The notes under the pieces: model-generated
What the model was told of the DNA's origin: nothing
What the model saw: the letters and a program-made list of their open reading frames with translations, nothing else
Database searches by the model: none
Shown here: positions 1 to 64,000 of the stretch, one piece after another
How the letters are laid out: each line of letters starts with the position of its first letter
Position numbering within the stretch: the first letter of the stretch is position 1
Source: an uncultured Verrucomicrobiota bacterium
GTDB taxonomy: Bacteria; Verrucomicrobiota; Verrucomicrobiia; Opitutales; Opitutaceae
DNA length: 64,000 nt
Assembly (NCBI GenBank): GCA_913058185.1
Contig: CAJXQX010000006.1
Coordinates: forward strand, 1 to 64,000
Reading direction: 5' to 3'
Translations under genes and position numbers: made by a program

Positions 1-571
1 AATCACGGAGGACATTGCAGACTACTTCTGGCGGCGTGACGGCATCAGCAGTTCCAGTCTGAGGTTCGGAGCCGGTTGGCATAACCCGCAACTCACGCGC
101 GAAGCGGAAATCGCCGCTTACGTCGCGGCCAAGGAGCGCGCCATCACTCTGGCGGCTTTACCTCAGGCTGAATCTACGGCTCTGATCACCGCCGCCCAAG
201 CCGAGTTTGATCAACTCCGGGTCGACCGCGCGTTCGAGGGCAAGACGTCCTACGTGAAGGCGTTATCCGACCCCGACCTGAAACTGATGTGGATGAAACA
301 CACTTACTTTTCCTACGTCGATTTGAGTGACGCCTGCCATGCGATTGAGCTGGGACTGACTGCAAATTACGAGGGCAGTCACCCGCTCTTCGTCGTGCAC
401 GAGAACAACATCCTCAATCAAGATGCCGCCACCCTCGCCCGACTGTTTTACCCGACCGTGGCCGACCAAAGTAAGCTCGAGCACAACCAGTCTTTTCTCA
501 GTGGTGACAAAGCCGCAACGGTCATGGGATTCCGAGCTACGACCCCTCCCGACCAACTGCTAGTCCCGTAA
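1..571 (+). CDS. NAD-dependent epimerase/dehydratase family protein, C-terminal part (5' truncated by window edge)
   Basis: The reading frame is open from base 2 and ends at TAA 569-571; the ORF track shows only the part after an internal Met at 254. The visible 189 or so residues begin ITEDIADYFWRRDGI, followed by SLRFGAGWHNP, and later YVDLSDACHAIELGL. This is the pattern of the substrate-binding half of extended SDR sugar epimerases/dehydrogenases, where the conserved 'v.DvA.A' helix follows the LR(f)-x-x-v(y)-G(p) strand. The Rossmann nucleotide-binding half and catalytic YxxxK lie outside the window, so substrate cannot be named. It converges with kdgK, whose stop is 8 bp away. A role in sugar or uronate oxidation would fit the neighbourhood but is only inferred. 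Confidence 0.6.
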   Translation, partial: ITEDIADYFWRRDGISSSSLRFGAGWHNPQLTREAEIAAYVAAKERAITLAALPQAESTALITAAQAEFDQLRVDRAFEGKTSYVKALSDPDLKLMWMKHTYFSYVDLSDACHAIELGLTANYEGSHPLFVVHENNILNQDAATLARLFYPTVADQSKLEHNQSFLSGDKAATVMGFRATTPPDQLLVP

Positions 572-579
572 CAATAGGC

Positions 580-1668
580 TCAGCGCACGACTCGGCCCGA
601 GGTGGCTCCCCCCATCAGGGCTTCAACTTCGGCACGGGTGGAATAATTAAAATCACCCTTGATCGAGTGCTTCAGGCAAGACGCCGCCACCGCATAGCGC
701 AGCGCTGTGCCGGGCTCGGCTAAGTCGGGCGTGGTGAGGGCAAAGATCAATCCACCGGCGAAGGAATCTCCGCCCCCTACCCGATCGACGATGTTTTTGA
801 TCTGATAAGGCTGGTAACTACTCGTGCCATCGAGCGGGGCAAAATACGCCGTGTCGGTGTCCCGCTCGTAGAGCATCGCTCCCCAATTATTGTGTGAGGC
901 GGACAAGCTTTCGCGCAGGGTGATTGCCACCCTACTCACGTTGGGAAACTGGCTGATAACCTGGCGGGCGACATCGGGGTAACGCGCCGTATCCAGTTCA
1001 CCGGAATCAACATCGGTCGCGCCGGCTTGGATGCTGAGCACGTCGTGACAATCTTCTTCATTGGCGATCACCAGATCGATGAATGGCAAGATGCCGCGCA
1101 TCGTCTTCTGGGCCAACTCAGGGGCCGGCGTGCCCGGTTCCCATTTCCACAATTTCTTCCGGAAATTCAGATCAATCGAAACTTGGCAGCCGGCGGCTTT
1201 TGCTTGCTGCGCCGCTACAAGTGTCGCTTCAGCGGCGATGGAAGAAAGCGCGGGCGTGATACCACTTAAATGCAGCCACTGTGCCCCAGCGAAAATCGAG
1301 GGCCAGTCGTATTGATCCGCCGGGGTTATTGCGATGGCAGAATCCTCGCGGTCGTAGATCACGTTGCTCGGACGTTGATTCGCACCCGTCTCCAGGAAGT
1401 AAACGCCCAGACGGCCGGAATCGGTGCGCAACACGTGCGTTGTGTCGATGCCGACCGAGCGCAGGGTGTCCATCGTAGCATCCGCCAGAGCATGCTTGGG
1501 CAATGCGGTCACGTAACGCGCGGAGCCACCGAAGTTGCAGACCGAAGCAGCAACACTCGCCTCCGCCCCAGCGTAGGTTACTTCCAATTCACGGGTTTGG
1601 CGCAGTCGCAGATTCTGCGGCGAGGCGAGGCGGCACATGATTTCGCCGAAGCTTACAATGGGTTTCAT
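580..1668 (-). CDS. kdgK: 2-keto-3-deoxygluconate (KDG)-type sugar kinase, PfkB family
   Basis: PfkB/ribokinase-fold kinase of 362 residues, predicted to phosphorylate a 2-keto-3-deoxy sugar acid with ATP in the cytoplasm. The N-terminus MKPIVSFGEIMCRLASP matches the family's first strand. The C-terminal PfkB signature DRVGGGDSFAGGL (about residue 300) contains the catalytic Asp and the anion-hole glycines. It is the last gene of the minus-strand operon, 12 bp after the aldolase whose substrate it would make. ATG at 1668 is the natural start; no strong Shine-Dalgarno precedes it. Whether the sugar is the gluconate or galactonate epimer cannot be told from sequence. The family call is firm, the substrate moderate. 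Confidence 0.85.
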   Translation of the reverse strand: MKPIVSFGEIMCRLASPQNLRLRQTRELEVTYAGAEASVAASVCNFGGSARYVTALPKHALADATMDTLRSVGIDTTHVLRTDSGRLGVYFLETGANQRPSNVIYDREDSAIAITPADQYDWPSIFAGAQWLHLSGITPALSSIAAEATLVAAQQAKAAGCQVSIDLNFRKKLWKWEPGTPAPELAQKTMRGILPFIDLVIANEEDCHDVLSIQAGATDVDSGELDTARYPDVARQVISQFPNVSRVAITLRESLSASHNNWGAMLYERDTDTAYFAPLDGTSSYQPYQIKNIVDRVGGGDSFAGGLIFALTTPDLAEPGTALRYAVAASCLKHSIKGDFNYSTRAEVEALMGGATSGRVVR

Positions 1669-1680
1669 AAAAGAGGAAAT

Positions 1681-2334
1681 TTAGGTGGTTTTCGCAGCAA
1701 TCTGACAGACTTCAGTCGCTCGCGCGGTGATTTGATCCCAGGCTTTCTGTTGAACCAAATCGGGTTTCACGATCCACGAACCTCCGATCGCAGGCACGTT
1801 CTTTTCCAGTAGATAGTTGACCATGTTGGTGGCATTTAGCCCGCCCAACGGAAAGAACTTCACTCCGAGGTGGGCGTAAGGGGCCGAAATGCTCTTGAGA
1901 TAAGGGAGCCCTCCAGCCGCTTCCGCGGGGAAGAACTTCACAAACCGGCAACCACACTCGATCGCCGCCTCCAACTCCGAAGGGGTCGCGATACCGGGAG
2001 CAAACGGCAGGTCGGCTTGTTGCGCCGCTTCGATCACCTTGCGATTGAGTCCGGGTGAAACCCCAAAGTCGGCGCCATTGGCTTTCACTTCGCGGGCTTG
2101 GTCTGGCGTGAGGATCGTGCCCACCCCGAGTAACATGTCAGGCACGCCCTCACTAATCGCCTTAACGGCGGCCATCCCGGCCTCCGTGCGCAGAGTCAGT
2201 TCGACAACCGAAATCCCCCCGGCGAGAAGCGCTTGAGCGAGGGGAACTGCATCCTCGACGCGGTCGATAGAAAAACCGGCCACCACTTTAGCCGCCTCCA
2301 ATCGCTGCATGATCCTTTCGGGGAAAACGTTCAT
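1681..2334 (-). CDS. eda: KDPG/KDPGal-type aldolase (2-dehydro-3-deoxy-phosphogluconate aldolase)
   Basis: Class I aldolase of 217 residues that would split a 2-keto-3-deoxy-6-phospho sugar acid into pyruvate and glyceraldehyde-3-phosphate. The general-base Glu lies in VVELTLRTE and the Schiff-base Lys in CRFVKFFPAE, as in Eda proteins; a GLNATNMVNYL segment ends the phosphate site. The track starts at a TTG (2343) that overlaps the upstream gene. I prefer the ATG at 2334, which follows the aldehyde dehydrogenase stop by one base. It sits between the dehydrogenase and the kinase, so the four genes form a closed pathway. Length is normal for the family. Epimer preference is unknown. Confidence 0.88.
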   Translation of the reverse strand: MNVFPERIMQRLEAAKVVAGFSIDRVEDAVPLAQALLAGGISVVELTLRTEAGMAAVKAISEGVPDMLLGVGTILTPDQAREVKANGADFGVSPGLNRKVIEAAQQADLPFAPGIATPSELEAAIECGCRFVKFFPAEAAGGLPYLKSISAPYAHLGVKFFPLGGLNATNMVNYLLEKNVPAIGGSWIVKPDLVQQKAWDQITARATEVCQIAAKTT

Positions 2335-2335
2335 A

Positions 2336-3733
2336 TCAATCAATGAGAACCGAGATACGTTTCAGTGTCAGGTATTCTTCCAAACTATATCGCGAACAGT
2401 CCTTGCCCATCCCACTTTGCTTCAGGCCGCCATGCGGCAGCTGCACCGAATAATGCGGTTCGTTTATGCAAACGCTGCCCGCCTTGATGTCGCGCGCAGC
2501 CCGCAGCCCGAGCGATAGGTTCGTCGTGAACACGTAGGCGGCCAAACCGTAAGGCGTGTCGTTGGCCAAGGCGATTTCGTCGTCCTTGTCCGTGAACTTC
2601 AGGATCGGTAAAACCGGACCAAAAATCTCGTCACTCGCCACCTTCATCTTCGGCACGACGTTGCGCAGGATGGTCGGCTCCATGAAAAACCCTGAACCCT
2701 CCACCGCATTTCCACCGGTCACAATTTCGGCGCCGTCCGCCACCGCTGACTCCACTAGGGCCAACACGTAGCGGCGCGCCTTCTCATTGACCAGTGGACC
2801 CATCTCGATCTCAGCCGCGCGTTGGCGAGCCGCCTCGACAAACTCCTCATAAACCGACTCATGCACAAAACAACGATTGGGCGATACGCACACCTGACCG
2901 CAGTTGGCGAACTTCAGATCGACGACCTTGTTGGCCGCATCCGTGATATCGGCATCGGGATATACCAACACCGGCGCGTTTCCTCCTAACTCGACGGAAA
3001 AATGTTTAACGCTCGTGCACGCGGCATTCAGCACTTCCAAGCCGCCGCGCGTTGAACCAATCATGGTCACGAGTGAAGGCACCTCACTTTGGAGGAGTGG
3101 TTTTACCGCATCGTGATCGCTGCTGGTGATCATGTTGACGACGCCATCGGGCACCCCCGCTTCTTTCGCCAGATAGGCGACCTCCAGCGAAGCGAGCGGC
3201 GTATGGCACGACGGCTTAATGATCGTGCTGCAACCTGAAGCCAGCACGGGACCCAGTTTGTAACCCACGTTGAGCAACGGAAAATTCCACGCCAGCATCC
3301 CCACCGTCACGCCGAGCGGCTGACGTTGGACGTAGTGCAAAAAGCGTCCGTCGGGATCGTGCAGCACCGGCTGATCCAACCGCTCAAACTCCTCAACGAA
3401 GAATCGCAAGCAGGTGGTCAACATGCCGAAATCATATTCCGCATTGTCGCGAGGTTTGCCGGTTTCAGCGATCAACAGATCAACGATTCTCGGCTGATTC
3501 GTCTCCAGCAAGTCGGCATAACGCAGGATCACTTCGCGACGCTTGGCCGGGGTTGTGGCCGACCATAATTGGAAGCCCTTTTCGGCCGCCGTGAGCACCT
3601 TCTGGATTGATCGTGAATCGATCTCCGGCACCGCACCTATCACCTTCCCCGTGGCGGGATTGATGACATCGCAGGTCTTCTTACTTCGAACGCGCTCACC
3701 TCCAATGAGCATGGGATAAATTTTGTTAGGCAT
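2336..3733 (-). CDS. NAD(P)-dependent aldehyde dehydrogenase, sugar-aldehyde oxidising
   Basis: ALDH superfamily enzyme of 465 residues. The cofactor-fold motif LAWNFPLLNVGYKLGP, the catalytic Glu in FSVELGGNAP and the catalytic Cys in NCGQVCVSPNR are all present, as is the EIFGPVLP segment near the C-terminus. The ORF track extends upstream to 3967 through low-quality sequence inside the neighbouring gene. The ATG at 3733 (MPNKIYPMLIGGERV) gives the normal ALDH N-terminus and overlaps the enolase-family gene's end by 8 bp, which implies translational coupling. With that enzyme and the kinase/aldolase pair it would oxidise a sugar aldehyde to its acid as the first step. The closest functional class may be 3,6-anhydro-L-galactose or succinate-semialdehyde-like dehydrogenases; this is inferred from context. 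Confidence 0.85.
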   Translation of the reverse strand: MPNKIYPMLIGGERVRSKKTCDVINPATGKVIGAVPEIDSRSIQKVLTAAEKGFQLWSATTPAKRREVILRYADLLETNQPRIVDLLIAETGKPRDNAEYDFGMLTTCLRFFVEEFERLDQPVLHDPDGRFLHYVQRQPLGVTVGMLAWNFPLLNVGYKLGPVLASGCSTIIKPSCHTPLASLEVAYLAKEAGVPDGVVNMITSSDHDAVKPLLQSEVPSLVTMIGSTRGGLEVLNAACTSVKHFSVELGGNAPVLVYPDADITDAANKVVDLKFANCGQVCVSPNRCFVHESVYEEFVEAARQRAAEIEMGPLVNEKARRYVLALVESAVADGAEIVTGGNAVEGSGFFMEPTILRNVVPKMKVASDEIFGPVLPILKFTDKDDEIALANDTPYGLAAYVFTTNLSLGLRAARDIKAGSVCINEPHYSVQLPHGGLKQSGMGKDCSRYSLEEYLTLKRISVLID

Positions 3734-4880
3734 CAGTTTTTTCCGTTTTCTGGACACAATAATTTGCCAGTGCCTCACGGTCGGGCTCGACGCCCAGCCC
3801 TGGGCCAGTCGGCACCGTGAGTTCTCCGTGCTCGATCTGCACACTTTGCCCGAACATCTCATCCCGCATCGGGTTCCTCGTGAGATCAGTCTCGAGCAGC
3901 GGCTCGGCGACTTCGGCGCGTCCCGGCTCCACGGAGGTCGTGGCCACGAAGTGCACCGCGCTCGCAAGATTCAACTGGGTGCCCCAACAGTGCGGCAGCA
4001 CATTCACGCCTTTGGACGACGCAATCGCGCGAATCTTGAGTGCTTCCGTCGGTCCTCCGCAGTAAGCCAAATCGGGCTGCGCAATGTGCACGCCGCCGTG
4101 CGACAGCAGATCCTGAAAACCGAATCGAGTCTGCTCACATTCGCCGGTGGCAATGGGCACATCGACCTTGGACGCAAGTTCCGAAAACTGCCGGCGCATT
4201 TCCGGCGAAAGCGGTTCCTCAAACCACGCGTAGTCGAGCTCTGCGAGCAACTTCCCGACCTTCACGGCCTCGGGTAAATCATAGGCGTGATTGGAGTCGG
4301 CCATGAGTTGCGTGTCCGGCAGCGCCTCGCGCATCGCCACGATGAGCCTCCGGTCGAAGGCCATGTTTTTCCCGACCTTGATCTTGAGGGCGCCAAACCC
4401 TCGCGCGACACAATCACGAGCTTCGTCCAGCAGGGTTTCGAGCAACTCCGATTCGGGCTGTTTGCGGAAATACATACTGGTCGCGTAACCTTGGACGCGG
4501 TCCCGCACTCGCCCTCCCATGAGTTCGGATACCGACACGCCCAGCAACTTCCCTTTCAAGTCAAGTAGCGCCATGTCCAATCCAGAAATGGCACCCATCA
4601 TCGGACCCTTCATAGCGAAGTCCAACGACGCGCGCCAGCAATGCTGCCAAGCCGCCTCGTTGCGCAACGGGTCCCAGCCAATCAGCAGCGGCGCGTAGAA
4701 GGTATCGATGGCATTTTGGGTCACTGTCGCGGGGCCATAACACTCGCCCCACCCGACCGCGCCGGAATCATCAATCACCTCTACGATCAAGGCATTGCGC
4801 ACATCATAGTGCCATTGGGAAAACCCGAAGGACTCCGTCAGCTTGTGCTGGAGGCGATAAGTTTTAATCGATCGTATCAT
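3726..4880 (-). CDS. Enolase-superfamily sugar-acid dehydratase/cycloisomerase (Gci-like)
   Basis: Mandelate-racemase-type TIM barrel of 384 residues. The KxK acid/base motif (ALKIKVG, Lys166/168), three metal ligands (Asp195 in ADSNHAY, Glu221 in FEEPLSP, Glu247 in TGECEQ) and the His in PHCWGT (about 297) are in order. The flanking WGECYGPA and PHCWGTQLNLA segments recall galactarolactone cycloisomerase and 3,6-anhydro-galactonate cycloisomerase proteins, from remembered family sequences. The track extends 65 residues too far upstream; ATG 4880 (MIRSIKTYRLQ) starts the true N-terminal capping domain. It lies between AraC and the aldehyde dehydrogenase in the operon. The likely product is a 2-keto-3-deoxy sugar acid. 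Acid-sugar dehydratase is the alternative. Confidence 0.82.
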   Translation of the reverse strand: MIRSIKTYRLQHKLTESFGFSQWHYDVRNALIVEVIDDSGAVGWGECYGPATVTQNAIDTFYAPLLIGWDPLRNEAAWQHCWRASLDFAMKGPMMGAISGLDMALLDLKGKLLGVSVSELMGGRVRDRVQGYATSMYFRKQPESELLETLLDEARDCVARGFGALKIKVGKNMAFDRRLIVAMREALPDTQLMADSNHAYDLPEAVKVGKLLAELDYAWFEEPLSPEMRRQFSELASKVDVPIATGECEQTRFGFQDLLSHGGVHIAQPDLAYCGGPTEALKIRAIASSKGVNVLPHCWGTQLNLASAVHFVATTSVEPGRAEVAEPLLETDLTRNPMRDEMFGQSVQIEHGELTVPTGPGLGVEPDREALANYCVQKTEKTDA

Positions 4881-4905
4881 GGCGAAATAGGAATGGAATA
4901 AGGGG

Positions 4906-5856
4906 TCAAGTTTGGAGCTCCCGAATTTGCCGAGTATGGTGTTTCTGCCGACGGAAATCGGCCGGAGAGAACCCGACGTTTTTCTTAAACTGGCGGCCAA
5001 AATGAGTGTAATCGTTGAAGCCCACTTCGTAGCAGACATCGAGCGCGTTGTCGGTGGTATCACGCAGCAAGACACACGCGTTTTCGATGCGAAGACTGTT
5101 GAGATAATCGAGAAACGTCATGCCGGTCTCGTGTTTAAACAGGCGGCAAAAATACGTCTCCGACGCCCCACTCATCGCCGCCATTTCTTTCAACGTCAGC
5201 GGGTCCTTAAAGTTGTCGTGGATGTGGGTGAGCGTCGTACGCAGACCATCCTTGTAGCGAGAGATAGGACTGGCCCGGGTGACCCGCATTGTCGTATTGC
5301 CCATGTCATCCCGTTCCTTTTGTCCCGACAATAACATCAACAAGTTCAAGAAATTGCAGCGGGTTTGCGCATGTGCTATTTCGGATTCATCGTGCGTGCT
5401 CTGTTTCAGCTGCTCGAACAAGTTTACCACCGTCGCTCGCTGGTCCGGCTCGATCTCGATCTGCACCGCCGAGACATCCGCTTCCGCGAGGTCGAAGAAC
5501 GATTTAAAGAAGTAACGATTCGGCGACGAAGACGCTTTGAGTTCCTCTAACGAGTCGATCCCGTAATCCACGATCTGCGGCAGAAAACTGCAGCAAAATG
5601 CCCGCACGGTTTCATCGCGTTTCTGATCAATCAGCACGTGGCGCACAAACGGTTTCATGATCACCACGTCGCCTGCCTTCATCGTCACGTCGGCGCTTTT
5701 GAAACGGTTCACCAACTTGCCTTCCTCCACGTAGAGCATTTCAAAATACTCGTGCCGATGGAGCTCCTTCCGGATCAGCGTCCGGTCCACCACCGTGTCC
5801 ACTGTGATGGGAAACGCCGACTCCGAAAACAGCTCTCTGGATTTAACGAGGGACAT
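4906..5856 (-). CDS. AraC-family transcriptional regulator of the sulfatase/sugar-acid operon
   Basis: 316-residue one-component regulator. The N-terminal cupin (RHEYFEMLYVEEGKL, then AGDVVIMKPFVRH) would bind the sugar inducer. The C-terminal third has the double helix-turn-helix: LTLKEMAAMSGASETYFCRLFKHETG, then ALDVCYEVGFNDYTHFGRQFKKNVGFSP, ending PADFRRQ. It is embedded in the operon, 37 bp after the sulfatase and 25 bp before the enolase-family gene, so it probably controls the promoter in the 320 bp region upstream of the sulfatase. The inducer cannot be named. ATG at 5856. Confidence 0.88.
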   Translation of the reverse strand: MSLVKSRELFSESAFPITVDTVVDRTLIRKELHRHEYFEMLYVEEGKLVNRFKSADVTMKAGDVVIMKPFVRHVLIDQKRDETVRAFCCSFLPQIVDYGIDSLEELKASSSPNRYFFKSFFDLAEADVSAVQIEIEPDQRATVVNLFEQLKQSTHDESEIAHAQTRCNFLNLLMLLSGQKERDDMGNTTMRVTRASPISRYKDGLRTTLTHIHDNFKDPLTLKEMAAMSGASETYFCRLFKHETGMTFLDYLNSLRIENACVLLRDTTDNALDVCYEVGFNDYTHFGRQFKKNVGFSPADFRRQKHHTRQIRELQT

Positions 5857-5893
5857 GCGGAAAGTTAGTAAGGGTCGAGTAGTCGGACCGAAA

Positions 5894-7519
5894 TCAGTTG
5901 GGCAGGCTTCCCCGCCAGCCCCGGTTGAGTTGGCTTAAAAGTTGGGCGATCACGCCAGGGTGCTGCCTGGCAATATTCACCGTTTCGGACGGGTCGTTAT
6001 CGTGATCGTAGAGTTCGACAAATATGGGATCGGCCGCCGGATGCTTCACGTCTTTCCACGCAATCAATCGGTAACGATCCGTGCGCATCGCATAACCCAT
6101 CAAATCGTTTTCAAAGAGCTCACGATCCCACTTGTCGCCCTGCTGCTGGATGATGTTCGCCTCTACATCACGAATCAGCGGACCAAAAAACAATTCGCGC
6201 ATATCGTCAGTCAGCGGGTTGGCCGCCCACTCCCGCAGAGCTGGGTTGGGATATTGGCTGAAGGCCGCCGTTTTCCAGGCGCGATCCGGTTCCTCCAGCA
6301 ACGGCGCGAAGCTGTGTCCCTCCAGATGAGTCGGCAGCGATATACCAGCCAATTCGCACAGTGTCGGATACATATCCACGAGCTCCACCAAGGCATCCGT
6401 CGTGCGCCCGCGGCTGCCCCGCGGCATGTCCGGCGTCCAGATCATCAGCGGCACGCGAGTGCCGATTTCGTAGTTGGTCGCCTTCCCCCAAATTCCCATT
6501 TCACCCAAATGCCAGCCGTGATCGCCCCACACGATGATGATCGTATTGTCACGCACTCCCGCCGCTTCGAGCGCTGCTACCATCCGTCCGATCTGCGCAT
6601 CGACATAACTGGCACAAGCCAAATAACCGTGCCGCAGCGTGCGAGCTAGATCCGGCTCAATGTCGCCGTATTTCGGAATCGCATGTCGGGTCCGTAATTC
6701 GAATGAGGCATGCAGTCCCATCGCCGCTCCGTCCCGGGGCGCATCGACTTGCTCAGCGATCGGCATCGAGTCGCGATCATACAGGTCCCAATATCGTTTG
6801 GGGGCGATGAAATCGAGGTGCGGTTTCTTCAATCCAAGTCCCAGAAAGAACGGCTGTTGTTCGTTCTTGAGCAGATCGTGCAGGGTCTCGATCGCGAGAT
6901 CCGTATTGTAACCATCTTCGTAAGTCTGATCCGGCACATCAGCCGACTCGTAGGCGGGCCCCTTCAGCAATGCGCTATGCGCGTCGGCCCCGAGTTTCTT
7001 TATTTTCTCCGCCCTAATCTCCCCATTCTCCGGTAGAGCGAATCTCACCGGATCAGCCCATTTCTGGCGCGTCTTCACGCCCGTGGGACTCCGGCTCCAT
7101 GACAGCTCTTCGTCACCGAAAGCTGCGTTGTGGTAGATCTTCCCGGTGCGAACCGTAGCGTAACCATTGGCCCACAGATGTTGCGGCAACGTGATAATAT
7201 CCGGATTCGCATCGCGGAAATAAGTGTAGTTCTCAACAACCCCGATCGTATCAGGTCGCGCCCCGGTCATCAGACTGGCCCGCGACGGACTGCAAATCGC
7301 CTGCTGGCAATAAGCCCGGTTAAACAACAAACCATCGCCGGCGAGCGCATCCATATGCGGAGTAATCGCGATCTCGGAGCCGTAGCTGCCGAGTTCCGGA
7401 CGCAAGTCATCAATGGCAATAAATAGAATATTGGGCCGATCAGCACCAACGCAATATACGGTCCCGACGATGCCGACAAAACCGACAATCAAAGCGCGCA
7501 TAACAAAAAATGTCTTCAT
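5894..7519 (-). CDS. Exported formylglycine-dependent sulfatase (iduronate-2-sulfatase-like)
   Basis: 541 residues with an N-terminal hydrophobic segment ending near GADRPN, probably a signal peptide. Metal ligands appear in FIAIDDLRPELG. The catalytic motif is AICSPSRASLMTG (Cys76), the C-x-P-x-R type in which Cys becomes formylglycine through a maturase not present here. WGDHGWHLGEMGIWGK supplies the C-terminal metal/His residues. Overall motif spacing resembles iduronate-2-sulfatase-like S1 sulfatases. It is the promoter-proximal gene of the minus-strand operon, so sulfate removal is tied to catabolism of a sulfated sugar such as an algal polysaccharide. Secretion and substrate are inferred. 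Confidence 0.9.
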   Translation of the reverse strand: MKTFFVMRALIVGFVGIVGTVYCVGADRPNILFIAIDDLRPELGSYGSEIAITPHMDALAGDGLLFNRAYCQQAICSPSRASLMTGARPDTIGVVENYTYFRDANPDIITLPQHLWANGYATVRTGKIYHNAAFGDEELSWSRSPTGVKTRQKWADPVRFALPENGEIRAEKIKKLGADAHSALLKGPAYESADVPDQTYEDGYNTDLAIETLHDLLKNEQQPFFLGLGLKKPHLDFIAPKRYWDLYDRDSMPIAEQVDAPRDGAAMGLHASFELRTRHAIPKYGDIEPDLARTLRHGYLACASYVDAQIGRMVAALEAAGVRDNTIIIVWGDHGWHLGEMGIWGKATNYEIGTRVPLMIWTPDMPRGSRGRTTDALVELVDMYPTLCELAGISLPTHLEGHSFAPLLEEPDRAWKTAAFSQYPNPALREWAANPLTDDMRELFFGPLIRDVEANIIQQQGDKWDRELFENDLMGYAMRTDRYRLIAWKDVKHPAADPIFVELYDHDNDPSETVNIARQHPGVIAQLLSQLNRGWRGSLPN

Positions 7520-7839
7520 GGGGGATGGGTAATTATGGCCGATATTCGTCCTAATCAGATCCGGGGGTGAACCAATGGCTTCTCGAATCTCTCACACCTT
7601 GGGTAAGTTTGGAACGGCGTATTTTGTATAAATCACAGTGGATATTGCATTATTCTGAGTTTTCAGCCCCTTCCTTCTCTTATAAGGCGATTTCTGGACC
7701 GCGTATATGATACGGTTGGTCAACGGTTGAAAGACTTTCGATTCGCCGAAATTCTGAGGATGCGTAGTAGTCTTCGAACGAGATATAGGCATACTGCGCA
7801 CATTAAGGATCGCTGCCGCTCCTCCACCCATCTGCCCCG
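7520..7839. promoter_or_regulatory. Divergent promoter region between the sulfatase and DUF1552 operons
   Basis: 320 bp without a credible gene. It must hold the promoters of both divergent operons. It contains ATTTTGTATAAATC (7621-7634), whose left half matches the TTGTATGCAA sites near the GntR-controlled genes, and the short palindrome GTTGGTCAAC near 7716. Neither is assigned with confidence. The ORF on the minus strand here (7592-7831) has no recognisable features and is probably spurious. Confidence 0.45.
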
Positions 7840-9129
7840 ATGAAAAACGTAAATTTCAACTTCGCAAAGGCGCTTTCCCGCCGCTCCTTCCTCAAGGGAG
7901 CCGGCGTCAGCATGGCATTGCCTTGGCTCGACGCAATGACCCCCGCCTTTGCCGCATCTCTGGCTCACCAACCTCCTCGTCGTTTCGTCGCGGTAACCCT
8001 TGCTCTCGGCCTGCACGGACCGAACCTCAATCCGACCGAGGCCGGCCGAAACTACACCCCCTCCCCTTACCTCAACGACCTCGCCGATTTGCGAGATGAC
8101 ATGACGATTGTCAGTGGCGCCTCCCATCCGGGTGTCAGCGGAGGTCACATGGCTGAGGGTAGCATTTTAACGGCCGCACCTTTCTCGCGGAACGCTGCCT
8201 TTAAAAATTCGATCTCCATCGATCAATACATGGCGCGGCACCAGGGCCACCACACCCGCTTCCCATCGCTGGTGTTAAATATCAACGGCTCCAACAGCGC
8301 ATCCTATACGGATTCCGGCAGTATGATTCCCGCGGAGGAGTCTCCCTCCAAAGTATTCAACCAACTCTTCATCCCCGACACCCCAGCTGAAAAGGCCCTC
8401 CAGATTGAGCGCCTACGCCAAGGCCGCAGCGTGATGGATGTCGTTTCGTCGGATGCCAAACGCGTCATCCGCACGCTCAGCTCGGGTGATCGCGATAAGG
8501 TCGACCAATACTTCACCTCCGTGCGCGATTTTGAAAAACGCCTCGGCGAAGCCCAAGAGTGGGCCGATCGCCCGAAGCCTAAAGTCAACGCTCCCATCCC
8601 GGTCGATATTTCCAATAGCGACGCGATCATTGACCGGAAGAAGTTGCTTCTCGACGTCACTTTCCTCGCGTTGCAAACGGATTCAACCCGCTTTGTAACC
8701 ATTCACCTCAACGGTGAAGGAGGGGCCGTGCCGCTCCCCGGTGTCGATCAAGGCTACCATGGCTTGAGTCACCATGGCCTCGACGAAATGAAACTCGATC
8801 AATTGACCCTCGTGGAAACCGAACTGATGCGCAAATACGGCAACTTCCTACGTGACCTCAAGGGTGCTGAAGAATCTAACGGCAGTATGCTCGATTCCAC
8901 TAGCGTGCTCATGACTTCCAATCTTGGTAACGCGAGCTCCCATGATAACCGCAACATGCCCGTGGTCCTCGCGGGCGGCGGATTCCGTCACGGCCAACAT
9001 ATTGCCTACGATCGCAAGGATAACTACCCGCTGCCAAATCTCTACCTCAGCCTGCTGCATCGCCATGGTATCGAAGCCGACCAATTCGCCACCAGCACCG
9101 GTGAGATGAGCGACCTGTCGATGGTCTGA
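7840..9129 (+). CDS. Tat-exported DUF1552 family protein
   Basis: 429 residues beginning with a twin-arginine signal (SRRSFLKGAGVSMALPWLDAM). The remainder matches the DUF1552 pattern: FVAVTLALGLHGPNLNP, SGASHPGVSGGHM, HGLSHHG and SNLGNASSHDN. DUF1552 proteins are common in Planctomycetes and Verrucomicrobia, almost always paired with DUF1592/1588/1587 cytochrome-type proteins as here, and resemble sulfatase/alkaline-phosphatase-like folds. The biochemical function is not established. It is first in the plus-strand operon, 50 bp before the DUF1592 gene and divergent from the sulfatase. The start follows a GC-rich CTGCCCCG context shared with the third gene. Confidence 0.85.
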   Translation: MKNVNFNFAKALSRRSFLKGAGVSMALPWLDAMTPAFAASLAHQPPRRFVAVTLALGLHGPNLNPTEAGRNYTPSPYLNDLADLRDDMTIVSGASHPGVSGGHMAEGSILTAAPFSRNAAFKNSISIDQYMARHQGHHTRFPSLVLNINGSNSASYTDSGSMIPAEESPSKVFNQLFIPDTPAEKALQIERLRQGRSVMDVVSSDAKRVIRTLSSGDRDKVDQYFTSVRDFEKRLGEAQEWADRPKPKVNAPIPVDISNSDAIIDRKKLLLDVTFLALQTDSTRFVTIHLNGEGGAVPLPGVDQGYHGLSHHGLDEMKLDQLTLVETELMRKYGNFLRDLKGAEESNGSMLDSTSVLMTSNLGNASSHDNRNMPVVLAGGGFRHGQHIAYDRKDNYPLPNLYLSLLHRHGIEADQFATSTGEMSDLSMV

Positions 9130-9179
9130 GTTTAGCGATCACCGGTTTCATTTCAAACGCCCACGCGCCCAACCTACCC

Positions 9180-11552
9180 ATGTCCCGGAGGTTCCTTCTA
9201 CTTTCCATCATCACCGCCGGCGTAGTGACCGCGCAGGCCGACGATTCCAACGCATTCCCTCCTCTCGTCTCCGAGTTCTTCGATCTCAGCTGTTTCGAGT
9301 GTCACAACCCGGTTGATAAGAAAGGTGAACTCGATCTCGAATCGCTGAAGTTCGACTCCTCCCAACTCTCGGATCGCAGCCTCTTGGCCATGATTCACGA
9401 CCGGGTGCGCGATGGGGAAATGCCTCCCAAGGAAGACTCACTCGTCGAACCCGAGGAGCGCCGTAATTTTCTTACCGAATTCGAAGCCAAAATTCACCGC
9501 GCCTCTGCTATTCACACCCAAGAACTTGGCCGCGTGAAATCCCGCCGCTTGAGCCAGGTCGAATACGAAAACACCCTCCACGATCTCTTCGGGATCGATA
9601 TCCCGCTACTGGAACACCTGCCGGAGGAAACGGCCAAAAACAGCTTCATCAACATCGCGGACAGCCAACAAATCTCGTATCATCTCCTGCAGAAGTATCT
9701 CGTCGCCATCGACCTGATGCTGGACGAGTCGTTCAAACAGGCGATCGAGCCCCGCGTGACCTACTACGAAGAATTCGAACCCCACCAACTCGGCGTGGGG
9801 CGCGAACGAATTGCCAACGAACGCATGGCCGTCTATGACGCCGACAACCACCAGCTACTCAGTTTTCCCTCCACCAACGGCTTCCACGGTCGTTTGCCCG
9901 ACACGACCGTGACGGAGACCGGCTGGTATCGCGTCACCGTCACCGCCAAAGCCCATAACGCGCCGCCTGGCCGCAGCGTTTGGACCCGACTCAAAACCGG
10001 TATCCTGCGCGCCAAGGCCCCCATGACTTACTGGGTGGGCCATTTCGAAGCGACCGACGAACTGCGCACCCACTCCTTCGACACTTGGATCCGAGCCCCT
10101 CACCAACTCGGAATCAGACCCATCGACAAGACGATCGACTGGGTTAGCTCCAAAGAAATCTATTCATTCGACGCGGTGAATAATGGTGCTGCCGCCGTAG
10201 CCGTCAAAGGCCTCACGATGGAGCGCATCTACCCGGGCCTCGCCCCAAAAGATTTACGTCAAAACCTGTTTGGTGACCTTGAGATCGACCAAGGTGAACT
10301 CCAGAGTGCGAACCCCCATCAAGACCTCGCTGACCTGTTGCTCCGCTTTGCCAATCGAGCTTTCCGTCGCTCTGTCACGGCCAAAGAGCTCGAGCCCTAT
10401 GTCGACTTCGCCAAAGACGAAATGGCCGATAGCGATTCACTCCTCGCCGGCGTGCGAGCCGGGTATCGGGCCATACTTTGTTCCCATCGGTTCATTTACT
10501 TCACTGAGGAACCCGGTCGTCTGGATGATTACGCCATCGCCTCTCGGTTAAGCTACTTCCTCTGGAGCACCACTCCCGATGCGGAACTTCGCCGTCTCGC
10601 CGATGCCGGCAAACTTTCCAATCCGCAAACGATCCGCCAACAGGTCGAACGCATGCTGGATGACGAACGATCACAGGCTTTCGTGGAGAATTTTTCCGAT
10701 AACTGGCTGAACCTAAACGACATCAATTTCACCACCCCGGACGCCAAACTGTATCCAGAATTCGATCCGGTTTTACTCTACTCAATGTTGGATGAAACTC
10801 ACAGTTTTCTAAGTCTGATGATTGAGGACGATCTGAGTGTAACTCATGTGATCGACTCCGACTTCACCGTCGTGAATGAGCGCCTCGCTCACCATTACGG
10901 CCTGCCATTTGAATCCGGTGAGGAATTTCAAAAAATCACGCTCACCGACGACGACCACCGCGGCGGCATCATCACTCAAGCCAGTGTGCTCAAAGTAACG
11001 GCCAACGGAACCACCACCTCGCCAATCGTGCGCGGCGCTTGGCTCATCGAACGTATTCTCGGCCAACATATCCCGCCGCCACCCGACCAGGTTCCCGCCA
11101 TCGAACCCGATATCCGTGGTGCCGTTTCGATCCGAGATCAGATGGATAAACACCGCTCGATCGAAAGCTGCATGGCCTGCCACAAGATGATCGATCCTCC
11201 CGGTTTCGCGCTCGAAAACTACGATGTCATCGGCGGCTGGAGAGACCACTACCGCGCCAAGTCCGAAGAGGATAAACTTATCCAAGGTCCCATCGTAGAT
11301 GCCAGCTACCACATGGCCGACGGCCGCCCCTTCCAAGACATCGAAGGATTCAAAAGCATTGTGCTATCGTCCCCCGACAAGATCGCGCGCAACGTTTTAA
11401 ACCAGATTCTCACCTACGCTACTGGGGCCGAAATTCAATTTGGTGACCGTCGCGAAATCGATCGCATCGTTACCGAGCTCGCCGAACACGACTACGGTTT
11501 CCGCTCCCTCATCCTCGCCGCCACCCAGAGCGACATCTTCCTTTCCAAATAA
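9180..11552 (+). CDS. DUF1587/1592/1588/1585/1595 planctomycete-type cytochrome protein
   Basis: 790-residue exported protein. A short signal peptide ends about residue 20. It is followed by a planctomycete cytochrome c-type heme motif (SCFECH, Cys38/Cys41/His42) and by RVKSRRLSQVEYENTLHDLFGI, typical of the DUF1587 start. Later segments RLSYFLWSTTPDAEL (DUF1592), GGIITQASVLKVTANGTTTSP (DUF1588) and a second CxxCH, CMACHKMIDPPGFALENYD (about residue 664), follow the usual domain order, and the DUF1585 tail closes the protein. Two heme-binding motifs suggest electron transfer or oxidation in the periplasm, with the DUF1552 partner. The substrate is unknown; linkage to a sulfatase locus suggests sugars, by inference only. 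Confidence 0.88.
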   Translation: MSRRFLLLSIITAGVVTAQADDSNAFPPLVSEFFDLSCFECHNPVDKKGELDLESLKFDSSQLSDRSLLAMIHDRVRDGEMPPKEDSLVEPEERRNFLTEFEAKIHRASAIHTQELGRVKSRRLSQVEYENTLHDLFGIDIPLLEHLPEETAKNSFINIADSQQISYHLLQKYLVAIDLMLDESFKQAIEPRVTYYEEFEPHQLGVGRERIANERMAVYDADNHQLLSFPSTNGFHGRLPDTTVTETGWYRVTVTAKAHNAPPGRSVWTRLKTGILRAKAPMTYWVGHFEATDELRTHSFDTWIRAPHQLGIRPIDKTIDWVSSKEIYSFDAVNNGAAAVAVKGLTMERIYPGLAPKDLRQNLFGDLEIDQGELQSANPHQDLADLLLRFANRAFRRSVTAKELEPYVDFAKDEMADSDSLLAGVRAGYRAILCSHRFIYFTEEPGRLDDYAIASRLSYFLWSTTPDAELRRLADAGKLSNPQTIRQQVERMLDDERSQAFVENFSDNWLNLNDINFTTPDAKLYPEFDPVLLYSMLDETHSFLSLMIEDDLSVTHVIDSDFTVVNERLAHHYGLPFESGEEFQKITLTDDDHRGGIITQASVLKVTANGTTTSPIVRGAWLIERILGQHIPPPPDQVPAIEPDIRGAVSIRDQMDKHRSIESCMACHKMIDPPGFALENYDVIGGWRDHYRAKSEEDKLIQGPIVDASYHMADGRPFQDIEGFKSIVLSSPDKIARNVLNQILTYATGAEIQFGDRREIDRIVTELAEHDYGFRSLILAATQSDIFLSK

Positions 11553-11568
11553 CCTCTCCTCTGCCCCG

Positions 11569-12288
11569 ATGAAAAACCTCCTCCCCCTCGCCCTGCTCTG
11601 TTCCAGCCTGGGCCTCACCACCAACGTCGTAGCCGGCGACTACGGCACTCTCATTTTTGAAGACACCTTCGATCGCACCGAGTCCCAGGAACTCAAAGAT
11701 GAGCCCGGCAATGAGTGGACGACCAGCAGCGACAAGACCGCCGAGGGGAACAAAGAAGTCGATCTACGGGACGGCTACATGTATATCTACACTCACGAAG
11801 TGGCCTGGCACGCGACGTCTGTGCGGCACGCCTTTGAATTCCGTGATGGCACCCTCGCACTGCGTTTCATGCTCGAGGATGACGATGATGAACTGAATCT
11901 AAACTTCGCCGACATGGAGCTCGAATCCGTCCACGCCGGGCACTTATTCAAGGTCATCCTCTCCAAAGAATCGGTAGAAATCGCCGATCAAAAAACTGGC
12001 AATATGGATCTCAAAATTCGCCAGGCCCGACAGGATAAAACCGTTACCCCCGAGCAGCAGGCGATGCTCGCCACTAAATCCAAAACCATCCCGAACGATT
12101 TGGAAATTGGCATCTGGCACGAAGTCGCGGTCACCCTGCGTGGCTCAAGACTTTCCGTTGAGATTGACGGTAAAACCGTGGGGTCATTCCGCTCCGAAGG
12201 CTTCGACCATCCGACCAAACGACTCCTTCGTCTCCTGGTGGCCAAAAATGCCTACATCGACGACTTGCGCATCTGGCGTGAGAGCTAA
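11569..12288 (+). CDS. Secreted concanavalin-like (DUF1080/LamG-type) protein
   Basis: The true start is the ATG at 11569, 16 bp after the DUF1592 gene. The track's earlier start (11440) lies within that gene. The 239 residues begin with a signal peptide (MKNLLPLALLCSSLGLTTNVVAG), followed by a beta-rich region with the pattern LIFEDTFDR...GTLALRFMLED...IWHEVAVTLRGSRLSVEIDGKTVG. The last motif is typical of jelly-roll concanavalin-like domains of the DUF1080/LamG type. It probably binds or acts on a sugar in the periplasm together with the two upstream proteins. No catalytic residues could be assigned. Confidence 0.7.
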   Translation: MKNLLPLALLCSSLGLTTNVVAGDYGTLIFEDTFDRTESQELKDEPGNEWTTSSDKTAEGNKEVDLRDGYMYIYTHEVAWHATSVRHAFEFRDGTLALRFMLEDDDDELNLNFADMELESVHAGHLFKVILSKESVEIADQKTGNMDLKIRQARQDKTVTPEQQAMLATKSKTIPNDLEIGIWHEVAVTLRGSRLSVEIDGKTVGSFRSEGFDHPTKRLLRLLVAKNAYIDDLRIWRES

Positions 12289-12429
12289 GGACATTTCTCT
12301 GAAAGGCCGGCTCGGGTTCACAGCATCTGCGAATTCTCACGCAACCGACCTGAAGCCCCTTCGATCGTATCCCAGTAGCCGTCAGCCTTCGTTGAAACGG
12401 TGTCCGTGAACCGAATCACGCCGAGCCAA

Positions 12430-13038
12430 CTACTGAATATTGGTGATCAAAGCCGCCTTCGCACCCTTGCGATCACCCCGTTTGATAGCTTCGAAGATCG
12501 CTACGTGCTCTTGGTAACTTTCGATCCAATCACCGAGGCGATGATAGTGAAGCATCATGGCCGAGATGACCTGCTTCCATAAGCCAATCAGTTTCTCACT
12601 GCCGCCTCTCTCCACAATCGCTTCATGGAATGCCATGTCAGATTTTATGATGGCCGACAAAACACCCTCCCGGCACGCCGTGTGGTTTTTCTCCAGACAT
12701 CGCTCCAGAACCGTCAGATCCGAATCGTCGATTTGTTTGATGAACCTATCCAATGCAAACAGTTCAACCTTAAGGCGAATATCAATCACTAGCGGCTGGA
12801 TTTCATCATCCATCCGCGAGGCCACTTTGACCCCGCAATTCGGCGTCGCGACTAACAGCCCTTCTTGCGTCAGCTGAAGTAAAGCATCCCGGATCGGTGA
12901 ACGACTAACCGCGTAGCGTTTGGCCAGGGCGAATTCCCTCAGGTTCTCACCCGGTTCGAAAACCTGCCCCATGACATCATCGCGGAGGCGATGCACTACT
13001 TGCGCACGAATCGTGCGGAAAATGGGTTGGTCAGGCAT
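12430..13038 (-). CDS. GntR-family regulator, FadR/FCD subfamily
   Basis: 202 residues. The N-terminal winged helix-turn-helix (GENLREFALAKRYAVSRSPIRDALLQLTQEGLL) is a canonical GntR DNA-binding domain. The C-terminal all-alpha FCD domain keeps its metal/ligand positions in DIRLKVELFALDRF and KSDMAFHEAIVE. These regulators usually respond to sugar acids or hydroxy acids and repress adjacent catabolic genes. It is last in the second sugar-acid operon, 125 bp after the transporter gene, with its own upstream region containing a TTGTATGGAA site that matches one before the alcohol dehydrogenase. It converges with the concanavalin-like gene across a 141 bp gap. Confidence 0.9.
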   Translation of the reverse strand: MPDQPIFRTIRAQVVHRLRDDVMGQVFEPGENLREFALAKRYAVSRSPIRDALLQLTQEGLLVATPNCGVKVASRMDDEIQPLVIDIRLKVELFALDRFIKQIDDSDLTVLERCLEKNHTACREGVLSAIIKSDMAFHEAIVERGGSEKLIGLWKQVISAMMLHYHRLGDWIESYQEHVAIFEAIKRGDRKGAKAALITNIQ

Positions 13039-13083
13039 GTGAAATCACATCTTCACCAGAATATCTGGATCGTTCAATACGGA

Positions 13084-13093
13084 TTCCATACAA
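13084..13093 (-). promoter_or_regulatory. Putative GntR operator upstream of the regulator gene
   Basis: On the minus strand this reads TTGTATGGAA within ATATTGTATGGAATC. It differs by one base from the TTGTATGCAA palindrome upstream of the alcohol dehydrogenase, the other end of the same operon. The form TTG-x(4)-CAA/GAA fits operators of FCD-type GntR regulators. Position 46-55 bp before the gntR start suggests autoregulation. Confidence 0.5.
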
Positions 13094-13163
13094 TATGCGC
13101 GAGACACTTGGAGGTATTTGTCTATTCAGACCCTTCGGGAAAGACCATCGATCTCACGCCGCT

Positions 13164-14519
13164 TCACACGAGGAACAGCAGCGTCGTCGCCGCAGCCACC
13201 AACACCATTACCGTGAAGATCAGGAATACATCCCCGGCCCGACGATGGGAAAATGAACGGATCTCGGGACTAAACCGGAATCGGATAGCCGCATAACCCA
13301 ACAACGGCAGCGTCAGGGTTTGCGTGATTCCCGCAAAGATCACCCAGGCCCGTGGATTCGGCAAAATCACAAACATCAACGCCGCCGCCAACGGCAGAGC
13401 GACTCCCAGAACACGCTCCGCCTTGCATCGGCTTTCTGCCGATTGCTTGCCTTTAATCACGTCGGCCCAGACGAGCGCACTACTCGCGTTGTTGACTAGG
13501 AATGTGGAATACAAAACCACACACGCCCCACCGAGAAAGAGCACCATACCCAAGTCGCCGAATACCGGCTGATACATTTCTGACAGGACTTGGATGAGTT
13601 CCGCCCCCGCCGGCTTCAGTCCGGAACGCGCCAACACCGCTGCGCCGAGTAAGTAAAACGCCACCGTCGATACCGTATAGATGGCCATCGAACACAACGC
13701 GTCCCACTTCATTACCCGCAACCAGCCTTCAGCTCGGTGGCGCCACGCGTCACTGCCATCCGAGATACCCGTGTAACTACCGTAGCCTTTCTTCAGGCAC
13801 CAATACGGATAAAAGAAGATCTCCCCCGCTGCCATTCCGATGATGCCAAACGCCGCCAAGGCCGTGGTGAGTCCCACCGTAAAATCATCCCCCGGGGGAA
13901 ACTGAAAACTCAACCCACGGCCGATATCGCCCGCCGAAATGGCCCACTCCTCGTGGGATTGCAGGGCGAAAACATTAAAAACCGAGACCAGGGTAAATCC
14001 GCCCACCACCACGATCATGATCCGTTCGAGCAGGCGATAGCGACCGGGCCACAGCAGTGCTGCCGTGCCAACGGCAATCACCAGCGACCAAATCAATACA
14101 TCCGTCGAACTCGTGGCGCTCATCGGTATGGCGATGGCCAAGGCTTGTCCCACTCCACCCAACACTCCGCCCATCTGTCCGATCCCACCAAACAACATCG
14201 CTAACACCACCCAGGCGATCCAATGCAAGCCACGTGGTTTCCAGCCCGGTAGGTCACCGAGCAAGGCCAACGTGGTTCGGCCCGATAGCACGGCGGCGCG
14301 ACCGACCTCGAGCTGCACGCTTACCTTCACGATGCAGCCAATCAGGATAATCCACAGCAGCCAAAACCCGGCCTCCGCGCCCGCGATTGTCGTAGCGATC
14401 AACTCCCCTGAGCCCACCACCGATCCTGCGATAATGATCCCCGGACCAATCTCACGCAGCGTTCCTTTCAAATCCTGCGGCGCTTCCCGCGTTTGGTCGG
14501 TTGGTTGAGGATCTTTCAT
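13164..14519 (-). CDS. Nramp-fold membrane transporter lacking the DPGN metal motif
   Basis: 451 residues with about 11 hydrophobic segments. The N-terminal GPGIIIAGSVVGSGELI and the GFWLLWIILIG helix follow the Nramp (SLC11) pattern. However, the DPGN metal-binding motif of helix 1 is replaced by a Gly/Ser stretch, and the helix 6 MPH motif by GMAAGEIFFYPY. It is therefore unlikely to be an ordinary manganese/iron importer. It lies 6 bp after the enolase-family dehydratase and ahead of the GntR regulator, so uptake of the sugar acid handled by this operon is a reasonable inference. Databases probably label it 'Nramp family divalent metal transporter'. Confidence 0.7.
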   Translation of the reverse strand: MKDPQPTDQTREAPQDLKGTLREIGPGIIIAGSVVGSGELIATTIAGAEAGFWLLWIILIGCIVKVSVQLEVGRAAVLSGRTTLALLGDLPGWKPRGLHWIAWVVLAMLFGGIGQMGGVLGGVGQALAIAIPMSATSSTDVLIWSLVIAVGTAALLWPGRYRLLERIMIVVVGGFTLVSVFNVFALQSHEEWAISAGDIGRGLSFQFPPGDDFTVGLTTALAAFGIIGMAAGEIFFYPYWCLKKGYGSYTGISDGSDAWRHRAEGWLRVMKWDALCSMAIYTVSTVAFYLLGAAVLARSGLKPAGAELIQVLSEMYQPVFGDLGMVLFLGGACVVLYSTFLVNNASSALVWADVIKGKQSAESRCKAERVLGVALPLAAALMFVILPNPRAWVIFAGITQTLTLPLLGYAAIRFRFSPEIRSFSHRRAGDVFLIFTVMVLVAAATTLLFLV

Positions 14520-14525
14520 AACAAC

Positions 14526-15650
14526 TCAAACTTCCGCGCAGCTTTCCGCGGTGATGTTTTCTCCTTTTAGGTAAGGGGCCAAGGCGGGCCAATCGAAAGT
14601 CACGCCAATTCCCGGTTCATCCGGAGCAACCGCGAGGTGATTTTCTAGGGCCAAGGGCCGGATGGTGTATTGGTCGATCGGGAAACTGTGATACTCAAGC
14701 CAACCCGCATTGCTCTGCGCCGAGACCAAACTCACGTGCAATTCCTGCATGCCGTGAGAACATATTGGCAGTCCGTATTCACGTGACATCGCGGCGACTT
14801 TGAGCCACGGCGTAATCCCGCCGCAGGTCGAGGCATCGGGTTGAATGAAGGACAACTTCGCCTGACGAAACGCGTAGCCGAACTCGTGCACGGTGTGGAG
14901 GTTCTCCCCCATCGCCAATGGCATCGCCGTCTTATCCGCGATCTCCGCTATACCTAAATAATCGTCGGGTAGAGTCGGTTCCTCCAGCCAGTAAATATTG
15001 TAGGGTCGAAACGCTTCCGCCGCTTCAACCGCCTGCGCCACCGACCAACCATAATTGGCGTCGACCATGAACGTGACGTCGGAGCCAATCATCTCACGCA
15101 CCGCTTTCACCCGGGCCACATCTTCGGCCAACTCAGGCTGCCCAACTTTGATTTTCACCGCATTGAACCCGCGGTCCAGATACCCCTGCACATGCGTCAG
15201 TAGTTTCGGTAGGGGGAAATTTAAATCGATCCCACCGCCATAGACGCGACAGGTGCGTCCCGCGCCTCCCGCGACTTTCCACAGAGGTAAATTCGCTTTG
15301 CGGCAACGAATATCCCACAGCGCGATATCAATCGCTGCCATGGCAAAACTGGAGATTCCTCCCCGTCCGACATAATGGATGTGCCACTCGCAAAATTCGG
15401 CAATCGCTTCGACGTCGTCGCCATCGTGACCAATAAGCTCAGGCGCAAGATCGTCATCGATCATCGCCTGAATTGCAGTGCCGCCTCGTCCCCCGGTGTA
15501 GCAGTAGCCCGTGCCTTCGCTACCGTCTGCCAACGTGATCGTCGCGGTCACCAACTGGAAACTAAAATGATCACCGTGTTTAGCATCCGTCAGCACCTCG
15601 GCCAAAGGAACGTCAAACAATCGGGAGACGATATTAACGATCTCACTCAT
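14526..15650 (-). CDS. Enolase-superfamily acid-sugar dehydratase (mandelate racemase/muconate lactonizing type)
   Basis: 374 residues. The KxK motif is in NAVKIKVG (Lys166/168). Metal ligands are Asp197 (VDANYGW), Glu223 (LEEPTLPDD) and Glu249 (MGENLHT), and the catalytic His is in SHGMQELH (about 299). The [11 protein letters not shown]...GWLEYH region resembles L-talarate/galactarate-type dehydratases more than the Gci-like paralogue in this window. The track's TTG start is replaced here by the ATG at 15650 (MSEIVNIV), which overlaps the preceding dehydrogenase stop by 8 bp, the same coupling as in the first operon. Substrate could be rhamnonate, fuconate or another sugar acid; sequence alone does not decide. 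Confidence 0.82.
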
Positions 15651-17130
15651 CAGATCCCGGGGCAAAATTCACGTAGACCGTTTTCTTCTCGAGGTAGTTC
15701 TCCATCCCGTATTTTCCATCTTCGCCGCCGGTGCCGCTCTTGCGGAATCCATTGTGGAATCCCTGCCGCTGTTCACCCATCGCGCGGTTGATGTAGATCT
15801 CGCCGAAGTGGAGCTCGCCGACCGCCCGCTGAATCCGACGCATATCCTTGGTGAAAAGATACGCGGACAACCCATACTCGCTGTCATTAGCCAACCACAG
15901 CGCCTCTTCATAACTACCGATGCGCATAATGGGACTGACCACCCCGAAGACCTCATCGCGCATGATTTCCATGTCGTTGGACGCTTCGGTTAAAATCGTC
16001 GGCTTGAACCAATGACCTTTTTTAAAGCGGGCTCCTTTGGGTCGACTGCCACCGAGGGCAACCTTGCATCCGGCGTCGACCGCACGCTGCACCATCGCTT
16101 CCATTTTTTCGAGTTCCACCCGGCTGACTTTTGGGCCGATATCAGTGCCCTTCTTCATGGGATCGCCGAGTTTCAGCTTGGCACTGGCCGCGACGAATTT
16201 TTGGACAAATTCATCGTAGACGGCATCGTGGATGTAATAACGCTCCGAGCAGGTGCAGACCTGACCGTTGTTCAAATAGCGGGAAACCATCGCGGCATCG
16301 ACCGCCTGATCCACGTCGCCATCCTCCATCAAAATAAACGGTGCCTTACCGCCAAGTTCGAGCCGCACGGCCGACAGATTGTCCGCACACGAACGAAAAA
16401 TCTCCTGTCCGGTCCGTGTGCTACCGGTCATCGTCACCAGGCGCGTGATGGGGTTCTTCACCAGAGCGGCGCCCAGTTCCGCGCCTTGGCCAGTCACGAT
16501 ATTGATCACGCCTTTGGGCAGCCCAGCCTCGGTCGCAAGTTTGCCAAGTTCCAAAACCGTCAAAGGCGTCAAAGGCGGCGGTTTCACCACCATGACATTA
16601 CCCGCCGTCAAAGCGGGTCCAATCTTCCGGCAAGCCAGCGCTAAGGGGAAATTCCACGCCAATATCCCAACCGTAACGCCGTAAGGCACTTTGTGTATCC
16701 AGATATGCTCATCGGGGTTATCGGACGGATAAATATCACCCTCCAACCGACGCGCACCAGAAGCCGCAAAGTTGATGAAATCGGCCGACACATCGACTTC
16801 GCCGTAGGCCAACGGTAGCACCTTGCCCTGCTCGGCGACTAAAAGATGAGCGAGCCGATCTCGGTTCTCGCTGATCTTCGCAGCGAACTTGGTGAGGAGG
16901 GCTCCTCGCACCACTGCGGGGGTCGCTGCCCAATCCGGTTGCGCAGCTTGCGCCGACTCAAGCGCTCGTTGCGCTTCGGCTTCGCCCCCTTCTTGCACGG
17001 TGGCGATGAGTTCTTCGGTGGTCGGATTTTCGACTTTAATTTTCGCCTTCGAGGCCGCCGAGACCCACTGACCATCGATATACATTTGGTAGTGATCGAT
17101 GCCGTTCCTTCTACGTTTCATTGGAGCCAT
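15643..17130 (-). CDS. AldA-like lactaldehyde/glycolaldehyde dehydrogenase
   Basis: 495-residue aldehyde dehydrogenase. [16 protein letters not shown] precedes the catalytic Glu in RLELGGKAP, and the catalytic Cys lies in [12 protein letters not shown]. The C-terminal [21 protein letters not shown] and [10 protein letters not shown] closely follow E. coli AldA in form, so oxidation of lactaldehyde or a similar short hydroxyaldehyde is the best guess. Starts at 17130 (MAPMKRRRN) or 17121 (MKRRRN) are both plausible; the track start at 17181 runs into the preceding gene. It lies between kduD and the dehydratase in one operon. Lactaldehyde production would point to deoxyhexose (fucose or rhamnose) catabolism, but no aldolase for that is in the cluster. 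Confidence 0.84.
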
Positions 17131-17165
17131 GGTAAGAAAATTTAAAAGTGTGATTGAAGAAAAAC

Positions 17166-17939
17166 TTAGCGCCCCATCCATCCACCATCGACCAACATGG
17201 TGGTGCCGTGCACGTAGCGAGCGGCGTCAGAAGCCAGAAATACGACGGGGCCTTTGAAATCTTCGGGTTCGCCCCAACGCCCAGCGGGGATGCGAGCCAG
17301 GATTTGCGCCCGACGAACCGAATCGTCACGCAAGGCCTGAGTGTTGTCTGTCGCGATGTAACCGGGAGCGATCGCATTCACGTTCACGCCTGATTTGGCC
17401 CATTCATTGGCAAATGCCATGGTGAGTTGTCCGATCCCTCCTTTACTTGCGGCGTATCCTGGAACGGTGATGCCGCCCTGGAACGTGAGCAGCGATGCCG
17501 TAAAAATCACTTTGCCCGAACCGCGCTCCACCATCTCTCGGCCAAATTCCCGCGTCAGCACGAACTGCGCGTTCAAGTTCACTTCCATCACTTGATCCCA
17601 ATATTCGTCGGAATGCTCGACCGCGGGTGCCCGTAATATAGTTCCGGCATTATTTACCAGGATATCTACCACCGGGTGATTCGCTTTCACCTCCGCAATA
17701 AATCGGTATAATGCGGGCCGGTCCGCGAAGTCACAGGCGTAACCACGAAAGGAGCGACCGGTGGCATTTACCGCCTGCTCGACTGCGCTACCCGATGCTT
17801 CGAGCGAAGCGGAAACACCGATAATATCAGCACCAGCTTCGGCGAGAGCTTCCGCCATCGCGCGGCCGATACCACGTTTGCACCCGGTCACGAGCGCGGT
17901 GCGACCCGTAAGGTCGAAGGTTTGGAGTGTATTCTTCAT
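17166..17939 (-). CDS. kduD: KduD-type short-chain dehydrogenase (2-deoxy-D-gluconate 3-dehydrogenase family)
   Basis: 257-residue SDR. The cofactor motif is TGCKRGIGRAM, NNAG follows, and the catalytic Ser/Tyr/Lys appear in SLLTFQGG and YAASKGG. The C-terminal half (NVNAIAPGYIATDNTQALRDD, RIPAGRWGEP, VDGGWMGR) tracks E. coli KduD almost word for word as I recall it. KduD interconverts 2,5-diketo-3-deoxygluconate and KDG in unsaturated-uronate catabolism. If so, its product could feed the kdgK/eda pair of region 1. It is 20 bp downstream of the alcohol dehydrogenase. Confidence 0.82.
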   Translation of the reverse strand: MKNTLQTFDLTGRTALVTGCKRGIGRAMAEALAEAGADIIGVSASLEASGSAVEQAVNATGRSFRGYACDFADRPALYRFIAEVKANHPVVDILVNNAGTILRAPAVEHSDEYWDQVMEVNLNAQFVLTREFGREMVERGSGKVIFTASLLTFQGGITVPGYAASKGGIGQLTMAFANEWAKSGVNVNAIAPGYIATDNTQALRDDSVRRAQILARIPAGRWGEPEDFKGPVVFLASDAARYVHGTTMLVDGGWMGR

Positions 17940-17959
17940 GTCGCCAAAATGGGGTGCTT

Positions 17960-18979
17960 CTAGGAGGCGCAGGAAATCAGGGTTTTGATACCGCTCGGTT
18001 GTCTCTCGATCTCTTCGAAGGCCGCCTGCACTTCGTCTAGGGGGCGAACTTCGGTGATGAGTTTGTCCAGACTCAGTTGGCCACTGGCGGCTAATGCGAT
18101 CGCCTCATCAAAGTCACAAGGCTCGTAGAGTCGGGCGCCAATCAAACGTAACTCCGACCAAAAAAACTTAAATAAACTCACGGGCCGCGGCTCCGGGTGA
18201 ATCGCGACCATCACGATCCGGCCGCGCGCGGCGGACACTTCGGTCATCGCTTCAACGCCGGGAGCAGACCCCGAGACTTCAAACACACAATCCGCCATCG
18301 CTCCATCGGTGATCTTGGCGACGGCCTCCGGGAGTTTCTCTTTCAGCGGATTCACCGTAATGATACCGAGCGATTCAGTGAGTTTGAGGCGAACCTCGTT
18401 GATCTCTGACAAAATCACGCGGGCGCCTTTGGACTTCGCGACCAGCGCGATCAACAACCCGATCGGACCTCCCCCGATCACAACACACGTTTCACCCGCT
18501 TTCACTTCGCCGAGCCGTACGTCGTGGCAGGCCACCGCGGCCGGCTCGATCATCGCTCCGTGTTGCATGGAAAGTTCCTCCGGGAGGTTGTGGAGCGTGT
18601 AGGCCGGGACCGTCCACGAGGCTTGCATGCCACCGGGCTGATCGATGCCGATGAACTTCAGATTACGCCCCACATGAGCGTTCCCGCGGTCGAATTCCGT
18701 CTCCGGGCCAAAACAAAGCGGACGCACTGCCACACGATCGCCGGCGGAAAACTCGGTAACGCCCTCGCCGACCTCGGCGACGGTCGCAGAGACCTCGTGA
18801 CCAATGACGAGTGGTTGGCTGACTCGCTGGTCCATATGGCCGAGGAAGATGTGCATGTCGGTCCCGCAAATACCGCAATAAGCGACGTCGAGGCGCACTT
18901 CACCAGGCCCCGGAGGCATGGGGAGACTTTCGACGACTTCGATCGAGCGAGTGGACGCGTAGGCGGCTGCTTTTTTCAT
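17960..18979 (-). CDS. Zinc-dependent medium-chain alcohol/polyol dehydrogenase
   Basis: 339 residues from ATG 18979 (MKKAAAYAS); the 47 residues the track adds upstream are promoter sequence. Catalytic zinc ligands are Cys in CGICGTD, His-Glu in IGHEVSATV and Glu in MIEPAAVACHD. The Rossmann motif is VIGGGPIGLL. The structural-zinc four-Cys lobe of classical enzymes is not visible; FGPETEFDRGN occupies its place. The family covers sorbitol, idonate and threonine dehydrogenases, so it probably oxidises a secondary hydroxyl of a sugar or sugar acid. It is first in the second operon, with a TTGTATGCAA palindrome about 120 bp upstream. Confidence 0.85.
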   Translation of the reverse strand: MKKAAAYASTRSIEVVESLPMPPGPGEVRLDVAYCGICGTDMHIFLGHMDQRVSQPLVIGHEVSATVAEVGEGVTEFSAGDRVAVRPLCFGPETEFDRGNAHVGRNLKFIGIDQPGGMQASWTVPAYTLHNLPEELSMQHGAMIEPAAVACHDVRLGEVKAGETCVVIGGGPIGLLIALVAKSKGARVILSEINEVRLKLTESLGIITVNPLKEKLPEAVAKITDGAMADCVFEVSGSAPGVEAMTEVSAARGRIVMVAIHPEPRPVSLFKFFWSELRLIGARLYEPCDFDEAIALAASGQLSLDKLITEVRPLDEVQAAFEEIERQPSGIKTLISCAS

Positions 18980-19096
18980 GAAAGGTGAGGGTCGTTGGGC
19001 TCGGATTACGGGTCCAAAATCCTTCCCCGAAATCAACAAAAAGGAAACTGATTGAGCCGATTGAGAACCAATACATCGCGGCCGTTCTGTCGATGT

Positions 19097-19112
19097 ATTT
19101 TGTATGCAATCT
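19097..19112. promoter_or_regulatory. Putative GntR operator upstream of the alcohol dehydrogenase operon
   Basis: TTGTATGCAA (19100-19109), an imperfect palindrome flanked by ATT and TCT. It lies about 120 bp before the first gene of the operon and closely matches the site upstream of gntR at the other end of the operon. This pairing supports control by the GntR regulator. Adjacent AT-rich bases may be the promoter. No footprint can be inferred beyond this. Confidence 0.5.
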
Positions 19113-19204
19113 GAATTCAAACGCTTAATTCGACTTAATGGCGGGCAAAAAATTTAGCTTGCCCGAACCTATCTGGTGGGGGGCGAATTGAGTCAAAATA
19201 CCAG

Positions 19205-19359
<155 letters not shown>

Positions 19360-19404
19360 CTTTTCTACAGCCTGCGATCTACCGAGAACAGGATAGTGTG
19401 CGAT

Positions 19405-20250
19405 TTAGAGGAACGGGTTGAATTTTCGTTCGTTCTCGATGGTCGTCAAAGGTCCGTGACCGGGAGCGATGACGGTCTCGGGAGCTGCGCCATCGATCAC
19501 CGCGTGCAGACTCGAGTGCAGCCGTTTGCAGCAATGAAAGGCCCCACCAATCGATCCGGCGAATAACAGATCGCCCGCAACCAACAGCGATCGGCCATGC
19601 GGCGCTTGCGGAGCCGAAACCCGGTAACAGTGGTGCGACTCCACGTGACCAGGCGTCGAGCAGACCTCCACCGAGAATCCTTTTTCGTTAACCACCGCAC
19701 CGTCGTTAAGGGCAATCACCCCGTCGGGTCTATCATCGGCGTCGGGTCCGAATACCGGCACATCGCGGAAACGTTTGCGCACCGCACTCAAGCCACCGCA
19801 GTGCTCGGTTTCGTAGTGCGTAAGAAATACCGCCGCCACTCGATTAATCTTGGTCGGCCAGCTTTTCCACAGCCCTTCGGCACCCGTGCCGGTATCAAAT
19901 AGAATCCCCCAGTCTTGGCTGCAGTCAGCGACGAAGTAGGCGTTGGCCACTCCGATGCCATGGGACATGCGCAGCGGATAGAGGCAAAACGGCAGTCCAC
20001 TGATCTCAGGTAAGGGATAGGCTTCGCTCGCGACCGCATTCAGTCCAACCGACTGCAAGTTGAGCAATTTTGCCAGCCGTTCGAGTTCTAATGGTTCGAG
20101 ACGCTCACAATAATCGATGACGGAACGGAGCCGTTCGACCGGGATCCCCGTTTGCTCTGCCACCGCCGACTCTTCTAGGCCACAGCCCCGGATAGCCTTG
20201 TCGAGCACATCGCCCAATTCGTCTTCCAAAGGTGCCCGTTCGATTACCAT
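19405..20250 (-). CDS. Metallo-beta-lactamase-fold hydrolase with N-terminal XRE-like domain
   Basis: 281 residues. The first 70 or so (GLEESAVAEQTGIPVERLRSVI, LERLAKLLNL) look like a small helix-turn-helix or XRE-like domain. The rest is a glyoxalase II-like MBL fold: ILFDTGTG, FLTHYETEHCGG, TPGHVESH, AGDLLFAGSIGG and APGHGPLTTIENERKFNPFL. The canonical HxHxDH metal motif appears as H-Y-E-T-E-H, so the metal site is altered. Probably cytosolic. It is divergent from pyrE across a 76 bp gap. ATG at 20250. The fusion and the changed motif are the odd points; substrate unknown. Confidence 0.75.
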   Translation of the reverse strand: MVIERAPLEDELGDVLDKAIRGCGLEESAVAEQTGIPVERLRSVIDYCERLEPLELERLAKLLNLQSVGLNAVASEAYPLPEISGLPFCLYPLRMSHGIGVANAYFVADCSQDWGILFDTGTGAEGLWKSWPTKINRVAAVFLTHYETEHCGGLSAVRKRFRDVPVFGPDADDRPDGVIALNDGAVVNEKGFSVEVCSTPGHVESHHCYRVSAPQAPHGRSLLVAGDLLFAGSIGGAFHCCKRLHSSLHAVIDGAAPETVIAPGHGPLTTIENERKFNPFL

Positions 20251-20326
20251 GGCACTACCCTACCACCTTTGGCCCAGAGAGCAAAAATGTTTTGGCGCGT
20301 CTTCTTCAATTCATCAACATGATGAC

Positions 20327-20896
20327 ATGGCCGACCAAAACGACGAAGTCCTCGATATTTTCACGCGCACCCGGGCACTGCAACAGGGACACTTTGTGCT
20401 AAGATCCGGACTCCACAGTGGTCATTTCTTCCAATGCGCCCAGGTCTGCCAGGATATGGCCGCAGTCACTCGTCTGACTGAGTTGATGCTACCCACCCTC
20501 AACGCGTTCGAATTCGATACCGTGCTCGCCCCCGCTATGGGTGGCTTGGTCATTGGCCAAGAAGTCGCCCGCCAAACGGGAAAACGTTACATTTTTGCCG
20601 AAAAAGTGGACGATCGGCTCGCGATTCGTCGGGGGTTCAAATTCTCCCCCGGTGAAAAAGTGTTGATCGTAGAAGATGTGATCACGCGCGGTGGTCGAGT
20701 GCAGGAGGCATTGGACCTCATCGCTCAAGGCGGTGGGACTGCCGTAGCCGTCGCATTGCTGGTCGATCGGAGCGAAGGAAAAGCCTCGTTCACCGTCCCT
20801 CACCTACCGCTGCTGCAAATGAGTTTCCCGACCTACGCGGCCGATAACTTACCCGCTGAGTTAGCGGCAGTTCCGGTCTCGAAGCCGGGGAGCTAA
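20327..20896 (+). CDS. pyrE: Orotate phosphoribosyltransferase
   Basis: 189 residues from ATG 20327 (MADQNDEVL); the track's 70-residue upstream extension crosses the neighbouring promoter. It transfers ribose-5-phosphate from PRPP to orotate in pyrimidine synthesis. The PRPP-binding signature VLIVEDVITRGG is present, along with FQCAQV and LAPAMGGLVIGQEVA. Its final bases and stop lie inside a 57 bp sequence that recurs, slightly diverged, 310 bp downstream. The gene stands alone, with the PRPP synthetase gene downstream on the other strand. Confidence 0.92.
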   Translation: MADQNDEVLDIFTRTRALQQGHFVLRSGLHSGHFFQCAQVCQDMAAVTRLTELMLPTLNAFEFDTVLAPAMGGLVIGQEVARQTGKRYIFAEKVDDRLAIRRGFKFSPGEKVLIVEDVITRGGRVQEALDLIAQGGGTAVAVALLVDRSEGKASFTVPHLPLLQMSFPTYAADNLPAELAAVPVSKPGS

Positions 20897-20922
20897 GGGC
20901 GACCGTTAAGGGATGTCGGGCG
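20866..20922 (+). repeat. Direct repeat copy 1 (overlaps the 3' end of pyrE)
   Basis: 57 bp, starting GGCAGTTCCGGTCTCGAAG and ending GGGATGTCGGGCG, spanning the last codons and stop of pyrE. It matches 21178-21234 apart from a handful of differences, most of them G in this copy against A in the other. The pair looks like a local duplication of the pyrE end, or the flanks of an inserted element. Confidence 0.8.
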
Positions 20923-21092
20923 TTCCTCCTTCGCCAAGGCTTCGGCGGACAAGAAAAGGCCAGATGAAAGGTGATACAGAACACGTTTGGGCTGCAAAAA
21001 TGTCATCGAGCGCTCTGTTACCGCAGGTCGATTCGCCTTCCGCCAGCACGCGAAACTCACCACAGCAAGATGCGTTCGGCGCGGCGGTTTAT

Positions 21093-21167
21093 GGTAGGGC
21101 GGTTTCGCCGAAACCGCCGGTTGCGGTGGGAGAGATGAAACAGCGCGCTCGGCGAGCACGCCCTACC
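21093..21167. repeat. MITE/REP-like element with GGTAGGGCG terminal inverted repeats
   Basis: 75 bp bounded by GGTAGGGCGGTTTCGCCGA on the left and CTCGGCGAGCACGCCCTACC on the right, imperfect inverted repeats. A longer relative with the same ends lies at 54878-55001. It has no coding capacity, so it would have to be mobilised in trans if mobile at all. Confidence 0.75.
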
Positions 21168-21177
21168 TACTAGGCTA

Positions 21178-21234
21178 GGCAGTTCCAGTCTCGAAACCAG
21201 GGAGCTAAGGACGGCCGTTAAGGGATGTCGGGCG
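21178..21234 (+). repeat. Direct repeat copy 2 downstream of pyrE
   Basis: Second, diverged copy of the 57 bp segment containing the pyrE terminal codons, now non-coding. The 426 bp between pyrE and prs is therefore made almost entirely of repeats: this pair, the GGTAGGGCG element, a CTTCGGCGGACAAG segment (about 20940-20953) and the hairpin that follows. Confidence 0.8.
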
Positions 21235-21296
21235 TAAAGCCCGACCCACCCCCGAAAGGGTTACTTTATATTCTGGTGGGACCGGCTTTACGCCCG
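21229..21296. repeat. Inverted repeat (CGGGCGTAAAGCC hairpin)
   Basis: CGGGCGTAAAGCCCGACCCA on the left faces GGTGGGACCGGCTTTACGCCCG on the right, about 20 of 22 positions complementary around a 24 bp loop. It overlaps the end of the direct repeat and precedes the prs stop codon on the other strand, so it could terminate prs transcription although no T-run follows. Confidence 0.7.
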
Positions 21297-21322
21297 TCCG
21301 CCACTTACGGGTAAACCAGAAG

Positions 21323-22276
21323 CTAGAAGCCTTTTACTTTGAAGAGGCCGGTGATGCTTTCATTTTGGTGGATGCGCCTAATCGCTTCACCTAAAAGTGA
21401 GGCCACACTCAGCACCGTGATCGGCAATCCTTGAGGATCGACCGGGATCGAGTTGGTCGTAATCAACTCGTCAATGTATCCCAGTTTGAGTCGATCATAG
21501 GCCATCGGGCCCAAAAGCGCATGACTCACGGCCGCGCGCACACTGATCGCGCCATGCTCACGCATGGTCTTGGCGGCATTAACGAGCGTACCAGCGGTCT
21601 CGGTGATATCATCCACCAAGAGCACATTACGGCCTTCGACCTCACCGACTACATTGACTGATTCAACCGTCGTCGCACTGGTGCGTTTTTTCCACACCAT
21701 GCCGAGTTCCGCTCCCATCAGGGTGGCATAGGCGGCAGCCATTTTCATGCCGCCAACATCGGGCGAAACCACCACGAGGTTGTCGTTACGCATGTTGTTT
21801 TTCTCGACGTGGTCGAAAAAGACCGGTGAAGCGAAAAGATGATCCACTGGAATATCAAAGAAGCCCTGAATCTGTTGGGCATGCAGATCCATCGTGAGAA
21901 TCCGATTCGCGCCGGCTGCGACGATGAGATTGGCGACCAATTTAGCCGTGATCGGCACGCGGGGCTGATCTTTACGATCCTGGCGCGCGTAACCGTAAAA
22001 AGGGAGGACGGCGGTGATACGGTGAGCTGACGCTCGACGGGCCGCATCGATCATAATCAGCAGCTCCATCAGGTGATGGTTAGTCGGCGTGCAGGTCGAC
22101 TGCATGATAAACACGTCCTGACCACGCACATTCTCGTTGATCTTCACGAACGACTCACCGTCGGGGAAGCTACTGACGGTGGCTTCACCTAGGGGCACGC
22201 CGATCGAGGCACACATTTCTTCGGCTAAGGGCCGATTCGAATTACCGGCGAAAATCTTCAGACTGGGAGCGGTCAT
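21323..22276 (-). CDS. prs: Ribose-phosphate pyrophosphokinase (PRPP synthetase)
   Basis: 317 residues, normal length. It makes PRPP from ribose-5-phosphate and ATP for nucleotide synthesis. Visible motifs are FAGNSNRPLAEEMC at the N-terminus, FPDGESFVKINENVRG, YGYARQDRKDQPR (ATP-binding flexible loop region), TMDLHAQQIQGFFDIPVDHL (PRPP synthetase signature) and the ribose-phosphate loop LVDDITETAGTL. ATG at 22276, 25 bp after the lpxD stop, so probably co-transcribed with it. Its product is the cosubstrate of PyrE encoded nearby. Confidence 0.95.
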   Translation of the reverse strand: MTAPSLKIFAGNSNRPLAEEMCASIGVPLGEATVSSFPDGESFVKINENVRGQDVFIMQSTCTPTNHHLMELLIMIDAARRASAHRITAVLPFYGYARQDRKDQPRVPITAKLVANLIVAAGANRILTMDLHAQQIQGFFDIPVDHLFASPVFFDHVEKNNMRNDNLVVVSPDVGGMKMAAAYATLMGAELGMVWKKRTSATTVESVNVVGEVEGRNVLLVDDITETAGTLVNAAKTMREHGAISVRAAVSHALLGPMAYDRLKLGYIDELITTNSIPVDPQGLPITVLSVASLLGEAIRRIHQNESITGLFKVKGF

Positions 22277-22301
22277 TGGTTAGGGTATCGTGCCTGATCG
22301 T

Positions 22302-23360
22302 TCAATCGGCGGAAGTCTTTTTTAATATTTCGAGTTCACTAAAGAGTCCATCGACCTTTTTGAAGAGGTCTGGGAGGCGACGTTGGAGCACAACCAGACG
22401 CCGCTCCATGCGATAAGGCATGGCCGGCATACCGGAATATACCTTTCCGGGTTCGGAGATATTTGCCGTCAGACCACCTCGACCAGCGACTTGAGTGCCC
22501 TGGGCTACTCGAATGTGTCCGGCGGCTCCCGATTGGCCTCCCATGACAACGTAATCCTCGAGTGTGGTGCTACCCGCAATGCCTACTTGGGCGCACAGGA
22601 TGCAGTGACGCCCCACGACTACGTTGTGAGCGACTTGGACCTGATTGTCTATTTTGGTGCCCTCGCCTATCACGGTGCGACTGAATCGCGCCCGATCGAG
22701 CGTCGCATTCGCTCCGATTTCGACATCACTTTCGATCACAACGATTCCGATCTGCGGGACCTTGGCGTGTTTTCCCTCCACCACCTCGTAACCAAATCCG
22801 TCGGAGCCAACCACCACGCCACCATGTAAACGCACGCGATCGCCCAATTCACACGTCGTGGCCAAATGAGATCCCGCCGCGAGCCAACAATCTTGTCCGA
22901 TCACAGCCCCTCGCCCGACAAAGACCTGGGCCTGCAAGTGAGTGCGTTCGCCAATGATCGCATCGGCTTCAACCACACAGAGCGGGCCTACCGTCGCCGA
23001 AGCTGCGATCTTGGCAGATTCGCTTACTACGGCACTGGGGTGAACTCCCGCCTCGGGCCGAGGCCAAAGGGATTGCTCGATGCGAGCGCAAATCTGAGCC
23101 AACGCGGCCGAAGGATTCTCCACCAACAAAAAGCACTGCCTCTCCGCGGGCTCACCTTCATGATCAAGGGGCAAGAGCAACACCGAGGCTTTGCTCTCCG
23201 TGACCTGAGCTCGATACTTGGGATTCCCTAAAAAGGATATGTCACCTGGCTCAGCATCTCCCAGCGCCGCGATCCTCGTAACCGTTAAAGATTCATCGCC
23301 GCGAATTTGCTGAGGCTGAACTATGGCCTTCAGCGCTGTGACCGTAAACGAGGTATCCAT
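22302..23360 (-). CDS. lpxD: UDP-3-O-acylglucosamine N-acyltransferase
   Basis: 352 residues. Adds the N-linked acyl chain in lipid A synthesis, in the cytoplasm. The N-terminal uridine-binding domain includes GDISFLGNPKYRAQV. The centre is a left-handed beta-helix of hexapeptide repeats, with DGFGYEV and the catalytic-His region DNQVQVAHNVVVG. A C-terminal helix (FKKVDGLFSELEILKK) ends the protein, as in LpxD. It follows the skp terminator, so it starts a new unit with prs, and its presence indicates an LPS-bearing outer membrane. Confidence 0.95.
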   Translation of the reverse strand: MDTSFTVTALKAIVQPQQIRGDESLTVTRIAALGDAEPGDISFLGNPKYRAQVTESKASVLLLPLDHEGEPAERQCFLLVENPSAALAQICARIEQSLWPRPEAGVHPSAVVSESAKIAASATVGPLCVVEADAIIGERTHLQAQVFVGRGAVIGQDCWLAAGSHLATTCELGDRVRLHGGVVVGSDGFGYEVVEGKHAKVPQIGIVVIESDVEIGANATLDRARFSRTVIGEGTKIDNQVQVAHNVVVGRHCILCAQVGIAGSTTLEDYVVMGGQSGAAGHIRVAQGTQVAGRGGLTANISEPGKVYSGMPAMPYRMERRLVVLQRRLPDLFKKVDGLFSELEILKKTSAD

Positions 23361-23412
23361 TGTTATGGGGGATGGAGATCAGGAGGAACGCTGGCAATCC
23401 GTCATTGGATAA

Positions 23413-23442
23413 CAAAAAGCCCCGCCGAATCGGCGAGGCTTT
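23413..23442 (-). terminator. Intrinsic terminator after skp
   Basis: On the minus strand AAAGCCTCGCCG and CGGCGGGGCTTT flank a three-base loop and run into TTTTTG. It lies 24 bp past the skp stop and ends the bamA-skp transcript before lpxD. Confidence 0.9.
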
Positions 23443-23465
23443 GAAAATTAAATTTTAACTTCAGC

Positions 23466-24122
23466 TTAGTTGCTAGGGAACGCGACGGTTGGCGTATCGC
23501 CACCTTCCGTGCTGGCTGGGCCAGCAACCGGAGCGTCAGGAGCGTCGGCTGGCTTATTCTCATCGATCTTAGCGAGAACGGCGTCAGTGATCTCGAGGCT
23601 GTCTTCAGCAAAGAGCACGGCTGGCATTCCGAGTAGGGATGGGCCCGACTTGTCGAACAACAAGGTGATGCCTTGGCGTTTGGCGATCTCTTGAGCGACT
23701 TGGGAAATTTCATCCATGAGCAAGGTGCGGAAGTTCATGATACGCTGCTGGAGCGATTCGCGGCTGTTGGTCACAAGCGCGTTCATTTCCTGCTGCTTCT
23801 GCTGCATCTCTTGAACCTTAGTGCGGGCTTCGAGCTCGATTCCAGCTTTGGCCTCATCCTTGAGAACAGGATTATTGAGCTGTTCGGCGAGACTCTGAGC
23901 TGCTTGTTGCAATTCCAGTCCTTGGCCATTGAGGCGTTCGATTTCGGATTGCACACGCGCCTGCTCTTCTTGGAAGACCAGATTCTTCTCGGCCGTCTTA
24001 TAGTGGGCGTCGAAAAGACGGGCCATGTCTACGACACCGACCTTTAGCGATTGAGCCGATCCTGCTGCTGCGGTTAAAGCGAGAGCGAGGATAGCGATGA
24101 GGGGTTTCAAATTACTCTTCAT
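23466..24122 (-). CDS. skp: OmpH/Skp-family periplasmic chaperone
   Basis: 218 residues. The signal peptide MKSNLKPLIAILALALTAAAGSAQS leads to LKVGVVDMARLFDAHYKT, the OmpH start. A long charged and Gln-rich coiled-coil region follows (QARVQSEIERLNGQ, MQQKQQEMNALV), and IAKRQGITLLFDKSG closes the OmpH domain. The C-terminus carries an Ala/Pro-rich tail longer than usual. It would hold unfolded outer-membrane proteins for BamA, encoded 27 bp upstream. The usual Gram-negative order bamA-skp-lpxD is retained. Confidence 0.9.
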   Translation of the reverse strand: MKSNLKPLIAILALALTAAAGSAQSLKVGVVDMARLFDAHYKTAEKNLVFQEEQARVQSEIERLNGQGLELQQAAQSLAEQLNNPVLKDEAKAGIELEARTKVQEMQQKQQEMNALVTNSRESLQQRIMNFRTLLMDEISQVAQEIAKRQGITLLFDKSGPSLLGMPAVLFAEDSLEITDAVLAKIDENKPADAPDAPVAGPASTEGGDTPTVAFPSN

Positions 24123-24149
24123 GATTGGTAAAAGGGTTAGACTACTAAA

Positions 24150-26507
24150 TTAGAAGCGGGTGCCGAAGGAAAAATTAAACTGATTTCCTTCATCATTATC
24201 ACCGTCAGACGTGAGAGGAATACCAAAATCGAGACTTAGTGGCGCACCTCCAACAAAGAGACGTAAGCCGACACCGAAGTTGTCGTTGTATTGCGAGGGG
24301 TTCAAATCGAACGCGTCTGCGTTGACGAATCCAGCATCATAGAAAATCGCGAATCGAATCGGTGCGACAACATCGGCGGTATACTCCAGCGTCAGCATAC
24401 CGTAGGAATTACCACCAATGGGCTCCAGATTGATACTATCCTTCGGTCCAACTTCGCGGAACTCGAACCCGCGCAGGGTGTAAGGACCACCGAGAAAGAA
24501 CTTCTCGAAGAACGGCACATCACTACTATCGCCATAGGCATCTGCGACGCCGGCGCGTAGGATAACCGAAAGCACCTGGGATTGGAACTCGAAGAGCGGA
24601 TACCACTGCGCACCGCGGAATTCCAACTTAAAGTAATCTGCATCGCCGGCGAACACTCCACCAGCTAGGTCAGTGCGAAGTTCAACGCGATTGCCACGGG
24701 TGGTATTGATAATCTTATCGCGCGTATCGCGCTCGAGAACAAATCCAAGTTTCGAGATGGCCTGCTCGCCTGCCAGAGAGCGGATAACCGCGGGAGCACT
24801 CGGCGCAATGTCGGTGATCTCAACGACCTGGTAGGAGTAGGACAGCTGCCCGTTAACCAATTCGAAGAGGCGTTTCCGCATGAAAACCTCACCACCCGTG
24901 CGGATTTCACTGTAGATCGCGCTGTTAAAGTCAGACGAGGTGCGGAAGAGTGTGAAGCCGGTCGAAAGACGTTTCTCGAACAACCAAGGCTCCTCAAACG
25001 AAAGCACCACTTCACTGGACTGGTCGCCCAATTGCATCCGCAGTCGGAATTTTTGCCCGTCACCCTGAAACAAGGAGCGACGATTGAAGATATCAAAATT
25101 CGATTGGCTGAACTCCGCGAAGATCACCGCACGTTCGAGCGAGCTGAAACCAGCTCCAAAGGTCAGATTACCGGTGCGGCCTTCCTGAACCGCTACCTTG
25201 AGGTTACGGCGTCCGGGGATGTTGGTTGATTCAGGGGCGACATTAACATCTTCGAAGAATCGGGTGTTATCCAAACGGAGTTTGGAAATCTCCATCCGAT
25301 TCATGTCGAAGGTCTCTCCCGGACCGAGCACGAGCTCGCGCAGAATTACGATGCTTTTGGTCTTATCGTTGCCTTCAATGCGGATCGATTCGACGTCGTA
25401 AGGAATATCTTCGTCGATGATGTATTTTAAATCGATATCACCGGTGTCGAGATTCGGGATCCGAAGCAGGGTCACCCGGGCATCGAGATGGCCTCCTCGG
25501 CCGTAGAATTCCTCAATTGTCTGAGCATCTTCATCGAGCTTCTCGGGCGAGAAAATCATGCCAGATTGTTGGCGCAGAGCGAAACGCAGCAGCTGTCCGG
25601 GAATTTTCTCCGATCCGGAGAGATCAATCTTACCAATTCGGTATTGGCGTCCTTCCTCGAGGTGAATGATGAGGTGGAGCTGTCCGGGTTGAGGGTAGTT
25701 ATACTCAATCTTCTCCGGAGGAATCGAGATATCCAAATAGCCCTCTTCACGGTAATAATCCCGCAGGAGATCAAGATCGTCTTCAAACTCGTCGTCTTTG
25801 AAGCGGCCAGTCCCAATCAGCCAAGACCAGAGGACATATTTCTTGGTCTCCATAACCTTACGCAGTTTGCGCTCCTTGATACTATCGTTACCGACAAAAG
25901 TGATGCTCTTGACCTTAACCCGATCACCCTCGCGGATGTGGAATACGATCGTGCCAAAGCCGGTCGAGCGGTCACGTTCGATTTCGTAATAGATCGAAAC
26001 CCGATTGTAGCCCTTCTTCTGGTAATACTCGCGAATCTTTTCCGAGTCTTCTTTAACCTGACGTTCGTCGAGGATGAGATTTTCCGCCGTCACGATCTCT
26101 TTCTGCAGGCGCCGGTCCTTCATGTTATCGTTGCCTTCGAAGATAACCGCCAGGACCCGGTAGCGAGGGGTGAGCTCGAAGAGGAGATTCACATTCCCAT
26201 TGGGAAGGGTCTCTCGCTTGACCTCGATAAACTCGAATAAGCCCGTCCGGTAAAGAGATCGGATATCACGATCAATCGAGACCTCATCGAGCGCGTCGTC
26301 CTCTCGGACCTGCATGTTGGCTCGAACGACCTGTTTACTGACATTGGTCGCGCCCAAAAACTGGAGCTCCACGTTCTCAACAATAGGCGCGCCGGCGGGC
26401 GAGCCAAAGGCTTGGGCAAGCGCAGACGAGCAGCTCCCGGAAAGCAGGGCTGCAATTGCGATGATACGGACGATCCGCGACAGCGGACTACGGTGTGTGA
26501 TTTTCAA
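24150..26507 (-). CDS. bamA: Outer membrane assembly factor BamA (five POTRA domains plus beta-barrel)
   Basis: 785 residues. A signal peptide (ending about SSALAQ) precedes the POTRA domains, recognisable by repeats such as VLAVIFEGNDNMKDRRLQKE, VKSITFVGNDSIKERKLRK and VESIRIEGNDKTKSIVILRE. The C-terminal barrel includes FFLGGPYTLRGFEF, the conserved substrate-interacting loop, and ends in FNFSFGTRF with a terminal aromatic residue. It inserts outer-membrane beta-barrels. The track start is TTG 26507, overlapping dnaB's end by 20 bp, with no visible Shine-Dalgarno. The next in-frame Met would remove the signal peptide, so the TTG is plausible. Confidence 0.93.
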   Translation of the reverse strand: MKITHRSPLSRIVRIIAIAALLSGSCSSALAQAFGSPAGAPIVENVELQFLGATNVSKQVVRANMQVREDDALDEVSIDRDIRSLYRTGLFEFIEVKRETLPNGNVNLLFELTPRYRVLAVIFEGNDNMKDRRLQKEIVTAENLILDERQVKEDSEKIREYYQKKGYNRVSIYYEIERDRSTGFGTIVFHIREGDRVKVKSITFVGNDSIKERKLRKVMETKKYVLWSWLIGTGRFKDDEFEDDLDLLRDYYREEGYLDISIPPEKIEYNYPQPGQLHLIIHLEEGRQYRIGKIDLSGSEKIPGQLLRFALRQQSGMIFSPEKLDEDAQTIEEFYGRGGHLDARVTLLRIPNLDTGDIDLKYIIDEDIPYDVESIRIEGNDKTKSIVILRELVLGPGETFDMNRMEISKLRLDNTRFFEDVNVAPESTNIPGRRNLKVAVQEGRTGNLTFGAGFSSLERAVIFAEFSQSNFDIFNRRSLFQGDGQKFRLRMQLGDQSSEVVLSFEEPWLFEKRLSTGFTLFRTSSDFNSAIYSEIRTGGEVFMRKRLFELVNGQLSYSYQVVEITDIAPSAPAVIRSLAGEQAISKLGFVLERDTRDKIINTTRGNRVELRTDLAGGVFAGDADYFKLEFRGAQWYPLFEFQSQVLSVILRAGVADAYGDSSDVPFFEKFFLGGPYTLRGFEFREVGPKDSINLEPIGGNSYGMLTLEYTADVVAPIRFAIFYDAGFVNADAFDLNPSQYNDNFGVGLRLFVGGAPLSLDFGIPLTSDGDNDEGNQFNFSFGTRF

Positions 26508-27918
26508 AACGAGTGATGTCTCGGAGGAACGTAAGCTTCAATTCTCCTACCGGTCCGTTTCGTTGCTTGGCAACGATTAAGTCGGCGGAGTCGGCTGCGA
26601 CTTGGAATTTTTCATCCGCATCGCGCGGACGAGCGAGCATTAAGACGACGTCGGCATCCTGCTCGATTGAGCCGGATTCACGTAGATCGGAGAGTTTGGG
26701 CGCACGGTTTTCTTTTTCCGCGGCACGGTTTAGCTGACTGAGCACGAGCACAGGGACATCCAATTCCTTGGCCAGTGCCTTCAAACCTCGAGAAATTTCC
26801 GCAACCTGCTGTTCGCGGGGAGTCTTAGGGTCGGTTGCGCTGAGTAACTGGAGGTAATCCACGATTATAAAACCCAGGGGATGACGGGCAGCTAGTCGAC
26901 GCGTCTTCGCACGTAACTCCATTATAGTCAATTGACTAGAGTCATCGATAAAGATCGGAGATTTGGATAATTCGTCGGCCGCCGTGACGAGATCTTTGTA
27001 TTCGTCGCCTCCGGGGCGCACGAAACCTTCCCGTAGTTTTTTCATGTTCACCCTGCCCCGTGAGCAAAGCATACGCATGCCGAGCTGAGCAGCACTCATT
27101 TCGAGTGAAAACACCAGCGTGGCGGCCGGCTCACCTCGACGAGGCAATGCGGCGGACTCCGCGATGTTGAGCGCCAGAGAAGTCTTACCCATGGAAGGTC
27201 GGGCAGCCAAAATGATCATTTCGGCCTTTTGGAACCCATAAGTCATGGCATCGAGTTCCTTGAACCCCGATGAAATCCCGGTGATCTCGCCCTTGTGGTG
27301 CATCATCTTGTCGATGACGACCCAGGCCTCCTTCGCTGTTTCCTTCATCGAGCGAGCTCCATCGCTCACCCGATCTTGAGTGACCGTAAAGATATCCTGC
27401 TCCAGCTTGTCGACGAACTCCTCGAGCCCGCCTTGATAGGCAAAACACTGCTCGACCGTCGACGTGCCGACCTTGATGAGTTCGCGCAACATGTAGAGCT
27501 CGCGCACTTTCTCGAGAAAGTAGTCGGTCTGGGCGGTCGTCGGGATGCGGCCACTGACCTGCATCAAATAAGCCACGCCACCGATCTCTTCCAACTGACC
27601 GGTGGTCTTAAGCTCCTCGGCCAATACTTCAATGGCAACGGGCGGAGCTTTTTGATAGAGCTCGATGAGCTTCTCATAAACGATCCGATTTGCCGCGACG
27701 TAGAAGGCCGCGGGGGGAAGTTTTTTCTCCAAACATTTCGCGATCGAATCCGAGCCATCCAACAAACAGCACGAGAGCAAATACTCCTCGGCTTCGACGG
27801 AATGTGGTGGCTGGCGGCCAATGCTCGGAGCATCCGTCATCGCCCCATTTCCACCGTTGGCAGAAGGGTTACGATTTCGACGAGAGTCGTTGCGGAAATC
27901 TGGAGGGGATTGATCCAT
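26488..27918 (-). CDS. dnaB: Replicative DNA helicase
   Basis: 476 residues from ATG 27918. The N-terminal primase-interaction domain contains PPHSVEAEEYLLSCCLLDG. The RecA-like ATPase has Walker A ARPSMGKTSL, Walker B (LGFIIVDYLQLL) and the DnaB segment LSQLNRAAEKE. The C-terminus ends FLRDITRFENHTP. It unwinds DNA at the fork. A strong terminator between rplI and dnaB implies its own promoter in the 117 bp gap. It shares its last bases with the bamA start. Confidence 0.95.
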   Translation of the reverse strand: MDQSPPDFRNDSRRNRNPSANGGNGAMTDAPSIGRQPPHSVEAEEYLLSCCLLDGSDSIAKCLEKKLPPAAFYVAANRIVYEKLIELYQKAPPVAIEVLAEELKTTGQLEEIGGVAYLMQVSGRIPTTAQTDYFLEKVRELYMLRELIKVGTSTVEQCFAYQGGLEEFVDKLEQDIFTVTQDRVSDGARSMKETAKEAWVVIDKMMHHKGEITGISSGFKELDAMTYGFQKAEMIILAARPSMGKTSLALNIAESAALPRRGEPAATLVFSLEMSAAQLGMRMLCSRGRVNMKKLREGFVRPGGDEYKDLVTAADELSKSPIFIDDSSQLTIMELRAKTRRLAARHPLGFIIVDYLQLLSATDPKTPREQQVAEISRGLKALAKELDVPVLVLSQLNRAAEKENRAPKLSDLRESGSIEQDADVVLMLARPRDADEKFQVAADSADLIVAKQRNGPVGELKLTFLRDITRFENHTP

Positions 27919-28034
27919 CAAGAGGAAACACTGATCGGAAGGATGCTGATCGACATTAGCAATCGGAGACCGGCGGAATCGGGGGAAAACTTGTTCCAGT
28001 TATTCACATCCCGGCAGGTCGAACGACGTAGATA

Positions 28035-28070
28035 CAAAAACAGCCGCGGATTTAAGATCCGCGGCTGTTC
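28035..28070 (-). terminator. Intrinsic terminator after rplI
   Basis: On the minus strand AACAGCCGCGGAT pairs perfectly with ATCCGCGGCTGTT around a six-base loop and is followed by TTTTTG, 22 bp after the rplI stop. It closes the ribosomal protein unit. Confidence 0.92.
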
Positions 28071-28091
28071 GCAAAAGGGATGTTAGATGAA

Positions 28092-28589
28092 TCAGGATTC
28101 GCTCGCTGCGGCCTCTTCTTCGGACTCTTCGATCGGATTTTCCGAAACGACGTCGAATGAGACTTCCACGCTGACGTCAGCGTGTAGCTTAATCTTGGAA
28201 GTGTGGTTACCCAACGCCTTCACCGGAGTGTAGAGGTGGACCTTCTTCTTATCGATTTCGATGCCCGCTTCGAGGATCTTCGCGTGGAGATCGGCGGCGG
28301 TGATCGCACCGAACATCTTACCGCCCTCACCCGTTTGCACGGCGAACGCGAGAGAAAGGGCTCCGAGCTTCTTGGCGAGCTCTTGAGCACCGTTTAATTC
28401 GGCTGCTTCACGCTCAGCGCGACGCTTGCACAGGGCATCGACACGCTTGCGATTGGCGACGGTCATGGGTGCGGCAAGTCCCCGGGGAAGGAGAAAATTG
28501 CGAGCATAACCGGCGCGGACTTTGACTTGGTCACCTTCGCCGCCGAGACCATCGACGGGTTGGAGGAGGAGAATTTCAGTGTTGGCCAT
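28092..28589 (-). CDS. rplI: 50S ribosomal protein L9
   Basis: 165 residues. The N-terminal L9 signature GGEGDQVKVRAGYARNFLLPRGLA is present, as is the helical linker. A C-terminal rRNA-binding domain ends in an acidic tail (EESEEEAAASES) longer than in E. coli. Part of the rpsF-ssb-rplI run, 58 bp after ssb. Confidence 0.96.
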   Translation of the reverse strand: MANTEILLLQPVDGLGGEGDQVKVRAGYARNFLLPRGLAAPMTVANRKRVDALCKRRAEREAAELNGAQELAKKLGALSLAFAVQTGEGGKMFGAITAADLHAKILEAGIEIDKKKVHLYTPVKALGNHTSKIKLHADVSVEVSFDVVSENPIEESEEEAAASES

Positions 28590-28647
28590 GGAATAGAATG
28601 ATTTGGCGATTCAGTTTGATTATAGAAATGAGAGGTGACGAAACGGC

Positions 28648-29130
28648 CTAGAATGGCACGTCTTCATCGAGGTTGTCTTCAGCAGCCGCAGCGGGCGCTG
28701 GATTTGGCTGACGCGGAGGCGGAGAATTCCGTTCCGGCGAGCCACCACTAACAGGTGCGTCAGAGGGAGGAGCACCGCCACCGCCTTGATCGTCACCGCG
28801 GCTACCAATAAATTGGAAGTTCTCGAGGACGACAGACAGACGATTGCGCTTTTGACCGGTGGTTTTGTCTTCCCAGGAGTCAAACCGGAGGCGGCCTTCA
28901 ACGAAGAGCGGACGACCTTTGGTGCAATACTTGGAAATGACTTCGCCTTGGCGGCCCCATGCTTCCACGTCGATAAACGTGGTCTCTTCGCGCTGCTGAC
29001 CGGCGCCGTCTTTAAACGTGCGGTTAACCGCCAGACCGAACTGGCAGATAGACGAACCCTTAGGCGTGACCCGGAGTTCCGGGTCGCGAGTGAGGTTTCC
29101 GATGAGGAGGACGCGATTTAGATTGGCCAT
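28648..29130 (-). CDS. ssb: Single-stranded DNA-binding protein
   Basis: 160 residues. OB-fold start MANLNRVLLIGNLTRDPELR, core TTFIDVEAWGRQGE, a disordered Gly/Pro-rich linker, and the acidic tip DEDVPF that binds SSB partners. Lies between rpsF and rplI, the common bacterial arrangement. Confidence 0.96.
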   Translation of the reverse strand: MANLNRVLLIGNLTRDPELRVTPKGSSICQFGLAVNRTFKDGAGQQREETTFIDVEAWGRQGEVISKYCTKGRPLFVEGRLRFDSWEDKTTGQKRNRLSVVLENFQFIGSRGDDQGGGGAPPSDAPVSGGSPERNSPPPRQPNPAPAAAAEDNLDEDVPF

Positions 29131-29163
29131 GGGGTTTGGACGACCGAGATCAAGAGACAGCGA

Positions 29164-29457
29164 TTAAACGCTCTCGACGTAGGTGCGGTAGACGGTTCGG
29201 TTGAGGCGAAGACGCTCAGTCAGAGCGGCGGGAGCCGATCCGGGGCCGGAGAAGTGCACTTGCACGTAAACGCCGGCAGGGCGCTTAGGGTTGGTGACGC
29301 GAGCGAATTCGCGTTGGCCAAGATTCTCGATCTCGCCGACTTCACCTTCGACGGTGACAATTTCTTGCTTCACGTCTTCGAGGATTTTGTCGACGTCTTC
29401 GACTCCAGTGGTGTCGAGGATGAAGGTGGCGCGGTAGTTACGGTTGGTGGGATTCAT
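29164..29457 (-). CDS. rpsF: 30S ribosomal protein S6
   Basis: 97 residues starting MNPTNRNYRATFILDTTG, with the S6 core VYVQVHFSGPG. Its start overlaps the end of pth by 20 bp, so translation is probably coupled. It precedes ssb by 33 bp. Confidence 0.93.
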   Translation of the reverse strand: MNPTNRNYRATFILDTTGVEDVDKILEDVKQEIVTVEGEVGEIENLGQREFARVTNPKRPAGVYVQVHFSGPGSAPAALTERLRLNRTVYRTYVESV

Positions 29458-30037
29458 TTTGATCTCTGCGATTTAGAAGGTTCATGGCCTGTTCGGAGCC
29501 GCTGGTGATGAGCAGATCCAGGCCGGAAAGGTAGGTTTTGAGTTGTTGTTCGACTTGCATGCGTTGTTCAGAGGTGAACTTACCGAGGACAAAGTCTTTG
29601 AGATCCATCTGTGCGGGGTGCTTCGGACCGATGCCGAGGCGGAAACGCTGGAAGCCGTCGCCCAATTTGGCGATGACATCGGCTATCCCATTGTGGCCGC
29701 CGGCGGTGCCTCGGGTAGAGACCTTGATCAGACCCAGATCGATCGTGAGGTCATCGTAAACGAGAACAACGTGGGCGTTGGACACTTTGAAATAGCTAGC
29801 GAGTAGGCGGGCAGCTTGACCACTTTCGTTCATGAACGTCTGTGGTTTAGCCAATAACACGGGGTTTCCCGAAGGGTGATCCCAACGGGTAATCTCGGCC
29901 TTAAAAGTAGGCTCGGCCTTCCACGTCAGACCCTCACGGGTAGCTAACGTGTCCAGCACTCGCCAACCGAGGTTATGGCGTGTGTCCGCATATTCCCGTC
30001 CTGGATTTCCCAGACCGAGCACAAGCGTGATGGACAT
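29438..30037 (-). CDS. pth: Peptidyl-tRNA hydrolase
   Basis: 199 residues from ATG 30037 (MSITLVLGLGNPG); the ten residues the track adds are intergenic. Recycles peptidyl-tRNA. Conserved Asn in GLGNPG, the catalytic His in YADTRHNLGW, KPQTFMNESG and YDDLTIDLG mark the family. Follows rplY by 64 bp, as is usual. Confidence 0.95.
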   Translation of the reverse strand: MSITLVLGLGNPGREYADTRHNLGWRVLDTLATREGLTWKAEPTFKAEITRWDHPSGNPVLLAKPQTFMNESGQAARLLASYFKVSNAHVVLVYDDLTIDLGLIKVSTRGTAGGHNGIADVIAKLGDGFQRFRLGIGPKHPAQMDLKDFVLGKFTSEQRMQVEQQLKTYLSGLDLLITSGSEQAMNLLNRRDQNESHQP

Positions 30038-30101
30038 AATACAAAGAACAAGCGACCTCAGTCGCAAAACGCAGCGTTAACACGCCGCGGCGGGAAATTG
30101 G

Positions 30102-30710
30102 TTATTTCTTCTCCTCTTCAGCTTCCTCACCTGGCTTCGGCTCTTCGGCCTCACCCATGAGAATGGAGATAACGGCTTGGCTAGCTGGATCGCGGTATTC
30201 CACGCCCTCAAGCTGAGGCAAACCACTGATTTTGACCGTCTCTTCGACGTTGATATTGGTCACATCGACTTCGATCGCACCAGGAAGATCCTTGGCGAGA
30301 CAACGAACTTTAACAGTGTGAGTGGCGATCTCAAGGATGCCGTTTTGCATTTTAACGCCAATCGCTTCGCCTTTTACGACGACAGGCACTTCAACCTCGA
30401 ACGTCTCATCAGCGCGAATTTCGCGGAAATCAGCGTGGAGGAAGATGTCCTTAATCGGATCGCGTTGAACCTCTTGGAGGAAGGAGAGCGACTTTTCGCG
30501 GCCTTCGCCTTCGAGCTCGATGATGGTCTTACGACCAGAGATCGAGATAAGCATTTTGGTGAATTCCCGAGCGTCGACGGTGAGCTTCACCGGATCGGTG
30601 TGCTTGCCATAGAGAATCGCAGGAATCTGATTAGCTCTGCGCAGGCGACGGGAGGCCGAACGGCCAGTTTCTTCGCGCTGCGTAACTTTGAGTGTAGGAG
30701 ATGTAGACAT
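30102..30710 (-). CDS. rplY: 50S ribosomal protein L25 (CTC-type, bL25)
   Basis: 202 residues from ATG 30710; 30 upstream residues in the track are promoter sequence. The L25 domain has RRANQIPAILYGKH, followed by a C-terminal CTC beta domain (VEVPVVVKGEAIGVK) and a Glu/Lys-rich tail. First gene of the rplY-pth-rpsF-ssb-rplI cluster, with 166 bp upstream to tRNA-Asn that must hold the promoter. Binds 5S rRNA. Confidence 0.94.
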   Translation of the reverse strand: MSTSPTLKVTQREETGRSASRRLRRANQIPAILYGKHTDPVKLTVDAREFTKMLISISGRKTIIELEGEGREKSLSFLQEVQRDPIKDIFLHADFREIRADETFEVEVPVVVKGEAIGVKMQNGILEIATHTVKVRCLAKDLPGAIEVDVTNINVEETVKISGLPQLEGVEYRDPASQAVISILMGEAEEPKPGEEAEEEKK

Positions 30711-30876
30711 AATTTCGTTCCCCCTGTCACCCCGGGATTGAGGGCAGGCGTAGTGGAAAAGAGAACCAGTGCATAGAATCGCCCTGCCAAAAGCAAACAA
30801 ATCTTTGGATCTTCACATTTCCTGCAATTGGAGCATTGACAACCCCCGCCTGCCCATTGTTTTTCAACCGCTTTAT

Positions 30877-30951
30877 TGCTCGGTAGCTCAGTGGCAGAGC
30901 AGGTGACTGTTAATCACTTGGTCGTTGGTTCGACCCCAACCCGAGCAGCCA
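30877..30951 (+). tRNA. tRNA-Asn(GTT)
   Basis: 75 nt with encoded CCA. Acceptor TGCTCGG pairs with CCGAGCA, the anticodon loop CTGTTAA carries GTT, and the T-arm is GTTGG-TTCGACC-CCAAC. Its 3' end is the apparent attachment site of the island to the right. Confidence 0.97.
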
Positions 30952-30956
30952 CTTTA
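30936..30956 (+). repeat. Left attachment-like repeat (tRNA-Asn 3' end)
   Basis: 21 bp containing CCCGAGCAGCCACT. It recurs at 34541-34561 with two mismatches. A duplicated tRNA 3' end bounding a 3.6 kb segment is typical of integrase-mediated insertion. Confidence 0.75.
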
Positions 30957-30993
30957 CCCCCAACGACTTAACTTAAGTTGTTGGGGGTTTTTT
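30956..30993 (+). terminator. Intrinsic terminator after tRNA-Asn
   Basis: CCCCCAACGACTT pairs with AAGTTGTTGGGGG and is followed by TTTTTT. It sits immediately after the left attachment-like repeat and probably came with the island. Confidence 0.9.
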
Positions 30994-31328
30994 GTGGGCA
31001 GGTGAATTTTGACTGTCCCGTTACTGCCCGCTCTTTGAAGTCTGAGTTGGAGGATTGAGACGTAGAATCGGTCTGAATCAGAATAGGACTGATTGATGGA
31101 TCTGGACCAATTGGTGGTAACCTGAATGGCGCAGGTGGAGTCAAGAGGGGCTCCTGTGTCACGCACCGTCCCCTTCAAATCCTCGCGATAACGTCAGAGT
31201 GATACCTTGGGCATGCCTGAGCCTAGAAAGTGCCTAGAATCTCGATGAGGGAATCGATGCGGGAATCGATGCGGGTACATGGGTGGAGCATCCACTACAT
31301 GATTGCCGTTTCCCCTCATGTGTAAGAA

Positions 31329-31702
31329 TCATGGCAAGGACTCTTGATGACGGTCTCCGATGAAAAAGAACGCCTCGATGCGGATCAAATCCGAGGAGAG
31401 GCCGCTGTAGATGACCGTCTTAACCTTTGAATGACTTTCTTGCAGCGCGGCTAGAATCTCAATCCCCCCGCGGTCGGGTAGCACCAAATCAAGGAGCAGG
31501 ATCTCGGCCTTGGTTTTCGCCAAACCAGACACCCCTCCTTCCGCGACGTCAGAGGTCCCAACCACCTCAAAATCAGCCGAGCTGTTAAATAGATCCGTGA
31601 GCAGCTCCAAAAAGCGGGGTGATCAATCGACGATAAATATGCGACGGGGAGCGCCATGCGCTCTGGTAGCACGGTTGGAGAGGATGCTTTGGTGATTTCC
31701 AT
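31329..31702 (-). pseudogene. Response regulator receiver fragment, frameshifted and with an internal stop
   Basis: Minus-strand translations give RRIFIVD, then a TGA where the second Asp of VDDS should be, then SPRFLELLTDLFNSSADFEVVG...LLLDLVLPDRGGIEIL, a REC domain with its phospho-Asp segment. An upstream ATG opens a different frame (MEITKASSPTVLPERMA), so the N-terminus is shifted. After TVIYSGLSSDL the similarity ends. It lacks the third conserved Lys region and any output domain. Downstream of nos in the same direction. Confidence 0.6.
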
Positions 31703-31808
31703 GGTAAATTTAGCGGACGGGGGAAGGAGCGAAGATACTTGCAGTCCATTGCACTGGACCGGGGGTCAAGTCATCCGCCCCTCCCCCCTAAGTCTGGGAA
31801 AACTCGAG

Positions 31809-32882
31809 TCAACTCGGTGCGCAGTCTCGGATAAACCGAGGGCAGAGATCGGTTGCCCGCATGGATTGATGAAACACCGGGGTCGTCGAGCCTGAGATTG
31901 GAGGCACGATCCATGTCCAGTCCGCTGAAACGGAGCGATTGCTCTGCGCTTCGTGGTCACAAAATTTTCCAAATTCCTTCGCCGCCGTGTGATGGTCCAC
32001 GATCTTGACTCCAGCGGCTCGAAAAGAATGCAGCACCGCGAAGTTCAGCTCCACGATAGCCCGATCCCGCCAGAGGCTCTCCTCGTGAGTGGCATCCAAT
32101 CCCATGGCCTTCGCCACCGCTGGCAGTTGATTGTAACGGTGAGGATCCCCCAGATTACGGGCTCCGATCTCCGTGCCCATATACCAGCCATTAAATGGGG
32201 CTAAGGGGAAATGCTGAGTGGCCGTTTGGAACGCCACATCACATACGACGGGCACCGGATACCACTTGAGACCAAGCTCCGAAATTTCTGGAACTTTCGG
32301 ATGGGTGATATGGACCTCCGGAACGAGCTCGGGAGGAACCTGACGCCATCGGTTTCGACCGGTCTCATCAGTGAAGAGTAAGGGGAGGAGATCAAATGCC
32401 GAGCGGCGGCGCGGGGGAGACCAGCCCCAATCAAGCGCTCGCTGCGTGGTTGCTATATTTTGGGGATCCCCCAACACCTCCCCGGATGCCGCTCGGTAGC
32501 CGGCGTAGCCGCACAACTGTTGATTCCAAATTCGTAATGATCCGATTTCCGATGCGTCAGGGAAAACTGAGATGATCGGACGCACGCGACCGCCGTTGAA
32601 GGCATCCCGCAGGTGGACCCAGAGCTGGTCTATGATCTGCTCGGCGCGGTGGCAATGCCGCTGATCCCGAACCACCAAACTCGACCAATAAAGACGCCCG
32701 ATACACCGGGAGTGATTGCGCCAAGCCTCGCGGGCGTCGCGCTCCAGATCAGTGGGTCTGCTCGGACTCCCGCCCGAGTGTGATTCACCGCCGGAGGAAT
32801 CGGCGATGAATCCTTGGTTAAGGTTGCTCGCGGCAAGCCGAGGGCGAAGTGGGCGATCTGCAAACGGACAATGGCCTGACAT
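31809..32882 (-). CDS. nos: Bacterial nitric oxide synthase oxygenase
   Basis: 357 residues, the size of Bacillus-type NOS. It should convert L-arginine to citrulline and NO using heme and a pterin, with electrons from an unlinked reductase. The heme-thiolate segment AWRNHSRCIGRLYW holds the axial Cys near residue 60. LRIWNQQLCGYAGYR, GDPQN and FDLLPLLF follow. The substrate-binding Glu is in FNGWYMGTEIGARNL, then LWRDRAIVELNFAVLHSF, IVDHHTAA and ADWTWIVPPISGSTTPVFH. No reductase domain is attached. The last 15 residues diverge from the family. Immediately upstream (12 bp) is a Fur-like regulator, so the two likely form an operon within the tRNA-Asn island. Confidence 0.93.
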   Translation of the reverse strand: MSGHCPFADRPLRPRLAASNLNQGFIADSSGGESHSGGSPSRPTDLERDAREAWRNHSRCIGRLYWSSLVVRDQRHCHRAEQIIDQLWVHLRDAFNGGRVRPIISVFPDASEIGSLRIWNQQLCGYAGYRAASGEVLGDPQNIATTQRALDWGWSPPRRRSAFDLLPLLFTDETGRNRWRQVPPELVPEVHITHPKVPEISELGLKWYPVPVVCDVAFQTATQHFPLAPFNGWYMGTEIGARNLGDPHRYNQLPAVAKAMGLDATHEESLWRDRAIVELNFAVLHSFRAAGVKIVDHHTAAKEFGKFCDHEAQSNRSVSADWTWIVPPISGSTTPVFHQSMRATDLCPRFIRDCAPS

Positions 32883-32894
32883 AATAAACCTAGT

Positions 32895-33587
32895 TTAAGG
32901 CCCAAACACTCTCCATCTTAGTCGCCCGAAATCGGCAACGGACTGCCCAAAACGCACCGTTCCCGGCGCCCTCGACGGGGCGCAAGAACGCCATCGAGTG
33001 TTTAAGAATCGAGCGGATCCTTGCTGCACGACCTGTGCCGGCTGGGCTTCGCCCGCTTGTGCCCTCAACCCGATTTCATCGCCCCAACCGACCAAATCCC
33101 CGGAAGGGATTGATGCTTGGTTTCTGGGGGCGGGCCGCTTTTCTTGTCGAGAGGTCGCCTGAAGTATCGCAGAACTCGACACATCGGAATAGCCGTTTTC
33201 TCTGAGTTTAGTTTCCATGAGTTCCAATACTTGGGTTACCATCGCGCTCGGCTCTGCATCGAGTGCTACCAGCCCGCCCGTTTTGCGATCTAGAATTTGG
33301 TGACACGTTGGCTTGTGAGCCGCTAATTCAAAGAACCGGGCGTTTTCATGAACCAACATGACGTGAACCAATTTAGCCTGCGTCAGGCGAGTGAGGATTC
33401 GATGAACGGTGCTCAAATCGTAGCCGAGGGGTTTTAGTGCTTCGAATATCCCCCGGGGGCTCATTGGACTCTTGGCAGCGTGAAGCAGACGCAGGAGCGA
33501 GCGCACCGCTTTGGTCGATCTTAAGCCACGCTCAGAAAGGACATGAGCGATCCATTCATCGAGGGCGTGCGATTTAGCGGGTATCAT
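32895..33587 (-). CDS. Fur-family-like regulator with long C-terminal extension
   Basis: 230 residues. Residues of about 20-120 match a Fur winged helix and dimerisation region: SPRGIFEALKPLGYDLSTVHRILTRLTQAKLVHVM, then FFELAAHKPTCHQILDRKTGGLVALD. The His-Cys cluster is present but the second CxxC-type cysteine is missing, so metal binding is uncertain. The last 80 or so residues (from about RQEKRPAPRNQ) resemble no family I know and may be read-through of a lost stop. It precedes nos by 12 bp. It may sense metal, heme or NO; none of this is shown by the sequence. Confidence 0.65.
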   Translation of the reverse strand: MIPAKSHALDEWIAHVLSERGLRSTKAVRSLLRLLHAAKSPMSPRGIFEALKPLGYDLSTVHRILTRLTQAKLVHVMLVHENARFFELAAHKPTCHQILDRKTGGLVALDAEPSAMVTQVLELMETKLRENGYSDVSSSAILQATSRQEKRPAPRNQASIPSGDLVGWGDEIGLRAQAGEAQPAQVVQQGSARFLNTRWRSCAPSRAPGTVRFGQSVADFGRLRWRVFGP

Positions 33588-33911
33588 TTTGAGTAGATTG
33601 ATGGGTTTTTCACAGTTTGGTGGCTAAGGGATCTGCTCCGGGAACAAGACCGCGCGGGAATACCAACGTAACTTGGTTGAGGAGCATCCCCAGTGAGAGT
33701 TTAAGCCTTGGAGAGCCGCTGAGCTCCCCGGCCGCTCGTTAACTCGGGCCCGCCCCCACCCTTGACTAGCAAAGCCTTTTCCCGAAAGCCGTCAAGGATC
33801 AGCTCGAACTAATCTCGGACGAGCAATTGGCCAATGCGCCCGACTCCGAACCAATGCGAACCGATGTAAGCTTCGAGGGTAGAGCCGGGGTAAAAATCGA
33901 CCGCGCTCACC

Positions 33912-34163
33912 ATGCAGCGGGAATTCGTCTCGATGATCTCCCATGAATTCCGCAGCCCTATGGCCGCGATCCAAGGGACCTCGCATTTGATCGAAATGAG
34001 TCTGAATGGAAACCTGCCCGGAAAGCTCGATCGGTATTTGGAAATCCAGAAAGAATCGCTCAAGACGTTGGGGGAATTGGTCGATCAAGTGCTCCTATTG
34101 AACCAACTGTTCACCGACAATGTCCGATCAACGGCTGACTCAACCGAAAAACTTTTGCAGTGA
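33912..34163 (+). pseudogene. Histidine kinase HisKA fragment
   Basis: 83 residues beginning MQREFVSMISHEFRSPMAAIQG, the H-box of a sensor kinase, followed by the second dimerisation helix. A stop upstream (33891) and at 34163 cut off the sensor and the ATPase domain. Probably a relic, paired by ancestry with the broken response regulator of the island. Confidence 0.6.
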
Positions 34164-34395
34164 TCGTCGTAAAGTCGCCCAGTTTCTACGCGATCACCGA
34201 ACCAATTCTTCCAACCGCAGTGCAGAATCTACCTGCTGCAATGATGCAATCAGTCGGGCTTCATCGATTGCGGCGACGGCTCGAGGTGATGGGGAAACCA
34301 TGGCAGAATAGATACGCTGTGAGTAGCGAGAAAACCCACCTACGAAACGGAGCAGGTCATGCTAAAATCGATAGTAAATCCGATTTGGAACGAAT

Positions 34396-34446
34396 GGAAC
34401 GAATTGACCGTGCCATCCTGACGCATGCCCAATTCCAATTCGTTCC
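34396..34446. repeat. Inverted repeat GGAACGAATTG / CAATTCGTTCC
   Basis: Eleven perfectly complementary bases separated by 29 bp. The left arm is preceded by the near-tandem GGAACGAATGGAACGAATT. It lies in a 377 bp gene-free stretch near the right end of the island. It could be a binding site for a recombination protein or simply a hairpin. Confidence 0.5.
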
Positions 34447-34540
34447 AACTTTCCGAATTTGTTAATCAGTTGGAACGATTCACGGGGCATTTCCCCCTCT
34501 GTCGCGGTCTGTTTTCCCGTGACCGAGTTCGTCATTCCAT

Positions 34541-34561
34541 CCAGCCCGAGCAGCCACTCTA
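34541..34561 (+). repeat. Right attachment-like repeat
   Basis: Copy of the tRNA-Asn 3' end containing CCCGAGCAGCCACT, with two mismatches to 30936-30956, without the rest of a tRNA. Followed directly by a terminator hairpin. Confidence 0.75.
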
Positions 34562-34596
34562 GAAAAGGCCGTTTCCCCTAAGGGAGGGGGGCTTTT
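34562..34596 (+). terminator. Terminator-like hairpin after the right attachment repeat
   Basis: AAAAGGCC-type arm facing GGGGCTTTTT with a C/G-rich interior stem and a closing T-run. No gene on the plus strand precedes it, so I read it as the original tRNA-Asn terminator pushed away by the island. Confidence 0.65.
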
Positions 34597-34739
34597 TCGT
34601 GCCCTAATTTCAATATCTGGAGTCAGATCATCGAAGGACTGCAGATCGGTGATAAACATAGACTTAAACGCGTATCCAAATTTTTAGTAATGCTTTAGGT
34701 CACATACCGTTTCTCTGAAATACTTGTGATCGACCTAGC

Positions 34740-35420
34740 TCAATCCCGTATCGGGATCATCGTGATCGAGGTGCGACCTTTGGCCAGATGGCCTTCGGGC
34801 AAATAGCCTCCGAAGGCTAACGTAGGCATGATCAACGCTCGTTTACCCAATAAGGTGCCGGGCTGCAGCACCGCATTACAGCCAATTTCAGCTTGGTCGC
34901 CGACCGCTGCCCCAAATTTTCTCAGGCCCGTCTCGGCGATGCTCTCCGGCAACCGAATCGTGATGGGTTTTTGATCGAGGCGTAGATTTGATAGCACCAC
35001 GCCGGCGGCCAAATGCGCCCCGTTACCGAGAATCGAATCTCCCACATAGCTAAAATGGGGCACCTGCACGTTGTCCATGAGGAGGCAGTTCTTGAATTCA
35101 CAACTGTTCCCCAAGACGCCCCCTGCCCCCACGATCACATTACCGCGCACAAATGCACCCGGACGGATCTCGGTATTGGGGCCAATCCAACACGGACCAA
35201 TCAACGTCGCTTGCGCCGGCAACTTAACCGTCGGGTCGAGCCACACTTCATCTTCGATCGCTACTCCCGGTGGTATCTCGCGTTCACTCGTGTTTCCTTC
35301 CAGCCCAGCGAGCGCCTGCTTGATTTTCGGTAGCCACTCCCAGACAGGTGCGGACGGATCAAACTGCACCGCAAAGCGCTGCAGAGAATCAGGCAGCGCG
35401 AAAAATTGATCAGCTTGCAT
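34740..35420 (-). CDS. Left-handed beta-helix acyltransferase/nucleotidyltransferase-like protein
   Basis: 226 residues. The C-terminal three quarters consist of hexapeptide repeats (IGPCWIGPNTEIRPGAFVRGNVIVGAGGVLGNSCEFKN), as in LpxA/GlmU-type enzymes. SYVGDSILGNGAHLAAG resembles the GlmU C-terminal domain's acetyl-CoA site. The N-terminal nucleotidyltransferase is absent; 60 residues of helical sequence take its place. Family is known as UDP-N-acetylglucosamine pyrophosphorylase-related proteins with unassigned substrate. Divergent from the glycolate oxidase gene by 119 bp. Confidence 0.7.
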   Translation of the reverse strand: MQADQFFALPDSLQRFAVQFDPSAPVWEWLPKIKQALAGLEGNTSEREIPPGVAIEDEVWLDPTVKLPAQATLIGPCWIGPNTEIRPGAFVRGNVIVGAGGVLGNSCEFKNCLLMDNVQVPHFSYVGDSILGNGAHLAAGVVLSNLRLDQKPITIRLPESIAETGLRKFGAAVGDQAEIGCNAVLQPGTLLGKRALIMPTLAFGGYLPEGHLAKGRTSITMIPIRD

Positions 35421-35539
35421 GACGACAATCCTTAGGGACTTTGGCCCCTGCCAATCAACGTATTACTCCGTCGGGATGCTGAACGCTTGGCAGCGCGAAA
35501 AAACCCTAACAACGTACGGTCGCCTCTCTGGCGTCGAAC

Positions 35540-38020
35540 ATGCCCTCCCTTTCCGAACGACTTGGTCACATTGTGCCTGCGCCCCGTATCTTGACCGGCG
35601 CGGCTGATCGCGCAGCTTATGATTCGGATGCGCAAACGGCGTTTCGTTGTCGCGCCGCAGCGGTCATCATCCCTCAAACGACCGACGAACTGGTCGCCGT
35701 CGTGCGTTGGTGCCATGCCGAGGCGGTCTCTTTCGTGGTGCGGGGCAGCGGCACAGGACTGAGCGCAGGAGCCACCCCGATCGCAGATGGCGTGGTGATT
35801 GTGACGACCTCACTCAACCGCATCCACCGGATCGATCCCGTGCAACGGATTGCCGTGGTCGAGACCGGGGTCGTAAACGCCGATGTTTCCCAAGCGGCGG
35901 CCGAGCACGGCTTATTTTTCGCCCCCGACCCTTCGAGCCAACCCATCTGCACCATCGGGGGGAATATCGGCTTCAACGCCGGTGGGGCCCATTGCCTAAA
36001 ATACGGCATGACCTCCAATCACGTCCTCGGTCTCCGCGCGGTTCTAGCCACCGGAGAAGTCGTGAACTGGGGCAGCGAAAGCCGGGACACCATCGGCCCG
36101 GATTGGACGGGACTATTCGTCGGCAACGAAGGCCTTTTCGGCGTCGCCCTCGAAGCGACCCTGAATCTCATCCCCATTCCCGACGGCTGCCACACCGTGC
36201 TCGCGGGATTTGATTCTGCCGAAGCCGCTGGCGACGCCGTTTCAGCGATCATTGGATCCGGGCTCGTGCCGGTGGCGATCGAGCTGATGGACGATCTCAC
36301 CATCGAAGCCGTTCGTCCCGTCGTTCCCATCGACTACCCCGCCGGATGCCACGCGTTGTTGCTGGTGGAACTCGATGGACCCAGCGCCATCGTCGAAGCC
36401 GAACGCGTCCAGCTCGAGACCCTCCTGCGAGACAACAAATCGACTGGACTAGTTATCGCTCAAAACGCTCAAGAACGGGCCAACATCTGGCGCGTCCGTA
36501 AAAGCGCGTATGGGGCCTATGGTCGTTTCGCGCCCAATAATTTCGTGCAAGACAGCGTGGTTCCGCGACGTCACCTAGCCACGGCTCTTCGCCGCGTTAA
36601 TCAGATCGCAGACGAAGCTGGGTTGCGCTGCCCGACGGTCTGCCACGCGGGCGACGGAAACCTCCATCCCAACCTCCTCTACGACGGTGAACAACCCGGC
36701 GAGCTCGAACGCGCCGAGAAAGCGGCGTGGGAGATCCTGCGCATGTGTGTAGAATTGGGAGGATCAATCACCGGCGAACATGGCGTAGGACTCGAAAAAC
36801 GAGACTTTTTGCCTCTCATGTTTGGTTCGGCCGAGATGGATTTGTTTAAGCGGGTCCAAATCTGCTTCGACCCATCCGGCATCGCCAATCCCGGCAAGAT
36901 GTTCCCCGACGGCGAGCAACCCCAAACCGATTCCTCATCCAAGCTAGATCCCCGGATTCGGAAACTTGCGGTGGCCATCAAACAAGCCCCCCGGGGCCGA
37001 GCGATCGGCGGGCACACCAAATCTCCAGATCAGGAATCCGCATTGGTTGAGCATTCGATCCGCGAGCTCCGAGGAGTCATCGCCTATGAGCCGTCCGAAT
37101 TCGTGATCACCGCTTTGGCTGGCACTCCTCTCACCGAGATCATCAAAACCTTAGACCCAGCTGGCCAACAGCTCCTCTTTGATCCGATGCTGGCCGAAGC
37201 AGGTGCCACGTTAGGCGGGACGATCGCGAGTGGCCTCAACGGTCCCGGAGCCTTTGGCCAGGGGCGCATCCGCGACGCCGTGCTAGGAGTGATATTTATC
37301 AATGGTGACGGGGACGTGTTTCAAGTCGGAAGCAAAGTCGTCAAAAACGTTGCCGGATTCGATCTGCCTAAACTTTTCGTGGGCAGTCTCGGAACGCTTG
37401 GGGTCTTGGCCGAAGTCACGCTAAAAGTCGGTCCTCAAGCACCCCTAAGCGAGACGCTGCAGCTGACAGCGGCTGATTCGACGAACTTCCACCAGCTGCT
37501 GCGCTCCCTCTCCACCTTGACCACCCGTCCGATCGCCATCGACGGCAGTTTCAACGATTTGAAGATCTGGATTCGATTTGGGGCCCCCGCCGCCGCGCTG
37601 CCTTCACTCACCCAAGAGCTCATCGATCAAGGTGCGAAGCCGCTATCCCACGACGAAGCGGGATCACTGTGGGCGTCGGTCAAGGCGATCGATTGGGCAC
37701 CTAAAACGAGCACATTGATCAAGATCCCCACCGACCAACGGCGGATTGAAGACTTAATTGCTCAAATCCAGGACCGCTCACCCCAGGCCATAATCCACGT
37801 GAGCTTGGGTGGCGACGTGGTATTCGCCGCCGTCGACCCTAGTGTTGAACTCGCGCTGCGAGAAGAACTGGCGATAAAAGGTCACGCCTCGTTGGGCCTG
37901 CGTAATACCACGCGGCAAATTTATTATTCCGCCCCACCCTCACAGCTCGCCCATCAGATAAAAACGCTCCTGGATCCCGACGCGTGTTTTCCCGACCTAT
38001 TTGGCGCCGTCGGCACCTGA
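35540..38020 (+). CDS. Glycolate oxidase GlcD-GlcE fusion (FAD-linked)
   Basis: 826 residues with two FAD-binding (FAD_binding_4) units in one chain. Residues 1-460 are GlcD-like: AAAVIIPQTTDELVAVVRW, GSGTGLSAGATPI, GGNIGFNAGGAHCLKYG, CHAGDGNLHPN and TGEHGVGLEKRDFL. From about 480 the chain continues as GlcE: LAGTPLTEIIKTL, EAGATLGGTIASGLNGPGAFGQGRIRDAVLG and KVVKNVAGFDLPKLFVGSLGTLG. GlcD and GlcE are normally separate subunits working with the iron-sulfur GlcF, which is not in the window. It should oxidise glycolate or D-lactate to the keto acid at the membrane. Followed by a terminator and tRNA-Gly on the other strand. Confidence 0.88.
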   Translation: MPSLSERLGHIVPAPRILTGAADRAAYDSDAQTAFRCRAAAVIIPQTTDELVAVVRWCHAEAVSFVVRGSGTGLSAGATPIADGVVIVTTSLNRIHRIDPVQRIAVVETGVVNADVSQAAAEHGLFFAPDPSSQPICTIGGNIGFNAGGAHCLKYGMTSNHVLGLRAVLATGEVVNWGSESRDTIGPDWTGLFVGNEGLFGVALEATLNLIPIPDGCHTVLAGFDSAEAAGDAVSAIIGSGLVPVAIELMDDLTIEAVRPVVPIDYPAGCHALLLVELDGPSAIVEAERVQLETLLRDNKSTGLVIAQNAQERANIWRVRKSAYGAYGRFAPNNFVQDSVVPRRHLATALRRVNQIADEAGLRCPTVCHAGDGNLHPNLLYDGEQPGELERAEKAAWEILRMCVELGGSITGEHGVGLEKRDFLPLMFGSAEMDLFKRVQICFDPSGIANPGKMFPDGEQPQTDSSSKLDPRIRKLAVAIKQAPRGRAIGGHTKSPDQESALVEHSIRELRGVIAYEPSEFVITALAGTPLTEIIKTLDPAGQQLLFDPMLAEAGATLGGTIASGLNGPGAFGQGRIRDAVLGVIFINGDGDVFQVGSKVVKNVAGFDLPKLFVGSLGTLGVLAEVTLKVGPQAPLSETLQLTAADSTNFHQLLRSLSTLTTRPIAIDGSFNDLKIWIRFGAPAAALPSLTQELIDQGAKPLSHDEAGSLWASVKAIDWAPKTSTLIKIPTDQRRIEDLIAQIQDRSPQAIIHVSLGGDVVFAAVDPSVELALREELAIKGHASLGLRNTTRQIYYSAPPSQLAHQIKTLLDPDACFPDLFGAVGT

Positions 38021-38024
38021 ACCC

Positions 38025-38056
38025 AAAAACGACCGGTCACTGAGACCGGTCGTTTA
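38025..38056 (+). terminator. Intrinsic terminator after the glcDE fusion
   Basis: AACGACCGGTC pairs with GACCGGTCGTT around a five-base loop and ends in TTT on the plus strand. An A-run on the other side makes it potentially bidirectional, serving the tRNA-Gly too. Confidence 0.85.
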
Positions 38057-38062
38057 AGAAAT

Positions 38063-38138
<76 letters not shown>

Positions 38139-38199
38139 GGAAGAAATGCAGACAACAAGCATCGAAATTGCGGTCGTCAACAGGTTTTTTAAGGTCGAT

Positions 38200-39001
38200 T
38201 CACGGGGATTGATCCACGACCTCGAGATCAAACACCAATTGGTTCCTCAACGTCCTCGGTAACGGCATCACTTTTGCCTCCCGTAAAGCCGCACTCACCT
38301 CGTCGCTATACCAATACTTCAACCACGACAGCAGCTCCGGTGCTCGGGCCCGCTCAAAGACCAAAGAAAGCTTCATCGCCAATCGCCATATTCTGAGGCG
38401 TCGGCCCGAACGCCACTTCCGTCGGCGATGGAGCGACTAATAACGCCTTAAATTGAGTATCGTTCTCATCCCACAAGGGGACGACCGCGATCCCCGCGTC
38501 ATACTTCATCATCGCATTCCGGGCGTCCAACAGGCGGCGCCCCAAACACCAACTCTGCCACGCCGCCACGCCCAACAGCAGTCCATTTAGCACCAGTAAC
38601 AAATAATCGCCCCCAAACCCATTCGGCGGATCAGGCACCTCGGCAAACAGTCGATGGCGTAATTCTGCCGGCAGAACAGCCAGCGCTCCCGCAATCACCA
38701 GTGGATATCCGGGAGGGTGATACAACTCGGGGAATCGCGCTTCCGCATCAAAAAGTCTCCCTTACTTTTCCATCACCGCATGGACCTGCGGATAATTAAC
38801 CGACGTCGTGAATCACTCACCACTAGCGATGGAGCGTCCCAAATCGGCTTGGCGCAAAGTCTCCTCGGTGCGAGGCCCATGAAACTGCTTGAACGCGACA
38901 GTCGCGCTGAGCGCCAGCAAGCCTAGCACCAACGCACTGATCTTCAGCACGCGAGCTCCGCCGCCCTGCTCGAGCCAATGAATTGCTTGCTGCAGGTTCA
39001 T
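38200..39001 (-). pseudogene. Membrane glycosyltransferase (PMT/ArnT-like) N-terminus, stop-interrupted and fused to an unrelated remnant
   Basis: ATG 39001 opens MNLQQAIHWLEQGGGARVLKISALVLGLL, one transmembrane helix. The frame then meets TGA after SGE and TAA after VMEK, yet continues cleanly as LFDAEARFPELYHPPGYPLVIAGALAVLP, typical of a dolichol-mannosyltransferase-like enzyme's first loop. Near 38530 the similarity ends and the frame runs into AMMKYDAGIAVVPLWDEND, with a further shift to LVFERARAPELLSWLKYW, which I do not recognise (possibly a substrate-binding protein tail). A dead remnant with at least three lesions. Confidence 0.65.
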
Positions 39002-39020
39002 ACGTCGTGCAGTCCGAACA

Positions 39021-40394
39021 TCAATCGGTCACATCCAGCTCTGGCCAGAGCACGAGTTTGCGATGGAGCGTACGTCGGCTGATGCCCATCAACTGCGCCG
39101 CCTTCGTCCGATTGCCTCGGGCCTTGATCAAGGCCTCTCGCAATAAACGCTTTTCATTTTCCTCCACGGATAGAACCGACCCCGTCGGGATCGTTGGCGC
39201 GCCCGCATCGGAGGGTAAACCACCTTCCGCCCGGAATCGGGGATCTAGATCGTATTCGGAAACTTTGCCTCCGCGGTGAAGCACCACCGTGTTTTCGCAA
39301 AAATTGCGAAGCTCACGAATATTACCCGGCCAACCGTATTTCTCCAGCGTGGCCAAGGCACCGGCCTCGAGTTCCGGCACCGGCAATCCGTTTTCCTTCG
39401 CGAAATACTTCAGGTAGTGGGCGAGCAAGGTCGATACATCACCCGGTCGCTCGCGTAGCGCCGGCATCCGAATACCCACCACATTGAGCCGGAAGAACAG
39501 ATCCTCCCGGAACGTGCCTTCCTTGACCAACGTTTCAAGATTGCGATTGGTCGCGGCGACGAGGCGCACATCGAGATCAATCGGCTTCGAACCGCCCACG
39601 CGTTCAACCGACTTGGTTTCCAAAAACCGCAACAGCTTTACCTGAGTAGACGCCGAAATCTCGCCGATCTCATCCAGAAACAACGTGCCCCCATCCGCGG
39701 ATTCGAAGCGACCTATTCGTTTCTCCATCGCGCCGGTAAACGAGCCCTTTTCGTGACCAAAAATTTCACTCTCGAGCAGGTTTTCCGAAAGAGCCGCGCA
39801 ATGCACCGCCACAAACGGCGCCCGCGCCCGGGAACTGGACTGATGGATGGCCTGCGCGATCAGTTCCTTACCCGTGCCCGACTCGCCTTCGACCAGAATC
39901 GTCGCCTTCGAGGGCGCTACCAATTTAACCCGATCGATCACATCAAGCAGCTTCGGAGAGTCTCCGATGATCCCCTTAAAATTAAATTTCTCGTCCAACC
40001 GCTCATGCAACTGCTTCACTTCGACTTCGAGCGTCCGGTTCTTGAGCGCCCGGTTGATGAGGATCTCGAGACGCTCGATGTTGACCGGCTTGGTCATGAA
40101 ATCCACTGCGCCCCTCCGCATCGCCTCCACCGCAGAATCAATACTGCCATAGGCGGTCATCATGAGCACCGCCGGTTGGTTCGGCATGCTGAGAGCTTTA
40201 TCGATCACTTTGAGCCCGCTCTTCCCCGGCATCCGTAGGTCCGTGACGACGACATCGAACTCCTGGGCCGCGAGTTGATTGAAGGCCTCGTCTGCGCTGG
40301 CTGCGACGGAAACATCAAAATTATCTTCCAGAGCCTGCTGCAGCCCATCGCGGGTGTGGCGTTCGTCGTCCACAATCAATACCGTAGGAATCAT
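39021..40394 (-). CDS. NtrC-family sigma-54 response regulator
   Basis: 457 residues from ATG 40394; the track's TTG is six bases earlier. Receiver domain with phospho-Asp in [13 protein letters not shown] (Asp52). AAA+ domain with Walker [16 protein letters not shown], the sigma-54 loop GSFTGA, and [19 protein letters not shown] Fis-type HTH ([21 protein letters not shown]) ends the protein. It activates sigma-54 promoters when phosphorylated. No kinase is adjacent; an NtrB-like kinase on the same strand lies 9 kb upstream, which I read as its separated partner. The 364 bp upstream holds no gene. Confidence 0.93.
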
Positions 40395-40758
40395 ACCCAA
40401 ATCATCCCCGACCTTTCTCTCTGGTCAAGCCTAGGTGTGACGTTATGGCACTCCTAACGCTTAACACCTCAGAGACAACGCACCCTACCCATCATCAGGA
40501 AAGGCTTCCTCATCGCCTAACCGATCAAGCACTCCCGAACTGGCGACGGGTTGTAGGAGTTCGCTTGCCGAGCGAACCGGCGGGTAAAGTTCAATGAGCT
40601 ACGCATGACTCGCGAGATCGCCGCTCCATCTCAAAATTTCGGACCACGCTGCAGATTCCGTCAGATCCAGCCGCCAGATCCGCTGGACCTCCCGAGTCGC
40701 CTCCCTGTATCTCATCTCACCCAATCGAGCGCGCAGTCCGCTAAAACCTCCATCCCAC
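40395..40758. other. Gene-free stretch between ntrC-like gene and the decayed dehydrogenase
   Basis: No credible ORF. It contains the palindrome GTTCGCTTGCCGAGCGAAC (40559-40577), REP-like and of the dispersed type, and must hold the promoter of one or both divergent neighbours. No sigma-54 box could be made out. Confidence 0.5.
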
Positions 40759-42816
40759 TATGGAGCCATTCGCAATAGCCCTCCTCGTCTCCCTCGCTGC
40801 CCTGCCCCTCTCCGCCCAAAACCGCATCGGCACCGGCCAAATCAAAGACCTCTATTTGCAAAGCTGCGCGCATGCCACGGCAAAATATGGAAGGCGGCCA
40901 AGGCAGCTCGCTAATCGATAACGTGTGGACCCACGGCGATTCCGACGAGGCTATCGCCAAAATCATCCGCGAAGGGATCGCCGACACCCCCATGATCGCG
41001 TGGCAAAGCACGCTTTCCGAGGAGCAAATCCGCGCCTTGGTAATCCTGATCCGCGAACAGAAAATAATCGCCGAAACCACTGGCATCCTCGAGAGGGTCA
41101 AACCCCTCGGCGGCGTCTTCTCCTCGGAACTTTATAATTTCAAACTAGAGAAGGTCGCCGACATCGACAACACCCTCTGGTCCATCGCATTCCTCCCCGA
41201 CCATTCGATCCTCCTCACCCAGCGCGACGGAAAGCTGTGGCACGTCGTCGACAGCAAGAAGAGCGAGATCACGGGCATCCCGACAGTTTGGATCGGCGGC
41301 CAGGGCGGCCTGCTCGAAGTCGCCCCTCATCCCGACTACACCAAAAACGGCTGGATCTACCTTTCCTTATCCGACGACCAAGGCACCCAGATCAACGGCA
41401 AGGACGCTAGCATGACCGCCGTCGTGCGCGGACGCATCAAGAACGGCCAATGGGTCGACCAGCAGGAAATCTTCCGTGCTCCCACCGATCTGTATATCGC
41501 TGCCACCGGCCATTTCGGTTCACGCTTCGTCTTCAAGGACGGCTACCTCTTCTTCTCCATCGGCGAGCGCACCAAGGCCGAGATGGCCCAGGACCTCACC
41601 AAATCCCAATGGCAAGATCCACCGCCTCTTCGACGACGGGCGCGTCCCCACCGACAACCCCTTCTACAACACGCCGGGAGCCTACAAATCCATCTGGTCC
41701 TACGGCCACCGCAATCCCCAGGGCCTCGCCCTCGATCCCCGCACCGGCGAGCTGTGGGAAACCGAGCACGGTCCTCGCGGCGGCGACGAGCTGAACATCA
41801 TCCAACCCGGAAGAAACTACGGCTGGCCCGTCATCACCTACGGCATGAACTACAACGGCAAGCCCTTGACCGATCAGACCCAAATGGAAGGCATGGAACA
41901 GCCCATCCACTACTGGCTCCCCTCCATCGCCACCGCCGGAATCGACTTCTACGAAGGCGACGCCTTCCCCAAATGGAAATACGACCTCCTCGCCACCGGC
42001 ATGTCTGCCCAAGAATTACAACGAATCACCATCGTGAACAACAAGGTCACCCACATCGAAACCATCCTCAAAAACCAAGGCCGCGTCCGCGACGTGGCCT
42101 CCGGCCCTGATGGTTTGATCTACGTGGCCCTCAACACCCGCAGTCCCGACCACGGCGAGCTCTACCGAATCGTCCCCGTCTCCGAGCCGAAATGGACCAC
42201 TCTCTTCAACGGTCAAAACCTCGATGGCTGGCGAATCCGCGACGGGGACTCCACCGTGCTCGTCGATGATGGCATGATCGTGGCAGTCTCCCAAGACCCC
42301 GTCCGCGAATCCTATCTCGTCACCGAAAAAACCTACGGCGATTTCATTCTCGAACTCGACATGAAGGTAATCGGCAAGATGAGCTCCGGAATCATGATAC
42401 GCGGCATCGATGATCCCATTAAGCCCGACGGCATCATCACCGGCTACCAAATGGAGGTCGATCAATCGCCCCGCCAGTGGACCGGCGGCATTTACGAAGA
42501 ACGAGCCCGCAAATGGCTCTACTCGCTCGAAGGCAAGACCGAAGCCCGCAAGGCCTACAAGCCGTCCCAATGGAACCACTACCGCATCGAAGCGATCGGA
42601 GATCACTTCCGTATCTGGGTGAACGGCATCCCCACCCTCAATATGGTCGACTCGAAAACGGCCGAGGGCGTCATCGGCATCCAGATACACCCCGCGCGTA
42701 AGCCCGGCGCCAGCAGCATACTTTACCTGCGCAATATCCGTATCATCGACCATAACGCCGGCGACCACATCAACGGCATCGCCATCCCCGAGTTGGTGAT
42801 CGACTCCCCCAAATAG
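40759..42816 (+). pseudogene. Cytochrome c / PQQ-type sugar dehydrogenase / DUF1080 protein, multiply frameshifted
   Basis: A signal peptide starts at ATG 40759 (MEPFAIALLVSLAALPLSAQ). The heme motif CxxCH can be reconstructed only by adding single bases on either side of TGCCACGGC near 40871-40885; the frame then continues as NMEGGQGSSLIDNVW. The beta-propeller sugar dehydrogenase domain (LWSIAFLPDHSILLTQRDGKLW) shifts frame again near 41610 (KSQ to PNGKIHRLFDDGR) and resumes as YGHRNPQGLALDPRTGELWETEHGPRGGDELN. A DUF1080-like domain (WTTLFNGQNLDGWRIRDG) ends it at 42816. Two large ORFs in the track cover pieces. At least three indels make it a real pseudogene. Confidence 0.75.
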
Positions 42817-42966
42817 CTCATTCCCGATCCGAAGCCGTAAAACCCCCTCCCCGGTTAGCCTGCCCAAAGAGGCACCGAAGGGGGCAAACGCAAAAAATAA
42901 AGATCCATCGCACCACTCGGTCGTATCTTATTGGGACACCGAAGGCAGACTCGGATCTGGCCATGA

Positions 42967-43878
42967 ATGGCGACGGCCGTTTCTCTATTTTACGTGACTA
43001 GCCTAATCACCCGCCGTTCAGCGTTGAAGCGTTTTGCATCCACGACTGCCCTTGCGTCCGCCCGCGGAGCCCTCACGTCTTCAAACCTGACCGCGGCTCA
43101 CCATCAAACCGGCACCCGCCAATTTAAGCACTCCGTGTGTAAATGGTGTTTCAAGGATATCTCGCTCGAGGATCTGGCTGATCAAGCCAAGGACCTGGGT
43201 CTCGAGTCCATCGAGTTACTCAACGTGGAAGAGCTTCCGACCATCAACAAACGCGGCCTCAAATGCGCAATGGTCAAAGGCGTGCCGGGACGAATCGAAA
43301 ATGGTCTCAACGACGCCAAAAACCACGATGCCATCGTCGCATTCATGGAACGGCAGATTCCACGGGCGGTTGAATTAGGTGCGACCAACCTCATCTGTTT
43401 CTCCGGCAATCGCCGTGGGCTGTCCGAAGAGGAGGGACTCGAAGTCTGTGCCCAAGGCCTCGCCCGCATCGTGCCCATCGCCGGGAAATACGGGGCCACC
43501 GTTACCATGGAGCTTCTCAATTCTAAAGTGGACCATGCGGACTACCAATGTGACCACACGGCATGGGGGGTGCAGCTTTGCGAAAAAGTCGGCTCCGCTC
43601 ACTTCAAACTCCTCTACGACATCTACCACATGCAGATCATGGAAGGTGACCTCATCCGCACCATCCGCGATCATCACCCGTGGTTCTCGCATTACCACAC
43701 GGGTGGGAATCCAGGCCGTCACGAACTCGATGGAGACCGCCAAGAAATCGACTACCCGGCCGTGATGCGGGCCATCGCCGATACCGGCTACACCGGTTTT
43801 GTCGGCCAAGAATTCATTCCCGCCGAAACAGACGCCATCGCCTCTCTGCAACGGGCTATCAATTTGTGTTCGGTATAG
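42967..43878 (+). CDS. Hydroxypyruvate isomerase-like TIM-barrel sugar isomerase, exported
   Basis: 303 residues. The N-terminus has TRRSALKRFAS, a Tat-like signal. The AP endonuclease-2 type barrel includes CFSGNRRGLS, TVTMELLNSKVDH, FKLLYDIYHMQIMEG, FSHYHTGGNPGRHEL and GFVGQEFIP, holding the metal-binding Glu, Asp and His residues of the Hyi family. It probably isomerises a keto sugar or sugar acid, but export makes the substrate uncertain. Convergent with the lyase gene, 67 bp away. Surrounded by decayed genes but itself intact. Confidence 0.78.
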   Translation: MATAVSLFYVTSLITRRSALKRFASTTALASARGALTSSNLTAAHHQTGTRQFKHSVCKWCFKDISLEDLADQAKDLGLESIELLNVEELPTINKRGLKCAMVKGVPGRIENGLNDAKNHDAIVAFMERQIPRAVELGATNLICFSGNRRGLSEEEGLEVCAQGLARIVPIAGKYGATVTMELLNSKVDHADYQCDHTAWGVQLCEKVGSAHFKLLYDIYHMQIMEGDLIRTIRDHHPWFSHYHTGGNPGRHELDGDRQEIDYPAVMRAIADTGYTGFVGQEFIPAETDAIASLQRAINLCSV

Positions 43879-43945
43879 AAGGCTTGGTCGGGTTGACGTT
43901 CAGGTTGACCACGAAGCGAGAGCTGGCCCGGGACTAATCGTCAAT

Positions 43946-46021
43946 CTACCAGGGTGACTCGCCATCACGTGCGACGCTCACAATGGGAGCCATGCCGGAC
44001 GATTTGTCTTCGATCCGAATATTCACCGTTGCTCCGAGTGAAGAACCGCCAATGAGCCAAGTCCCCTCGCTTTCTTCCCAACTCATCGGTTTTTCTACTC
44101 CCGATTTCGGAAAAGCACGGGCAACCGAAACTATCCGGTGGCGAAAAGCCGCTTCCGAGGCTACAGACGCATACGGATAGACGCCCATATCGACCGGTAA
44201 ATCCAATTCCCCGGAGCCGACCGTGAGCGGACCGACACCACCGCATACCGCTTGTAAATTCGCCTGTGGTCGTTGGATCAAAAACCCGTCATCTTCCGCC
44301 ATCACGCTGCCATTCCCGTCGCGGTTGTGGGCTTGGAATCGCACCTCCACCGGCAGGGGTTTCTCAAGATCGATCGCATCAAATACCACCAGAAAATCTG
44401 GTTTCACATACACCACTGTGCGAGCCACTCGCGAAACGGGATGCCCCGCCAAACGATAAGCCTCCGTCGCATCACTCGTCGTCGTCATCCAATTGAGGCC
44501 TACTTGATGCGCGACGATACGGGCGTGGGCCAAGGAGCTGTTGGTGCCCTCTTCTCCGTGGTGGTAAATGTGCCCGCGACCATCGATCAATACCGAGGTG
44601 TGCGCTTCGGTTTGACGCAGTAACCAGCGGGGATGCTTCGGATCGTAAGACGCCTTGATCGGGTCGTTCAGGAGCCGTTCGCCGTAGGCCGAGAAGAGCA
44701 GGCTGTTCCGATCCGCGTGCTCGTGGTTACACGGCTCACCACTACGCAAACAGAGCACAGCGTCTTGATCGGCCCAACCGGATCGTGAAACCACGAGGCC
44801 CGGAGCGAGGGTATAGTCATGGTTGATGTCCGCCGCGAAATCCGTCGGCACCGTCGGATCGAACCAAATCGCTGCCCAACAAAGGGTGGGTTCGGTCGTC
44901 ACCATTCCGGGTCGCGTCAGAAGGTGTTGGGCGGTCGAATCCCGGAACTCACGTCCAATCCAGGCCAGCGCGATCACGGAACCGGAATTGCTACAGTCGC
45001 CGATACTCAGCGTGTCGCGCGGCGTCTCGTGCGTTGGCATGGTCGAGCGCAGGAAGTAACGCGCCATGGCGGGGAAATCGGCGATCCCACGTTCATCGAT
45101 ACCGTGAAAACGTCGCAGCAACTCCAGGGACAAACAGAAGTAGTTGTAAGTGAATCCCCAATACGCCGAACCTTCGTCAAATGACCCATCGACCGGCTGC
45201 TTAGCGATGAACTCACGTAGGCTTCGCTGCCCCAGTTCCCGCCACTTGGTGGTATCCGGATGATCCGGCAACATACTCGAAGCGATCATCAGCCCGGACG
45301 TCGCGATGATTTGCAGATTGGTATTCGCCAGCACTTTGGGCCATTGGCTGACGTCGTTCACGGTCAGTCCGGTGCATTCGAGGTCCATCGACCAGCGGGG
45401 CATCGGGCTCGCGCCGAGCTCGCCATGCACCGCGCGATAACTCGCCGGTCCTACCTCATCGCCCAGTCGCTGCATCACCCCGGCTCTTAACACCGGATCG
45501 ATATCCGCCCCGAGCCAATCCAGTGCGCACGACAACAGCACCCCGACCATCGGCCCACGCATCACGCCCACGGTAAGCACCCCATCTTCCAGGATCCAAT
45601 CCCACCGATTAAATTTCAGGGCCGTGGCAACCGCGAGTTCGGCGGTGGCCCGCTGATCCTCGCTCGGTTCCATCACGTGCACAAAAGCCGACCGGAACGC
45701 GATGTTGGCGACCGTCGCGAGATCACGCACCCGGTTCTTCAAATCAACCTCGGTGGTCAGAAAACGACGATCAGCCGCGAGGTCGGCATCGTGGCAACTC
45801 GCCCAATAGGCCGCAAACGCCGGATGTTTGAGACTCGCTCTAATCCGCGGCAACTCCGCCCGGTCAAAAAACACTCCCCGCGGGATCGCCTTTCCTTCAG
45901 TCGGCGACGCGGCGGCCCGGGCCGACGGGTTTAGCATCGTGAGCGCGCTGAGTGAAGCCCCGGCTTGCAGAAAACGGCGGCGAGAAAGATTCGAAGACGG
46001 GATAGTTTTTTCGGTATTCAT
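43946..46021 (-). CDS. Heparinase II/III-family polysaccharide lyase, Tat-exported
   Basis: 691 residues. Twin-arginine signal (SRRRFLQAGASLSALTMLN), an alpha/alpha-toroid domain (KFNRWDWILEDGV, GSFDEGSAYWGFTYNYF), then a beta-sandwich heparinase II/III-like domain with GEPCNHEHADRNSLLFSAYGERLL carrying the conserved His and Asp, and HTSVLIDGRGHIYHH. Such lyases cleave uronate-containing polysaccharides by beta-elimination, giving unsaturated sugars that KduD and KdgK products can use. The exact polymer is not known. It is 115 bp from an AraC regulator on the same strand. Confidence 0.82.
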   Translation of the reverse strand: MNTEKTIPSSNLSRRRFLQAGASLSALTMLNPSARAAASPTEGKAIPRGVFFDRAELPRIRASLKHPAFAAYWASCHDADLAADRRFLTTEVDLKNRVRDLATVANIAFRSAFVHVMEPSEDQRATAELAVATALKFNRWDWILEDGVLTVGVMRGPMVGVLLSCALDWLGADIDPVLRAGVMQRLGDEVGPASYRAVHGELGASPMPRWSMDLECTGLTVNDVSQWPKVLANTNLQIIATSGLMIASSMLPDHPDTTKWRELGQRSLREFIAKQPVDGSFDEGSAYWGFTYNYFCLSLELLRRFHGIDERGIADFPAMARYFLRSTMPTHETPRDTLSIGDCSNSGSVIALAWIGREFRDSTAQHLLTRPGMVTTEPTLCWAAIWFDPTVPTDFAADINHDYTLAPGLVVSRSGWADQDAVLCLRSGEPCNHEHADRNSLLFSAYGERLLNDPIKASYDPKHPRWLLRQTEAHTSVLIDGRGHIYHHGEEGTNSSLAHARIVAHQVGLNWMTTTSDATEAYRLAGHPVSRVARTVVYVKPDFLVVFDAIDLEKPLPVEVRFQAHNRDGNGSVMAEDDGFLIQRPQANLQAVCGGVGPLTVGSGELDLPVDMGVYPYASVASEAAFRHRIVSVARAFPKSGVEKPMSWEESEGTWLIGGSSLGATVNIRIEDKSSGMAPIVSVARDGESPW

Positions 46022-46136
46022 GGGGTATCGCAGATGCGGTAAATCGGAACCACTTACCGATAGACCTCTCGATCCTCAGGTAAAGCGCGAGACATCTAAT
46101 TCCGGTCAAAAGATCACTCCTATCCGAAATGAAATT

Positions 46137-47015
46137 TCACCCACCATCCGACTCGCCTCGCGCGGCCCGATACTGCGTCGGACTAAGCCGGGTATAGCGG
46201 CGAAAAACCGTCGCGAAGTATTGTGACGAACAGAAGCCCAGCTCGAAAGCGATTTCGGTCACGCTCCGCGTCGAATTGGCCAATCCATGCTCCGCCCGTT
46301 CGATGCGATACCGCTGCAGATACTCGGCGGGGGGGATCCCTACTTCGTTTTTGAACCGCGCCTTGAATCGTGGCAGCGACAAGCCCGCCACCAGCGCGGC
46401 CTCCCGCAGCATCGTCGGTTCCCCCAACCGTTGTCGAAGGTAAGCTTCAGCCCGACGGATGGGAACGCTCCACTGGGTATGTTCATCGCGTTCCGCCCCC
46501 TCGCAGACTCCGAGCAGGAATTGGATCAAGGTCGTTTGCATCCGCAAACGAGTCATCGCGACATCGGCTCTATCTAGATCGTCGTGCCACTCAAAAATCT
46601 GATCGAGTTGTTTCTTAAATTCCACCTGCCCACCGAACTTGCGGCGGGGCAAATTTCGCAGAGCCGCGACTAGGGCATTGGCCGAAGGCGATTGGCACCC
46701 GAGAAAACTCCGGCCGAGTTTTGGCAGCTGGAGAATTAACCAGAAAAGCGTGCCCTTTTCCTGGGGCGACTCCCCCGAACCGTGCATCTCCCCGGGGAAC
46801 GTCACAAACACGTCACCCCCGCCAAGCCAATAGTCCTGCCCATTGACGACGTAACGTTGCCGCCCGCGTTCGAGATAACAGATCTCCATACTGCCAACGT
46901 GAGCATGGGGTTCGAGGATTTCCTCGGCCTGAGCATGATCGTAACGGCCCAGCATCACCACCTCCGGTAACCCCAACTGTTCGAGTGAAATGCACGTCCG
47001 TTTCGGCTTACTCAT
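46137..47015 (-). CDS. AraC-family transcriptional regulator
   Basis: 292 residues from ATG 47015 (MSKPKRTC); the track adds 27 upstream residues. A cupin sensor (ILEPHAHVGSMEICYLERG, GGDVFVTFPGEMHGS) is followed by the AraC HTH pair (TMLREAALVAGLSLPRFKARFKNEVG; VTEIAFELGFCSSQYFATVFRRYTRLSP). It lies upstream of the lyase gene in the same direction and divergent from the desaturase, so control of the lyase is the obvious guess. Confidence 0.87.
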   Translation of the reverse strand: MSKPKRTCISLEQLGLPEVVMLGRYDHAQAEEILEPHAHVGSMEICYLERGRQRYVVNGQDYWLGGGDVFVTFPGEMHGSGESPQEKGTLFWLILQLPKLGRSFLGCQSPSANALVAALRNLPRRKFGGQVEFKKQLDQIFEWHDDLDRADVAMTRLRMQTTLIQFLLGVCEGAERDEHTQWSVPIRRAEAYLRQRLGEPTMLREAALVAGLSLPRFKARFKNEVGIPPAEYLQRYRIERAEHGLANSTRSVTEIAFELGFCSSQYFATVFRRYTRLSPTQYRAARGESDGG

Positions 47016-47082
47016 GATGTTTGTAATCATATCACTGTATGAATGCGAAAGCACACATTCAAATCTCGTGGTATTTTGAGTT

Positions 47083-48174
47083 ATGACTCGGGCCAATCAT
47101 GCTGACGGCGAACGCCTCCAAAAATTCACCGTCACCCAAGATCCCACCCAACGGCGGCCTAAACCAGTCGCGTGGTATCGCACCAAAATCGATCCCTTCA
47201 CGCTCAAGTCTCTTCACCAGCGCAGCAATCTTCGCGGTGCACTTCAGACGTTCGGGTATCTCGGAGTGATTGCCACGACCGCGACTCTTGCCACCTACTC
47301 CGCCTACCATTGGTCAGTTGGATTCACTCTTTTGCTCACATTTCTGCATGGCACCGTGTTCGCGTTTCAAATCAACGCAGTCCATGAATTGGGTCACGGC
47401 ACTGCTTTTCGCACCCGGCGACTCAATGACATATTTGCCGCCCTTTTCGCATTTCTCGGGTGGATCAACCACTTCAAATTCGATGCCAGTCATACCCAAC
47501 ATCATCGATTCACATTGCATCCGCCGGATGACTTGGAGGTCAGGTTACCCATTCGAATCGTGGTCAAAGACTGGCTCCTGGCGGGCTTCATCGATTTCTG
47601 CCTGATCTGGTTCAAGCTCAGAGACGTCGTGCAAGAAGCTCGCGGAATCTACCGCGGAGAATGGGAGCAATCGTTGTTTCCCCCAACCGATGCGAGCGCC
47701 CGCCGTCCCCCTACCCGCTGGGGACGTTTTGTTCTGGGAGGCCATGTGGCGATCGTCGCTATCTGCGGACTCAACGGTTGGTGGATGATCCCCATCGTGC
47801 TTACCTTGGCCCCCTTTTACGGCGCGTGGCTTTTCTTTCTTTGCAACAACACCCAGCACATTGGACTCTAGGATCACACCGCTGACTCTCGACTCTGCAG
47901 CCGCACCTTTACCACCAATCCGGTCATCCAATTTCTCTACTGGCACATGAACTTCCACATCGAACATCACATGTATGCGGCGGTTCCCTGTTACCGATTG
48001 GGCCGACTTCATCAGGTGATAGAATCTGACTTGCCCAAATGCCCGCATGGACTGCTCGAAACGTGGCGAGAAATCGCAGCTATTCATAAGATGCAAGAAG
48101 ACGATCCCGCTCATCAACATCAGCCCAAACTCCCCCAGCCATCAGTGGGTCATCACAAGCATAGACCCGACTAA
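47083..48174 (+). pseudogene. Fatty acid desaturase with a single internal TAG stop
   Basis: 363 codons in one frame, interrupted only by TAG at 47869-47871 (HIGL-stop-DHTADSRLCSRT), where related proteins have Gln. Membrane helices and the three desaturase His boxes are visible: HELGHG, HTQHH and, after the stop, HIEHH with WHMNFHIEHHMYAAVPCY. The third box is essential for the di-iron site, so the truncated 262-residue product should be inactive. Everything else is conserved, so the loss is recent or the stop is read through. Ends 84 bp before the UroD-like gene. Confidence 0.85.
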
Positions 48175-48258
48175 CCGCTCTTTACGCAGCAATGAAATTC
48201 CAGTCGTTTCCTGCTGTTACTTCGCCCCCGGGTGATCCTAACTCGGTGGCTATACCTC

Positions 48259-49347
48259 ATGATAAAAATCCAAGCAAGTGCCAGTAAGGGATGGTTGCAC
48301 CAAGAAGCCGGATTCAAATTCGAGAAGAAATACTATTTCGATCCGGAATTTCGGTGGGATCAAGACCACGCCATCGATCAGTATTTGGCGGAGCGGTTCC
48401 CCCACTACCCCATCTACAACATGGAGTCGAATCTCGGGCAGATCGAACACACGTTAGAAAAGCAGATCATCGTGGGCGGCATTCAACCCAACTTGATCAT
48501 CGGATTGGCGGCGGGAGCCGACTTCTTCTGCGACCCCGACAAGGACTCCGACATTTCTATCCGCCCGCTGGAGTCGTTGCTCCACCACCCCGAAAAACTG
48601 CCTTCGGTTGAGTCGTTCCTCGAGTCTTCGCTCATCAAAGGCTTCGACGCTCAAATCGCTGAACTCAAGGAGACGAAACCCGACTACCGCATCATTCCAC
48701 CCTACTTCTGGGACACCTCCGGACGCGCCACCATTCACGGATTCATCACCACTTCGATGAAGCTCTTTGGCGAAGACATCTTCCTCCTCATGATCGACGA
48801 CCCCGATCTCGTGCGTGAGATTCATGGCTGGATCACCGATGTCTACCGGGCCTTGATCGACCACTATTCCAAACTCGCCGACCTCCCCGCCACCGCGGTC
48901 CACGTGGGCGAATGCACCGGCACCCTACTCAGTCCCGATCAATATCACGATTTTATCGTGCCTTTTGCCAATCGTATGGGGAACGAGATCGGCGGCCTGC
49001 GCTGGCACTCCTGCGGGGATTCCAACCATCTCCTAGAACCGTTGTCCGAGGTGGAAACCCTCAAGATCCTGGATACTGGATCCAAGACCAGCGTGGCCAA
49101 TATTCGTGAAGAATTCGGCAATACGATCGAAGTCAATGTGGCGCCGCCGGTGGATGTCCTTCTGGAACGATCTGATCCGCAAGATATCGAACGGTGGCTC
49201 GATGAAACCCTCGACGGCAACGACGGCGGACCACTAAAAATCGTGCACCACCTCGAGCCCGGTTACTCCCTAGATGCCAATCTGCGCATGCACGATCAAC
49301 TGGACGCCAAGGGTCTCCTGCCCAAAGCGCGTCGCGCTAAAATCTGA
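48259..49347 (+). CDS. Uroporphyrinogen decarboxylase-like (UroD/MtaA superfamily) protein
   Basis: 362 residues from ATG 48259 (MIKIQASASK). The UroD fold is suggested by LIIGLAAGADF, SGRATIHGFITTSMKLFGEDIFLLMIDDPDLVREIH, HVGECTGTLLSPDQYHDFIVPF, GLRWHSCGDSNHLLEPL and KILDTGSKTSVANIREEFG. The superfamily contains heme-pathway decarboxylases and corrinoid methyltransferases; the last segments fit the methyltransferase-like group better than HemE. No corrinoid partner is near. Intact among decayed neighbours. Confidence 0.72.
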   Translation: MIKIQASASKGWLHQEAGFKFEKKYYFDPEFRWDQDHAIDQYLAERFPHYPIYNMESNLGQIEHTLEKQIIVGGIQPNLIIGLAAGADFFCDPDKDSDISIRPLESLLHHPEKLPSVESFLESSLIKGFDAQIAELKETKPDYRIIPPYFWDTSGRATIHGFITTSMKLFGEDIFLLMIDDPDLVREIHGWITDVYRALIDHYSKLADLPATAVHVGECTGTLLSPDQYHDFIVPFANRMGNEIGGLRWHSCGDSNHLLEPLSEVETLKILDTGSKTSVANIREEFGNTIEVNVAPPVDVLLERSDPQDIERWLDETLDGNDGGPLKIVHHLEPGYSLDANLRMHDQLDAKGLLPKARRAKI

Positions 49348-49405
49348 ATCGAACCGCAGAGCAGCGGTTCAACAGACTCTATTAGCTGAGAGGTAGGTGA
49401 ATTTC

Positions 49406-49429
49406 TAACCACAGATTTCACCGATATAA
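49406..49429. repeat. Dispersed CCACAGAT repeat, short copy
   Basis: TAACCACAGATTTCACCGATATAA, nearly the same as the left arm of the element at 60384-60462. No right arm follows here, so this is a partial copy. Confidence 0.65.
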
Positions 49430-49480
49430 CCCAATTTATCAGCACGATCCGGTCACCAGCGGAGGATCGAAGGAGCGATC

Positions 49481-49650
49481 ATGCAGCATGGCGTATCCTT
49501 GAATGCCAACCTCGTGCTCTTTGGTATCATCCTTTTCACCTGTGCCTACAAATTCTCCGCTGGACCCGTGATGTGGATGCTGTTTACGAGCTCTTCCCCT
49601 CCAAAGTCCGCGCCCTCGCTATCACCGGATTTGTCTGGGCCGCAGATCTA
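49481..49650 (+). pseudogene. MFS sugar transporter tail, frameshifted remnant
   Basis: From about 49502 the frame reads NLVLFGIILFTCAYKFSAGPVMWMLFT; a frame change at about 49586 gives ELFPSKVRALAITGFVW. Together they form the sugar-porter motif GPVMWMLFTELFPSKVRALAI near a helix-10/11 boundary. Nothing before or after matches. The fragment stops against the 3' end of the kinase gene on the other strand and marks one edge of the accessory block. Confidence 0.6.
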
Positions 49651-49651
49651 C

Positions 49652-50830
49652 TTAAGATTCCAGCACGCGGACCCGACGGTCTTTGCGCGGAAATTCCAGC
49701 GTCACGACCGTGCCAACCTCGGGTTTACTCTCCACCCCGACCTGCCCGCCGTGCTCCCGCATGATACGTTGCACGATCATGAGACCAAGGCCACTTCCAC
49801 CCGGTTTGGTCGTGTGGTAAGGTTCGAACAGACGCAAAAGATCCTCCTGTTTGATGCCGGTTCCCGTATCGCCAAACATCAAGAAAATCGAATCATCACC
49901 GGCGCGCGTTTTAAGATGCAATTGACCTCCCGGTTCCATCGCTTCCATGGCGTTTTTAAGGACATTAAAAAACACCTGCTTGAGTTGATTGCGATCGGCC
50001 ATGATCACCGGCAAATCTGGCGTGGCCTCCACGTCGACCGTGATTTCCCGATTCTCAAGTTCGCCTTGTTGAAACCGCAGAACTTCGTCCACCACATCCA
50101 ATAGATGGATCTCCGAAAAATCAGGGGCCTTCGGTTTAATCGCTTCGAGGAAATTATTGATGATGCCGTCAAGTCGACTGACTTCGACCTGACACACTCG
50201 AATCGAATCGGTGAGTCCTTCCACGTCCTTCGCCGCAGCCTGCAGCTTCTTGAGTTTCCGTTCGATCAACTGCAGATGAATATTAAGCGAATTGAGCGGA
50301 TTCCCCAGTTCATGAGCCACCCCGGCGGCTAACAATAAAATGGATGATGTGCGCTCGTTTTCGATGCGTTCTTCGGTGGTGGCTTTATCCCGGGAAACAT
50401 CCGTGAGGATTACGGCATAACGCCGGCTATCGCCTCCATGATCATCACTTTTAAATGGGACCATGTAGAGTCGCACGGTCCGCGGTTCCGGATAAGTGAG
50501 CTCAAACTCTCGAGCTACCACCGGTAACGCTCCATCCCCTAAACTCCCCTCCAACGACGGTCTCAACCCTGGAACCAAGCGCCAAAGGGTTTGGCCGGAT
50601 AACTCGTCCTGATTGAGTCCAATCAACCGATGGGCGGAATGATTCGCGTATTCGATCTCCCCGTCAGGGCTGATCACCAATACGCCCTCCTGCAAGGTGT
50701 TGAAAATATCCTCAAACAATCCCCGCTCGCGCGCCAGTCGTTGCACGAGGTTGGTAAGATTGACCGAATCCAGCGTGTCGAGACGACCCAACACGCGATC
50801 AAGTGAACTGTGGTGTTTTTTAGGAGGCAT
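49652..50830 (-). CDS. NtrB-like PAS sensor histidine kinase
   Basis: 392 residues from ATG 50830. N-terminal coiled region, PAS domain (FEDIFNTLQEGVLVISPDGEIEYANHSAHRLIG), HisKA with GVAHELGNPLNSLNIHL, and an HATPase domain with NVLKNAMEAM, FGDTGTGI and GSGLGLMIVQRI. No transmembrane segment, so a soluble kinase. Its start overlaps the end of the acyltransferase frame by 11 bp. The natural partner, an NtrC-type regulator on the same strand, is 9 kb downstream. Confidence 0.92.
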   Translation of the reverse strand: MPPKKHHSSLDRVLGRLDTLDSVNLTNLVQRLARERGLFEDIFNTLQEGVLVISPDGEIEYANHSAHRLIGLNQDELSGQTLWRLVPGLRPSLEGSLGDGALPVVAREFELTYPEPRTVRLYMVPFKSDDHGGDSRRYAVILTDVSRDKATTEERIENERTSSILLLAAGVAHELGNPLNSLNIHLQLIERKLKKLQAAAKDVEGLTDSIRVCQVEVSRLDGIINNFLEAIKPKAPDFSEIHLLDVVDEVLRFQQGELENREITVDVEATPDLPVIMADRNQLKQVFFNVLKNAMEAMEPGGQLHLKTRAGDDSIFLMFGDTGTGIKQEDLLRLFEPYHTTKPGGSGLGLMIVQRIMREHGGQVGVESKPEVGTVVTLEFPRKDRRVRVLES

Positions 50831-51939
50831 CGCGGGAACTTCGATCTGACTTACCAAACAAAGATGGAAACACCCTTCGAGAGAAGCGCGGTAACTCCAG
50901 CAGATTTTCGAGGAACCAGGCCGCTGGAAAAGTAAAAACGCAGATTAAAACAAGCACTAACCCATACATTAACAACGCCGATGCTCCCGCCGGCAGCAGT
51001 GTAACCACTATGATTTCCGCTGGAATGATCATGGCATAGTGCACGATATACGAGCCGTAGCTGTGGCGACCAATCCACGCAATCACGCCTCCTCCAAGCA
51101 ATGCTGGAGCCACATTTAGGGCCATCAGCACGAGTATCATCATCACGCTTCCCACCATCAGACTGCGTTCCAAGTTCTCGCCCAGCCCAAAACTCCGGCC
51201 AATCAAAAGCCCCCACGACCAATGTCATCACTAAGAGGCTGATCCGGGTAGATATCGACCCTGAGACTCCAGACCGGTGCATGTGCCAGACCACGATACC
51301 ACCGAAAAATGAAGGCAGATTGCGGAAGGAAAAATACCCGCTGGAGGGATCACCTCCCCGCGGAATAAAACTCGTGACCATTCGACTCAGTGGAGTGGTG
51401 AAAAACGCGACCAGGACGATCATTCCGACCCACCAGAAAACGGCGATTTTCAAGCTCTTAACCCACGGATAAATGAGCGCAAAGACTGCGGCAAATGTTG
51501 CCTCCGCCCCGATGGACCATCCACCCGGCACAATGTAATTTTCCCAACCGGGTTGCCACCCATTCAGCAACATCAGGTTTCCGGCCCAAACCTGTAGCGG
51601 CGCCTCCTCTCCCCGTAACCCGAGGCTTCCCTCAATCAGGTATCCATACAGTAGCATCCCGATCCAATAGAGTGGAATCAATCGATAGAGACGGCGCCTG
51701 AAAAATCCTGCCTGAGCTCTCCATCCCGCCTGTCGTTGCCGTCGGAAAGCAGATTCGCATAGGACAAAACCGCTAATGACGAAAAATAAATCTACCCCGA
51801 ACTGGCCGGTGCGGAACAAGGTCATAAACCCTGCCCCGACCGCTGGAACAACGAGTGCACAATGAATCACGAACACGCCGATCAACGCCCATCCCCGCGG
51901 ACAGTCTATCGATTCGAATCGGCCTCCCGGCGGCTTCAT
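50820..51939 (-). pseudogene. Acyltransferase 3 (OafA/YrhL-type) membrane protein with one frameshift
   Basis: ATG 51939 (MKPPGGRFESIDCPRGWALIGVFVIHCALVV) opens an acyltransferase-3 domain: FGVDLFFVISGFVLCESAFRR with catalytic-type His and Arg residues, FFRRRLYRLIPLYWIG, then several helices. Near 51205, beside GGGGG and TTTT runs, the frame switches to SFGLGENLERSLMVGSVMM and continues through GGGVIAWIGRHSYGSYIVHYAM to a stop at 50820. The original frame runs on as nonsense to 50851. A single indel restores the whole protein, so this could be a real lesion or an assembly error. Confidence 0.75.
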
Positions 51940-51956
51940 CTCTGAGATGGGCGCAT

Positions 51957-52712
51957 TCACGACAGGAAGTCCATCTGCCCCGGATCGACGCGACCCGCCA
52001 TAAGTTTGCGCAGGAATGTCGTGCGGTGATACCGGCACCGGCCGATGCTCAAAATCGCCTCCCGGTGTTCGTCCGTGCCGTAACCTTTGTGGTGGGCAAA
52101 TCCGTAACCCGGAAACTCTCGCCCCAGTCGCTCCATTTCCCGATCACGGGAAACTTTCGCCACCACCGACGCCATCGCGATACACAACGAACGCGTATCC
52201 CCGCGAATCACGTTGGTATGCGGGTAGGGGAAATTTTTGAGCTGCAAGCCATCCACCAAAATCTTGGCGGAAACTTGCGGCCTAAAAGCGGCCACTTCGT
52301 CATCACTCGCAAATAAATCGGGCGCTTCCTTTCGCTCGAAAGCATCGGGTGGATAAATCCCCTCCAACGCCCGTCGCATGGCGAGCTTGGTGGCGCCGAG
52401 AATATTGAACTGCTCAATCTCCGCGACGTCGGCCATTCCGATTTCAACGTGAATCTGACGCTCCGCCATCAACGCCTCGAAATCCAACCAAAGCGTGTCG
52501 CGCTCGGTGGCCGTGAGTTGTTTGGAATCGTTGATGCGGCGCGCATTGGTCGCGACCCAATTTCCAGCGAGAAATTCCTTGGTCACGAGCACGGCTCCGG
52601 CCGAGACCGGACCGGCGAGGGCTCCCCGACCTGCCTCGTCGACTCCGATCAAAAACTCCACATCGGTGAGGTGTTTGAGGTCAAACCCCCGGAGTTGGCG
52701 GCGTTTCGGCAT
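51957..52712 (-). CDS. rnhB: Ribonuclease HII
   Basis: 251 residues from ATG 52712. Degrades RNA in RNA-DNA hybrids and removes ribonucleotides. The GVDEAGRGALAGPV motif supplies the first active-site Asp-Glu, RINDSKQL follows, and SAKILVDGLQL and SVVAKVSRDREM supply the rest. The C-terminal region includes GYGFAHHKGYGTDEHREAI. Unusually it is adjacent to an RNase HIII gene in the same direction. Confidence 0.94.
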   Translation of the reverse strand: MPKRRQLRGFDLKHLTDVEFLIGVDEAGRGALAGPVSAGAVLVTKEFLAGNWVATNARRINDSKQLTATERDTLWLDFEALMAERQIHVEIGMADVAEIEQFNILGATKLAMRRALEGIYPPDAFERKEAPDLFASDDEVAAFRPQVSAKILVDGLQLKNFPYPHTNVIRGDTRSLCIAMASVVAKVSRDREMERLGREFPGYGFAHHKGYGTDEHREAILSIGRCRYHRTTFLRKLMAGRVDPGQMDFLS

Positions 52713-52744
52713 CACAAATAATTCAGTCGGGCTTCAGCAGCGTG

Positions 52745-53755
52745 CTATTTCGATTTCCAGCCCGAGTATTCCTTCGGTTCGGGCAGCGGCAACTCATTCA
52801 ATCGTCCCTCGGCTTTAACGACTTCATAGGCCGTGCGGAAGTGTAGTTTCGCAAACTGTCCGAGTGCGACCGCTCCGAGCTTGTTCATGATTTCGACCGC
52901 CTGATCCTTAACCGCTGCGCTCGCGCCTTTCTGTAAGTTTGTCCCGAACTTATCCGACAGGCGCCGCATGATGCGCACGTATTCGGCCCGCGCCACGATC
53001 GATGCCGCCGCGACCACTGGATCGGATTCCGCTTTTGTCCGCATATCCAATTGGAAGTCAGTGACTCCTTTGCGCTTCAACTCGTTTTGTACCAGCGGCG
53101 TCTTGGTAAATTGGTCGAGCAATCCACGTGCGACAGGCTGCGTCTCCAACGCGTTGATCAGAGCGATGCCATGCTGCCAGGCCAGCAGTTTGTTCATGTT
53201 GGCCCGGGGACGAGACATCAACTCGTTGTATTTCTCCATGCCGAAAACCGAGACCTCGGACGTGGTCCCCTTGGTCGACCGGATGATCTGATCCAGTTTC
53301 ATGATCTGCGGATCCGCAATTTTCTTAGAATCCTTCACTCCCGCTGCAACGAGCTTCCGAATCGCAGCGGCATCCGCGATGACCGTCGCCGCGACGACGG
53401 GCCCAAAGAAGTCACCCTTACCGCTTTCATCCAGACCCGCATGCGGCTCATACCACTCTGGGTTGAGCACCTCGTCGTAGCCCAGCTTGATCTCGCCGGT
53501 GATCTCCGGCTCGAGCGTCATTGAGACAAACTCTTCCGTGCCCTTTCCGACGATCAACACCTTGCGGCTCTCGTAACCCGTCACGCTGACGGTGGGTCCT
53601 TTATAACCGAAGCGCGCATACGCCACTTCCCGTTTCTCCCAGCCACGGCCGGCGCACCAATCGTTCAGTTTATCCAACTGGGCGTCATTGAGTTTCACCG
53701 TATAAGTGGCGAGTTTCTTGGGGGCGTCGGGATCTGTGGTTTTTTTCTTGGCCAT
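52745..53755 (-). CDS. rnhC: Ribonuclease HIII
   Basis: 336 residues. A TBP-like N-terminal domain (about residues 10-100) precedes the nuclease: GLDESGKGDFFGPVV with the Asp-Glu-Gly-Lys pattern that distinguishes HIII from HII, GVKDSKKI, FQLDMRTKAESDPVVAAASIVARAEYV. The C-terminus carries the usual Ala/Lys-rich helix region. Its activity overlaps RnhB, 32 bp downstream. Confidence 0.93.
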   Translation of the reverse strand: MAKKKTTDPDAPKKLATYTVKLNDAQLDKLNDWCAGRGWEKREVAYARFGYKGPTVSVTGYESRKVLIVGKGTEEFVSMTLEPEITGEIKLGYDEVLNPEWYEPHAGLDESGKGDFFGPVVAATVIADAAAIRKLVAAGVKDSKKIADPQIMKLDQIIRSTKGTTSEVSVFGMEKYNELMSRPRANMNKLLAWQHGIALINALETQPVARGLLDQFTKTPLVQNELKRKGVTDFQLDMRTKAESDPVVAAASIVARAEYVRIMRRLSDKFGTNLQKGASAAVKDQAVEIMNKLGAVALGQFAKLHFRTAYEVVKAEGRLNELPLPEPKEYSGWKSK

Positions 53756-53782
53756 GCCGGAGCGGAGAGAGAGGCGAATTTA

Positions 53783-54853
53783 GTGGCACCCTTTCACGAA
53801 TCTAGGGTGGCACCCGAGCCCATAATTGCGCCTGCTAACGGCTTTGTGGCGAACACATTTCCGGACAACCCCACTGACTTTCAGCACGATTTACTTACTT
53901 GGTATCGCGCGCATCGGCGTAAGTTACCCTGGCGCGAGTCCCCTTCGCTCTATCGCACCGTGGTGAGCGAGTTTATGTTGCAGCAGACGCAGATCAAAAC
54001 CGCGCTGCCCTATTTCGAGCGGTGGATGACCAATCTACCCGACTTCGCCAGCCTCGCCGCAGCTGAAGAATCCACCGTGCTCAAGCTCTGGGAAGGCCTC
54101 GGCTACTACTCCCGTGCCCGCAATCTGCACAAGATGGCCAAGGCGTTTATTGAGATGCCGTCCCCTCCCAGGACCCAAGAGGCATGGCAGAAACTCCCGG
54201 GGATTGGCTCTTATGCCTCCGCCGCGATCGCATCTATCGCCCAAAACCTTCCCGTTGCCTGTGTCGATGGGAATGTGGTGCGCATCCTTTCGCGGCTCAC
54301 CGCCAACGATAAATCGTTCACCGATAGTGGGAGTGCCTCAAAATCCTTTGCCCCACTGGCGACCGCGGTGCTCAACCGCGATGAACCAAGCGACCACAAT
54401 CAAGCCATGATGGAACTCGGTGCCACCGTGTGCCATCGCCGCAGCCCGCTTTGCACGATTTGCCCCGTGCGCCGCCACTGCGCCGGCAGCCGCAACGGAG
54501 ATCCTGAATCCTACCCGCGTCTCGCGCCCAAGAAGATCAAGCAAGTCGCGGTCACCCGGGGGTGGTGTGTCCAAAAGGGCAACTTGCTACTCCATCGAAT
54601 TCCCGCTGGAGCGAAGCGTCTGGCGGGCCAATACGAACTGCCTTCCTCTGATCACCTTCCCATCGCCGAGGAGGCAACCGTCATTACGACAAAGAAACGG
54701 AGCATCACCAAATACCGGATCACTGAAACCATCCGTGAAATCGCCCCTCCTAGCCTCCTACCAGACGAGTTGCATTGGGTGTCATTCGACGACCTGAGCG
54801 ACATCACCCTCTCCGGTCCCCACCGGCGCTGGATCACCGAACTACTCGATTAA
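53783..54853 (+). CDS. mutY: A/G-specific adenine glycosylase
   Basis: 356 residues. Removes adenine opposite 8-oxoguanine. RRKLPWRESPSLYRTVVSEFMLQQTQ contains the catalytic Glu, LPGIGSYASAAIASIA the helix-hairpin-helix, VDGNVVRILSRL the Asp, and CHRRSPLCTICPVRRHC the iron-sulfur cluster (C-x6-C-x2-C-x5-C). A NUDIX-like C-terminal domain ends it. GTG 53783 is used as start; other GTG codons within the first 30 residues are possible. Divergent from rnhC. Confidence 0.93.
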   Translation: MAPFHESRVAPEPIIAPANGFVANTFPDNPTDFQHDLLTWYRAHRRKLPWRESPSLYRTVVSEFMLQQTQIKTALPYFERWMTNLPDFASLAAAEESTVLKLWEGLGYYSRARNLHKMAKAFIEMPSPPRTQEAWQKLPGIGSYASAAIASIAQNLPVACVDGNVVRILSRLTANDKSFTDSGSASKSFAPLATAVLNRDEPSDHNQAMMELGATVCHRRSPLCTICPVRRHCAGSRNGDPESYPRLAPKKIKQVAVTRGWCVQKGNLLLHRIPAGAKRLAGQYELPSSDHLPIAEEATVITTKKRSITKYRITETIREIAPPSLLPDELHWVSFDDLSDITLSGPHRRWITELLD

Positions 54854-54877
54854 GTGCAATCGCGCTTACCCGCACAA

Positions 54878-55001
54878 GGTAGGGCGGTTTCGCCGACGGA
54901 GTCCCGTTCTGCGGGATGGAGATGGCGTAGCAAACCGCCGTTTCAACCGGAAAAGCGATAGACATTCCATCTACATCGCGCTCGGCGAGCACGCCCTAAC
55001 C
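54878..55001. repeat. MITE-like element, longer relative of 21093-21167
   Basis: Bounded by GGTAGGGCGGTTTCGCCGA and CTCGGCGAGCACGCCCTAA, the same ends as the copy near pyrE but with about 49 bp more in the middle. The following 220 bp to the TIM-barrel gene has no credible gene; it includes a GCGCCTTTTCGTGGCTAAAAA segment and a partial right end (GCGCTCGCCCTAC). Confidence 0.75.
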
Positions 55002-55226
55002 AGTTCCTCTTGCCTACATGAGGCCAGATAGTTTCCCACCATTATCCTCAGCGTATTTTTGGTCACAAAAAGGCACCGAGGATAATCCAGCTTCTTTCCA
55101 GAAACCACCCGAGCGCCTATTGGCGCCAACAACCGTCAACGACCCGTTGAGCCTTTTGCGCCTTTTCGTGGCTAAAAACCCGCAACCACCGTCGGCGCGC
55201 TCGCCCTACTTACTCCCGGCTGAGAC

Positions 55227-56181
55227 TTAACCGAAGCGTTTTTCGATGAGTTCGAGGACACGTTCGCGCGACTCCTTCACGTGGATCGGCAGGGTTCGTG
55301 GGCTAAGCTCCAGGGTCAATTTGTGCTCCGATTTCCACAGGGTGCTGATCCAGTCGAAGTCGATTCCTCCGTGTCCAATGGGATGGTGATCTTCGCCATC
55401 GGCCACATCGTGCAGATGAAATCCGATCAAGCGGTCGATGTTCTTTTCCAAATGCTCCTTGTGATTAAGCAGGCCCATTTCCTCTTTAAGCGCCGCGTGG
55501 CCCGTATCGTGCCAGTAGCCGCAATGATTCTGTCCGTCCTTATCCAAACTCCTGATAAACTCGGCATAATCAGCATCCACGGGGAAGTTCCTCGAATTTC
55601 TCCCGATTCTCACAGCCAAGTCGCACGCCCTTCTCCAACGCGTAGGCCCGGACTTCTTCTAGGCTCGCCCGCACCTGATTCCAGTAAACCGGCATCCGGG
55701 TGCGTAGTTTGCTGCAGGCCTTGGTTAATATCTTCCGATATTTTTCGTCGGTTGCGGGATCTAGGTCCGGATTCGCCCGCAGGTGACGCTTCACTTTGCG
55801 CACCGGGTTGGACCAGAAGAAGTGCACACTGCCGAGGTGAGTCACCATCGCGGACGCGCCCACCCTGGCGGAAAAATCAATCGAGCGCTTCGTATGGCGC
55901 AGCCATTGATCGTGCTCCTGGGTCGCCGAAACTGAAGGTTCAAACAGGTTGGTCCCCGAATGCGTGATTCCCATCGGCAAGGGACAAAAATTATGGGTCG
56001 AACTAATCTTCATCATGCCCTCTTGGACCGCCCGAAGGATCCCTTCCACCAGCACGATCTTGGTACCATGACTCAGCTCCACATACTCGAACCCCATATC
56101 CCGGATTTCAGCCAGCATTTCGTAACCGTCTCGGTGACGGTCGGAGTTCCAACAGGTCGAAAGGGGTAAGGTGGGCTTCAC
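55227..56181 (-). pseudogene. TIM-barrel sugar phosphate isomerase/epimerase (AP endonuclease-2 fold), one frameshift
   Basis: Two ORFs join into one barrel. ATG 56181 opens MKPTLPLSTCWNSDRHRDGYEMLAEIRDMGFEYVELSHG, running through GASAMVTHLGSVHFFW to RLGCENREKFEEL. At a CCCC run near 55594 the frame shifts, resuming as PVDADYAEFIRSLDKDGQNHCGYWHDTGHA and ending LTLELSPRTLPIHVKESRERVLELI. Removing one C restores a protein of about 315 residues with its Glu, His and Asp metal positions. It may be a sequencing error or a genuine lesion. Followed by rpsU across a gap. Confidence 0.72.
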
Positions 56182-56256
56182 GAAATCAGAATATTAGGGT
56201 GAACCAACAACTTACCGACAACGAATCGCAAAAATCGAGTCGTTCTGAACTGACAC

Positions 56257-56297
56257 AAAAAACCGCGCCGAGAACCTTAAGTTTGGAGGCGCGGTCG
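56257..56297 (-). terminator. Intrinsic terminator after rpsU
   Basis: On the minus strand ACCGCGCC pairs with GGCGCGGT across an 18 bp loop region and is followed by TTTTTTG, 30 bp past the rpsU stop. Confidence 0.85.
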
Positions 56298-56326
56298 GAA
56301 AGACCGGAAGGTCGGAGTGGAGGAGA

Positions 56327-56524
56327 TTAGGCCTCGTGACGGTTACGCAGCATCTGCGTGAAAGCCATGACCTTATTACGGCGGCGCTTCTTGGCGCAGG
56401 GCTTTTCGAAGTAGCGCTTTGCACGAACACCTTTGATGACGTTCTCGCGTTCGAGCTTCTTTTTCAGACGGCGCAGGGCGCGCTCAACTGGCTCGCTTTT
56501 ACGGATTTTGATTTCGATGGGCAT
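56327..56524 (-). CDS. rpsU: 30S ribosomal protein S21
   Basis: 65 residues from ATG 56524 (MPIEIKIRKSEPVERALRRLKKK), within a longer ORF. Very basic with the S21 pattern KRYFEKPCAKKRRRNK. Alone, with its own terminator. Confidence 0.92.
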   Translation of the reverse strand: MPIEIKIRKSEPVERALRRLKKKLERENVIKGVRAKRYFEKPCAKKRRRNKVMAFTQMLRNRHEA

Positions 56525-56639
56525 CTCGTATGACGTGTTTTTAAGAGGGAAAAAGGCTGAGGAGGCCAAACCGCGCGCCCTCCGTCAACGGCAAACTTGA
56601 TCCCGAGCAAATAGCCTAAAAATCGCCCGCTTCCCCACT

Positions 56640-56675
56640 CTTTCTCGTTCTCTTTCTCTTTCTCGTTCTCTTCCT
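56640..56675 (+). repeat. Polypyrimidine tract upstream of dnaE
   Basis: Tandem CTCGTTCTCTTTCT-type units in 36 bp, nearly free of purines on this strand. Lies about 65-100 bp before the dnaE start; could affect promoter structure but no box can be named. Confidence 0.6.
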
Positions 56676-56739
56676 TGGTAAAGCGATCTTCTCGCGCTCC
56701 CCTTTTCTAGTTTCAGCCTTTTAGCGATTTCCCACCACC

Positions 56740-59700
56740 GTGTCCTGCGATTCAAGTTTTTGCCACCTTCACGTCCACACCGACTTTAGCCTGCTGGACG
56801 GCGCTTGCCGGATCGATCGACTGATGAGTCGTGCTAAGGAACTGGACATGAGTGCCTTAGCGCTCACGGATCACGGTAATCTGTTTGGCGCCATCCAGTT
56901 CTTCACCGCCGCCAAGGCTAACGGGATCAAACCCCTCATCGGCTGCGAACTCTACATGACCACCGGGTCGCGCCTGGATAAAAAGGGCCGAGCCGAAGAC
57001 GGGAAGAGCTACTATCACCTCGGTCTTCTGGCCAAAAACCTGATCGGTTACCAAAATCTCCTAAAACTGGTCTCCGACGCCCATCTGCGTGGTTTTTATT
57101 ACAAACCGCGCACCGATATGGAGACTTTGGCCAAATATTCGGAGGGCTTAATCGGATTTACGGGCTGTCTCGCCTCTCTCGTGCCGCAGCACCTGATGCA
57201 CGATCGCGAGGTCGATGCCCGCGAGGCCTGCGCCAAATTCGTCGATATCTTCGGAAAAGAGAACTACTTCGTCGAAATTCAGGACCATGGTATCCCGGAA
57301 CAGCGAAAAATCATCCCGGGCTTACTGAAGCTAGGCGAAGAATTCGGCCTCAAGGTCATCGCCACCAACGATGTCCATTACGTCAACGCCTCCGATGCCG
57401 GCCCTCACGATGCCATGCTGTGCATCCAAACCGGCTCGAAAATTCAAGACGAGAACCGGATGCGATTCACGGGCGAGGAGTTTTACCTCAAATCACGCGC
57501 CGATATGGAGAAGGTCTTCGGCGAGGTTCCCGAATCCATCATCAACACCCACGCGGTGGCGGAAATGTGCGAGCTAGAGATCCCTTTCCCCAAAGGCTCG
57601 GAGCGTTATCCCAAATTCCCGCTGCCGATAGAAATCACCGTCACGCCTCCCGACTACCTGCTCGAGTTGTGCCGCACCGGCCTGAAGATGCGCTACGACG
57701 TTGATTTTGACACCGTGTCAAAAGAGCCCGTCGTGGCCGAGCGACTCGCCCGCCTCACCAATTTACCCGAAGGCCAAAAGCCCCAGGCCCCGGATTATAA
57801 CGAACTCACCGACGCTCAAGAACTGGTCGTGCGACTCGGCTACGAGCTCTCGATCATCAACATCACGGGCTTCGTCGATTACTTCCTCGTCGTTTGGGAC
57901 TTCATCGCGTGGGCCATGGCCAAAGACATTCCCGTCGGCCCCGGTCGTGGTTCCGGCGCCGGTTGCCTCGTCGCCTACCTGCTGAAAATCACCAACGTCG
58001 ATCCGATGCGGTTCGGCCTGCTGTTCGAACGTTTCCTCAATCCCGAGCGCGTCAGCCCGCCCGATTTCGATATCGATTTTTGCATGCGCCGGCGAGTCGA
58101 AGTCATCGACTACGTGCGGGAGAAATACGGCAACGACTGCGTGGCCAATATCATCACCTACGGCACCATGGGGGCCAAGATGGTCATTCGCGACGTCTCG
58201 CGCGTAAACGACCTGCCCTTCGCCGAAGCCGATCGCCTCGCGAAGATGATCCCTGACGAGTTGAACATCTCGCTCGATCAGTCGATCGAGAAATCGGCTG
58301 AGCTTCGAAACGAAATCGAACGCAACCCCGTCGCCAAGAAAGTGGTCGACGCCGGTCGCGTGCTCGAAGGCATGGTGCGCAACACCGGCAAACATGCCGC
58401 GGGCATCATCATCACGGATGAGCCGCTCGAAAACTTCGTGCCCCTTACGCTCCAAGAAGGCGACGTGACCGTGCAGTTCTCCATGAAGGCGGTCGATAAG
58501 CTAGGTCTGCTGAAGATGGATTTCCTCGGGCTCAAAACCCTCACCGTCATTTCCGACGCGGTGGCCAACGTCCGCCGATCCACTGATCCGAAATTTTCGA
58601 TCGAAGACATTTCGCTCGAGGACGAGAAAACCTACGAGCTACTCAACGCGGGCAAAACCGTCGGAGTGTTCCAGCTCGAGTCGCCGGGTATGCAAAACGC
58701 CTCCCGCCAAGTGGGAATCTCCAGCATCGACGACATCAATGCGATCTCGGCCCTCTACCGCCCAGGTCCGATGCAGTTCATTCCGACCTACGCCAAGGGT
58801 AAGCACAATCCCGCCACCATTGAGTATCCTCATCCTCTACTGGAAGACGTGCTTGAGGAAACCTACGGCGTCATCGTTTACCAAGAACAGGTGATGGAGT
58901 GCGCCAAGATCATCGCCGGTTACTCACTCGGTGGAGCGGATATGCTCCGGCGCGCCATGGGCAAAAAGGACATGGACGCCATGGCCCGAGAACGGGAAAA
59001 ATTCACCGCCGGCGCGGCAGAGAAGCACGATATCTCGGCCAAGAAGGCCAATGAGATCTTCGATATCCTCAACAAGTTTGCGGAATACGGTTTCAACAAG
59101 TCGCACTCCGCCGCCTATGCCATTGTTGCCTATCAGACCGCGTTTCTGAAGGCCAACTTCCCCATCGATTTCATGGCCGCAGTGCTCACTGCCGAACTCG
59201 GTAACGCGGATAAGGTATCCCACTTCATCGACGAGGCCATCGCCATGGGGATCGAAGTGCAGGGCCCCAACGTCAACGAATCCCGCGAGCATTTCGCGCC
59301 GGTTGCAAGCGGTCAGATTCGCTTCGGACTCGCCGGCATCAAAGGCGTCGGAGAAGCCGCTTCCGTTGCGATCATCGAAGAACGCGAAGAGAACGGACCG
59401 TTCGAGCACTTCGACGATTTCGTTGCCCGCGTGGAGGGCAAAGCCGCCAACAAACGGGTGCTCGAGCACCTCGCCAAAACCGGCGGATTCGATTTCTCCG
59501 GCGAATCCCGCCAAGGAATTTTTGAGCGCATCGACGGCGCCATGTCAGCCGCCGCCGCTAACGCCCGCGATCGCGCCGCGGGCCAGAACAACTTCCTCGA
59601 AATGCTAAGCGAGCCGGAGCCTCCGGCTCGAAGTAACAAGTCCCAAGTATCAAGTAACAAGAATCTAGATGTCTCCGACTTTTCGTCGGCTGAGAAATTG

Positions 59701-60375
59701 GCTTTCGAAAAGGAGTTGTTGGGTTTCTACGTTTCAGGTCATCCGATGAATACCTACACCGGGCTCGCCGATGCCATTGATACCTTCGACGTGGACGAGC
59801 TGTTGGAGCAGGAAGACCGCACCGCGTTCCGCATCTGCGGGATCGTCAGTGGCATTCAAAAGAAATTGGCCAAACGCGACAACCGGCCGTGGGTTGCGTT
59901 CACCCTAGCGACCAAACAAGCGTCCGTGCCGCTTAACATGTTCTCCGACGCTTTTGAAGAATACGGCGACACGCTTGGCGAAAACGTGCCCGTTGTTATT
60001 CTCGGCACCGTGATGGTGCGCGACGACGGCGCCCGTATTAATGTGCGCGAAACCTACCCCCTTGCCGCCTATGTCGCCAACAACGTGAAACGTGTCACCT
60101 GGCTGCTTAATCCCGACAATCCCGAGAACGGAGAATTTATGGCCTCGCTTCGTCCCATCCTCAATGCCCGCAGCGGACGCACCGCCACCAGCTTCGGTTT
60201 CCTCGGCGAAAAACGTGCCGCGGCCATCGCCGATGTCTCAACCGCACTGGATTGGTCTCTATCAGGTGAAGTCTTCCAAACCCTCCGCGCCCACCCCGCC
60301 ATCGCCGGAGTGCAAATCGAAGCCGCCCCGCTAGAGCTCAAAGAACAAAAACGCCGCTGGGGTAAAAAACGGTAG
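56740..60375 (+). CDS. dnaE: DNA polymerase III alpha subunit
   Basis: 1211 residues from GTG 56740. The PHP domain opens FCHLHVHTDFSLLDGACRI with SALALTDHGNLFGA. The polymerase core has VGPGRGSGAGCLVAYLLKI and PPDFDIDFCMRRRVEVI, where the catalytic Asp residues sit, then RPGPMQFIP and EQVMECAKIIAGYSLGGADMLRRAMGKK. An HhH region (FGLAGIKGVGEAAS) and an OB domain end the protein. A dispersed repeat is inserted in frame after the HhH region, adding about 20 odd residues (SEPEPPARSNK). Replicates the chromosome. Confidence 0.96.
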   Translation: MSCDSSFCHLHVHTDFSLLDGACRIDRLMSRAKELDMSALALTDHGNLFGAIQFFTAAKANGIKPLIGCELYMTTGSRLDKKGRAEDGKSYYHLGLLAKNLIGYQNLLKLVSDAHLRGFYYKPRTDMETLAKYSEGLIGFTGCLASLVPQHLMHDREVDAREACAKFVDIFGKENYFVEIQDHGIPEQRKIIPGLLKLGEEFGLKVIATNDVHYVNASDAGPHDAMLCIQTGSKIQDENRMRFTGEEFYLKSRADMEKVFGEVPESIINTHAVAEMCELEIPFPKGSERYPKFPLPIEITVTPPDYLLELCRTGLKMRYDVDFDTVSKEPVVAERLARLTNLPEGQKPQAPDYNELTDAQELVVRLGYELSIINITGFVDYFLVVWDFIAWAMAKDIPVGPGRGSGAGCLVAYLLKITNVDPMRFGLLFERFLNPERVSPPDFDIDFCMRRRVEVIDYVREKYGNDCVANIITYGTMGAKMVIRDVSRVNDLPFAEADRLAKMIPDELNISLDQSIEKSAELRNEIERNPVAKKVVDAGRVLEGMVRNTGKHAAGIIITDEPLENFVPLTLQEGDVTVQFSMKAVDKLGLLKMDFLGLKTLTVISDAVANVRRSTDPKFSIEDISLEDEKTYELLNAGKTVGVFQLESPGMQNASRQVGISSIDDINAISALYRPGPMQFIPTYAKGKHNPATIEYPHPLLEDVLEETYGVIVYQEQVMECAKIIAGYSLGGADMLRRAMGKKDMDAMAREREKFTAGAAEKHDISAKKANEIFDILNKFAEYGFNKSHSAAYAIVAYQTAFLKANFPIDFMAAVLTAELGNADKVSHFIDEAIAMGIEVQGPNVNESREHFAPVASGQIRFGLAGIKGVGEAASVAIIEEREENGPFEHFDDFVARVEGKAANKRVLEHLAKTGGFDFSGESRQGIFERIDGAMSAAAANARDRAAGQNNFLEMLSEPEPPARSNKSQVSSNKNLDVSDFSSAEKLAFEKELLGFYVSGHPMNTYTGLADAIDTFDVDELLEQEDRTAFRICGIVSGIQKKLAKRDNRPWVAFTLATKQASVPLNMFSDAFEEYGDTLGENVPVVILGTVMVRDDGARINVRETYPLAAYVANNVKRVTWLLNPDNPENGEFMASLRPILNARSGRTATSFGFLGEKRAAAIADVSTALDWSLSGEVFQTLRAHPAIAGVQIEAAPLELKEQKRRWGKKR
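59609..59671 (+). repeat. Dispersed repeat translated inside dnaE
   Basis: A perfect palindrome CGAGCCGGAG-C-CTCCGGCTCG (59610-59630) is followed by two AAGTAACAAG units. Such hairpin plus AAGTAACAAG strings look like intergenic repeats rather than coding sequence, yet the frame stays open. It falls between the polymerase/HhH region and the OB domain, a flexible junction. Confidence 0.7.
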
Positions 60376-60383
60376 GCAGTGTT

Positions 60384-60462
60384 TAACCACAGATTTTCTC
60401 AGATATAATCTTTTCAAAGAATCAGTTCTTTAATCTGAGTTAATTCGTGAAATCTGTGGTCA
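60384..60462. repeat. Dispersed CCACAGAT inverted-repeat element
   Basis: TAACCACAGATTTTCTCAGATATAA on the left and GAAATCTGTGGTC on the right are inverted repeats with internal complementarity (CTCAGAT, ATCTGAG). It lies directly after dnaE and could fold into one hairpin. Its left arm recurs at 49406. Confidence 0.8.
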
Positions 60463-60508
60463 AATTATTCCTAGCATCCCGTTGGATTCGCTCTCTCCGT
60501 TTCCTGCT

Positions 60509-61282
60509 GTGAAAACTAAACTTTCCTCCCAACAGGTTCGCGACGATTTTAATGATCTTCGGGCGGTGGTGCACTACACGCGCGCCGCGCACCGTCTGGG
60601 ATTGTGGGCTTCTGAGAAAATCGTGTTAGAGAAGTTTCTTCCCTCCCGGAAAACGGCTCGAATTCTTGAAGCAGGCTGTGGCGCCGGTCGCGTCGCCCTC
60701 GGTCTACAGGAATTAGGCTACAAGAAAATCTATGCCTTCGATTTCGCCGAGGAACTCTGTGCTCAAGCCCAGTCTCTGTTCATCGAACGCGAAGTCGGCA
60801 AAGCCATCACCCTGTTTCACGCCGATGCCCGCAGAGTCGCCAAGCACCCGGAGGTCGAGGGCGTTCAATTCGACGCGGCACTTTTCATGTTCAACGGGCT
60901 CATGCAGATCCCGAGAATGCGTAATCGGCGTGCCGCGCTGCGTTCGCTGCACGCCTGTTGCAAACCGGGCGCTCCGCTAATCTTCACCACCCACGATCGT
61001 GACCACTCCAAACTGGAACGCTTCATGTGGAAACGTGAGGCCAAGCTCTGGCTGACGGGTCGGCAGGACTCCGCTCTGGTTGAATTTGGTGACCGCTACT
61101 TCGAAGACGATCTCGGCCGCACTTTCATGCACTTGCCCAATCGCGACGAAATTCTGGAAGACTTAAAGGCCACCGGTTGGGAGCACCACTGGGATTCGAT
61201 GCGTCGTCGCATCTCCAAAGAGCCCAAGGCCGTGCGCGAGTTCTCCGACGAGTGCCGCTTCTGGGTTGCGCAGGCAGATTGA
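60509..61282 (+). CDS. SAM-dependent class I methyltransferase
   Basis: 257 residues from GTG 60509 (MKTKLSSQQVRDDF); the track's TTG 60482 is nine residues earlier and cannot be excluded. Motif I is ARILEAGCGAGRVALGLQELG, followed by YAFDFAEELCAQAQ, DARRVAKH and FDAALFMFNGLMQI. Substrate unknown. Unlinked to the genes on either side; separated by a 165 bp region containing a GTTTTTACAGGAGGGAGCGG-type repeat (61311-61353). Confidence 0.82.
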   Translation: MKTKLSSQQVRDDFNDLRAVVHYTRAAHRLGLWASEKIVLEKFLPSRKTARILEAGCGAGRVALGLQELGYKKIYAFDFAEELCAQAQSLFIEREVGKAITLFHADARRVAKHPEVEGVQFDAALFMFNGLMQIPRMRNRRAALRSLHACCKPGAPLIFTTHDRDHSKLERFMWKREAKLWLTGRQDSALVEFGDRYFEDDLGRTFMHLPNRDEILEDLKATGWEHHWDSMRRRISKEPKAVREFSDECRFWVAQAD

Positions 61283-61310
61283 ATCTTACTCCACAACTGA
61301 TCCGCCGCTG

Positions 61311-61353
61311 GTTTTTACAGGAGGGAGCGGAGAGAACAGAGCCACTCCTCCTG
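61311..61353 (+). repeat. ACAGGAGGGAGCGGAG repeat before the thioredoxin-like gene
   Basis: TTTTTACAGGAGGGAGCGGAG followed by AACAGAG and a facing CTCCTCCTG that can pair with the CAGGAGG arm. Low-complexity, purine-rich, typical of dispersed intergenic repeats; not coding. Confidence 0.5.
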
Positions 61354-61447
61354 CTTAGACGGTGGAGGCGAGATGGTCGGTTAGAGTTCCCCGGCCCTAA
61401 GTTCCAGATTCACTTCCTGTGCCTCTTGTGGCTATTAAATTCATCTT

Positions 61448-61924
61448 ATGAAGATTCTCGCTTCCATTCTTATGCTTTTCAGCACACTGACGGCAGCCGA
61501 ATACCCGCAGATGGGTGAGGACATATACCTGGTTGAAGCCGACGCCCAAGCGGACATCACAGCGGCCCTCGCCACCGCTAAATCCGCCAACAAACGGGTG
61601 TTACTCAAATTCGGGGCCAATTGGTGCGTCTGGTGTCACCGCCTGAGCGACACGCTTCACCACGAGACCAGCGTGGCCCAGAATCTAGAGGACAACTACG
61701 TGCTCGTAGCCGTCGACGTGAACACCCGCAACGGGACCAATCGAAACGCCGACACGATCGCCAAATACGGTAATCCCACCCAACACGGTCTGCCCGTCTT
61801 GGTGGTCTTGGATGCCGATGGACAGATTTTGACCACCCAAGAAACCGGAGCCCTCGAAGAGGGTGCCGCTCATTCTCCCGCCAAGATAATCGTATTTCTG
61901 GACCAATGGGCCCCTGTCCGCTGA
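61448..61924 (+). CDS. Periplasmic thioredoxin-like protein
   Basis: 158 residues with a signal peptide (MKILASILMLFSTLTAAEY). The thioredoxin segment LLKFGANWCVWCHRLSDTLH holds a CVWC redox pair, followed by VAVDVN and GLPVLVVLDADGQI with the cis-Pro. A thiol reductase or oxidase outside the cytoplasm. It precedes the CcsA/HemX-like gene, so a role in heme or cytochrome maturation is possible. Confidence 0.85.
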   Translation: MKILASILMLFSTLTAAEYPQMGEDIYLVEADAQADITAALATAKSANKRVLLKFGANWCVWCHRLSDTLHHETSVAQNLEDNYVLVAVDVNTRNGTNRNADTIAKYGNPTQHGLPVLVVLDADGQILTTQETGALEEGAAHSPAKIIVFLDQWAPVR

Positions 61925-61972
61925 CTCATTTGGGATTTGTTTTGTTGGGGAATGGGAATTCTCCTTGTTGTC

Positions 61973-62812
61973 ATGACTGACCGCGAATGGATCTGGATTG
62001 CTGCCGCCTGCTACCTCGCAGGGGTGGTGATCGGCACGGTCGCATTGATCCGCGCCCGCAAACAGCCGGCTGGTCTGATCTATGGCATCATTGTGGCTGG
62101 CTTTATTTTCCACACCCTCGGCCTCTACTTGCGCGGACTCGAAGTGAAAGGCTGCCCTCTCGGCAACATGTTTGAGATCTTCCAGTTTACCGCCTGGTCA
62201 GCCACGGCACTCTATCTGGTCGTCGGCATCACCTTCCGTCTTAGTTTACTGGGCTACTTCACTTCCCTACTTTCGGTCGTGCTCTCCACCGTTTCCTTAG
62301 CGATTCCGGTCTGGGACGCAACCCGACGTGTCGGCACTTTCGGCGGCAACGTCTGGATCGAGTTTCACGCCGCCCTCGCCCTATTCAGCTACGGCGTCTT
62401 CGCGCTGCTGGCCCTGACTTCCATGATGTTCTTGCTGCGCGACCACAGCCTTAAAAACAAACAACTCAGCGGGTTCTTCAGCTTCCTCCCCTCCATCCGT
62501 GACCTAGATCAAATCAGCGTGCGCCTCCTCACCGTGGGTGTAGTCTTGCTCTCGGCCTCACTCCTAGTCGGTGCCGCTCACTGGATCCGAGCCTTCGATA
62601 CCGTCAATGTAGCCAAGCTCCTGATCACGGTCGCCATCTGGGTCGCCTACGGCGTGGCATTTCTACTTCGCAGCCGCGGTAAACTCCACGGCACGCGGTT
62701 GTCTTGGGTATGTATCATCTTATTCGGCGCCGCTCTCATTTCAGTTTATCCGGTCAACTCTTCCCGCCACGGGGACGAGGCCTCTAAACCTACGCTTCCG
62801 TCTCAGCTGTGA
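61973..62812 (+). CDS. HemX/CcsA-like cytochrome assembly membrane protein
   Basis: 279 residues from ATG 61973 (MTDREWIW), 8 hydrophobic helices. The segment GNMFEIFQFTAWSATALYLVVG and WIEFHAALALFSYGVFALLAL resemble the heme-handling (CcmC/CcsA) family, with His residues at HTLG, EFHA and AHWI. The GTGA overlap with hemA implies translational coupling, the usual hemX-hemA arrangement. It may regulate glutamyl-tRNA reductase or move heme. Confidence 0.82.
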   Translation: MTDREWIWIAAACYLAGVVIGTVALIRARKQPAGLIYGIIVAGFIFHTLGLYLRGLEVKGCPLGNMFEIFQFTAWSATALYLVVGITFRLSLLGYFTSLLSVVLSTVSLAIPVWDATRRVGTFGGNVWIEFHAALALFSYGVFALLALTSMMFLLRDHSLKNKQLSGFFSFLPSIRDLDQISVRLLTVGVVLLSASLLVGAAHWIRAFDTVNVAKLLITVAIWVAYGVAFLLRSRGKLHGTRLSWVCIILFGAALISVYPVNSSRHGDEASKPTLPSQL

Positions 62813-63876
62813 GCGAATCAGGACCGATGCTTTTCGTCGTTGGTGTCACTCACCATACGGCACCCCTAGAGTGGCGCGAAAAACTCGCGCTCAGTGCGGA
62901 TGCTCTGCCGGCGTTTAGCGAGCAAGTCACCATCCTGCCGGGACTCCAAGAGCTCGCGATTCTGAATACCTGCAATCGAATCGAGTTTTACGGCGTCGCC
63001 TCCGACCCCGCCGCTCTCGATGCCCTCCGTGACACCTTTTGCGCTCACCAAGGGATCGACTCCGCCGCTTTTGATGCGATGGAGCTCCGGCACACCGGAG
63101 CTGCCGTGATCCATCATCTCACGGCCGTCTCCTCAGGGCTCGAGTCACAACTCATCGGCGAGAACGAGATTTTCGGGCAAGTGAAGGACGCCTATGCGAA
63201 TGCGCAAACCACCGGTAAAGTAGGACCAATCCTGCACAAAGTTTTTCAAAAAACCTTTCAAGCCGCCAAGCAGGTGCGCACCCACACCGCCATTTCCGAA
63301 GGCCAAGTCAGCATCGCCAACGTCGCCGTCGATCTAGCGACCTCGATCTTCGGTGACCTCTCCGACGCCCGAATCCTGCTCGCGGGGGCCGGCGACATCG
63401 GCGAACAGTCCGCCAAAGCTTTCCGGAGTCGGGGAGCGACTGCCCTCACCGTGACCAGCCGCACGATGGATAACGCGATGACCTTGGCCGAATCGCTCGA
63501 TGGCGTCGCGTTGCCTTTCGACAAACTGCCTCACCATCTGGCCGAGTTCGACATTATCGTCTGCGCGACCGCCGCTCCGGGGGCCATCCTCACTCGCGAT
63601 GCCTTGACCGTCGCCATGCGCAAGCGCCCGGCCGCGCCCCTATTCTTGATCGATCTCGCTCTTCCCCGGGACATCGACCCGTCGACCGCCGAAATTGACA
63701 ACGTCTACCTCTACAACCTCGACGATCTCGCTAAGATTTCCAACGGGAACCGGGCGGCTCGCGTCGCCGAGACCGAAAAAGCCCGTCAGCTGATCAGCGA
63801 GAAGGCCGCCACTCTTTGGGAATCACTCTCCCGTCGTAAATCATCCCCTTTATCCCGTGCCTCTCGTCGAAGTTGA
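62809..63876 (+). CDS. hemA: Glutamyl-tRNA reductase
   Basis: 355 residues from GTG 62809. First step of tetrapyrrole synthesis. THHTAPLEWREKL, the catalytic Cys in ILNTCNRIEFYG, SGLESQLIGENEIFGQVKDAY, then a Rossmann domain with LLAGAGDIGEQSAKAFRSRG, and FLIDLALPRDIDP. The C-terminal dimerisation domain is shorter than usual (family members often exceed 400). Supplies heme to the cytochrome proteins nearby. Confidence 0.93.
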   Translation: MSESGPMLFVVGVTHHTAPLEWREKLALSADALPAFSEQVTILPGLQELAILNTCNRIEFYGVASDPAALDALRDTFCAHQGIDSAAFDAMELRHTGAAVIHHLTAVSSGLESQLIGENEIFGQVKDAYANAQTTGKVGPILHKVFQKTFQAAKQVRTHTAISEGQVSIANVAVDLATSIFGDLSDARILLAGAGDIGEQSAKAFRSRGATALTVTSRTMDNAMTLAESLDGVALPFDKLPHHLAEFDIIVCATAAPGAILTRDALTVAMRKRPAAPLFLIDLALPRDIDPSTAEIDNVYLYNLDDLAKISNGNRAARVAETEKARQLISEKAATLWESLSRRKSSPLSRASRRS

Positions 63877-64000
63877 ATTTATCGGAAAAACCGAAGTAGA
63901 AACCGCGTCTTTCACCCGACCGATTGCTGACAAATTAGGGGAAATCTTCAAATCTCCCACGGCCTGCACGTGGGTCCGGGTCCGGCACACGCCCGCCACT
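63857..64000 (+). CDS. Unidentified protein, 5' part only
   Basis: GTG 63857 opens MPLVEVEFIGKTEVETASF, continuing to the window edge with ADKLGEIFKSPTACTWVRVR. It overlaps the hemA end by 20 bp in another frame. The start and the WVRVR strand resemble small tautomerase-like proteins, but 48 residues are too few to decide. Confidence 0.45.
   Translation, partial: MPLVEVEFIGKTEVETASFTRPIADKLGEIFKSPTACTWVRVRHTPAT

Follow-up and report, generated by a model that had tools for sequence, protein, structure and literature searches.

The six genes at positions 580-7519 very probably make up a dau operon of the PVC type that serves to break down 3,6-anhydro-D-galactose (D-AnG), an unusual sugar of red seaweeds that comes from carrageenan; this assignment is based on homology, a lid motif of the cycloisomerase, and gene context. 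Positions refer to the window, i.e., the whole 64,000-nucleotide stretch of DNA that was analyzed.

Organization of the operon and proposed pathway

The first-pass annotation had described the gene order sulfatase-AraC-cycloisomerase-ALDH-aldolase-kinase. In an ORF check, all six ORFs were found at these positions on a single strand, and each family scored above its Pfam cutoff, as follows:

5894..7519, minus strand: sulfatase, formylglycine type, with a signal peptide, operon gene 1 (Pfam Sulfatase, 163 bits)
4906..5856, minus strand: AraC-family regulator with a cupin-type sensor domain (Pfam HTH_18, 80 bits; HTH_AraC; Cupin_2)
3726..4880, minus strand: enolase-superfamily cycloisomerase, DauB-like (Pfam MR_MLE_C, 198 bits; closest structure 5olc)
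2336..3733, ATG at 3733, minus strand: aldehyde dehydrogenase (ALDH), DauA-like (Pfam Aldedh, 449 bits; closest structure 6pnu/6pop)
1681..2343, minus strand: KDPG (Eda)-type 2-keto-3-deoxy-6-phosphogalactonate/gluconate aldolase (Pfam Aldolase, 207 bits; TIGR01182, 223 bits, over cutoff)
580..1668, minus strand: PfkB kinase, KDG type (Pfam PfkB, 97 bits; closest structure 2afb)

The intergenic gaps from sulfatase to kinase were 37, 25, -8, 1, and 12 bases, which is consistent with a single operon. The aldolase probably starts at ATG 2334, with TTG 2343 being the mechanical ORF start. Catalytic motifs were intact in the sulfatase (CSPSR formylglycine site), the ALDH (ELGG and CGQVC), the PfkB kinase (GGGDSF), and the KDPG aldolase (KFFPAE). 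The four-gene block cycloisomerase-ALDH-aldolase-kinase also occurred in Kiritimatiellales, Planctomycetota, and Opitutae at 57 to 81% identity, so the arrangement exceeds chance. The operon contained no glycosidase gene and no sugar symporter gene, and the earlier remark that no agarase or carrageenase is in view held for the operon and its surroundings. Base composition as a transfer signal showed no difference (57% versus 56% GC), and promoter and terminator scans gave no excess over shuffled sequence.

In the pathway that we propose, the secreted S1_7 sulfatase would strip sulfate off carrageenan oligosaccharides, a glycosidase encoded outside the operon would free D-AnG, and the sugar would enter the cell. 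The DauA-like ALDH would convert D-AnG to 3,6-anhydro-D-galactonate, and the DauB-like cycloisomerase would open the ether ring to give 2-keto-3-deoxy-D-galactonate. Phosphorylation of this compound by the PfkB kinase and cleavage by the KDPG-type aldolase would yield pyruvate and glyceraldehyde-3-phosphate. The AraC protein would probably turn the operon on. The substrate and stereochemistry of every step are predicted.

Identity of the cycloisomerase

The best structure match of the 3726..4880 protein was 5olc (ZgDauB; 324 bits, 42.4% identity), an enzyme assayed on 3,6-anhydro-D-galactonate (PMC5698469), and the runner-up was AtGci (4ggb/4hpn; 288 bits, 39.5% identity). With these two at the top, the suggestion that the enolase-family member lies nearer to cycloisomerases than to ordinary dehydratases was borne out. 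The catalytic K, the metal ligands D/E/E, H, and the pocket D and W aligned and were conserved; the DauB residues used for this check are named in PMC5698469. In the alignment, the lid motif FxFSQWxYxxR was common to the window protein and DauB and missing in AtGci and the L-cycloisomerase VeACI. Both this motif and DauB as the closest cycloisomerase structure argue for D-AnG as the substrate.

Full-length identity weighs against this assignment in that it barely separates DauB (42.4%) from Gci (39.5% for AtGci and 42.4% for a Thioclava Gci-like protein); with either at about 40%, identity alone was discarded as uninformative for placement. In phylogenetic placement against ACI and Gci, which the first-pass annotation had called for, the protein stood on a separate branch from VeACI (5xd7; 101 bits, 31% identity). 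A first tree grouped it with ZgDauB (support 94/93). In a larger tree that included a DauB candidate of P. carrageenovora (PcDauB), support for this grouping was 51/13 and the D-type lineages were unresolved. Because support weakened when PcDauB was added, phylogeny was downgraded as evidence, and this tree, with an approximately unbiased (AU) test that rejected a window clade forced with Gci only marginally (p-AU 0.046), counts against the D-AnG assignment. The AU test of window plus VeACI was set aside as meaningless, since a single long outgroup row can attach anywhere. The window cycloisomerase appears to represent a lineage apart from that of Zobellia.

AtGci belongs to the same enolase-superfamily branch and shares the catalytic residues and about 40% identity. 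Its rank as second-best structure, with full-length identity nearly equal to that of DauB, would fit a Gci-like aldonolactone or aldarate route (e.g., for galactaro-lactone), or one for another sugar-acid lactone, fed by the aldehyde dehydrogenase. However, the window enzyme differs from AtGci in lid and pocket residues (ESASMRFD and GETW were missing at the aligned positions) and in gene context. A Gci-type locus has KdgD and a TRAP transporter rather than a sulfatase and a KDG kinase/aldolase, and neither KdgD nor TRAP genes were present in the operon. Given also the marginal AU rejection, we regard this route as improbable. Plasmid-borne relatives of the cycloisomerase were 40 to 42% identical; the top plasmid match, which was the one inspected, sits in a Gci-type locus.

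Enolase-superfamily catalytic residues alone cannot tell a dehydratase from a cycloisomerase, and a kinase plus an aldolase suit any 2-keto-3-deoxy-hexonate. A dehydratase route of the De Ley-Doudoroff type, for D-galactonate or gluconate, in which the sulfatase would act on ulvan, fucoidan, or another polysaccharide, would also agree with an S1_7 ulvan sulfatase as the closest sulfatase structure. It is nevertheless very unlikely. The NCBIfam galactonate and gluconate/galactonate dehydratase models scored far under their cutoffs (172 versus 311 and 130 versus 750), the P. carrageenovora locus has a second enolase-family protein, probably a galactonate dehydratase, that was only 28% identical to the window protein, and orthologous loci contain DagA-type GH127 and GH16 genes.

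Dehydrogenase, kinase, and aldolase

The closest structure to the ALDH was 6pnu/6pop, DauA of P. fuliginea (375 bits, 39.9% identity), followed by a structure at 317 bits. This DauA is a D-specific dehydrogenase (PMC6923384), which favors D-AnG; the ALDH is assigned to the DauA type, its specificity being predicted at 39.9% identity. The kinase was closest to the KDG kinase 2afb (263 bits) and had orthologues at 71 to 81% identity in five dau loci. It is a PfkB protein and not of the DgoK type used as DauC, and the aldolase was 29% identical to Flammeovirga DauD. That neither is close to the DauC/DauD type weighs against the D-AnG reading, although the KDGal kinase and KDPGal aldolase roles both appear to be filled in the cluster.

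Sulfatase and AraC regulator

The closest structure to the sulfatase was 6hhm, the S1_7 ulvan sulfatase (318 bits), followed by iduronate-2-sulfatase. From this match and the CSPSR site (C-x-[PA]-S-x-R type), it probably belongs to SulfAtlas S1_7. Over 544 amino acids it was 60% identical to a Flammeovirga dau-locus sulfatase flanked by two GH127 genes, which supports the D-AnG assignment, and it was 62 to 65% identical to sulfatases of Pontiella/Pelagicoccus dau loci. We propose that it is a CgsB-like carrageenan (galactose-4-sulfate) sulfatase, with regiochemistry inferred. In Pontiellaceae B12227, SZUA-380, and P. sulfatireligans, AraC orthologues (64 to 66% identity) lie upstream of the cycloisomerase gene, and the window protein is probably an activator of the operon responding to an inducer.

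Comparison with known and related loci

Like the dauABCD/carrageenan locus of Zobellia galactanivorans (ZGAL_3145-3159, PMC5698469), the window operon combines an S1_7 sulfatase and an AraC regulator with four pathway enzymes (dehydrogenase, cycloisomerase, kinase, and aldolase); the cycloisomerase and ALDH are of the same characterized kinds, and the cycloisomerase lid motif is shared. In contrast, identity was only about 40%, the kinase is PfkB where that of Zobellia is DgoK type, the aldolase has diverged (29% to the Flammeovirga aldolase), and the operon is without GH127/GH129, S1_17, S1_19, and transporter genes.

Closer counterparts were found in Pontiella sulfatireligans F21 and its relatives among the Kiritimatiellales, whose dau loci contain 63 to 81% identical proteins, a PfkB kinase, and AraC. 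These loci differ in having a RhaT-like symporter and, in several, also MFS and DagA-type GH127 genes in the gene run, none of which is in the window operon. In P. sulfatireligans the order is MFS-DagA-type GH127-S1_7-AraC-RhaT-cycloisomerase-ALDH-aldolase-kinase, so that all six window operon genes, including the S1_7 sulfatase at the same place, stand alongside a DagA-type GH127 (64% to the Flammeovirga copy). This organism grows on iota-carrageenan and desulfates it quantitatively (PMC6388578), and its locus and growth both point to D-AnG. So does the presence of GH127 and/or GH16 genes near the cycloisomerase in B12227, Adhaeretor, Pelagicoccus, and Alteromonadales. On the other hand, the putative genome of P. 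desulfatans F1, reported to be without growth on iota-carrageenan (PMC6388578), carried two cycloisomerase copies. This counts against the assignment, and cycloisomerase presence is not a clean predictor of carrageenan growth in Pontiella.

A neighboring cluster predicted to serve the L enantiomer

About 5 kb from the operon, a second cluster was found:

12430-13038, minus strand: GntR/FCD regulator (Pfam; a 60% identical gene adjoins the L-cassette in Pelagicoccus mobilis)
13164-14519, minus strand: Nramp-like transporter (Pfam; NF037982 over cutoff); regulator and transporter were listed jointly as 12430..14519
14526..15665, minus strand: 3,6-anhydro-L-galactonate cycloisomerase (L-ACI; VeACI 5xd7, 63.1% identity over 360 amino acids, 546 bits)
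15643..17181, minus strand: probable 3,6-anhydro-L-galactose dehydrogenase, AldA-like ALDH (NF007497, 529 bits, over cutoff)
17166..17939, minus strand: KduD-like SDR, probable 2,5-diketo-3-deoxy-L-galactonate reductase (TIGR01832, 324 bits, slightly below cutoff)
17960..19120, minus strand: Zn-dependent dehydrogenase, probable L-KDGal 5-dehydrogenase (ADH_N, ADH_zinc_N)

The L-ACI paired with 5xd7 in the tree (support 100/100). The ALDH type adjoins L-ACI in five other genomes (49 to 68% identity) and the Zn-ADH type in six (48 to 71%), and a 72% identical SDR is in the equivalent block of two Alteromonadaceae; L-ACI, Zn-ADH, SDR, and mostly the ALDH thus form a block conserved in other genomes. 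With a VeACI-family cycloisomerase, a dehydrogenase, and two oxidoreductases, the cluster is predicted to carry the route for 3,6-anhydro-L-galactose, the agar sugar. Its enzymes match the L-pathway of Vibrio sp. EJY3, Pseudoalteromonas atlantica, and Paraglaciecola hydrolytica, and P. hydrolytica likewise has D and L modules within one large cluster (PMC5943477).

The first-pass annotation had placed a possible L-anhydro-galactose route to pyruvate in the operon itself. A complete anhydro-galactose route is there in kind; the L enantiomer did not stand. The agar/porphyran L-route has parallel chemistry, in which a dehydrogenase, cycloisomerase, kinase, and aldolase follow the same logic and come from the same enzyme superfamilies. 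However, 5xd7 was a distant match to the operon cycloisomerase (101 bits, 31%), the closest structure to its ALDH is the D-specific DauA, and the operon is without the oxidoreductase pair that converts L-KDGal to KDG ahead of kinase and aldolase in the P. atlantica/Paraglaciecola route (PMC5943477). A true L-cycloisomerase and two extra oxidoreductases lie in the separate cluster. There is little chance that 580-7519 encodes the L-route, and the adjoining L-cassette favors D-AnG for the operon. The L-route meant earlier is present at 12430-19120, beyond the operon.

Release of the sugar

The genome, that of a marine Verrucomicrobiota bacterium, encodes at least 151 sulfatases. The glycosidase search covered GH127, GH16, and GH129. 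No DagA-type GH127 was found in the genome, although it is present in orthologous loci and dagA is part of the core dau system (PMC5698469). A DagA role for the sole GH127 was unsupported at 32% identity to the DagA set, whose members are 55 to 65% alike. The GH16 search suggested by the first-pass annotation returned a single protein that did not group with dau-linked GH16, so a carrageenase role for it was unsupported and no GH16 of the dau-linked type was found in the genome. Both results speak against the D-AnG assignment. For GH129 the genome gave no match, but the control was silent as well. The missing DagA-type GH127 concerns sugar release and not the operon's own steps.

Neither a DagA-type GH127 nor a dau-linked GH16 is thus present in the genome to account for D-AnG release. 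Two Colwelliaceae dau genomes were likewise without the known GH127 type, and the anhydro-D-galactosidase of Pseudoalteromonas has been described as still unknown (PMC6923384). As a tentative and rather doubtful extension, 580-19120 may be a dual-enantiomer anhydrogalactose unit in a host without DagA-type GH127 and dau-linked GH16, in which an as yet undescribed 3,6-anhydro-D-galactosidase would free D-AnG, or the cell would only take up what other degraders release, and in which products of both branches may pass through the PfkB kinase and the aldolase.

Implications

The D and L routes are both already known in kind; what is new is the variant operon and its corrected substrate, a carrageenan sugar rather than an agar sugar. 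Routes for both enantiomers lie about 5 kb apart, and genomes without the known GH127 type sharpen the question of which enzyme releases anhydro-D-galactose. The carrageenan pathway would widen to a coherent operon type, common to Kiritimatiellota, Verrucomicrobiota, and Planctomycetota, in which the cycloisomerase belongs to a separate lineage and the kinase has been exchanged.

Layout of the operon

The first-pass annotation had placed six open reading frames at 580-7519. All six were present, all on the minus strand, and were identified by Pfam and motifs.

Genes of the operon
7519-5894, minus strand, sulfatase
5856-4906, minus strand, AraC regulator
4880-3726, minus strand, enolase-superfamily protein (cycloisomerase)
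3733-2336, minus strand, aldehyde dehydrogenase (ALDH)
2334/2343-1681, minus strand, KDPG-type aldolase
1668-580, minus strand, PfkB kinase

Intergenic gaps from sulfatase to kinase are 37, 25, -8, 1, and 12 bases. The gene run is complete, since it is bounded by a convergent ORF ending at 571 and by a divergent DUF1552 gene with its start at 7840. The window is the beginning of its contig in a 4.09-Mb assembly (159 contigs, 99% complete) with at least 151 sulfatase genes. This sulfatase-rich genome nevertheless gave only one GH16 and one GH127 match, i.e., few red-algal polysaccharidases of those families.

Stereochemistry of the substrate

The best structural match of the cycloisomerase was 5olc (324 bits), followed by the galactarolactone cycloisomerase AtGci (4ggb; 288 bits). 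The former is DauB (ZGAL_3156), which converts 3,6-anhydro-D-galactonate to 2-keto-3-deoxy-D-galactonate (PMC5698469). The DauB residues named in that study are retained: the catalytic Lys, the three acidic residues that bind the metal, the His, and, in the pocket, Asp and Trp. In the alignment, this protein has in common with the DauBs of Zobellia and Flammeovirga the lid motif FxFSQWxYxxR, a WGE-x-YGP turn, and GECE; these features are absent from AtGci (which has ESASMRFD and GETW) and VeACI (5xd7), the L-enzyme. For the ALDH, the nearest structure was 6pnu/6pop (375 bits; runner-up, 317 bits), from a P. fuliginea study in which the aldehyde dehydrogenase is DauA (PMC6923384). In the Zobellia D-route, kinase and then aldolase act directly on 2-keto-3-deoxy-D-galactonate (PMC5698469), and the operon likewise lacks added oxidoreductases. 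In contrast, the P. atlantica L-route requires two further oxidoreductases before these steps (PMC5943477), neither of which is among the six operon genes. With 5xd7 reaching only 101 bits, the L enantiomer previously proposed for 580-7519 is not upheld.

Placement of the cycloisomerase was less clear-cut. A 49-row tree joined the window clade with Zobellia and Flammeovirga DauB at 94/93, Gci being adjacent. Adding a P. carrageenovora DauB candidate (L115) left three carrageenan-linked lineages and Gci as a near-polytomy, with window-plus-Zobellia support of 51/13; a window-plus-Gci topology was marginally rejected (p-AU 0.046), whereas a single group of all D-type lineages was not (p-AU 0.32). 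The comparison with ACI and Gci sets the protein on a separate branch from the L-enzyme; its grouping with DauB over Gci weakened. Identities were nearly equal (42.4% Zobellia, 40.5% Flammeovirga, 37.2% P. carrageenovora, 39.5% AtGci). Given this near-polytomy and these flat identities, the putative D-type placement rests on gene context and the lid motif, which takes the form [FY]SQ-x-x-Y across the three D-linked lineages, and not on the tree.

Related loci

Relatives (58 to 77% identity) are found in Kiritimatiellales, Planctomycetota (Adhaeretor), Pelagicoccus, Opitutae, Alteromonadales, and Desulfobulbales, and five of their loci retain the cycloisomerase-ALDH-aldolase-kinase block. GH16 genes adjoin it in Adhaeretor and B12227, likewise in Alteromonadales. 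The P. sulfatireligans locus reads MFS, GH127, S1_7 sulfatase, AraC, RhaT-like symporter, cycloisomerase, ALDH, aldolase, kinase, GH127, sulfatase. Identities to the operon are 65% (S1_7 sulfatase), 64% (AraC), 76% (cycloisomerase), 81% (ALDH), 70% (aldolase), and 80% (kinase). Its GH127 proteins are 57 to 65% identical to those of the Flammeovirga dau locus, and GH127 enzymes of the Zobellia locus liberate 3,6-anhydro-D-galactose. Iota-carrageenan supports growth of P. sulfatireligans F21, which also sets its sulfate free (PMC6388578).

Another genome of the genus Pontiella (8.7 Mb) carries two D-type cycloisomerase copies and may be P. desulfatans F1, for which no growth on iota-carrageenan was reported (PMC6388578). 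In Desulfofustis/Desulfobulbaceae, a lone cycloisomerase (68 to 71% identity) stands without adjacent dau genes (L016:7344-8492; L030:8995-10149; L024:8947-10155); two of these three genomes have an L-type cycloisomerase elsewhere.

No close copy was found in seven same-genus genomes searched, and in the 49-row tree the protein nests with Kiritimatiellales, not with Opitutae or Pelagicoccus. Together these observations hint at acquisition by transfer, to which base composition lends no support.

Desulfation and release of the sugar

The sulfatase best matched 6hhm, an S1_7 ulvan sulfatase, and is 60% identical to a Flammeovirga sulfatase flanked by two GH127 genes. Because S1_7 includes Zobellia CgsB, which removes the 4-sulfate from galactose in kappa-carrabiose, we propose a CgsB-like role, with galactose 4-sulfate as the presumed target.

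The genome search for GH16 suggested by the first-pass annotation returned one gene (contig C56), which falls outside the dau-linked GH16 group. The sole GH127 (contig C98) was not supported as DagA, being only about 32% identical to DagA proteins that are themselves 55 to 65% alike. A GH129 search of the genome gave no match, and its control was equally silent. Of the 20 other genomes carrying a cycloisomerase of this lineage, 7 had no GH127 match; these include Colwelliaceae, where GH16 and sulfatase genes adjoin the cycloisomerase. The same gap was reported for Pseudoalteromonas (PMC6923384). Gammaproteobacterial carrageenan-type loci encode FG-GAP/ASPIC (CRTAC1-like) proteins (L021:17200-19065; L023:6785-8695 and 16060-17937; L115:1-1388), 36 to 49% identical, one from a genome without any GH127. 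This family is a candidate for the missing anhydro-D-galactosidase step.

Neighboring L-type cluster

The previously proposed anhydro-L-galactose pathway does exist in the window, at 12430-19120. This complete-looking cluster, about 5 kb from the operon, encodes a Zn-ADH, KduD-like SDR, AldA-like ALDH, cycloisomerase, Nramp-like transporter, and GntR. The cycloisomerase of this cluster shares 63.1% identity with VeACI and joined with it at 100/100; the reference L-cycloisomerase sequence was compared residue by residue with 5xd7. The L-ACI, Zn-ADH, and SDR block, mostly with ALDH, is also present in Pontiella, Pelagicoccus, and Alteromonadaceae. Between both clusters, 7840-12288 (plus strand) holds a planctomycete-type set: a DUF1552 protein, a lectin-like protein that is secreted, and a cytochrome-type protein with DUF1592/1588/1585/1587. 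Contig C24 (L091:5784-7536) encodes a further pair of KDG-type kinase and KDPG aldolase, 32% and 53% identical to the operon pair. Because it could take KDG from the L-branch, a kinase shared by both branches is possible but not required.

Comparison with the known Dau type

Compared with the Dau type, the operon has a PfkB kinase in place of the DgoK-type kinase, a distant aldolase, a cycloisomerase of a separate lineage, and no glycosidase gene. Unlike the P. sulfatireligans locus, with its RhaT-like symporter, MFS, and GH127 genes, it contains neither a RhaT nor an MFS transporter. The chemistry of the operon is ordinary, its presumed stereochemistry is corrected, and its gene content is a variant.
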